From a virus, in the IMG/VR virus record IMGVR_UViG_3300042981_000019, positions 1 through 25,180 of that record: a DNA stretch of 25,180 bases. One strand, 5' to 3'. The translations under genes and the position numbers were made by a program. Below the pieces are notes generated by a model, which saw only the letters and a list, made by a program, of their open reading frames with translations, made no database searches and was not told where the DNA came from. Of this stretch, positions 1 through 25,180 are shown in pieces; position 1 is the stretch's first letter, and the number at the start of each line of letters is the position of its first letter.

Positions 1-28
1 TTCCTGCCATCCGGCGCACACTGGGACC

Positions 29-232
29 ATGGACGCCCTGACGTTCGAGCTGAGCACGGGAGCGCGCATGGTGCGCGGCCTGTGGTGCCCGACCTGCCTG
101 CTGCCGACCGCCTTCGAGGCCGACGTCGTGGTGCTGTCGGACGACGGCGTGTCCACCCTCGGCACGTTCCGTGGGTGCGAGAACAGCGACGACCCGACGC
201 ACTACCCTGCCCCGGCGTCGCAGGGGGCGTAG
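29..232 (+). CDS. Small hypothetical protein (67 aa) with a CPTC motif
   Basis: Not recognised. The protein is short and acidic, with one CPTC pair near residues 20-23 and a further Cys near residue 50, so a small metal-binding fold is possible but unproven. It starts at the first ATG in the window. No clear Shine-Dalgarno sequence precedes it, and the upstream bases GCACACTGGGACC resemble those before the ATG at 4918. Its TAG stop lies inside the promoter-like GTAGTACGCT of the next gene. By position, just ahead of the DUF1360-like gene and the portal, it belongs to the small accessory genes often found between terminase and portal in actinophages. Whether it is real rests on ORF integrity, spacing and the Cys pair. 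Confidence 0.55.
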   Translation: MDALTFELSTGARMVRGLWCPTCLLPTAFEADVVVLSDDGVSTLGTFRGCENSDDPTHYPAPASQGA

Positions 233-238
233 TACGCT
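229..238 (+). promoter_or_regulatory. Putative leaderless promoter, GTAGTACGCT
   Basis: The -10-like TACGCT at 233-238 ends 8 nt before the ATG at 247, and no Shine-Dalgarno sequence is visible. This is the spacing expected when transcription begins at or next to the start codon. The same ten bases recur at 9808 and 20781. No conserved -35 is evident. Confidence 0.45.
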
Positions 239-246
239 TTGCGCCC

Positions 247-507
247 ATGACGAGTGGCCCCGTGGACGGCAGCGTGGCGCGCGAGTTCGCGCCGAGGGTT
301 CTGCTCCCTGAGGACGACCGTCACGTCTGCGACCTGCCCGACCCTTCGTCACTGCCCGAGCGTGCTCTGGCCCGCTGCCCGAGGTGCCACACGTGGTGGT
401 GGCGCGACGAGAACTACGTCGGGTTCGGCTTCTCACCGGTGTGGTCGCAGGTGTACTGGTTCCACTGGAGGCTGCGCGCCCGGATCAAGAGAGCAGGGAA
501 GCGATGA
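247..507 (+). CDS. Hypothetical protein (86 aa) with CPRC motif and aromatic C-terminus
   Basis: Not recognised. The protein has a Cys-Pro-Arg-Cys pair in its middle, a Trp-rich stretch directly after it (HTWWW), then a Tyr/Phe/Trp-rich segment and a strongly basic end. One plausible reading is a small zinc-knuckle protein with a basic tail, which could bind nucleic acid, but no family is identified. The ATG at 247 is preferred over an in-frame start further upstream because it sits just after the GTAGTACGCT motif and avoids overlap with the preceding gene. Its TGA overlaps the ATG of the next gene (ATGA), indicating translational coupling. Confidence 0.55.
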   Translation: MTSGPVDGSVAREFAPRVLLPEDDRHVCDLPDPSSLPERALARCPRCHTWWWRDENYVGFGFSPVWSQVYWFHWRLRARIKRAGKR

Positions 508-965
508 ACCGACCCAGTGAGCACCCGTTGGCCCGAGTGACGCTGTGCCTGGGTGCTGCCATGCGGGCGACCCGCTTCGTGGTTGCCGACGACGTGCCCG
601 GCCAGTGGTGGATCAAGGACCCCATCGACAAGCGCATCGACGCGTACTGGGTGCGGCGGCGCACGCAGATGGAGAAGACGATGCCGCCCGCCACCGTGCA
701 GGTCGGCTACGAGCCGGTGCGTCCGGTCAGTTGGGAGCCGACACCTCCGTGGTGGCAGAAGTACCGTGAGGGGCTGGACTGCCCGTTCTGCGTGGGGCAG
801 TGGATAGCAGCCGCCGTGGTCGTGGTCGAGGCTGCCACCGCCGTGCACGCCCGCCGCACCGGACGCCGCTGGGCGCGAGCCGCATGGACGGGTGTTGCGG
901 CCGCCCTTACCCTGAACGAGACGGCGGCGCACCTCGGCGCGGCTCTAGGAGACACGGCGGAGTGA
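504..965 (+). CDS. DUF1360-like small membrane protein (153 aa)
   Basis: The region around residues 90-108 reads GLDCPFCVGQW followed by a hydrophobic Ala/Val stretch. This C-x-x-C-x-G-x-W pattern just before a membrane segment is characteristic of the DUF1360 family. A second hydrophobic segment follows near the C-terminus after an Arg-rich loop, so two membrane passes are likely. The N-terminal ~85 residues are soluble and Trp-rich. DUF1360 genes are frequent in actinophage structural regions, but no function is established. The gene starts by ATGA overlap with the preceding gene, with AGGGA 6-10 nt upstream, and ends one base before the portal ATG, so it is probably co-translated with it. 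Confidence 0.7.
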   Translation: MNRPSEHPLARVTLCLGAAMRATRFVVADDVPGQWWIKDPIDKRIDAYWVRRRTQMEKTMPPATVQVGYEPVRPVSWEPTPPWWQKYREGLDCPFCVGQWIAAAVVVVEAATAVHARRTGRRWARAAWTGVAAALTLNETAAHLGAALGDTAE

Positions 966-966
966 C

Positions 967-3333
967 ATGAGCGAGCAGCCCAGCACGACACCCGAGCAGT
1001 CCACGGAGCCCGCCGGGGTGTCGACCGCAGGGCAGCTGAACGTCCCCACCTCCAAGCAGGTCAGCCCGTCCCGGCCACGTCCGCTGCAGTCGCTGACCGC
1101 CTCGGCGCAGCGCCTGACCTCCGAGCACATCACCGCCCGCAGCGGGTTCGGCAAGGCCGAGGCGTGGCAGGAGGACGCCTGGGAGATGTTCGACCTGGTG
1201 GGCGAGCAGCGCTTCCTGTCCACCACGCTGGGCAACCGGCTGTCGCAGGCCCGCCTGTACGTGGGCCGCGTGCCGACCAACCCGGTCGAGGAGCCCGACC
1301 CGATCGAGGACAACGAGGGCCTGCCGGCGCGCGTGTTCGCTTTCTTCGGCACCAGCCCCGCCCAGCGCTCCCAGATGATCTCCCGGCTGGCCATCAACCT
1401 GTTCGTGGCCGGTGACGGCTGGTTCGCCGGGATCCCCAAGCACATGATGCCCGGCGCACCCCGGCGCATCGACCGCCCGAACCTCGAGGACTTGACCCTC
1501 GACGAGCTCGAGTGGCGGATGCTCAGCGTCTCCGAGGTGTCCTTCAACCAGGGACAGGTCACCCTGCGCCTCGGTGAGGACACCGACGAGCGGGTGGTCG
1601 CCAGCCCTGACTCGCTGTTCCTCGTGCGCTGCTGGAGGCCACACCCGCGTCGCTACTGGCAGGCGGACTCCCCGACCCGCTCCTCGTTGCCGGTGCTGCG
1701 TGAGCTGGTCGGGCTCACCATGTCCATCTCCGCTCAGGTCGACTCCCGCCTGGCCGGGGCCGGTCTGCTGATCGTGCCGCAGTCCGCCAAGCGCGCCTTG
1801 CAGGTGGCGGCCGGGATCCCCGAGGACAGCGACGAGGACCCGTTCACCGAGGCGCTGATGGAGGCGATGCTCACCCCGATCAGCGACCGCTCGTCTGCGA
1901 GCGCCGTGGTGCCGCTGGTCGTGGTGGTGCCCGACGACGCCGCCGACAAGTTCGAGCACATCACCTTCGACAAGCCCTACGACGAGCAGGCTCAGTCGCT
2001 GCGCGAGGAGGCCATCCGCCGGCTCGCCCTCGGCCAGGACGCCCCGCCGGAGCTGCTGCTGGGCACCGCTGGCATGAACCACTGGGGTGCGTGGCTGGTC
2101 CGCGAGGACGTGGTGACCACCCACATCGAGCCGCCGTTGGCGCTGATCTGCGATGCGATCACCACGCAGTACCTGTGGCCGGTGCTCATCGAGGCCGGGA
2201 TGAGCGAGACCGAGGCCCACAACTACGTGGTCTGGTACGACGTCTCCCACATGGTGCAGCGCCCCAACCGGCTCACCGACGCAATCACCTTGCACGACAA
2301 GGGTGCGATCAGCGACGACTCCCTGCGCGAGGCCGGTGGGTTCACCGACGACGACGCCCCGCCGCGCATCTCCCGTTCGGTCGAGCTGGCCGTGCAGATG
2401 GCGGTGGCGAACCCGGCGCTGGTGGACAACCTCGACCAGATCATCGCTGCCTTCGACAAGGTGCTCAACACGCCTGCACCCGCAGCCTCCTCGGATGTGC
2501 CGGAGCCGGGGCAGGACATCACGTCCACCGATGCCGCCACGCAGGCCGGTGAGGCGCCGGTCGACGAGAGCGCCCGCACCAAGCGCGAGCCGGGTGACCT
2601 GCCCGCCACCGAGGGCAGGACCCGCGCCTCCGAGCCGATGCCGGCGACCATGGCGATCCGCGCCGGGCTGACCGCAGCCGCCGACCCGCACGCCAGTGAC
2701 GACACCTCCGTGTGCATCGTGGCCACGCCCGCCCACCCGGACAACCTGCCCGGCCCGGAGACCAAGCACGCCACCCTCGTCTACCTCGGCAAGATGCTCG
2801 AGCCCGGCTACGACGAGGAGGAGATGGCCACCACCCGAGCGGCCATCGAGCAGGCGGTGATCTCCGTGGTCGACCACTCCGGCGTGGTGGAGGCGGACGT
2901 GGCCGGTGTCGCCCAGTTCCCGCCACACGGCGAGGACACCGACCCGCCCGCCACGGTGGTGCTGCTGCACAGCCCTGAGCTGGCGGCGATCCGTGAGGCG
3001 CTGCTGGCAGATCCCACCATCGCCAAGATCGTGGCCGAGGGCGACTTCACCAAGTACCCGAACTACCGTCCGCACGTCACGCTCGGCTACGGCGACGAGG
3101 TGAGCGAGGCGGACCGCGAGGTGGCCGACCAGCTGCGCAACCTGCAGTTCACCGGCATCGAGCTGTGGTGGGGCGACGAGCGCGAGCACTTCAGCCTTGG
3201 TGACGACCTCGGGCCGGACGAGACCAACACACTGACCGAGGGTAGCCCGGAGACCACGCTGGGCAAGGTCGCGCAGGCTGCCGACGACGCGGGCACCATC
3301 ACCAAGATCGTGGCGGACGGAGAGACGAAGTGA
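967..3333 (+). CDS. Portal protein with C-terminal 2H phosphoesterase-like domain (788 aa)
   Basis: The first ~500 residues look like an actinophage portal: a Pro/Thr-rich start, then segments such as TLGNRLSQARLYVGR and WRMLSVSEV and a Gln/Arg-rich helical stem. The portal forms the dodecameric DNA gate at one capsid vertex. After a Pro/Ala/Asp-rich linker (about residues 500-575) comes a second domain at about 579-730 carrying two H-x-T motifs, HATLVYLG (H601, T603) and HVTLGYG (H703, T705), about 100 residues apart. A strand opens the domain and a helix follows the first motif. This is the signature of the 2H phosphoesterase (LigT/2'-5' RNA ligase) superfamily. Both motifs look intact, so activity is plausible. 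At 788 aa it is much longer than the usual 450-550 aa portal. The ATG at 967 has GGAG upstream. The reading frame is continuous, so this is a genuine fusion in the sequence. Confidence 0.8.
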   Translation: MSEQPSTTPEQSTEPAGVSTAGQLNVPTSKQVSPSRPRPLQSLTASAQRLTSEHITARSGFGKAEAWQEDAWEMFDLVGEQRFLSTTLGNRLSQARLYVGRVPTNPVEEPDPIEDNEGLPARVFAFFGTSPAQRSQMISRLAINLFVAGDGWFAGIPKHMMPGAPRRIDRPNLEDLTLDELEWRMLSVSEVSFNQGQVTLRLGEDTDERVVASPDSLFLVRCWRPHPRRYWQADSPTRSSLPVLRELVGLTMSISAQVDSRLAGAGLLIVPQSAKRALQVAAGIPEDSDEDPFTEALMEAMLTPISDRSSASAVVPLVVVVPDDAADKFEHITFDKPYDEQAQSLREEAIRRLALGQDAPPELLLGTAGMNHWGAWLVREDVVTTHIEPPLALICDAITTQYLWPVLIEAGMSETEAHNYVVWYDVSHMVQRPNRLTDAITLHDKGAISDDSLREAGGFTDDDAPPRISRSVELAVQMAVANPALVDNLDQIIAAFDKVLNTPAPAASSDVPEPGQDITSTDAATQAGEAPVDESARTKREPGDLPATEGRTRASEPMPATMAIRAGLTAAADPHASDDTSVCIVATPAHPDNLPGPETKHATLVYLGKMLEPGYDEEEMATTRAAIEQAVISVVDHSGVVEADVAGVAQFPPHGEDTDPPATVVLLHSPELAAIREALLADPTIAKIVAEGDFTKYPNYRPHVTLGYGDEVSEADREVADQLRNLQFTGIELWWGDEREHFSLGDDLGPDETNTLTEGSPETTLGKVAQAADDAGTITKIVADGETK

Positions 3334-4025
3334 GCGACCTGAGCGTGCAGGTGATGGAGCGGACCGACCCCAGGCTGGGCCGTCAGGTCGTCCACGACGA
3401 GCGCAGCCGTGGCTTCGTGCTCACTGGGACGCAGGCGCCGGCCATCGACAAGAGCACCTGGCACACCAAGTCCGTGCGCGTCTACGACCCGCTGCCCAAT
3501 CCCAACCAGGTCATCGGCAACTGCACGATGTGCGCGAAGGCGATGCAGCTCAACACAATCGGCAACCGGGTCAAGGGTCGCGTGCTCGACATGGGCTGGG
3601 CGACCAAGGGCTACAGCCTCGAGACGAGCATCGACCCGTTCCCCGGCACCTACCCGCCCGACGACACCGGCTCCTCCGGTCTGGCCTCGGCCAAGGCCGC
3701 CGTCCAGCTCGGTGTAGGTGGCAGCTACTGGTGGATCTTCACCGGGGCCGATGGTGTCGTGCAGGCGATCATGGGCGGCTACGCGATCAGCGTCGGCACC
3801 CGCTGGGACAACAACATGTTCGAGCAGGACTCCCGTGGCCGCATCCGTCCCGGTGGCGGCGTGGCCGGTGGCCACCAGTACGTCTATCGAGGCTACGACG
3901 AGCGCCACGACGAGCTGATCGGGCGCTGCTGGTGGGGCTCTTTCCGCGACTTCCGGATCGCGCGCACCGACGCCGACGAGCTGCTGGGCGACTCCGGTGA
4001 CGCCCACTGGCAGGCGAGCGCGTGA
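3330..4025 (+). CDS. Papain-like cysteine peptidase fold protein (231 aa)
   Basis: The pattern fits the C1 papain fold. Near residues 59-70, NQVIGNCTMCAKA mirrors papain's oxyanion Gln and CxxC nucleophile segment, with C68 at the catalytic position. H182 is followed six residues later by Gly-Tyr, as in papain's HAVxxxGY. A Trp-Gly at 202-203 corresponds to the conserved NSWG, but the Asn position is a Cys (C200). The core therefore has Cys and His but not the canonical Asn. Activity is possible yet uncertain; the protein could be a structural derivative. It starts at GTG 3330, overlapping the portal stop (GTGA), and ends in the same kind of overlap with the next gene, so it is coupled to the portal. 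No signal peptide or membrane segment is seen, so a role in the capsid or inside the cell is more likely than secretion. Confidence 0.55.
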   Translation: MSDLSVQVMERTDPRLGRQVVHDERSRGFVLTGTQAPAIDKSTWHTKSVRVYDPLPNPNQVIGNCTMCAKAMQLNTIGNRVKGRVLDMGWATKGYSLETSIDPFPGTYPPDDTGSSGLASAKAAVQLGVGGSYWWIFTGADGVVQAIMGGYAISVGTRWDNNMFEQDSRGRIRPGGGVAGGHQYVYRGYDERHDELIGRCWWGSFRDFRIARTDADELLGDSGDAHWQASA

Positions 4026-4537
4026 GCGAGCCGATCCCCTGCCCGGTCTGCGGCTCCTACTCGGGAGCCTCGCTGGCCACGCCGAGCCCGCTGCTGGCGG
4101 TCTGCGACGTGCTGGTGATCCGGGCCCTCGAGGTGGCGGGCAAGCGGATCGTGCGGGCCGAGCGCAGCCGGTTCCGCGCGCTTGGCACCCGCCCGATGCA
4201 CGTCGCCCACACCATCTGGCGGCCCACGCCTGAGCAGGTCGCCAAGGCGCTGCAGAACGCGTGGGCCGTGGTGCCGGTGCTGCTCGAGTCCTACGGCTGC
4301 TGCAACCTGACCGCTCGGCAGGTTACCGAGTGCCTGGACCGGTATGCCGCCGACCTGCTGATCACCGGCACAGCGCACAGCGTCGACGAGCTGCGCTACC
4401 GCTTCTCCGCCGTGCTCGGCATCGACCTGCCCACCCCGCACCGCCACGACGCGCCCTACCCGCGCCCCGAGCACTCACCGGCACTGACCGGACCTGCCCG
4501 GGCGTTCCCAAACCACAACGGCGGCCTGCGGCCATGA
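4022..4537 (+). CDS. Hypothetical head-region protein (171 aa) with N-terminal CPVC
   Basis: Not recognised. The protein opens with a Cys-Pro-Val-Cys knuckle at residues 7-10. A helical body follows, including YGCCNLTARQVTECLDRYAA around residues 90-115 and a Tyr/Arg-rich helix after it, and the tail is rich in Pro and His. It is predicted soluble, with no membrane segment. The GTG at 4022 overlaps the stop of the papain-like gene, and its own TGA overlaps the next ATG, so it sits in the middle of a translationally coupled string from portal to 4913. That position between portal and MuF-like protein suggests a minor head or virion-assembly role, but this is inference only. Confidence 0.6.
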   Translation: MSEPIPCPVCGSYSGASLATPSPLLAVCDVLVIRALEVAGKRIVRAERSRFRALGTRPMHVAHTIWRPTPEQVAKALQNAWAVVPVLLESYGCCNLTARQVTECLDRYAADLLITGTAHSVDELRYRFSAVLGIDLPTPHRHDAPYPRPEHSPALTGPARAFPNHNGGLRP

Positions 4538-4740
4538 GCCTGTTCGGTGCCGGCTACCCGGCCCACGAGCGGGCGCTGCTGGACGTGAGCACCTTCGGCG
4601 GGCGGATCAGCGGGACCTGGGACGAGATCACCCTGCCACGCGAACCCGACACCGACTACGAGTGGGCATGGGTCAACGAGCAGGTGGTGCCCCGCCTGAA
4701 GCCGGGCGGGTCGTGGCGGGTGAGAGGACACTTCCGATGA
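4534..4740 (+). CDS. Small hypothetical protein (68 aa)
   Basis: Not recognised. The protein is short and rich in Trp, Gly and acidic residues, ending in Arg/His. No motif is identified. Support is positional: its ATG overlaps the previous stop (ATGA) and its TGA overlaps the next ATG in the same way, with no gap on either side. This regular ATGA coupling through four consecutive genes is hard to explain by chance. It may be a small virion or assembly accessory protein. Confidence 0.55.
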   Translation: MSLFGAGYPAHERALLDVSTFGGRISGTWDEITLPREPDTDYEWAWVNEQVVPRLKPGGSWRVRGHFR

Positions 4741-4913
4741 GCCAGGTCGTGACCTGCAGCCGGGGCCGAGCCTGCCACGGCGACCACCACGGCTGGGACT
4801 GCCCGCTGTCCGACCCGCAGGGCGACGTGCTGCGCACGCTGATGGACCCGATGGCCAACCCGATCCTCGAGGCAGCTCGCAGGGAGCTCCTGTCCACCTT
4901 TGGAGCACACTGA
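4737..4913 (+). CDS. Small Cys/His-rich hypothetical protein (58 aa)
   Basis: The N-terminal part contains CSRGRACHGDHHGWDC, that is three Cys and three His within 16 residues, which could bind one zinc ion. The second half is a short amphipathic helix. No family is recognised. The ATG overlaps the preceding stop (ATGA), GAGAGGA lies a few bases upstream, and the stop lies 4 nt before the MuF-like gene. Confidence 0.5.
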   Translation: MSQVVTCSRGRACHGDHHGWDCPLSDPQGDVLRTLMDPMANPILEAARRELLSTFGAH

Positions 4914-4917
4914 TCCC

Positions 4918-5478
4918 ATGGCCCTGAGCACACCGGACAACCCGCGCTACCTGACCGACGCCGCGCGCTCCATCAGCGAGCGGCACCGCTGGGAGAACGA
5001 GTTCCGCTCGGTGCTGACCGCAGCCCTGGCAACCGAGCCAGCGGCACTGACCGCCGCGAGCCTGCCAGCGCGCCTCGTGGCGAAGGCGACCTCGATGCTC
5101 TCGGCCATCGGTGACCTGCCCGGCTGGGCGAGTGAGTTCATCCGGCGTCGCCAGTTCTCCGACGAGTGGGTCACGGTCCTGAGCCCGCAGGCCACGGCAG
5201 CCGAGGTTGCCGACGCCCTCGCACCCACCCTCGCCACCGCCGCCTACGCCCAGCACGTGCTGACCCTGCTGGCCGCGCGCGGGATCGCCAACAAGCAGTG
5301 GGTCACCCGGCGCGACGACAAGGTGCGCCACTCCCACCACCTCGCGGACCGTCAGACCGTCCCGCTGAGCAGGCCGTTCGTGGTCGGCGGTGCCCTGATG
5401 CAGCACCCGGCAGACTCGCGCACAGCGCCCATCGCCCAGTGGATCAACGACCGTTGCGTCATCATCGGCCGCCCGTAG
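4918..5478 (+). CDS. MuF-like minor head protein, short form (186 aa)
   Basis: The C-terminal third reads KQWVTRRDDKVRHSHHLADRQ, then a Pro/Phe segment, GGALMQHPAD, and finally an INDRC motif. This is the usual ending of phage Mu gpF-type minor head proteins (D-x-x-V-R-x-x-H ... P-x-D ... N-x-R-C), here with D133, R137, H138 and H140. The upstream portion is helical. MuF proteins sit at the portal vertex or inside the capsid and often carry toxin or enzyme extensions; this one is a minimal version without any. The ATG at 4918 is chosen; an in-frame TTG at 4900 would add six residues. GGAG at 4902-4905 is a distant ribosome binding site. The order portal then MuF is typical of siphovirus head modules. 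Confidence 0.7.
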   Translation: MALSTPDNPRYLTDAARSISERHRWENEFRSVLTAALATEPAALTAASLPARLVAKATSMLSAIGDLPGWASEFIRRRQFSDEWVTVLSPQATAAEVADALAPTLATAAYAQHVLTLLAARGIANKQWVTRRDDKVRHSHHLADRQTVPLSRPFVVGGALMQHPADSRTAPIAQWINDRCVIIGRP

Positions 5479-5609
5479 CGCCGCAGGACGCGCCGTGGTT
5501 CTGCGCGGAGTGCGGGGCCCAGTACGTCGTGCCGATCCTCGCCCGGGACTGCGAGGTGCGGTGCCGTGCCCGCACCGCCCAGAACCGCCCAGAACGGGGC
5601 AGGGGCTGA
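5454..5609 (+). CDS. Possible mini zinc-ribbon protein (about 51 aa)
   Basis: This short reading frame overlaps the end of the MuF-like gene and continues past it, encoding FCAECGAQYVV and later CEVRC, two Cys pairs about 16 residues apart as in a zinc ribbon, and a basic C-terminus. Start choice is weak: TTG at 5454 or GTG at 5439, neither with a good ribosome binding site. It fills most of the space before the next gene at 5671. No other reading frame there looks coding. Treat as a candidate small gene. Confidence 0.35.
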   Translation: MRHHRPPVAPQDAPWFCAECGAQYVVPILARDCEVRCRARTAQNRPERGRG

Positions 5610-5670
5610 CGTGACGCCCCGGCAGGGTCGATACTGACGACACGACCCACTGCTGAACGAGGAGCACACC

Positions 5671-6018
5671 ATGTCCATGAGCGCCGCCTACCTGGCCGCC
5701 ATCGCTGACGCAGGGGCTGCCCTCGTCACCCACTTCGGGCTGGTCGACGACACCGGCACCGAGCTGACCGGCGGGTCCTACGCCCGAGTCGCCAACGTGC
5801 CAGCCGCCTCCGGCACCTCGGACACCTGGCGGCCCAGCGCCGACCTCGACTTCAACGTCCCGGCTGGGGTGACTGTGGGCGGGTGGCGGGCGTACAGCGC
5901 AGCCAGCGCGGGCACCGACTACGGCGGGGACGACCTGACGCCGGAGGTCTACGCCGGGGCGGGTACCTACACGCTGGTCGCCGCGCAGACCGGCGTTACC
6001 CACGCTGCCGGCGCCTGA
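5671..6018 (+). CDS. Small tail/fibre-type structural protein (115 aa)
   Basis: The protein opens MSAAYLAAIADAG and then reads like a compact beta-rich domain (HFGLVDDTGTELTGGSYARV ... WRAYSAASAGTDYGGDDLTPE ... GTYTLVAAQTG). Similar short proteins occur beside fibre genes in many phages and are thought to be fibre, decoration or baseplate-type components; the exact role here is not established. Start ATG 5671 has AGGAG at 5660-5664. An ATG six bases later is an alternative. It is the first gene of the fibre cassette, after a 61-nt spacer containing a short inverted repeat (GGGTCG at 5625-5630 and CGACCC at 5643-5648). Confidence 0.55.
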   Translation: MSMSAAYLAAIADAGAALVTHFGLVDDTGTELTGGSYARVANVPAASGTSDTWRPSADLDFNVPAGVTVGGWRAYSAASAGTDYGGDDLTPEVYAGAGTYTLVAAQTGVTHAAGA

Positions 6019-6034
6019 GAGCCGAGGATCCGTC

Positions 6035-6490
6035 ATGGCGCTGGTATCGACCAAGTACGAGGCAGCGAACCTGTCGCTGGGGCAGGGCCTCTTCGCGTTC
6101 CTGTCCGACACGATCAAGTGCATGCTGCTCGACACCTACACCCCGGACACCTCGCCCACCGGCCACCAGTTCCTCGACGACGTGCTCGCCGCAGGAACCG
6201 AAGCTGCCGGGACCGGCTACGTCGCCGGTGGCGTGACCGTAGGGTCCAAGACGTGGGCCTACGTGGGTGCCAACTCTCGCTGGGAGCTGCACGGCGACAT
6301 CCCAGCGTGGGACACCACGGGCGGGTCGCTGGACGGAGCCTACGCGGTGTTCTACAAGGCCACCGGCACCAACTCCACTTCTCCACTACTCGGGGTGTGG
6401 AACCTCGACGGTGCAGGTGGCGTGCAGACCTCCTCCAACGGTTCGTTCGACCTCAACGAGAACCCTGACGGCATCTTCTACCTGGACTGA
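6035..6490 (+). CDS. Phage tail/fibre-associated protein (151 aa)
   Basis: The sequence follows a pattern common in tailed phages: an N-terminal helix, DTIKCMLLDTYTPD, then HQFLDDVLA, GTGYVAGGVTVGSKTW, a Trp-Asp segment, AYAVFYKATG, SPLLGVWNL, and a final SSNGSFDLN ... GIFYLD. This beta-rich family is encoded among tail or fibre genes and is usually annotated as a hypothetical structural or fibre protein. GAGGA at 6024-6028 precedes the ATG. It lies between another small structural protein and the FN3-GH16 protein, supporting a place in the same surface assembly. Confidence 0.65.
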   Translation: MALVSTKYEAANLSLGQGLFAFLSDTIKCMLLDTYTPDTSPTGHQFLDDVLAAGTEAAGTGYVAGGVTVGSKTWAYVGANSRWELHGDIPAWDTTGGSLDGAYAVFYKATGTNSTSPLLGVWNLDGAGGVQTSSNGSFDLNENPDGIFYLD

Positions 6491-6495
6491 TCGAG

Positions 6496-7614
6496 ATGGG
6501 CCTCACGCTCGTCTCGGTGCTCGATGAGAGCTGGCCCGTCGCCTCGGACCCACCCGTCACGCCGACCGCCGTCACCACCTCCACCAACGACGGTGGGGCG
6601 GTGGTGTCGTGGTACTCCCCGGACGACGCGGAGGTCACCTCCTACGTCATCACGCCCTACGTGGCCGGTGTCGCGCAGGCTCCGACGACGGTGGTCGCCG
6701 GCAGCGAGACCACGCTGGCCGACTCCTACGGCGGCACGGCGCGGCAGGCGAGCGTGTCTGGCCTGGCCAACGGCACCGCGCACACGTTCACCGTCAAGGC
6801 CTCCCGCGCCGGGGTCGACAGCGCCGAGTCGGCTGCCTCCGGCGCGAACACGCCGCTGGCCGACCTCGTGTTCGGTGACGACTTCAACGGCCCGGCCGGT
6901 GCCGCCCCCGACCCCGAGTGGTGGGTCTACGACCGCTGTGGCTACCTCGCGCAGAACGAGGTGCAGTGGTACAAGCCGGACCACTGCGTCCTCGATGGTG
7001 CTGGTCACCTCAAGGTCACCGCCGAGCACGTCCCGCAGACCGGCACCACCTACCCATCGGACGGCAACCGCACCATCACCCAGCCGTGGACCTCCGGCGC
7101 GTGCCAGTCCAACGCCCGCACCTACGAGCCCACGCCCGGCAACACGATGGTGTTCGAGGCCAGCTTCCAGGTGAACCCGCACGCCGGGTCCGGGTACTGG
7201 CCGGGCTTCTTCTGGCTCGAGGGCCACACCTACCTCGACGCGTGGAAGACCGACCCGCTGCAGGAGGGCTGGGACTCCACCGGCAAGGCCGAGATCGACA
7301 TTGCCGAGTGGTTCCAGTCCGGCTCGCCCGACTCCTATGGCAACGTGTCGTGGGCTGGCACCAACGAGCAGCACATGGTCAGCGCCTCGGGACTGTCCAC
7401 CTCCCAGCACGTCTACCGCTGTGAGTGGAAGCCGGGAGTGACCGTGCGGTTCTACCGGGACAACTCCCTGACCTACACCTCCACCCAGCAGATCCCCGAC
7501 GCCGGGGCGCAGTTCTTCCTGATGCTCTACATGCAGATGCTCGGCGGCGGGCTGACCACCACCGAGTCCGCCTACGTCGACTACGTGCGCGTCTACGACC
7601 GAGACCTCGGCTAG
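6496..7614 (+). CDS. FN3-GH16 glycoside hydrolase, virion-associated (372 aa)
   Basis: Residues ~17-112 form a fibronectin type III domain (starting near TPTAVTTSTNDGGAVVSW and containing GLANGTAHTFTVKA). Residues ~118-372 match glycoside hydrolase family 16: VFGDDFNGPAG start, a central EIDIAEW with the catalytic E-x-D-x-x-E signature (E266, D268, E271), HVYRCEWKPG, and a C-terminal YVDYVRVYD strand. Known GH16 enzymes with this bulged motif cut beta-1,3 or mixed glucans and other polysaccharides by a retaining mechanism. The active site looks complete. No signal peptide is seen, which fits a virion component delivered on the particle. Neighbouring genes are fibre-type proteins, so it probably trims host surface polysaccharide during adsorption. 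Substrate cannot be told from sequence. Confidence 0.8.
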   Translation: MGLTLVSVLDESWPVASDPPVTPTAVTTSTNDGGAVVSWYSPDDAEVTSYVITPYVAGVAQAPTTVVAGSETTLADSYGGTARQASVSGLANGTAHTFTVKASRAGVDSAESAASGANTPLADLVFGDDFNGPAGAAPDPEWWVYDRCGYLAQNEVQWYKPDHCVLDGAGHLKVTAEHVPQTGTTYPSDGNRTITQPWTSGACQSNARTYEPTPGNTMVFEASFQVNPHAGSGYWPGFFWLEGHTYLDAWKTDPLQEGWDSTGKAEIDIAEWFQSGSPDSYGNVSWAGTNEQHMVSASGLSTSQHVYRCEWKPGVTVRFYRDNSLTYTSTQQIPDAGAQFFLMLYMQMLGGGLTTTESAYVDYVRVYDRDLG

Positions 7615-7623
7615 GAGACGACC

Positions 7624-9492
7624 GTGCCGCTCACGTACACCGACGTAGCCTCCTGGCTGACACCCGGAACTGGAACCTCCCCGACGCAGTACAAGGAGGT
7701 CACGGTCAGCGCCGGCGTCGGGGACCTCATCGTCGCCTTCGGTATGTCCGACTGGGGGCGTAGCACCACCCAGTCCGTGGTAACCCAGTCCGGCACGGGC
7801 GCGACCAGTGCATGGTCGGTTCTCTACTCGTCCACCTCGACCACCGACTGCGCCTTCATCGCCGCGCGTGCTACCTGCACCACGGCAGGCACGCTCACCA
7901 TCCGGGTCACCGTGGGCACCCACACCAACTCCAACATTGGCGTAGGTGTGTTCGTGATCCCGGCAGCGGAGTGGACCGGCACTCCTACGTGGGCCACGCT
8001 AGGCCCAGGTGACCCAGACGCCCTCGTGACTGTGAGCATGGCAGCCACCTCCACGGTGCTGTACATGGGTGGGGACTGGGATGCAGCCGCACCGGGCTCC
8101 ACGGCCACGCCAGCGGGAGCCACGCTCGACGACAACACCTTCGGCTCCGGCTCCTATGACGTGTTCATCGCCCACTGGACCGGGCAGGCGTCGGGGTCGC
8201 GCAGCTACGGACCTGCTGCACCTGCTGGTGCGACGTGGATCGGCGGGGCGCTGGCCATTCAGGAGGTCGGCGGCCTGCCGGTCGTCAACGTGTCCCTGAC
8301 CGGGCAGCCGATGGGCAGCACCACGGGGATGCCAGCCGGCACCGTGGACGTCACCTCCGAGGGGAACGTCAACCTGACCGGCCAGGCTGTCGGCAGCACC
8401 ACCGGGGCACCGCCCGGCTCGCTGACCCTGACCACGAACATCGAGCAGACCGGCGACTCGGCCGGGTCCACCTCGGGTATGCCGCCCGGGACCTTGACCA
8501 TCACCAGCAACGTCGAGCTGACCGGACAGCCGATGGGCTCGACCACTGGCATGCCGCCGGGCACGGTCACCACCTCGAGCGCCAAGCACGCCTCGGGCGG
8601 GTCCACTGCCACCGTCACGATCACCTCGAGCGGCGGCGGTGCCAAGGCTACCTCGGGCGGATCCGCCACCGACGTGAGCGTGACCACCTCGAGCGGTGGG
8701 GCCAAGACCGGCGCGGGCGGCTCGGCGGCAGCCGTGGACGTCACGACCAGCGGCGGCGGCACCCGTGCCACGAGCGGCGGCTCGGTGGCCACCGTCGACG
8801 TGAGCTCCACTTCGGGCGGCGTGAAGGCGACCTCTGGTGGGTCGGTCACGTCGGTGAGCGTCAGTGCCAGCGGCGGCGGCCTGGCCTACCGGTTCGGCGG
8901 CTCGACGACGGGCGTGGTCGTGACGGCCACCGGCGGCGGGCACGCCAACGTAGCTGGCCGTGGCGGGTCGACCACGATGGTCCTCGCCACGGCCAGCGGG
9001 GACGGGACCAAGCACGGACGTGGCGGCTCGGTTGCGCAGGTCGAGACCACCGGCAGCGGTGGCGGGTCCAAGTCCACCTCGTCAGGCTCGACCGCTCAGG
9101 TCACCGTCACCGCGACCGGCGGAGGCCACGCCAACCAGTCCGACCAGGGCGGTTCGACTACGACCGTCACGATCACCGCCACCGGCGCCGGGGCCAAGAC
9201 GGGCCGGGGTGGGTCGGTCGCCCTCGTGCAGGTGCTGGCCAGCGGTGGCGGGTTCAACCCCGGCAACCCGGCCGGAGGCTCTACTGCACTGGTCGAGGTC
9301 ACCGGGAGCGGGGCCGGTACCAAGCACGCCTACGGTGGGTCGACGGCCACGGTGTCGGTGGTCGCCAGTGGTGGCGGGCGGAACCCGGCGCGGCTGCTGG
9401 TCACCCCGGCATGGAGGACCACCAAGGTGCCTGCGCCACGCCGCACCTATGTACCGAGCAGGAGGCGAGTCATCGTCGTGGACAAGGAGTGA
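7624..9492 (+). CDS. Long repeat-containing tail fibre-type protein (622 aa)
   Basis: Three parts are visible. Residues 1-~220 are a beta-rich globular head. Residues 222-321 hold four 24-26-residue repeats around LTGQPMGSTTGMPPGTV. Residues 322-587 are 13 uninterrupted repeats of 20 or 22 residues built on GGSTATVTVTASGGGxK. A basic tail with PAPRRTYVPSRRRVIVVDKE follows. Such short Gly/Ser/Thr repeats alternating with Val-rich strands suggest an elongated beta-structured shaft, as in fibres. The start is GTG 7624 with AGGAG just upstream. The following gene encodes a fibre-tail adaptor-like protein, which supports the fibre assignment. The repeats differ in sequence but keep exact length, so selection acts on geometry. 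No enzymatic motif is seen. Confidence 0.7.
   Translation: MPLTYTDVASWLTPGTGTSPTQYKEVTVSAGVGDLIVAFGMSDWGRSTTQSVVTQSGTGATSAWSVLYSSTSTTDCAFIAARATCTTAGTLTIRVTVGTHTNSNIGVGVFVIPAAEWTGTPTWATLGPGDPDALVTVSMAATSTVLYMGGDWDAAAPGSTATPAGATLDDNTFGSGSYDVFIAHWTGQASGSRSYGPAAPAGATWIGGALAIQEVGGLPVVNVSLTGQPMGSTTGMPAGTVDVTSEGNVNLTGQAVGSTTGAPPGSLTLTTNIEQTGDSAGSTSGMPPGTLTITSNVELTGQPMGSTTGMPPGTVTTSSAKHASGGSTATVTITSSGGGAKATSGGSATDVSVTTSSGGAKTGAGGSAAAVDVTTSGGGTRATSGGSVATVDVSSTSGGVKATSGGSVTSVSVSASGGGLAYRFGGSTTGVVVTATGGGHANVAGRGGSTTMVLATASGDGTKHGRGGSVAQVETTGSGGGSKSTSSGSTAQVTVTATGGGHANQSDQGGSTTTVTITATGAGAKTGRGGSVALVQVLASGGGFNPGNPAGGSTALVEVTGSGAGTKHAYGGSTATVSVVASGGGRNPARLLVTPAWRTTKVPAPRRTYVPSRRRVIVVDKE
8287..8586 (+). repeat. 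Four 24-26-codon tandem repeats (TGQPMGSTTGMPPGT type)
   Basis: Four in-frame units of 26, 24, 24 and 26 codons account exactly for the 100 codons. Core residues T-G-x-x-x-G-S-T-x-G-x-P-x-G are kept. The first and fourth units are nearly identical in the core (GQPMGSTTGMP[A/P]GTV). Confidence 0.85.
8587..9384 (+). repeat. Thirteen 20/22-codon tandem repeats (GGSTATV type)
   Basis: Ten units of 20 codons and three of 22 codons fill the 266 codons with no remainder. Each unit has G-G-S (one S-G-S) at positions 4-6, a hydrophobic strand at about 10-12, and a Gly-rich turn at about 16-18. The 22-codon units are numbers 6, 9 and 11, each with a two-residue extension after the Gly turn. The DNA is diverged, so this is an old, functionally constrained array. 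Confidence 0.9.
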
Positions 9493-9494
9493 GC

Positions 9495-9800
9495 ATGGAC
9501 CTCGAGCGCATCGAGAAGGACCCGAGCGCAACGCTGGACTACGAGTGGGACTGGAGCAGCTGGCTGCGCTCCACCGGTGACACGCTGGCCACCTCGAGCT
9601 GGAGCGTGGCCGGTCCGGACAACTCGCTGGTCGCCATGGACGCGGCCAGCGCCCACCCGCCGTCGCTGCTGCCAAGCATCGCGACGGTGTGGCTGACCGG
9701 TGGCACGCTGGGCGGACGCTACGTCGTGACCAACCACGTGCGCAGCGTTGCCGGGCGCGAGGACGAGTGGAGCCGGGAGTTCCGCATCCTCAACCTGTGA
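9495..9800 (+). CDS. Phage fibre-tail adaptor-like protein (101 aa)
   Basis: The protein reads as one Ig-like beta domain: KDPSATLDYEWDWSSWL, then GDTLATSSWSV, ATVWLTGGTLGGRYVVTNHV, and GREDEWSREFRIL. This arrangement (K-D-P-x-x-x-L-D-Y-x-x-D-W, later L-x-G-G-x-x-G-x-x-Y) is widespread in tailed phages, where such proteins are annotated as fibre-tail adaptor or head-tail structural proteins. AAGGAG lies just upstream of ATG 9495, 2 nt after the fibre stop. It probably joins the preceding fibre to the particle. This closes the fibre cassette. Confidence 0.65.
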   Translation: MDLERIEKDPSATLDYEWDWSSWLRSTGDTLATSSWSVAGPDNSLVAMDAASAHPPSLLPSIATVWLTGGTLGGRYVVTNHVRSVAGREDEWSREFRILNL

Positions 9801-9807
9801 GCACTCA

Positions 9808-9824
9808 GTAGTACGCTCAGTGAC
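9808..9824 (+). promoter_or_regulatory. Putative promoter of the protease-polyprotein gene
   Basis: The sequence GTAGTACGCTCAGTGAC differs at one of 17 positions from the segment at 20781-20797. The -10-like TACGCT is at 9812-9817. It lies 8 nt after the adaptor stop and gives a leader of about 50 nt before ATG 9874. No convincing -35 is seen. Confidence 0.5.
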
Positions 9825-9829
9825 GAACC

Positions 9830-9847
9830 GCTGGCGTAGGGGCCGGG
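9830..9847 (+). repeat. 18-nt leader repeat, copy 1
   Basis: GCTGGCGTAGGGGCCGGG is identical to 14126-14143 in the leader of the major capsid gene. Both copies are downstream of a TACGCT promoter-like motif and 26-27 nt upstream of the ATG, so they probably lie in the 5' untranslated RNA. Confidence 0.7.
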
Positions 9848-9873
9848 TCCACCCGCTTCGAGAGGATCGAACG

Positions 9874-12800
9874 ATGGCACCCAAGACCGCCCAGCACCAG
9901 CACCTGGTGATCGACGAGGACAGCGGGGCCCTGCTCTCCTCCACCACCCTTGTCGCATCTGCTGCGACCCTCGAGGCCGAGACCGAGGAGCCGTGCACCC
10001 CGTGCGCCGAGCGCGCGGCCGAGGCCCAGCGGCTGCGCACGGAGCGCATGACTCGCGAGGGTTTCCGCTCCGAGGCCGCACCCGCACCCGAGGACGGTGA
10101 GCAGACCCTGCCGGCCACGTGGTCGGGCCCGATCGGGGTCGAGGGCGAGCTGACCGGTGACGGCCGCCTGATCCTGCCCGACGCGCTGCGCTGGGACATC
10201 TCCGAGGACTCCCCAGCACCGCTGCGCTTCGTCTCCGCCGATGTGGGCGCGCACCAGGGCGCTCAGGTGGTCGGGCGGATCCTCGGTGTCGAGCGCCGCG
10301 AGGGTGGGCTGATCTGGGGCCACGGCGACTTCGACCTGGACTCCGAGGTCGGCCGGGAGGCCGCCCGCGTCGTCGGCAAGAAGCTGCAGGACGGTGTGAG
10401 CATGGACCTGGACGACGTGGCCTTCGAGGTGCGCGTGGCCGCCGACGCCGTGGCTGCCATGACAGGCGACGGCGAGGGCACCCTGACGCTGGCCGCACCG
10501 GATGAGGACGGGCGCATCTCCATCAAGGAGGTCGCGCCCGACGACGAGGTGATGGTCACCACCGACGCCCGCATCCGCGCGGCGACCATCGTGGCCGTGC
10601 CCGCCTTCGCCAGCGCGCGCATCTCCCTGACCGCCTCCGGCGCGATGCCGGTCACTGACCTGCTCGGCATCACGCTGCCCAAGCGCTGGGCGCTGACCGC
10701 AGCGGCTGCCACCGATGTGTTCGGCATGGGCGCCGGCGAGGTGGGCGAGCTGCTGCTCGGGCAGGCCCTCGAGGACGGGATCGTCTACGAGGCCGGGGTC
10801 CGCGACGACGGCGCGATCATCTTCGACATCGCCACCGACTTCAACTGGGTCGACAAGGTGGGCGGGTTGCCGAAGAAGATCCGCCACATCGCGGACAAGC
10901 TGATGGAGAAGGGCAAGACCGAGGGCCACGCCATCGCCATCGCCGTCAACGCGGTCAAGAAGGGCTGCGCCACCGGAGACCTCAACTTCCCCGGCGTGCA
11001 GGACATGAACCCGGGCAGCCGGGCCGAGTACTGCGCCGCCGCTGCCGAGTGGGAGGCGAAGAAGAAGGCAGCCAAGGCTGCCGGTGCCACCACGGAGACG
11101 CTTGCCGATACCGCGACCATGGACGCACCAGCGGGAGTCGCTGCGCCCGCTGGTGCTCCCGCGCAGGGCGTGCCGGTCGCCGCGGGTGGTCTGCACCTGC
11201 CGAGCGAGTCCAGCCAGAAGCGGCCCGACACCTACCGCGAGGTCTCCGACGCCGAGCGCGAGCGGCTGGCCAAGGAGGGCAAGGCGATGCCGGACGGCTC
11301 ATTCCCGGTGGCCGACGTCGACGACCTGAAGAACGCGGTGCAGGCAGCCGGGCGCGCCAAGAACCCCAAGGACGTGCACGCCTTCCTGAAGAAGCGCGCC
11401 AAGGAGCTGGACGCCTCAGACCTGATCCCGGGCGACTGGGCTGCGCTGGTGGCCAGCGCAGGCCTGCTGCCGTTCTCCTACAACCCCGACCAGTGGCGCA
11501 ACCCCGACGACGGCAAGTGGATCGACATGCCGGACGTGGCGCTGCACAAGGTGCTGGACGCCATCGGCCCCACCTTCGGGAACGAGGAGGGCACCAACGC
11601 GGTGCAGATCGCGCAGATCGCGGCGGACAACTTCAACACCTCGAAGGAGGCCAAGAAGGACACCGGTCCGATCAGGGCAGCTCTTGGCGGGCTGGAGGTC
11701 GCCTTCGGAGGTCAGGACGAGGATCTCGACCAGGACATCGCCAAGGCGAATGATGCTGTCTCCGCCTACGAGACCGGCTACATCCCCGAGGAGCAGACTG
11801 ACCTGACCAATCCCGAGGAGACCGACATCGGTGCCGACGACGCGCCCGACGCCACCCTCGAGGAGCCTGCCCCCTCCGCGCCCGACGCGCCAGAGGGATG
11901 GACTCAGGAGGCCGATGGCATCGTGGACGGTGACGGCTGGATGGTGTCCAACGAGCATGAGGGTGGCTTCGACCTCTACGACCCGGCCGGCCTGCGCATC
12001 GAGAGCTACCCGACGCAGGAGGAGGCCATCGCTGGACGGGATGCCCACAAGGAGGGTGGTACGCGGGGAACCGACACCAGCGGCGGCGGCTCGAGCGCGG
12101 GCGAGGACGACTCATCGACGACACCTGCCCCGGACACCACGATGCCTGCTGCACCTGATGCGGGGGCTACCGACGAGGATGTCCAGAACCTCGTGAGCGA
12201 CCTCGCGGACCGTGGCATCGAGATCACGCCCGAGCAGGCTGCGGATGCCATCGAGTACTACGGCGACCCGGATGCTGCTCTGGAGGAGATCCTCACCAAC
12301 GGCGGCTACGGGGCGGTGACGGCTGCTGCGCCGCCGGTCGACCCTGACCTGCCGCCGGCACGCTTCTTCTCCAACCCGCAGCTCAAGGGCCCGACGCCGC
12401 TGACCGTGACCGACGAGGGCCACGTCTACGGCCACCTCGCCACCTGGGACACCTGCCACCTGAGCCACACCCAGCTCGGGCGCTGTGTGAAGCCGCCGCG
12501 CTCCCGCTCCGGCTACGCCTACTTTCTGACCGGGGCCGTCCGCACCGCTGAAGGCTCCGAAGTGGCGGTCGGCCAGATCACCCTGGACACCCGGCACGCG
12601 GACGAGGCGTTCAACGCGAAGACGACGCTGGCGCACTACGACCACACCGGGCTGGCCGCCGCCGACGTGAGCGTGGGCGACGACGCCTACGGGATCTGGT
12701 TCTCCGGTGCGCTGCGTCCCGGCCTGACGCCCAAGGACGTGCGGGTGCTGCGCGCCTCCCCGATGAGCGGGGACTGGCGGCGGATGGGCACCGGCATGGA

Positions 12801-13131
12801 GCTGGTCGCCGCGCTGTGCGTCAACGTGCAGGGCTACCCGATCCCGCGTCCTCGCGGGCTGGTCGCCTCCGGTGCGATGCAGACCCTCGTGGCGGCCGGG
12901 ATGCTGGCCCCGCGCAAGGTGATCAAGCCGGGCACGCCTGGCGCGCTGTCCACCGACGACCTGCGCTACCTCAAGCGGCTGGCCGCTCGGGAGCGGGCCG
13001 AGGAGGCGGCGTCCAAGGTCGACCTGCTCGACCGCGCGGCGGTGCTGTCGCGCAAGCTGCGGGCCAGCGAGATGGCTGCTCGCGTAGCCTCGATGTCGAC
13101 GACCACCATCACGGATGAGGGAGGGCAGTAG
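9874..13131 (+). CDS. S78-type prohead protease in a 1,085-aa multidomain protein
   Basis: Residues ~85-260 match the HK97-type prohead protease (peptidase S78): H127 in ADVGAHQGAQVVGRI and S176 in GVSMDLDD, 49 residues apart as for His65 and Ser114 of HK97 gp4. Residues ~330-395 (KKIRHIADKLMEKGKTEGHA, then GSRAEYCAAAAEWE) and ~450-530 (PDGSFPVADVDDL ... GRAKNP, DUF6582-like) are modules often found with actinophage proteases. An acidic linker follows, with a UBA-like helical patch at ~765-808. Residues ~827-990 form a second conserved domain (GPTPLTV, VYGHLATWDTCH, AHYDHTG with H921, SPMSGDWR with S965). The end is coiled. Expected role: cleaving the scaffold part of the capsid protein during maturation, and possibly acting as scaffold itself. 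ATG 9874 has AGAGGA 7 nt upstream. Confidence 0.8.
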   Translation: MAPKTAQHQHLVIDEDSGALLSSTTLVASAATLEAETEEPCTPCAERAAEAQRLRTERMTREGFRSEAAPAPEDGEQTLPATWSGPIGVEGELTGDGRLILPDALRWDISEDSPAPLRFVSADVGAHQGAQVVGRILGVERREGGLIWGHGDFDLDSEVGREAARVVGKKLQDGVSMDLDDVAFEVRVAADAVAAMTGDGEGTLTLAAPDEDGRISIKEVAPDDEVMVTTDARIRAATIVAVPAFASARISLTASGAMPVTDLLGITLPKRWALTAAAATDVFGMGAGEVGELLLGQALEDGIVYEAGVRDDGAIIFDIATDFNWVDKVGGLPKKIRHIADKLMEKGKTEGHAIAIAVNAVKKGCATGDLNFPGVQDMNPGSRAEYCAAAAEWEAKKKAAKAAGATTETLADTATMDAPAGVAAPAGAPAQGVPVAAGGLHLPSESSQKRPDTYREVSDAERERLAKEGKAMPDGSFPVADVDDLKNAVQAAGRAKNPKDVHAFLKKRAKELDASDLIPGDWAALVASAGLLPFSYNPDQWRNPDDGKWIDMPDVALHKVLDAIGPTFGNEEGTNAVQIAQIAADNFNTSKEAKKDTGPIRAALGGLEVAFGGQDEDLDQDIAKANDAVSAYETGYIPEEQTDLTNPEETDIGADDAPDATLEEPAPSAPDAPEGWTQEADGIVDGDGWMVSNEHEGGFDLYDPAGLRIESYPTQEEAIAGRDAHKEGGTRGTDTSGGGSSAGEDDSSTTPAPDTTMPAAPDAGATDEDVQNLVSDLADRGIEITPEQAADAIEYYGDPDAALEEILTNGGYGAVTAAAPPVDPDLPPARFFSNPQLKGPTPLTVTDEGHVYGHLATWDTCHLSHTQLGRCVKPPRSRSGYAYFLTGAVRTAEGSEVAVGQITLDTRHADEAFNAKTTLAHYDHTGLAAADVSVGDDAYGIWFSGALRPGLTPKDVRVLRASPMSGDWRRMGTGMELVAALCVNVQGYPIPRPRGLVASGAMQTLVAAGMLAPRKVIKPGTPGALSTDDLRYLKRLAARERAEEAASKVDLLDRAAVLSRKLRASEMAARVASMSTTTITDEGGQ

Positions 13132-13134
13132 CCC

Positions 13135-13401
13135 ATGGGATGCAACTGCAACAAGCGCCGGGCCACCGCGAAGGCGGCGGCGAACGACGCCAAGACGGCG
13201 CAGCCACCCACCCGAGGAGGCAACCCGGGCGCGGGCACCTCGGGCAAGGCGGCCACCAGCGCGGTCCGCTCGGGGACCGGTGCGACCCAGACGTTCGCCT
13301 ACGAGCCGCCCACCGGTCGCACGCAGACTTACGGGTCACGGCTCGAGGCGGAGGCCGCTCGGGTGCGTGCCGGCTACGTCGGGCGGGTCCGGCCGCTGTA
13401 G
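13135..13401 (+). CDS. Small MGCNC-type protein (88 aa)
   Basis: The protein starts MGCNCNKRR, has an Ala/Gly/Thr-rich low-complexity middle and ends with TFAYEPPTGRTQTYGSRLEAEAARVRAG. Small phage proteins with an MGCNC start and a C-terminal F/Y-G-S-x-L-E-A segment are common next to capsid genes in actinophages; their function is not known to me. GGAGGG lies about 10 nt upstream of ATG 13135, and the protease stop is 3 nt upstream, so the two are co-translated. The N-terminal Cys pair could bind metal or form a disulphide. Confidence 0.65.
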   Translation: MGCNCNKRRATAKAAANDAKTAQPPTRGGNPGAGTSGKAATSAVRSGTGATQTFAYEPPTGRTQTYGSRLEAEAARVRAGYVGRVRPL

Positions 13402-13407
13402 GTAGGC

Positions 13408-13599
13408 ATGCCACCGCTGATCGGGCGTCCAGACCTGTACCCGCCTGCGGGCGGGTGGCCGGTACGAGTGCCGCTGTGCGACCAGCTGCGCGGGACCCGT
13501 GGCTGGGTGTGCAGGCTGGACGCCGGGCACGAGCCGCCGTGCGCGCCCCGGCCCGCGTGGTGGAACGTGCGCGCCTGGCTCGGCGCGTTCCGCCCGTGA
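13408..13599 (+). CDS. Small Cys/His protein (63 aa)
   Basis: The protein contains PLCDQLRGTRGWVCRLDAGHEPPC, giving three Cys and one His spaced as in a small zinc-binding knuckle. It is rich in Pro, Trp and Arg. No family is recognised, although short C...C..GH..PC proteins occur in actinobacteria and their phages. A weak GTAGG lies just before ATG 13408. It ends this gene group; a promoter-like TATCAT follows. Confidence 0.5.
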   Translation: MPPLIGRPDLYPPAGGWPVRVPLCDQLRGTRGWVCRLDAGHEPPCAPRPAWWNVRAWLGAFRP

Positions 13600-13613
13600 C
13601 GTGATGTTGGCGC

Positions 13614-13619
13614 TATCAT
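13614..13619 (+). promoter_or_regulatory. Putative -10 element TATCAT
   Basis: TATCAT is close to the TATAAT consensus and lies in the 125-nt gap before ATG 13725. No clear -35 is seen at 16-18 nt. Downstream, at 13636-13649, a short stem CCCGC/GCGGG with loop GAGC could fold in the leader. Confidence 0.35.
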
Positions 13620-13724
13620 CGCGTTGGGTCGGTCGCCCGCGAGCGCGGGGTGCCGCAGCCTCCTTCATTCCGCGAGTGTGAAGCGAATCGCGTCACGCTC
13701 CACTGCTCACACAGGAGGCTTGAC

Positions 13725-13988
13725 ATGTCCAAGGTCACCGCACGCTTCTACGTCGCCAGCATCGAGCGCTACGCCGGAAGCAACGGATCAGGCAAGGTCG
13801 TCCTGCAGCCCGCCTACGCCAACGGGGCGAACAAGGAGTGGGCCACCGCGACGCCCTCGGGCCGCATGGAGCTGTTCGTCAACGCGCCAGGAGCCCTCGA
13901 GGTCTTCGACGAGTGGCGGGTCGGCTCGACGAACCTGCACATCACCATGGAGCCGGTCGTCGAGGAGGAGGGAACCACCTCCGGCTGA
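13725..13988 (+). CDS. Small conserved phage structural-region protein (87 aa)
   Basis: The sequence SKVTARFYVASIERYA ... GKVVLQPAYANGANKEWATATPSGRMELFVNAP follows a widespread pattern in small phage proteins encoded next to capsid genes, ending in a beta strand (LHITMEPV) and an acidic tail. Its function is not established; decoration or assembly roles are guesses. It has the best ribosome binding site in the window (AGGAGG at 13713-13718, 6 nt before ATG), implying high expression. It has its own leader and is followed by a strong hairpin, so it may be a monocistronic unit. Confidence 0.65.
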   Translation: MSKVTARFYVASIERYAGSNGSGKVVLQPAYANGANKEWATATPSGRMELFVNAPGALEVFDEWRVGSTNLHITMEPVVEEEGTTSG

Positions 13989-14002
13989 GAACCATTCTCT
14001 AT

Positions 14003-14055
14003 CTCTATTTCTATTGCTGGGACCCCCTCTAGGGGTCCCAGCAATAGAAATAGAG
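14003..14055. terminator. 24-bp perfect hairpin upstream of the capsid gene
   Basis: Arms 14003-14026 and 14032-14055 are perfectly complementary around a 5-nt loop. The outer six bases on each side (13997-14002 and 14058-14063) extend the stem across a 2-nt bulge. The outer half is A/T-rich, unlike everything around it; the inner part is GGGACCCC. No U-run follows on either strand, so it may act as a U-less terminator or as an RNase III processing site. Confidence 0.65.
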
Positions 14056-14093
14056 CAATAGAGCGGCACCTGTGGGACGCTGGGCATCTCGCG

Positions 14094-14102
14094 GTGTACG
14101 CT
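14094..14102 (+). promoter_or_regulatory. Putative promoter of the major capsid gene
   Basis: GTGTACGCT (TACGCT at 14097-14102) is followed by a leader that aligns with the one at 9808-9873: GTGA, then AAC, then an identical 18-nt block. It lies just after the 24-bp hairpin, giving a leader of about 60 nt. Confidence 0.45.
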
Positions 14103-14125
14103 CGCCGTGAAGCAACACCATCGCT

Positions 14126-14143
14126 GCTGGCGTAGGGGCCGGG
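14126..14143 (+). repeat. 18-nt leader repeat, copy 2
   Basis: GCTGGCGTAGGGGCCGGG is identical to 9830-9847. It lies 27 nt before the capsid ATG. A separate direct repeat GGGCATCTC overlaps its end and also occurs at about 14082. Confidence 0.7.
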
Positions 14144-14170
14144 CATCTCATCAAGATGAGGAGCCCCGCA

Positions 14171-15979
14171 ATGGGTCAGAACCACAGCCAGCCCACCTAC
14201 CTCGACAAGTCCGTGGTCTACACCACGCAGTACGCCGAGGCCACCGAGGGTGACGACGAGGACCTGGTGATCCCTCAGGACCTCACCGAGGTCCCCGACT
14301 CCGACCTCGCCGGTCTGCACAGCTCGGCGGTCGAGGCGTTCAACGCCCTCTACGACGGCGGCAACGCCCAGCTCTCCGAGGACGACCTCAACGCCCTGTC
14401 GGTGCTCACCGAGGGCATCGAGCGCGTGCAGGCCGAGCTCGACTCCCGCAAGGGCAAGGCAGACGAGCGCGCACAGGCCGCGACCGAGCTGGCCGCCCGT
14501 GCCGGCCTCAAGGGCGAGGAGAAGCCCGAGACCGACGCGGCACCCGAGGGTGACGCGGCAGCCGCCGAGACCAGCGGTGAGCAGACGCTCGCCACCGAGA
14601 CCAAGCCCGCCGAGATCCGCGTGAGCCTCGCGGGTCTGCGCAACCGGCAGACGACCGCCTCCACCACCCAGCACTCCGCCGAGGCCGAGGCGGGCGACGG
14701 GCCCAAGACGATGGCCGACATCGTGAAGGCCGCGCCGGAGTTCGCCGGCTTCAAGGCCGGCCAGGGCCTCGACTGGTCCGCGATCGGTCGTGGGCTGGAC
14801 CGCCGGTTCGGCTCTTTCAACCGCAGCCAGTACCAGCAGGCCCACGACTCCGGCCGTGCGCTGCGCCAGCAGGTCGGCTTCGCGGTCATCGAGAAGCCCT
14901 TTGCGCCGGACATGGTGCTCAAGAGCAACGACCCGATCCACATCGACGAGCTGCTCCAGCGCGCCGCCAAGGAGTCCCGTCTGCCGGGCAACTCCCTCGT
15001 GGCCGCCGGTGGCTGGTGCGCACCGAGCGAGACCATCTACGACCTGTGCGAGCTGGAGAGCCGCGACGGTCTGCTCTCGGTGCCGGAGATCGGTGTCACT
15101 CGTGGTGGCATCAACTTCACGCCCGGCCCGGACTTCAAGGACATCTTCGCCAACGTGGGCTTCGGCTACACCGAGGCCGAGGACATCGCGGGCGACTACG
15201 ACGGCGCAGGCGGCGGCTCCAAGCCGTGCTACGTCGTGGACTGCCCGGACTTCCAGGACGTCCGGCTCGGCTACGACGGCGTGTGCATCAGCGCCGGTCT
15301 GCTTCAGCAGCGTGGCTACCCCGAGGTCATCGCGCGCACCACGCGCGGCGCCCTCGTGGCCCACGACCACAAGGTGGCCGGGAAGGTCATCGCGGCCATC
15401 GCCGCCGGGTCCACCGCCGTGACGATGCCCGCTGCGCAGGTCGGTGCGGTCGCGCCGATCCTGACGGCCATCGAGCTGCAGGCCGAGCACATCCGCTACG
15501 TCAACCGGCTCGGGCGCAACGCCTCCCTCGAGGGCATCTTCCCGTACTGGGTGCGCGGCGCGATCCGCTCCGACCTCTCGCGTCGTCTCGGCGTCGACCT
15601 GCTCGACGTCTCGGACGCGCGGATCGACGGCTGGTTCACCGACCGTGGGCTGGCCCCGCAGTTCGTGTACAACTACCAGGACCTCACTGGGGCGGCCGGC
15701 ACCTTCGTGGCATGGCCGACCACGATGACCTTCCTGATGTACCCGGCGGGCACCTGGGTCAAGGGCGCGGCGGACATCATCACCCTCGACACCGTGTACG
15801 ACTCGGTGAACCTGGGGACCAACGACTTCACCGCACTGTTCTCCGAGGAGGGCTGGCTCGTCGCCAAGCTCTGCAACGACTCCCGCGCGGTGACCGTCAA
15901 CATCTGCCCGGACGGTGCGACCCACGGCGGCGTCTCGATCGACTGCAACGGCGCGGCCGCAGCCACCGCCGACATCTGA
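14171..15979 (+). CDS. Major capsid protein with N-terminal scaffold-like domain (602 aa)
   Basis: Residues 1-~180 are acidic and helical (QLSEDDLNALSVLTEGIERV, a Lys/Glu/Ala-rich coiled coil, then a TTAS-rich stretch), typical of a delta/scaffold segment removed by the prohead protease. The rest has HK97-fold capsid character: a conserved entry near PFAPDMVLKSNDPIHIDELL, GGWCAPSETIYDL, a glycine-rich loop, and a C-terminal region with ADIITLDTVYDSVNLGTNDFTALFSEEGW. All eight cysteines lie in the mature part. The second ATG (14171) is chosen because GAGGAG at 14158-14163 is 7 nt upstream; the earlier ATG at 14156 lacks a site. The gene follows the protease, and a hairpin lies on either side. 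Confidence 0.85.
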   Translation: MGQNHSQPTYLDKSVVYTTQYAEATEGDDEDLVIPQDLTEVPDSDLAGLHSSAVEAFNALYDGGNAQLSEDDLNALSVLTEGIERVQAELDSRKGKADERAQAATELAARAGLKGEEKPETDAAPEGDAAAAETSGEQTLATETKPAEIRVSLAGLRNRQTTASTTQHSAEAEAGDGPKTMADIVKAAPEFAGFKAGQGLDWSAIGRGLDRRFGSFNRSQYQQAHDSGRALRQQVGFAVIEKPFAPDMVLKSNDPIHIDELLQRAAKESRLPGNSLVAAGGWCAPSETIYDLCELESRDGLLSVPEIGVTRGGINFTPGPDFKDIFANVGFGYTEAEDIAGDYDGAGGGSKPCYVVDCPDFQDVRLGYDGVCISAGLLQQRGYPEVIARTTRGALVAHDHKVAGKVIAAIAAGSTAVTMPAAQVGAVAPILTAIELQAEHIRYVNRLGRNASLEGIFPYWVRGAIRSDLSRRLGVDLLDVSDARIDGWFTDRGLAPQFVYNYQDLTGAAGTFVAWPTTMTFLMYPAGTWVKGAADIITLDTVYDSVNLGTNDFTALFSEEGWLVAKLCNDSRAVTVNICPDGATHGGVSIDCNGAAAATADI

Positions 15980-15987
15980 TCGGAGCA

Positions 15988-16027
15988 GGCGGGGACTGGC
16001 CCCACCCTCACGGGACCGGTCCCCGCC
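15988..16027. terminator. 12-bp GC-rich hairpin between the two capsid genes
   Basis: Arms GGCGGGGACTGG (15988-15999) and CCGGTCCCCGCC (16016-16027) pair with one G-U. The loop is 16 nt. No U-run follows. The location, just after the major capsid stop and before the pentamer-like gene, suits partial termination or mRNA 3'-end protection. Confidence 0.6.
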
Positions 16028-16061
16028 GCAGCCACAACCGTTCGGACTCGAGGAGCAGCAG

Positions 16062-17192
16062 ATGGGATTCGCACCGGCACAGGTCGTCGAGGGACCACCT
16101 CGGCTGCCGCTGCCCTTCGGGCTGTTCTCCGTGGCCAGTCTTGCCGAGAGCGCCACGGAGCGCTGGGAGAACGGGGTCACCTGGGAGGCGCTGTCCTGCG
16201 ACCCGGCCGGGATCGTGGTCGGGGACTGCGACGCCCCCGAGGGCTTCCCCAAGGAGTTCCCGGACGGGCAGCCGAGCGGCAAGGCGGCTGCCTTCACCGT
16301 CTACGGGGCCTACAAGTGCGGCTCGCTGGGCCACGCCGACGCGCTGAACCACGGCCAGGCGCAGGCACGCGCGCTGCTGGCCGCCCGCGAGGAGCAGGGT
16401 GCTGAGGCCCGCCTCTGGACCCAGATGGCCCAGGACGTCGACAGCGAGGTCGTCGGCACCGCCGGTGACGACGTGATCGTGGTGCTCGGCACCCTGGAGC
16501 AGTGGATCGCGGACAACTACGGCAGCCTCGGGGTGGTGCACGCCAGCCGCAACGCGGCCACCACGCTGGGCCAGAAGGGGCTGCTGGACGCCCGTGGCGG
16601 GCAGCTGACCACCAAGCTCGGCACGCCCGTAGTGGCCGGTGGTGGCTACCCCGGCACGGGTCGGGCGATCCTCGAGGAGCAGGTGGTCACCATCACCGGA
16701 GCTCCCACCGGGGGCACCTTCACGCTGACCTTCGAGGGCGAGACCACCGCGCCCATCGACTTCGACGCCACGGCCGGTGACGTGCAGGCCGCGCTCGAGG
16801 CGCTCGGCGCCATCGAGCCCGGTGACGTGGAGGCCACCGGTGGACCGCTGCCGGGAGCAGCTGTCACGCTGACCTTCGGCGGCCAGTACGCCGGTGAGGA
16901 CATCCCGCAGGTCACCGCCACGTCCTCGCTGACCGGCGGCACCACGCCCGGTGTCACCCCGTCCACGAGCGTGCAGGGCAGCTTCACCCCGGCGGCGGCC
17001 GGCACCGAGTGGGTCGCCGCGTCCCCGGCGCTGTTCGGCTACCGCAGCCAGGTGTTCGAGGGCAGCGCCCGGTCTGGCGACCTGCTGGACCGGACCAACA
17101 ACACGCTGTACGGAATTGCCGAGCGGAACTACCTGCTCGGCTACGACCCCTGCGGCATCGCGTTTGCCGCCCTCACGTTGGGATGCTGCTGA
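16062..17192 (+). CDS. Second capsid protein, pentamer-like, with Ig-like insert (376 aa)
   Basis: The protein starts GPPRLPLPFGLFSVAS and ends GYRSQVFEGSARSGDLLDRTNNTLYGIAERNYLLGYDPCG. This matches the layout of what actinophage annotations call the capsid pentamer protein: a second capsid subunit encoded right after the hexamer protein. Residues ~210-306 are an inserted beta domain (GTFTLTFEGETTAPIDFDAT, VQAALEALGAIEPGDVEATG, and so on), a module seen in many phage structural proteins and likely displayed on the surface. AGGAG at 16051-16055 precedes the ATG. It ends in a Cys-Cys pair and overlaps the next ATG. If the role is right, it occupies the vertices and is needed in far fewer copies than the major protein. 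Confidence 0.6.
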   Translation: MGFAPAQVVEGPPRLPLPFGLFSVASLAESATERWENGVTWEALSCDPAGIVVGDCDAPEGFPKEFPDGQPSGKAAAFTVYGAYKCGSLGHADALNHGQAQARALLAAREEQGAEARLWTQMAQDVDSEVVGTAGDDVIVVLGTLEQWIADNYGSLGVVHASRNAATTLGQKGLLDARGGQLTTKLGTPVVAGGGYPGTGRAILEEQVVTITGAPTGGTFTLTFEGETTAPIDFDATAGDVQAALEALGAIEPGDVEATGGPLPGAAVTLTFGGQYAGEDIPQVTATSSLTGGTTPGVTPSTSVQGSFTPAAAGTEWVAASPALFGYRSQVFEGSARSGDLLDRTNNTLYGIAERNYLLGYDPCGIAFAALTLGCC

Positions 17193-17566
17193 TGGCCGGT
17201 CCACTGCTCAACGACGGGATCAACGTGCTGGAGGAGACTGCCCAGCCCGTGGCCGAGGAAGGCCAGCCGCTCGACGCGGACGGAAACCCGATCCCCACCC
17301 CGGATGCCGGTTCGGCGGGCGGAGGCGAGGACGATCAGCGCGCGGCGGCGTCCCCCGCGCCCGCCGACCCGGTGAAGGACTACGCCGACCTGCTGGCCAA
17401 GAAGGTGGGCGACGTGAACACCTACCTCGACAAGCACCCGGACGAGGCAGCCGACGTACTGGCAGCCGAGGCCGCGGGCAAGAACCGCAAGGGCATCGTG
17501 GCCGGACCGCACAACACTGAGCCTGCTGGCGATGGGGCCGGGGCAGCATCCACTGAGGAGAGCTGA
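17192..17566 (+). CDS. Acidic hypothetical protein (124 aa)
   Basis: The protein has an N-terminal Pro/Gly/Asp-rich disordered part, then KDYADLLAKKVGDVNTYLDKHPDEAADVLAAEAAGKNRKGI, a helical motif (yL...pdeA..vlaaE.aGknR) common in small actinophage head proteins. No function is known. ATG 17192 overlaps the previous stop (TGATG); an in-frame ATG at 17183 is the alternative. It lies between capsid and major tail genes, where head-tail joining proteins are usually encoded. Confidence 0.6.
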   Translation: MAGPLLNDGINVLEETAQPVAEEGQPLDADGNPIPTPDAGSAGGGEDDQRAAASPAPADPVKDYADLLAKKVGDVNTYLDKHPDEAADVLAAEAAGKNRKGIVAGPHNTEPAGDGAGAASTEES

Positions 17567-17567
17567 C

Positions 17568-18272
17568 ATGACCACCAAGTGCTTCGCCCCGCTGCTCGGC
17601 AAGCGGATCCGCGTCACCGTGCTCGACGAGTGCGGTGCCGTTGGTGCGCCCGCCACCGTGGACGGCTTCCTCGCCACGGACGGCTTCATCTCCGTCCAGC
17701 TGAGCGCGGAGGTCGAGGAGGGCACCGAGATCATCCAGCGCAAGGCGGACGGCTCGCTGTGCGTGAACGAGAAGTTCTCGGACTCCTTCAAGCGGTTCAC
17801 CGTCGAGATCGAGTTCTGCGGCGTCAACCCCTCGCTGCTGGGCATGGTCTCCAACGCCGAGCCCTACATGGACGACGGCGGCACCGACGTCATCGGCTTC
17901 ACCGTCCCCGAGGGCCCGATCGACAAGAAGTTCGCCCTCGAGCTGTGGACCGGGCTGTCCGGCCAGGCCTGCGAGCCGGGTGCGGAGAGCGCCGGTGGCT
18001 ACCTGCTGCTGCCGTTCATCCAGGCCGGTGTGCTCGGTGACATCACCATCAACGGCGAGGACAGCGTGACCTTCTCGCTGACCGGCGCCTACACCAAGGG
18101 CGGCAACCAGTGGGGCGTCGGGCCCTACCTCGTGGTCAACGACGCCACGGCCACTCCTGCGGCCCTGCCGACCGCGCTGGACCCGCTGGACCACCTGCTG
18201 CTCATCGACACCTCGCTGGCACCGCCTCCGAGCGCGTGCGACCCACAGCCGATGCCCGCAGCCATCCCGTAG
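17568..18272 (+). CDS. Major tail (tube) protein (234 aa)
   Basis: The protein is beta-rich, with a pattern typical of siphovirus tail tube proteins: GKRIRVTVLDECGAV, FISVQLSAEVEEGTEI, KFSDSFKRFTVEIEFCGV, then GYLLLPFIQAGVLGDITING and DSVTFSLTGAYTKGGNQWGVGPY. These subunits stack as hexameric rings around the tape measure. GAGGAG 7 nt before the ATG predicts strong translation. A hairpin follows the stop. The Pro/Ala-rich C-terminal tail (~35 residues) is probably flexible. It precedes the head-tail connectors, whereas in many phages the major tail gene follows them. Six cysteines is a high number for this type of protein. Confidence 0.7.
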   Translation: MTTKCFAPLLGKRIRVTVLDECGAVGAPATVDGFLATDGFISVQLSAEVEEGTEIIQRKADGSLCVNEKFSDSFKRFTVEIEFCGVNPSLLGMVSNAEPYMDDGGTDVIGFTVPEGPIDKKFALELWTGLSGQACEPGAESAGGYLLLPFIQAGVLGDITINGEDSVTFSLTGAYTKGGNQWGVGPYLVVNDATATPAALPTALDPLDHLLLIDTSLAPPPSACDPQPMPAAIP

Positions 18273-18273
18273 C

Positions 18274-18312
18274 CACCTCCGCCCGCTTAGGCGGGCACCA
18301 ACCGAGGAGGTG
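18274..18312 (+). promoter_or_regulatory. Hairpin that pairs with the connector-gene ribosome binding site
   Basis: CACCTCC (18274-18280) is complementary to GGAGGTG (18306-18312), which contains the Shine-Dalgarno for ATG 18317. An inner stem GCCCGC/GCGGGC (18281-18286, 18291-18296) with loop TTAG stacks directly on it. The structure starts one base after the major tail stop codon. It could act as a weak terminator, hide the ribosome binding site, or both. Confidence 0.55.
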
Positions 18313-18316
18313 AGCC

Positions 18317-19165
18317 ATGGAGGGACCCTGTAACTGGCCGATCAGCTACAGCGCGTGCGCGGTGGTCGAGGGCGAGAGCCTGCCCGAGCCACTGGCGTCG
18401 ATGAAGGACACCGAGGTCGAGCTGGTCACCTCGATGGCCACCGCCTACCTGTGGAACTGGACCGACCGGCGCTACGGGCTGTGCGAGATCACCCTGCGGC
18501 CGTGCCAGGCCGACTGTGACGGCCGTGCCCCGACGTTCTTCGGTCGTGGGCCGTACCCCGGCCTGCCCGGCGGCGGCGGGGCCACGTGGACCCCGGCGCT
18601 GATCAACGGCTCCTGGTACAACATCGCCTGCGGGACGTGCGGAGCCGCCTGCACCTGCGCCAACGGGCCGGCGTCGCTGGCCCTGCCTGGGCCGGTGGCG
18701 GACGTCGTGGAGGTGCTCGTCGACGGGGCCGTGGTCGACCCGGCGCTGTACGAGGTGCAGAACTCCCGCTACCTCGTGCGCCTCGACGGCTCGAGCTGGC
18801 CGCGCTGCCAGGACATGCTCGCGCCCACCTCCGAGGTCGGCACCTTCTCGGTGACCTACAACCGGGGCGTGGAGGTGCCCGCCGGCGGCCAGATCGCGGC
18901 CGGGGTGCTGGCCCTCGAGCTGGCGAAGGCGTGGTGCAAGGACAACACCTGTGCGCTGCCGCAGCGGATCCAGTCGATCACCCGGCAGGGCGTCACCATA
19001 GCGATGATCGACTCCTTCGAGGACGTGGAGAAGGGGCACACCGGCATCTGGATCATCGACGCGTGGGTCGTCTCGGTGACCAAGCCGAGGGTCGGCGGGA
19101 CCGTGCACAGCGTTGACCTGCGCGGGCCGCGCCACGGGCGGGTCACCACCTGGCGGTCGCCGTGA
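18317..19165 (+). CDS. Cysteine-rich head-tail connector/adaptor (282 aa)
   Basis: Placement after the major tail gene and before terminator- and gp10-like genes, together with a helical N-terminus (LVTSMATAYLWNWTDRRYGL) and a C-terminal helix-plus-beta core (AGVLALELAKAWC, QRIQSITRQGVTIAM, FEDVEKGHTGIWIIDAWV), resembles the head-to-tail adaptor family of actinophages, related to gp6/gp15-type connectors. The middle holds a beta domain (VVEVLVDGAVVDPALYEVQNSRYLV). Twelve cysteines are present, including the cluster ACGTCGAACTC, which could bind metal or form disulphides. GGAGG is upstream but may be hidden in a hairpin. It ends in a GTGA overlap with the next gene. Confidence 0.65.
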   Translation: MEGPCNWPISYSACAVVEGESLPEPLASMKDTEVELVTSMATAYLWNWTDRRYGLCEITLRPCQADCDGRAPTFFGRGPYPGLPGGGGATWTPALINGSWYNIACGTCGAACTCANGPASLALPGPVADVVEVLVDGAVVDPALYEVQNSRYLVRLDGSSWPRCQDMLAPTSEVGTFSVTYNRGVEVPAGGQIAAGVLALELAKAWCKDNTCALPQRIQSITRQGVTIAMIDSFEDVEKGHTGIWIIDAWVVSVTKPRVGGTVHSVDLRGPRHGRVTTWRSP

Positions 19166-19515
19166 GCCTGCCCGACCCGCCGCCGCCGGTCTACGATCCA
19201 TGTGTGGACCAGGTGTGGGATGACACCACGCGCACCGTCACCTGTACCGACACCGATGGGGAGGTGACCTCCACGCGCGACTACGACGACTCCGAGAACC
19301 AGAATGCCGACGCGCTGGCCGCCACCGCCGCCGCGCAGACCACCGAGCGTACGATCCTCGACGCGCTGGAGGCCGCGCTGGCTGACCTACAGGCGATCAT
19401 CGACGACACCAACTCCAACATCAACTCCAACCCCGCCGCCCGGATCAAGACCATCGCCCGGACCTGCCGACGCCTCGTGCGCATCGCCACCCGGGACCTG
19501 AGCGGGACGGACTGA
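19162..19515 (+). CDS. Small hypothetical protein with coiled-coil (117 aa)
   Basis: The protein opens SLPDPPPPVYDPCVDQVWDD, has an acidic short beta region, then an Ala/Glu/Asp helix (DALAATAAAQTTERTILDALEAALADLQAIID) likely to form a coiled coil, and a basic C-terminus. No function is recognised. The GTG start overlaps the connector stop and its own TGA overlaps the next ATG, so it belongs to the neck gene string. It may be a minor neck component or chaperone. Confidence 0.55.
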   Translation: MSLPDPPPPVYDPCVDQVWDDTTRTVTCTDTDGEVTSTRDYDDSENQNADALAATAAAQTTERTILDALEAALADLQAIIDDTNSNINSNPAARIKTIARTCRRLVRIATRDLSGTD

Positions 19516-20030
19516 TGGCCGTCGACCTCGTGACGCCGGTCATGGCTGCGCTGCGGGACAACCTGCGGCGCTACCTGCAGGTCAGTGTCGGCCGGCTCTA
19601 CATCTCGCCGGGGCTGGACGTGGCCTGGGACGACTGCTGCAACGGGCAGGCGTGGGTACGGCTGGTCTCGATGGCACCGTTCTACGGCGACACCCGGCGC
19701 GGGGCGCAGCAGCGGTGCGGACCGGACGGGATGGTGGTCTCGCTGGCCGTGGGCGCGCTGCGCTGCGCCGCCGTGCTGGACGACAACGGCACGCCACCCT
19801 CGGTGACCCAGCTCAACAACGACGCGGCCGCCGTGGGACGCGACGCCGCCGACCTGCTGGCCGCGATCACCTGCTTCGACCCCGAGGCGGTCGGGCTGGG
19901 CAACGTCATCCTCAAGCCGCTGCTGGTCGAGCGCTGGGACCCGCTCGGGCCCGATGGGGTCTGCGTGGGTGGAGAATGGCTGCTGAACACGACAGTGGGT
20001 GCCTGCCCCTGTCCCGACCCACTGGAGTGA
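19515..20030 (+). CDS. Tail terminator-like protein (171 aa)
   Basis: The N-terminal helix (TPVMAALRDNLRRYL), a core with WVRLVSMAPFYGD and MVVSLAVGALRCAAVLDDNGTPPSVTQLNNDAAAVGRDAADLLAAI, and an ending WDPLGPDGVCVGGEWLLNTTV look like the alpha/beta fold of tail-terminator/completion proteins (lambda gpU type), which cap the tube and join tail to head. Family identity is inferred from pattern and position only. It starts at ATG overlapping the previous stop. Eight cysteines are notable, with a Cys-Cys pair and a final CPC. Confidence 0.5.
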   Translation: MAVDLVTPVMAALRDNLRRYLQVSVGRLYISPGLDVAWDDCCNGQAWVRLVSMAPFYGDTRRGAQQRCGPDGMVVSLAVGALRCAAVLDDNGTPPSVTQLNNDAAAVGRDAADLLAAITCFDPEAVGLGNVILKPLLVERWDPLGPDGVCVGGEWLLNTTVGACPCPDPLE

Positions 20031-20032
20031 GC

Positions 20033-20347
20033 ATGCTGGTCTACGGAGCACAGACGAGTCCCTACGGCGAGCGCGGGACGACCTTCGAGGTGAACGACTC
20101 CCCGGCGGTGCGCCGCTACCTCGCCAACGGGGTGCTCTCGGAGGTGGAGGTCGAGACCAGGGCGGCCGAGCGCGAGCTGGACAAGGCCGGTCCGGGCGAG
20201 GGCTACGCACACCTGCGGGTGCCGGGGCTGCAGAAGGAGCTCGAGGCACGCGGGCTGCCCACCGAGGGCCGCAAGGACGAGCTGGTGGCCCGCCTCGAGG
20301 CGCATGACGCCGCTGCGGCCGACGAGGACGAGGACGGCGCGCAGTAG
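20033..20347 (+). CDS. SAP-domain protein (104 aa)
   Basis: Residues ~61-93 read LRVPGLQKELEARGLPTEGRKDELVARLEAHD, an evident SAP helix-extension-helix motif (L-x-x-E-L-x-x-R-G-L-x-x-x-G-x-K-x-E-L-x-x-R-L). SAP domains usually bind DNA. The N-terminal part (YGERGTTFEVNDSPAVRRYLANGVLSEV) resembles short segments found in phage neck proteins. Small SAP proteins are common among actinophage connector genes; they may contact packaged DNA at the portal end, though this is unproven. GGAG lies 7-10 nt before ATG 20033. Confidence 0.7.
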   Translation: MLVYGAQTSPYGERGTTFEVNDSPAVRRYLANGVLSEVEVETRAAERELDKAGPGEGYAHLRVPGLQKELEARGLPTEGRKDELVARLEAHDAAAADEDEDGAQ

Positions 20348-20349
20348 CG

Positions 20350-20769
20350 ATGGCCTCCAGCGTGCGGGTCACGATCAACATCAACGACCGGCGCGCGCTC
20401 CGCCTCGTGAACACCACCACCGACGAGTGCGCCAAGCGCGCCGCCCACCACGCCCAGCGCCGGGCCAAGGCGGGGATCGTGGCAGCCGGCCGGGTGCGCA
20501 CCGGGGCGATGCTGGCCTCGATCCGAGTCAAGAAGATGCGCAACCCGTCCCCGGTGTCCAGCTCCTACCGGGTGGGCTCGGACCTGAAGTACACCGTCTA
20601 CCAGGAGCGCGGTGTGCGGGCCGTGCACGCCCGGCCGGGCGGGGTGCTGGTGTTCAAGCCCAAGGGCGTCAACTCCTTCGTGTTCGCCCGCTCCACCTCC
20701 GGCTTCCCCGGTGCCCACTTCATGCGCGACGCGGTGCGCTCGCTGACGGTGAGCAGCTTCGTGCGCTGA
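20350..20769 (+). CDS. HK97 gp10-like neck/tail-completion protein (139 aa)
   Basis: The pattern RVRTGAMLASI ... SSYRVGSDLKYTVYQERGVRAVHARPGGVLVFKPKG ... GFPGAHFMRDAV is the hallmark of the HK97 gp10-like family: an N-terminal helix full of Lys/Arg, R-x-G-x-[LM]-x-x-S-[IL], a G-x-x-x-x-Y-x-x-x-x-E-x-G turn and a C-terminal P-x-x-F-[ML]-x-x-A-[VL] helix. These proteins act at the head-tail joint or in tail completion. ATG 20350 is 2 nt after the SAP gene stop, with no strong ribosome binding site, so translation is probably coupled. Confidence 0.75.
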   Translation: MASSVRVTININDRRALRLVNTTTDECAKRAAHHAQRRAKAGIVAAGRVRTGAMLASIRVKKMRNPSPVSSSYRVGSDLKYTVYQERGVRAVHARPGGVLVFKPKGVNSFVFARSTSGFPGAHFMRDAVRSLTVSSFVR

Positions 20770-20780
20770 GCGCGAGGTGC

Positions 20781-20797
20781 GTAGTACGCTCCGTGAC
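20781..20797 (+). promoter_or_regulatory. Putative leaderless promoter of the tail-chaperone gene
   Basis: GTAGTACGCTCCGTGAC ends directly at ATG 20798. TACGCT (20785-20790) is 7 nt before the start codon and no Shine-Dalgarno is present, consistent with a leaderless mRNA. 16 of 17 bases match 9808-9824. Confidence 0.5.
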
Positions 20798-21175
20798 ATG
20801 AGCCCAGCCGCGAAGAGCAAGACCAAGGCCAAGAAGACCGCACAGCCGCGCATGCCCAAGGACGCCGGGATCGTCATCGACGCCGAGCCGGTCAAGCCGT
20901 TGACCGTCCGCCTCGTGGGCGAGACCTACAAGATCACGCCGCCGAAGTCCTCGCTGGCCATCAAGCTGGCGGTGCAGGCCAAGACCGTCGCCAAGCAGGA
21001 GCCCGAGAAGGTCCTGGAGGTGATGGACGACTGGATCGACCAGGCCTTCGGGCGCAAGGCTGCGGACCAGGTGCGGGCCCGCTTCGAGGACCCCAAGGAC
21101 CTGCTCGACATCACCCACGTCATGGGCCTGATGGAGAAGGTGATCGAGGCGTCCACTGGGGACCCTACTTCGTAG
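20798..21175 (+). CDS. Tail assembly chaperone, short product (gpG-like, 125 aa)
   Basis: It lies directly before the tape measure, has a Lys-rich start, a small beta segment (PLTVRLVGETYKITPPKSS) and a helical body (EKVLEVMDDWIDQAFGRKAADQVRARFEDPKDLLDITHVMGLMEKVIEA). This is the usual layout of the first of two overlapping tail assembly chaperone genes in siphoviruses. The chaperone coats the tape measure before tube assembly and is not in the final virion. The ATG at 20798 is favoured by the leaderless promoter motif. A downstream open frame in -1 probably gives a longer fused form. Confidence 0.75.
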   Translation: MSPAAKSKTKAKKTAQPRMPKDAGIVIDAEPVKPLTVRLVGETYKITPPKSSLAIKLAVQAKTVAKQEPEKVLEVMDDWIDQAFGRKAADQVRARFEDPKDLLDITHVMGLMEKVIEASTGDPTS

Positions 21176-21456
21176 CCGTCCGCCTCGCGCAGGCCGCCGT
21201 GGAGAACTGGCGGCCGCTGGACGGCTGGGCGGTCTCGCGGAACATGCCGCCGCTGGACGAGATGGAGCTGCGGCGGTTCTGCAACCTCGTCTACTGGTGG
21301 GCCACCAAGGACGCGGAGAACGACGCAGCCGTCAAGAGGTTCGAGGCACGCCTGTGGCAGCCGCCCAAGGGCGTCGCGCCGGCACCCGGTAGCCCGTGGA
21401 GCCCCGAGGCCGAGAACGCCGCCTTCGGCGCGTTCAAGGCCGCAGTCAACGCATGA
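20798..21456 (+). CDS. Tail assembly chaperone, long product by -1 frameshift (gpGT-like)
   Basis: In the -1 frame, after GGG at 21158-21160, the reading continues as G-P-Y-F-V-A-V-R-L-A-Q-A-A-V-E-N-W and on through WRPLDGWAVSRNMPPLDEMELRRFCNLVYWW to the TGA at 21454-21456. The segment from 21176 has coding character, lacks a good independent start (GTG 21199 would omit the N-terminal part), and has the composition of the T part of gpGT proteins. The likely shift is near TGGGGAC (21157-21163), which is not a textbook slippery heptamer, so the exact point is uncertain. Alternatively the second frame is translated separately from GTG 21199. Confidence 0.6.
21157..21163 (+). other. Candidate -1 frameshift site TGGGGAC
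   Basis: The run of four G is 12 nt before the zero-frame TAG (21173-21175). Zero-frame codons are ACT GGG GAC CCT; the -1 frame is GGA CCC TAC. It departs from the usual X-XXY-YYZ pattern, so identity is tentative. Confidence 0.35.
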
Positions 21457-21460
21457 CGTG

Positions 21461-21470
21461 GTAGTAGCAT
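21461..21470 (+). promoter_or_regulatory. Putative promoter of the tape-measure unit
   Basis: GTAGTAGCAT has the same GTAGTANNNT form as the other sites, with TAGCAT at 21465-21470. It lies 4 nt after the chaperone stop, giving a leader of roughly 85 nt in the 105-nt gap before GTG 21562. Confidence 0.4.
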
Positions 21471-21561
21471 CGAGTCCGTAGGCCTCCCGTAGAGAAGTCC
21501 GCGAGCGCCGCCCGCCCGCTGAGCCATGAGCCGGGGCACATCCCGTGAGGGGAGGTGCCCG

Positions 21562-24342
21562 GTGCCCTTCGACAAGGTCGGAGAGGCCGACATCGAGGTC
21601 GGCGCGGACGGCGGCAAGTTCCTCCCCGAGCTGAAGGCGATCACCGACGCCGCCGAGAAGCTGCTGTCCAAGCAGGGCCAGAAGATGGGCGAGGCCCTCT
21701 CCAAGCCGCTCGAGCGCCCGGCCAGCCGGATGGGGCGGCTGTTCCAGGTCATCACCGTCTCGCTGCCGTTCCTGGTCTCCGGCATCTCCTCGCTGGCCGG
21801 GGCGACCTCGGCGCTGGGCGGCTCGCTGCTCAACACGGTCATCGCGGGCGCGTCGTTCATCCCGGTGATTGCCGCACTCGGCCCTGCCCTCGGAGCAGGG
21901 ATCATCGGCGCGCTCGGGCTCAAGGCGGCGATGAGCGCCACCGGCAAGGAGCTCAAGAAGTTCCCGACCGACACTCAGCTGATGGCCAAGGCCGTCAAGG
22001 GGCTGCAGAAGGACTGGATCGGGCTGCGCAACACGATCTCCGGGGCGTTGTTCAAGGGCCTGTCGGACGACGTGTCCCGGCTCGGCTCCACCCTGTTCCC
22101 GGCCCTGCAGGGCGTGCTGGTGACCACCGCCGGGATCCTCAACAAGGTGACCGGCCAGTTCCTGACCTTCCTGAACTCCGCACAGGGCGTCGGGTTGGTC
22201 ACCGGGGCCATGAACGGGCTCAACCGGATCATCTCCATCCTGTCGGCCACCGCTCTGCCTCTGTTCAAGGGGCTGCTGTTCCTGATCGTCGGGCTGACCC
22301 CGAGCGGCGAGCGGTTGGCCAACGCCCTTGCTCGAGGGGCCAAGTCCCTGTCGGACTGGGCGGTCGGGGTGGCCGCCTCGGGCCAGCTCTCCACCTTCAT
22401 GTCCAAGGCGCAGACCACCGCCGGGCGACTGTGGGACATCCTCAAGAACGTCACCAAGTCGTTGTTCAACGTGTTCCAGGCCTCCAGCGGGTCCGGGGAA
22501 ACCCTGCTGGCCGTGCTCCAGCGGGTGACGGGCAAGTTTGCTGAGTTCACCGCGAGCACCGCTGGCAAGGCGTCCATCGCCGCGTGGGCCGGCAAGGGCG
22601 TGCAGGCCCTCGAGCGGATCGGGCAGATCGTCACCACCCTCGCGCCGATGTTCGCGGAGATGGCCAAGCCTGAGCTGTTCAACGCGCTGCTGGCCGTGCT
22701 GCAGTCGACGGCGGACGCCTTCAAGGTGATGGCCCCGGTGGTCAACTCGGCGGTGCGGGCCTTCTCCCAGCTGCTGACCTACGTGGCCCCGCTGCTCGGG
22801 CCGCTGATCGCGGCGGCCGTGGCGTTCCGCTCGCTGCTGGTGATCGGGAAGATCATCACCGTCGTGCTGCGCTTCACCGGCCTGCTGAAGGTCATGCAGA
22901 TCCTGCTGTTCAACATCCGCATCGCCTTCGCGCTGGCGTGGGCCGCTGGGCTCGGGCCGATCATCATCGTGATCGGCGTGATCGCGCTGCTGGTCGCCGC
23001 CTTCGTGGTCCTGTGGAAGAAGTCCGACGCCTTCCGAGGGTTCTGGATCGGGATCTGGAACGCGATCCAGAGCGCAGCGGCGGCCGTGGGCGCCTGGTTC
23101 ACCGGCACCCTGCTGCCGTGGTTCCAGAGCGTGTGGGACTCGATCACGGCCGGGGCGACGGCGCTGTGGACGACCATCTCGGCCGCCTTCTCGGCGGTGG
23201 TCACGGCGGTGACCGGCTTCGTGTCGATGGTGGTCACGGCTGTGGTCGCCTTCGTGGCCCAGGTGACCTCCGTCATGCTGACCATCGTCAACGTGCTCAC
23301 CTACCCGTGGCGCATCGCCATCGCGCTGGTGATCGGCATCGTGCTGGTGTTCTGGAACACGCTCTACCCGATCTTCGCCGCAGGGGTGGCGACCGTCGTT
23401 GGCTACATCACTGGGCTGTGGAACCAGATCGTCGGGATCTTCAACGCGGTGCGCGCCTTCGTCATCGGGGTCTGGAACGCGATCTGGGCTGCCGTGGCGC
23501 CGGTGGTCAACGCCATCGTCGGCGGGGTGAGCGCCGGCTTCCACGCGGTGCAGTCCGTGGTCACCACCGTGATGGGTGCCGTGCGCTCCTTCCTGTCTGC
23601 CGCGTGGGCCTTCATCCGCAACCTCGTGGCCACTGCGACCGGAGCCGTGCGCAACACCGTCTCGGCCGGGTTCCGGGCCCTCGTGGGGCTGGTGTCCGGG
23701 CCGGTGAACCAGGTCCGCTCCACAGTGTCCAACGCCTTCAACGCCGTGGTGCACGCCATCACCGGCGCGGTCGGGGCCGCTGGCCGGGCTGCCGCCTCGG
23801 TGGGCCGGGCGATCTACGACGGCGTGTCCAACATCGTGAGCGACATGGTGGGCATCGGCTCGAACATCGTGCATGGGCTGATCAACGGGATCACCGGCAT
23901 GGCCGGCCAGCTGAAGTCGGCCGTGATGGGCTTCATCGACCGCAACGTGCCGGGGCCGGTGCGCAAGCTGCTGCACCTCGGGTCCCCATCCAAGCTGTTC
24001 GAGCAGTTCGGCAAGTGGACCGCGCAGGGGCTGGCGAACGGCCTTGTGGCACAGGCAAACTCGGTGGCCAAGTCCAGCGGGCTGCTGGCCAAGTCGACGA
24101 TCAAGGGCTTCGACGCGACCCTCGGGACGAACCCGGCAGGCATGGGCACGCCGCCCTCCCTCGCGGCCGGTGGGCAGACCCAGACGCTGGTTGGCTCCGG
24201 TGGCGACACCTTCGAGGTCAGCCTCAACGTGAGCATCGACGACCTGGCCAAGATGAGCCAGCTGGCCGACTTCCTCGACATGCTCAAGGACGCGCGGGTC
24301 AACGCCCGCAAGACGGCTAGGAGTGGGACGGTGGCGGCATGA
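21562..24342 (+). CDS. Tape measure protein (926 aa)
   Basis: This is the longest tail gene and follows the chaperones. It starts VPFDKVGEADIEVGADGGKF, has a Lys/Glu helical beginning, and long hydrophobic stretches (residues ~60-115 around TVSLPFLVSGISSLAG, and ~470-490 around IIIVIGVIALLVAAFVVLW) that could cross the membrane during DNA entry. Trp/Ala/Val repeats such as WNAIWAAVAPVVNAIV follow, and the ending VPGPVRKLLHLGSPSKLFEQFGKWTAQGLANGL is a common tape-measure C-terminal motif. No peptidoglycan hydrolase domain is seen. By the usual ~1.5 A per residue rule the tail would be about 140 nm. GTG 21562 is chosen over ATG 21526 because GGGGAGG (21549-21555) is at ideal spacing. No cysteine is present. 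Confidence 0.9.
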   Translation: MPFDKVGEADIEVGADGGKFLPELKAITDAAEKLLSKQGQKMGEALSKPLERPASRMGRLFQVITVSLPFLVSGISSLAGATSALGGSLLNTVIAGASFIPVIAALGPALGAGIIGALGLKAAMSATGKELKKFPTDTQLMAKAVKGLQKDWIGLRNTISGALFKGLSDDVSRLGSTLFPALQGVLVTTAGILNKVTGQFLTFLNSAQGVGLVTGAMNGLNRIISILSATALPLFKGLLFLIVGLTPSGERLANALARGAKSLSDWAVGVAASGQLSTFMSKAQTTAGRLWDILKNVTKSLFNVFQASSGSGETLLAVLQRVTGKFAEFTASTAGKASIAAWAGKGVQALERIGQIVTTLAPMFAEMAKPELFNALLAVLQSTADAFKVMAPVVNSAVRAFSQLLTYVAPLLGPLIAAAVAFRSLLVIGKIITVVLRFTGLLKVMQILLFNIRIAFALAWAAGLGPIIIVIGVIALLVAAFVVLWKKSDAFRGFWIGIWNAIQSAAAAVGAWFTGTLLPWFQSVWDSITAGATALWTTISAAFSAVVTAVTGFVSMVVTAVVAFVAQVTSVMLTIVNVLTYPWRIAIALVIGIVLVFWNTLYPIFAAGVATVVGYITGLWNQIVGIFNAVRAFVIGVWNAIWAAVAPVVNAIVGGVSAGFHAVQSVVTTVMGAVRSFLSAAWAFIRNLVATATGAVRNTVSAGFRALVGLVSGPVNQVRSTVSNAFNAVVHAITGAVGAAGRAAASVGRAIYDGVSNIVSDMVGIGSNIVHGLINGITGMAGQLKSAVMGFIDRNVPGPVRKLLHLGSPSKLFEQFGKWTAQGLANGLVAQANSVAKSSGLLAKSTIKGFDATLGTNPAGMGTPPSLAAGGQTQTLVGSGGDTFEVSLNVSIDDLAKMSQLADFLDMLKDARVNARKTARSGTVAA

Positions 24343-25180
24343 CCCTGTACTACGGAGCCTGGGAGTACTCCGGTGGCAACGGCATGCGAGTCGCCATCGA
24401 CGTGACCTCCACCGGCGTGTCCCACACGAGCAGCTCGGTCACCTACACGGTCAAGATCTACACGCAGAACCAGTACCACTACAACGACCCGCAGGTGCTC
24501 ACCTTCGGCGGCGGGATCTCCGGCACCTACTCCTACACGAACAACGACGGGTCCAACTCCGGGGGCTCCGGGCTGGACTACCGCACCACCAAGACCTACA
24601 CCTACAACTACGGCTCGACCTCCTACGGGTCCAGCCCTGGCACGGTCAGCTTCTCCGCGTCGGTGTCCGGCACCTACAACGGGGTCACGCCCAGCGTCTC
24701 CAAGTCCTTCTCGCTGCCCGCGCGTCCCTACGCGGCTCCCGCCGCGCCGACCAGCGTCGTGGGCACGCGCAACTCCGACGCCCAGGCCACCGTGACGTGG
24801 GTGCGGCACGCGACGTCCGGTGAGCCCTACACGAGCCAGACGGTGCAGATGCGCACCTACACCGGGACCACGTGGACCGGGTGGAGCACCGTGGCCACTG
24901 TCAGCTCGACGGCGACCTCCTACGTCAAGACCGGGCTGAGCGCGAACCACCTGTACCAGTTCCAGGTCCGCGCCAACAACAGCGTCGGCTCGAGCGCCTA
25001 CACCTACATGGGCGCCGGCGTCTACGTCGCCATGACACCGGGTGCGCCCAGCGCAGTGACAGCCTCGATCAACGAGGCAGGCACGCAGATTGCCATCGAC
25101 TGGACGCAGAACCAGTACTGGTGGGCCTCGGTGACGTTCGTCGTCGAGCGCAGTGTCAACGGCGGCGCGTGGACCGTCGT
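24339..25180 (+). CDS. Minor tail protein with fibronectin III domains, 3' end outside window
   Basis: ATG 24339 overlaps the tape-measure stop (ATGA) and the frame stays open to the window end (280 codons). The first ~125 residues are a Tyr/Ser/Thr/Gly-rich beta domain (YGAWEYSGGNGMRVAIDV ... SVTYTVKIYTQNQYHYNDP). Then come an FN3 domain (~residues 130-230: PAAPTSVVGTRNSDAQATVTW ... ANHLYQFQVRANNSVGSS) and the start of another (PGAPSAVTASINEAGTQIAIDW). By position after the tape measure it is a distal tail or tail-tip protein, though it does not resemble the classical Dit family in its opening residues. The remainder must be read beyond the window. Confidence 0.75.
   Translation, partial: MTLYYGAWEYSGGNGMRVAIDVTSTGVSHTSSSVTYTVKIYTQNQYHYNDPQVLTFGGGISGTYSYTNNDGSNSGGSGLDYRTTKTYTYNYGSTSYGSSPGTVSFSASVSGTYNGVTPSVSKSFSLPARPYAAPAAPTSVVGTRNSDAQATVTWVRHATSGEPYTSQTVQMRTYTGTTWTGWSTVATVSSTATSYVKTGLSANHLYQFQVRANNSVGSSAYTYMGAGVYVAMTPGAPSAVTASINEAGTQIAIDWTQNQYWWASVTFVVERSVNGGAWTV

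Follow-up and report, generated by a model that had tools for sequence, protein, structure and literature searches.

Fusions of a 2H phosphoesterase domain to MuF or portal domains were described by Iyer et al. in 2017 (PMC5512222). The passages of that paper which deal with these fusions propose that the proteins are packaged and injected and act as RNases or degrade defence nucleotides, and they discuss in general terms the release of polyvalent domains by a peptidase. A survey from 2022 (PMC9503650) repeats both the 2H-portal fusion and the injection idea. In the corresponding passages of the two papers neither a common junction motif nor a release of 2H from the portal by the maturation protease is put forward. 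Two further viral 2H enzymes are relevant here. Acb1 (T4 57B type) is an anti-CBASS phosphodiesterase and a free protein, and the avian poxvirus cGAMP phosphodiesterase (9bkq) belongs to viruses of eukaryotes and has no capsid-protein fusion partner. Avian poxvirus enzymes in the penguinpox cGAMP phosphodiesterase class degrade cGAMP, as does Acb1 (PMC11410667).

The stretch of DNA analysed here, in the following called the window, is a virus record of 25,180 bases in which end repeats were not found. GC is about 70% across its first 14 kb, and its genes code for head and tail proteins of an actinophage-like siphovirus. One open frame codes for a portal with a C-terminal 2H phosphoesterase: the portal family phrog_776 matches residues 26-570 (E 3e-125) of the same open reading frame that holds 2H at residues 577-746, which is the combination of 2H and portal in a single frame described by Iyer et al. 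The portal-2H fusion is already known as a kind and is not new, although the phage lineage of the window is new relative to the fusions in their passages. The view of the first-pass annotation, that the portal fusion and its purpose are under-described, is at variance with the passages of both papers, which give 2H-MuF and 2H-portal fusions together with the same purpose. The present analysis adds that the junction has a motif in common with other head proteins and that the portal fusion probably arose more than once. Neither was found stated in the open-access literature searched, nor was a paper found there that treats a cleavage site or a delta domain together with the maturation of actinophage capsids. 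The features of the gene are:

967..3333, plus strand: portal-2H fusion gene, 788 aa in a single open frame
1042..2475, plus strand: portal core of the phrog_776 family, residues 26-503, with 54-59% identity to Microbacterium phages Leaf, Hendrix and Rasputia
2476..2667, plus strand: Pro/Ala/acidic linker, residues 504-567, no predicted secondary structure and very low pLDDT in a low-confidence full-length portal model, which was used solely for this unstructured linker
2668..2685, plus strand: junction motif LTAAAD, residues 568-573, predicted maturation-protease site, aligned with IAASA/IAASG near the portal C-terminal ends of relatives
2695..3204, plus strand: 2H phosphoesterase fold, residues about 577-746, from profile, AF2 model and structural comparison
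2767..2775, plus strand: catalytic motif 1, H601-x-T603, conserved in the homologue alignment
3073..3081, plus strand: catalytic motif 2, H703-x-T705 (PHVTLGY), conserved in the homologue alignment
3205..3333, plus strand: C-terminal tail, residues 747-788, of low confidence in the structure models

The portal stop is overlapped by a gene for 231 aa (3330-4025), which matches the peptidase family phrog_16701 (E 5e-25) and also Gordonia phage genes annotated as cysteine protease; lying between the portal-2H gene and the next gene, it could be extra head cargo or a processing enzyme. The next gene (4022-4537, 171 aa) matches columns 517-619 of phrog_776, which are the C-terminal part of the portal profile. 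Many relatives have this domain fused to the portal; it is separate in Microbacterium phage Jayden (gp21), as judged by sequence, and in the window, where 2H and the peptidase gene intervene between the two portal halves. A 372-aa protein among the head genes (6496-7614) has fn3-like (24.8 bits) and GH16-like (18.0 bits) matches, both below the Pfam cutoffs, and is a possible glycan-binding or glycan-cutting capsid decoration. The 622-aa protein encoded at 7624-9492 has a long degenerate Gly/Ser/Thr repeat run (GGSxxxVxVTxSGGG) and no family match.

The first-pass annotation placed a 2H domain of the LigT/Acb1 type at the portal C-terminus, and this is confirmed by the family profile together with the predicted structure. 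PF13563 (2'-5' RNA ligase superfamily) matches with 29.4-30 bits when the domain is used alone (cutoff 27) and with 26.6 bits when the whole portal is scored. An AF2 model covering residues 568-756, made from an alignment of 56 viral-contig homologues, has a mean pLDDT of 89.5 and a pTM of 0.84 and shows the bilobal LigT-like fold. Compared to solved structures with VIA-align it gives Z scores of 14.0 for a Thermus LigT-like protein, 13.1 for human Usb1, 12.6 for E. coli LigT, 12.2 for the phosphodiesterase domain of rotavirus VP3, 10.3 for the penguinpox cGAMP phosphodiesterase and 10.1 for phage Acb1; the Foldseek matches are consistent with these. Five residues of the model (H34, T36, P135, H136 and T138) are invariant in the 56 aligned rows. 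They include H601, T603, H703 and T705 of the portal, which lie where the earlier annotation had put them, and the two HxT/S motifs are kept in all 73 distinct homologues. Two of the outcomes that would have spoken against the first-pass annotation, a different fold and homologues without the histidines, are thus not seen. The motifs alone are weak evidence, because shuffling the C-terminal tail produces two or more HxT in 17% of cases. The interval 2701-3160 given earlier for the domain covers the right region and is slightly short, the fold including two more strands at its end. With the conserved H-x-[TS] pair, the fold and the profile score the domain has the properties of the 2H superfamily, and phosphodiesterase activity is predicted. 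As to narrower classes, PF02834 (LigT_PEase) matches 23 of the 56 family members; the domain itself stays below the cutoffs of the Acb1 family PF23474 (18.7 bits vs 27) and of the ThpR/LigT equivalog TIGR02258 (11.3 bits vs 65.7), and PADLOC gave no match.

When viral contigs were searched with the single 2H protein of the window no relatives were found. The family alignment found 114 relatives, of which 80 were retained, and the portal alignment used against genome contigs found one distant locus. Most of the viral-contig homologues are polyproteins with 2H between a MuF and a protease domain. Head proteins carry the domain in cultured phages too, as the first-pass annotation had suggested: the carriers in Arthrobacter (Pureglobe5, SilentRX) and Microbacterium (Hyperion, OneinaGillian) phages bear the annotation capsid maturation protease, in many cases together with MuF. 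They belong to the same 2H family as the window, and several have LTAAA or LTASA at the 2H edge; they differ in that 2H is carried by the MuF/protease protein and not by the portal. In Gordonia, Streptomyces and Rhodococcus phages the domain is annotated as RNA ligase or found as a standalone gene. The nearest 2H domains of cultured phages are all below 60% identity to that of the window, and those listed below 35%. 2H is a mobile head-protein module which is found chiefly inside MuF-2H-protease polyproteins.

Fusions to the portal are rarer. Apart from the window they were found in the Rogerhendrixvirus phages Hendrix, Leaf, Dewdrop and Rasputia, whose proteins are labelled merely "portal protein" in GenBank with 2H unannotated, and in one contig (L047) whose portal is from a different family, PF04860. 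The Rogerhendrixvirus portals resemble that of the window in the core (54-59% identity) and have a C-terminal 2H with HLTLAYL and RPHVSL, but their 2H is only about 29% identical to that of the window and follows an extra Cys-rich module. In the nearest viral-contig relatives of the window portal (L012-L017) the tail is short or unrelated and contains no 2H. AU tests that placed the window and Rogerhendrixvirus in one clade reject a single shared origin of their fusions, both for the portals (p=0.003) and for the 2H domains (p=0.033). On these trees portal-2H fusions therefore probably have at least two independent origins, three counting L047; repeated loss of 2H along the portal tree is an alternative to separate fusions that keeps some probability. 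An apparent portal-MuF-2H polyprotein in another contig (L053:3020-6061) crosses a frameshifted, N-containing stretch of low quality and is probably an assembly artefact.

Two other modules were noted in the same set. Six 2H genes outside polyproteins (L036, L088, L092, L094, L110, L113) have H(Y/F)GVKGMKWG, or a sequence very like it, a short way C-terminal of 2H; the motif is also known from other phage head proteins. A small CxxC...C/H module (KCKYCEVPATQYVLHSEGMAYVPACDDH) precedes 2H or MuF in three carriers (L114 ORF 5152-7854 and the portals of L002 and L005); in L114 it is flanked on both sides by the same VAA motif, and it looks like another portable module.

The junction between portal and enzyme deserves a closer description. 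LTAAAD lies directly N-terminal of the 2H fold, 33 residues before H601 (typically 30-38 in relatives), and aligns at the position shortly after which the portals of close relatives stop, where these have IAASA, IAASG or LAASG. The motif is common to the junctions between scaffold and core in many related major capsid proteins (ITAAADVPGFATG, IVAAANIPGFNSG, ITAAADVPGF...) and is present in the interdomain linkers of protease polyproteins. In a strict form, [VIL][TV]A[AS][AG][DNE], it was counted in four sets: capsid-protein representatives (31 proteins, 18 occurrences, 0.47 expected), with almost all of these where scaffold meets core; protease representatives (42 proteins, 20 occurrences, 1.09 expected); portal representatives (34 proteins, 3 occurrences, 0.41 expected); and other genes, whose 9,451 aa contain none. 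A looser form is found in the N-terminal region of 22 of the 32 capsid-protein representatives (3.9 expected). Around 2H the looser form is found upstream in 13 of 40 representatives (0.46 expected) and downstream in 12 of 49 (0.5 expected); inside the domain it is not enriched (2 of 50, 0.88 expected). The motif expression behind these counts was chosen after inspection of the data, and the sequences are related and not fully independent; after clustering at 40%, only 3 of 13 upstream linkers have it (0.11 expected). Several related portals of the EC type have no such motif at their ends, and in the Rogerhendrixvirus fusions a clear motif was not found just before 2H. Two other genes of the window are of importance for the question of cleavage:

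9874..13131, plus strand: polyprotein with the head maturation protease, a candidate for the processing enzyme; [VIL][TAV]A[SA][GA] is present 7 times (0.43 expected)
14156..15979, plus strand: major capsid protein with N-terminal scaffold domain, phrog_777, canonical motif not found at its scaffold junction

The simplest reading of these sequences is that LTAAAD would be recognised by the prohead maturation protease, with 2H being freed when the capsid matures. Portal C-termini normally face the capsid lumen. The first-pass annotation pictured 12 copies fixed at the DNA exit; this is unsupported, and 2H may not stay on the portal because the junction resembles a maturation-protease site. The model we propose postulates that the intact enzyme rides in the head as portal-borne cargo, is freed by the maturation protease, is ejected and cuts a nucleotide signal or an RNA end, and we give it a probability of about one half. 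We infer cleavage, packaging and substrate as follows. The protease would cut the portal within residues 568-573 while the capsid matures, giving a portal of normal length and a free 2H enzyme of about 23 kDa in the lumen, up to 12 copies of it. The enzyme would leave the head with the DNA during ejection and hydrolyse a host-defence nucleotide signal or an RNA end early in infection; it is the location in the head that argues for such an early action. In a more general form, for which we see the arguments as evenly balanced, the motif [VIL][TV]A[AS][AG][DNE] would serve both capsid maturation and the freeing of enzymatic cargo in actinophages of this head type. 2H would then be a portable cassette added at an existing portal processing site, so that maturation doubles as the loading of a free anti-defence enzyme.

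Other models for the junction have to be considered. 2H could stay uncut, in which case the portal crown would bear up to 12 copies within the head; these would act there or only once the portal contacts the cell. The single open frame, the Rogerhendrixvirus portals with no clear motif before 2H and the window capsid protein with no canonical site all fit such a model. The window junction, however, reads LTAAAD without deviation and lines up both with the conserved IAASA at which relatives' portals end and with the capsid-protein junctions, and cytoplasmic substrates are hard to reach from a fixed portal ring; we consider an uncut domain unlikely, though well worth keeping in mind. Somewhat less probable still is that LTAAAD was merely inherited as the N-terminal border of the 2H module and is no protease site. 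The modules are homologous and the motif is at a fixed distance from them like an inherited leader, but the same motif is found at capsid scaffold junctions, at downstream edges of 2H, in other polyprotein linkers and at portal ends without 2H. A free 2H could also be made with no proteolysis at all from an internal start, two in-frame ATG codons (at about 2638 and 2650) being present just upstream of the junction. The nearest purine-rich stretch (gagggcagga) is about 17 bases upstream of the first of them, too far for a good ribosome site, and such a start is very improbable.

The substrate is the least certain step of the release model, and the most likely candidates would be CBASS-type cyclic oligonucleotides or related 2'-5'/3'-5' signals. 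The 2H family profile has its best match to a solved structure in the penguinpox cGAMP phosphodiesterase (9bkq, E=1.2e-6). By structure the highest Z scores are to RNA-end enzymes (LigT-like and Usb1), above Acb1 and the cGAMP phosphodiesterase, differences for which domain size partly accounts. An RNA-end enzyme of the LigT/Usb1 type would open 2',3'-cyclic phosphates or trim RNA that nucleases of the host defence have cut, or be an injected RNase acting on host RNA. To this the LigT_PEase matches within the family may be added, and the passages by Iyer et al. (2017; PMC5512222) favour an RNase or the hydrolysis of 2'-5' oligoadenylate; the same passages state that such versions of 2H lack an association with RNA ligase, and among solved proteins it is the cGAMP enzyme which is closest by sequence. 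We hold the RNA-end activity to be possible, on the doubtful side, and a nucleotide-signal target to be somewhat more likely than an RNA end.

Should the junction motif prove to be a genuine maturation site, injected cargo in actinophage head proteins could be recognised by a sequence rule. Such a site would also explain how an enzyme can be built as part of the portal without blocking the DNA channel, and the prediction from 2017 would become directly testable in the cultured phages Hendrix, Leaf and Hyperion.

Follow-up and report, generated by a model that had tools for sequence, protein, structure and literature searches.

The cysteines of the capsid and tail tube proteins, and probably the majority of the neck-protein cysteines as well, very likely form structural disulphides in the virion encoded by the window, which is the whole stretch of 25,180 nucleotides analysed from IMG/VR virus record IMGVR_UViG_3300042981_000019 (Table 1). 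The particle is probably disulphide-stapled, since cysteines come and go among relatives as fixed pairs, which is the pattern that disulphides should leave. In comparisons among these relatives, paired gain and loss shows which cysteines of the capsid and the tail tube go together, and we infer in addition an oxidised state, mostly intrachain bonding, the timing of closure and a gain in robustness. The support for disulphides is strong in the capsid and major tail proteins, moderate in the adaptor and terminator-like proteins and partial in the pentamer-like protein. Disulphide-networked virions are known from Milano and 7-7-1, which belong to an unrelated group of Agrobacterium phages.

A cysteine tally over the 22 ORFs of the window gave 40 cysteines in 1664 residues (2.4%) for the pooled capsid, pentamer-like, major tail, adaptor and terminator-like proteins versus 37 in 5648 residues (0.66%) for the remaining 17 ORFs, and an enrichment in the structural proteins is thus present. 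The neck proteins were the densest (adaptor 4.26%, terminator-like 4.68%). In the first 50,000 bases of the relative FuzzBuster the five counterpart proteins contained 2.11% cysteine and the other 74 complete CDS 0.82%. The individual counts of an earlier sequence-only reading were reproduced for every protein it had listed (Table 1), the pentamer-like protein having its six cysteines in 375 residues from start 16065 and in 376 residues from start 16062. The clusters it had named were located at adaptor residues 105-114 (CGTCGAACTC), at terminator-like residues 164-166 (CPC) and, for CC, both at terminator-like residues 41-42 and at the pentamer-like C-terminus (374-375). The cysteine positions, on whose conservation that reading depended, were conserved in the relatives examined. 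Its contrast with a cysteine-free tape measure is true as a count but ordinary, and carries no weight because the HK97 tape measure is also free of cysteine (0 in 1089 residues). Among complete tape measures of relatives 9 of 11 were cysteine-free and the other two carry one each; with the automatic earlier start, which adds upstream residues, the tape measure of the window has 938 residues and one cysteine.

Table 1. Features of the window discussed in the text, with strand and profile matches.
Feature	Position	Strand	Size and cysteines	Match or remark
Small MxCxC protein (MGCNCNKRR...)	13135..13401	+	88 aa	upstream of capsid gene; candidate redox or linking factor
Major capsid protein, HK97 fold	14171..15979	+	602 aa, 8 Cys	phrog_777, E 2.4e-152, residues 34-594
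Capsid Cys codons	15017..15946	+	283 at 15017, 293 at 15047, 353 at 15227, 358 at 15242	residue positions converted arithmetically
Capsid Cys codons, rest		+	372 at 15284, 568 at 15872, 579 at 15905, 592 at 15944	residue positions converted arithmetically
Pentamer-like protein	16065..17192	+	6 Cys	phrog_779 match
Major tail (tube) protein	17568..18272	+	234 aa, 6 Cys	phrog_792, E 9.6e-65
Head-to-tail adaptor	18317..19165	+	282 aa, 12 Cys	phrog_783, E 6.3e-67
Adaptor Cys cluster CGTCGAACTC	18629..18658	+	residues 105-114	low-confidence loop
Terminator-like protein	19515..20030	+	171 aa, 8 Cys	phrog_810, E 1.1e-16
Tape measure protein	21562..24342	+	926 aa, 0 Cys	phrog_58, E 2.8e-71

Pairing was assessed by a paired-change test, not part of the earlier reading, in which cysteine columns were scored across relatives as both or neither versus single, and shared changes were counted on a tree built with the cysteine columns removed. 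Three sets were used, namely a first set, prophage loci and loci chosen by their tail genes, each dereplicated at 95% identity within itself and not across sets, and proteins identical to or nested in earlier ones were removed from the third. The capsid-profile relatives were selected by a pattern containing C283, and the constancy of C283 in those sets is therefore by construction; the sets free of this selection are 20 phage capsids and the tail-chosen loci.

The AF2 model of the capsid protein (pLDDT 81.3) matched HK97 prohead I with Z 15.3 and an rmsd of 3.7 over 247 aligned residues, and 848 phage records matched by tblastn. All eight cysteines lie at residue 283 or later, which bears out the claim that they belong to the mature part, and the N-terminal scaffold-like part is consequently without cysteine. 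Four pairs are predicted from the comparison of relatives: C283-C358, C293-C568, C353-C372 and C579-C592. Summed over the three sets, both cysteines or neither were found in 168 of 168 relatives aligned at both sites for C293-C568, in 169 of 169 for C353-C372 and in 169 of 169 for C283-C358, where C283 is partly constant by sampling, and C579-C592 was broken in 6 of 165. Every tree change was shared for C293-C568 (10/10) and C353-C372 (7/7), and likewise for two further pairs present only in relatives (9/9 and 3/3), while the overlap among 71,144 control residue pairs on the same cysteine-free tree reached a maximum of 0.43. All four pairs were replicated in the prophage loci (62 capsids) and in the tail-chosen loci, 3 of 17 of which had lost C283-C358 as a whole pair. 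Sites without the pair carry ordinary residues, such as I/G, L/G and T/A.

For the tail tube the predicted pairs are C22-C135, C5-C224 and C65-C84. C22-C135 was present as both or neither in all 134 tail proteins aligned at both sites across the three sets, C5-C224 had one break among 129, and C65 occurred without C84 in 11 of 135. The sites of S71 and I118 form a cysteine pair in tail-protein relatives which was never broken. Among representatives below 60% identity an even cysteine count was found in 19 of 19 tail, 57 of 58 pentamer-like and 33 of 37 capsid proteins, with 19 of 31 portals and 15 of 40 other cysteine-bearing FuzzBuster CDS as the comparison; odd counts occurred in 7 of 35 terminator-like proteins and 17 of 49 adaptors. 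The even-count test was strong in the first sets, but three of the five proteins gave a weak result in prophages, where even counts were near random for the pentamer-like (39/63), adaptor (18/32) and terminator-like (11/19) proteins.

Paired change is blind to the distinction between intrachain and interchain bonds. It is a serious, if tentative, possibility that the bonds lie mainly between neighbouring chains and cross-link capsid subunits as in the Agrobacterium phages, since the capsids of Milano and 7-7-1 are described in the available accounts as having both intra- and interchain bonds. In the capsid model the C-terminal tail holds C579 and C592, and poorly predicted loops hold C283 and C358, all of them positions from which a neighbour could be reached, and adaptor C212 is invariant (75/75 in the first set, 34/34 in prophages) yet has no fixed partner. 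However, 19 residues separate C353 from C372 and 13 separate C579 from C592, spacings that fit an intrachain loop staple.

Outside the capsid and tail tube the predicted disulphides are less evenly documented. The adaptor model (pLDDT 80.5) had the T5 portal-complex chain 9ilp_a as its best match (Z 7.8, 162 aligned residues, rmsd 5.5). Its cysteines are at residues 5, 14, 56, 63, 67, 105, 108, 112, 114, 164, 207 and 212, of which C5 and C56 are a likely pair, the other adaptor pairs being less certain. In the terminator-like protein C41-C150 was present as both in 38 of the 40 first-set proteins with either, with 9 of 10 tree changes shared, and in prophages both were found in 21 and C41 alone in 11. 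The pentamer-like pairs C46-C364 and C56-C86 (376-residue numbering) are put forward as candidates only. C46-C364 was complete in 70 of 72 first-set proteins with either cysteine, and prophages had 9 with both and 37 with one. C56-C86 was complete in 75 of 83 in the first set and in 55 prophages, with 5 single, and the tail-chosen loci had 3 with both and 13 with one. The failed replication of the pentamer-like pairs may reflect alignment slips around an insert or a genuine difference. The labels of the hexamer and pentamer proteins derive from Rosebush-type records.

The peak of cysteine density at the neck would also suit a redox switch, in which the bonds shut the particle and their reduction at the cell surface or on entry loosens neck and tube and frees the DNA, and tail contraction in Milano is reported, in the part of the account available, to need bond breakage. 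Siphophages, however, need no sheath contraction and staples within tube chains need not open, and such a switch is judged improbable.

That the cysteines are instead zinc or iron ligands holding domains together is a slightly more doubtful proposal still, and finds its best footing in the adaptor. A C-x(1-3)-C-x(1-7)-C cluster was present in 95 of 105 complete adaptors, together with an RPC motif in 87 (cluster alone 8, RPC alone 5, neither 5), and the combination, also seen in five-cysteine members, resembles a four-cysteine site. The cluster lies in a low-confidence loop of the model (pLDDT below 50 at residues 66-97 and 99-111). The adaptor of Dulem virus 38, on the other hand, keeps the cluster without RPC, and disulphides or a metal site are both possible for this cluster. 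In capsid and tail the pairs come and go singly, with an overlap of at most 0.13 on the tree between different established capsid pairs; because each pair changes independently, four-ligand sets are not passed on as units. The capsid pairs were not tracked by any His, Asp or Glu column (best phi 0.50). Metal sites were rejected for capsid and tail on these two grounds, and of the sequence-only proposal of metal sites or disulphides the second part is retained there, on the strength of paired change. That the richness in cysteine is inherited without function, as the two cysteines each in the capsids of relatives such as Nubi, Kwekel and Sixama might suggest, is barely credible, and the paired changes refute it for capsid and tail, one pair having ten independent joint gains or losses and no single one, with the same pairs recurring in prophages.

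If the cysteines are disulphide-bonded, the structural proteins would be synthesised and put together in the cytosol, a reducing environment, where folding and shell expansion would place thiol pairs side by side. Lysis would be the most likely moment for the particle to enter an oxidising environment, in which the bonds would close and then lock the tail tube and the thin HK97-type shell. Polyoma- and papillomavirus capsids gain disulphides after leaving the cell, and the likeness would be that of a shell assembled in the cytosol and oxidised extracellularly in a final step of maturation, although fold and host are unrelated. By analogy with Milano and 7-7-1, closure after lysis and stabilisation of the virion are plausible.

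Milano and 7-7-1 are Agrobacterium phages with disulphide networks in their virions, and Milano is weakened by DTT, according to the parts of the published accounts available. Its resistance to sonication and to 60 °C has been compared in the presence and absence of DTT. The same sources give structural-protein cysteine contents of 2.1-2.6%, against 2.4% here, with cysteines in capsid, neck and tail and several cysteine pairs in the capsid protein. The trait of specific Cys-Cys pairs is likewise present in the capsid and tail of the window by paired change, with partners that we infer. They differ, so far as those accounts go, in being contractile-tailed and of one Agrobacterium group, whereas the present phage belongs among the non-contractile relatives of Rosebush-type actinobacterial phages, and their bonds have been seen whereas those proposed here are predictions. 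A PDB profile search that included the Milano entries gave one chance-level match for the capsid (E 0.054, a yeast protein) and no match with an E of 1 or less for adaptor and tail, and the adaptor fold compared with Milano neck 1 with a Z of only 5.8. Sequence kinship with the Milano/7-7-1 clade thus does not appear in capsid, adaptor or tail. No solved structure of a close relative was found by single sequence, the only search made for the terminator-like protein, nor by capsid, adaptor and tail profiles.

In the available part of the published account of a 6.7 Å map of Rosebush, a cluster B Mycobacterium phage, cysteine or disulphide is unmentioned and a variant HK97 fold with a decoration protein is proposed. 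The capsid family described here includes Rosebushvirus Lars, which has the same pairs. Open-licence PubMed Central text yielded no papers on disulphides or biochemistry of this phage lineage, which is not proof of absence. The HK97 chainmail is an isopeptide bond, and the HK97 capsid protein has one cysteine. The likeness to HK97 lies in the capsid fold and in covalent reinforcement in general, covalent cross-links being described for its capsid.

If the bonds are real, disulphide reinforcement of virions would not be peculiar to one group of Agrobacterium phages and would be a regular trait of the capsid lineage represented by 848 phage records and 65 bacterial-assembly loci, nearly all actinobacterial by title. 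The four capsid and three tail pairs are predictions at residue level, and they raise the question of when and by what the bonds are made, given assembly inside a reducing cell. Such phages may be damaged by buffers that contain reductants, and paired cysteine change could reveal other such virions from their genomes.

The MxCxC protein might serve the capsid disulphides as a dedicated partner, acting either as a particle-borne catalyst of thiol-disulphide exchange or as a cement peptide joined to the shell through its N-terminal cysteines, which we consider unlikely. The catalyst version fits slightly better than the cement, because the capsid cysteines are already paired among themselves. 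If correct, this phage lineage would supply its own factor for disulphide maturation. Small linking proteins of Milano and 7-7-1 are comparable, being described in the available accounts as having N-terminal cysteine pairs and as bound to a capsid accessory protein. In the relatives the MxCxC protein corresponds to phrog_2069/DUF7196, and 106 of 152 loci, versus 1 of 126 control stretches, had a mini-ORF with an N-terminal CxC in the 1.5 kb preceding the capsid gene.

The sequence-only reading had noted many Cys in the capsid and neck proteins next to a Cys-free tape measure, and a recount of the window ORFs gave the same Cys numbers throughout. The five Cys-rich proteins (capsid, pentamer-like, major tail, head-to-tail adaptor and terminator-like) hold 40 Cys in 1664 aa versus 37 in 5648 aa for the 17 remaining window ORFs. 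Since the HK97 counterparts of the tape measure and the capsid protein hold 0 and 1 Cys, respectively, a Cys-poor tape measure is usual and it is the Cys-rich capsid that is unusual. The window, a whole virus contig of 25,180 bases, has a G+C content of 70% and the gene order portal, MuF-like, large head protease, mini-protein, capsid, pentamer-like, major tail, adaptor, terminator-like, HK97-gp10-like and tape measure. Matches to the capsid protein occur in 848 phage records, with hosts chiefly Mycobacterium, Gordonia and Microbacterium, and matches to the adaptor in 828; the same gene region in 21 named phages (L004-L024) served as comparison loci.

Cys columns of the capsid protein go pairwise, and 16 columns hold 623 of the 668 Cys in 91 proteins cut at 95% identity. 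Four pairs are present in the window and three only in relatives, where they are always complete (window positions 329-354, 7/7; 332-369, 13/13; 511-572, 6/6). Relatives aligned at both sites were counted in three sets of 90, 62 and 17 sequences, the window excluded. Both Cys were found in 85 and neither in 83 for C293-C568, in 141 and 28 for C353-C372, and in 166 and 3 for C283-C358, never one alone, the constancy of C283 being by construction in the sets picked by capsid profile. C579-C592 had 97 with both, 62 with neither and 6 with a single Cys. The 62 capsid proteins from 65 prophage-type loci in genome assemblies showed the four pairs without any break. No pair was broken in the 17 further capsid proteins fetched via the tail gene, and thus not chosen by any capsid residue, and in three of these both Cys of C283-C358 were lost together.

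Kinship was controlled for with a tree built per alignment without the Cys columns, changes being assigned to branches by parsimony. Both Cys changed jointly and in the same direction on all 10 branches with change for C293-C568 and on all 7 for C353-C372, and so did the relatives' pairs 332-369 and 511-572 on all 9 and all 3 of theirs. C579-C592 shared 13 of 21 changes, and overlap peaked at 0.43 in the 71,144 control pairs made of other residues. In the major tail protein (sets of 78, 37 and 20 sequences), C22-C135 was present as both in 125, neither in 9 and single in 0, and the relatives' pair 71-118 in 29, 104 and 0, with fully joint tree changes (3/3 and 7/7). C5-C224 (83, 45 and 1, plus one Cys opposite a gap) and C65-C84 (113, 11 and 11) shared 11/16 (0.69) and 3/6 (0.50) of their changes against a control maximum of 0.60. 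Even Cys numbers prevail in the capsid and major tail proteins, parity being less clean in prophage loci, above all for the pentamer-like, adaptor and terminator-like proteins.

Proteins with an even number of Cys (named phages: window included, complete genes only; larger set: distinct complete proteins)
Protein	Named phages	Larger set	One per 60% identity	Prophage loci
Capsid	21/21	54/59	33/37	33/39
Major tail	22/22	40/40	19/19	12/13
Encoded beside capsid	22/22 (four with zero Cys)
Pentamer-like		81/83	57/58	39/63
Terminator-like	20/21	41/51	28/35	11/19
Adaptor	12/21	51/69	32/49	18/32
Portal (comparison)		19/31
Protease (comparison)		45/63

Metal sites or disulphides stabilising shell and neck had both been proposed. 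A metal site would be expected to pass down its three or four ligands together; the established capsid pairs are instead mutually independent (overlap on the tree at most 0.13), and none of the His, Asp or Glu columns was found to track them (best phi 0.50). The disulphide proposal is very likely correct for the capsid and tail tube, and for the neck it probably holds in part. In the terminator-like protein C41-C150 shared 9 of 10 changes (control maximum 0.78), and C41 stood alone in 11 prophage cases. Adaptor C5-C56 shared 5 of 7 (control maximum 0.50), the remaining adaptor pairs showing no excess of shared changes. An RPC plus C-x(1-3)-C-x(1-7)-C cluster is found in 87 of 105 complete adaptors, five-Cys members included, and C212 is constant (75/75 and 34/34) without a partner; two disulphides with an unpaired or interchain Cys and a four-Cys metal site are both compatible with the adaptor. 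Pentamer-like C46-C364 shared 5 of 8 changes (0.62; control maximum 0.60), and pairs in this protein were not reproduced in one or other of the independent prophage and tail-gene sets.

The capsid model (pLDDT 81.3) has the HK97 fold, its residues 200-578 aligning with HK97 prohead I 76-383 (Z 15.3). The adaptor model (pLDDT 80.5), with the Cys cluster in a very-low-confidence loop, resembles the neck adaptors of T5 (Z 7.8) and a gene transfer agent (Z 7.0), but that of Milano more weakly (Z 5.8). Profile searches with capsid, adaptor and tail families gave no sequence kinship to PDB chains. In Milano and 7-7-1, capsid, neck and tail hold networks of disulphides and small linking proteins are bonded through N-terminal Cys; DTT makes Milano less resistant to sonication and heat. 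For Rosebush, which belongs to the window's lineage, there is a map at 6.7 A; neither cysteine nor disulphide is named in the passages searched on it, and no report of disulphides in this lineage was found in open-licence full text. The pairs would add a new lineage to a known type of virion reinforcement, with predictions at residue level.

The MxCxC mini-protein, conserved among relatives in its N-terminal motif and variable elsewhere, is a possible partner of the capsid disulphides and may act as linker, as catalyst or in neither role. Among the named-phage and window loci with enough sequence, 15 of 16 have a mini-ORF with N-terminal C-x-C in the 1.5 kb before the capsid gene, as do 47 of 74 virus contigs and 44 of 62 prophage loci, versus 1 of 126 control stretches downstream; in BabyDotz and Sixama the gene at this position lacks the C-x-C start. 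The copy of Lars (Rosebushvirus) belongs to phrog_2069 and DUF7196, neither with an assigned function, and the window copy matches phrog_2069 weakly (E 2.7e-4, first 18 residues only).

Coordinates of features in the window
Feature	Position	Remark
Portal gene	967-3333	C-terminal 2H phosphoesterase/RNA-ligase-like domain, residues about 598-746; phrog_2659; PF13563 26.6 bits, just below cut-off of 27
Two ORFs	6496-9492	between MuF-like and protease genes
Head protease	9748-13131	1127-aa numbering
MxCxC mini-protein	13135-13401	upstream of capsid gene
Pentamer-like	16062-17192	domain at residues 205-299

The two ORFs are unusual cargo for a head gene cluster: one has an fn3 match just below cut-off, the remainder being glucanase-like by eye, and the other (622 aa) is mostly Gly/Ser/Thr repeats. 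The pentamer-like domain matches major tail C-terminal domains (phrog_10909, phrog_792) and the tail sheath family phrog_2839, an insert common to head and tail proteins. Two close capsid relatives at 52-55% identity lie on contigs titled Ectothiorhodospiraceae and Syntrophomonadaceae MAGs (L104, L105); mis-binning of actinophage contigs is a likelier explanation than a broader range of hosts. In the head protease, C903-C913 occur together in 69 of 72 relatives, never singly, and look invariant; a prohead-interior protein thus also retains a Cys pair.
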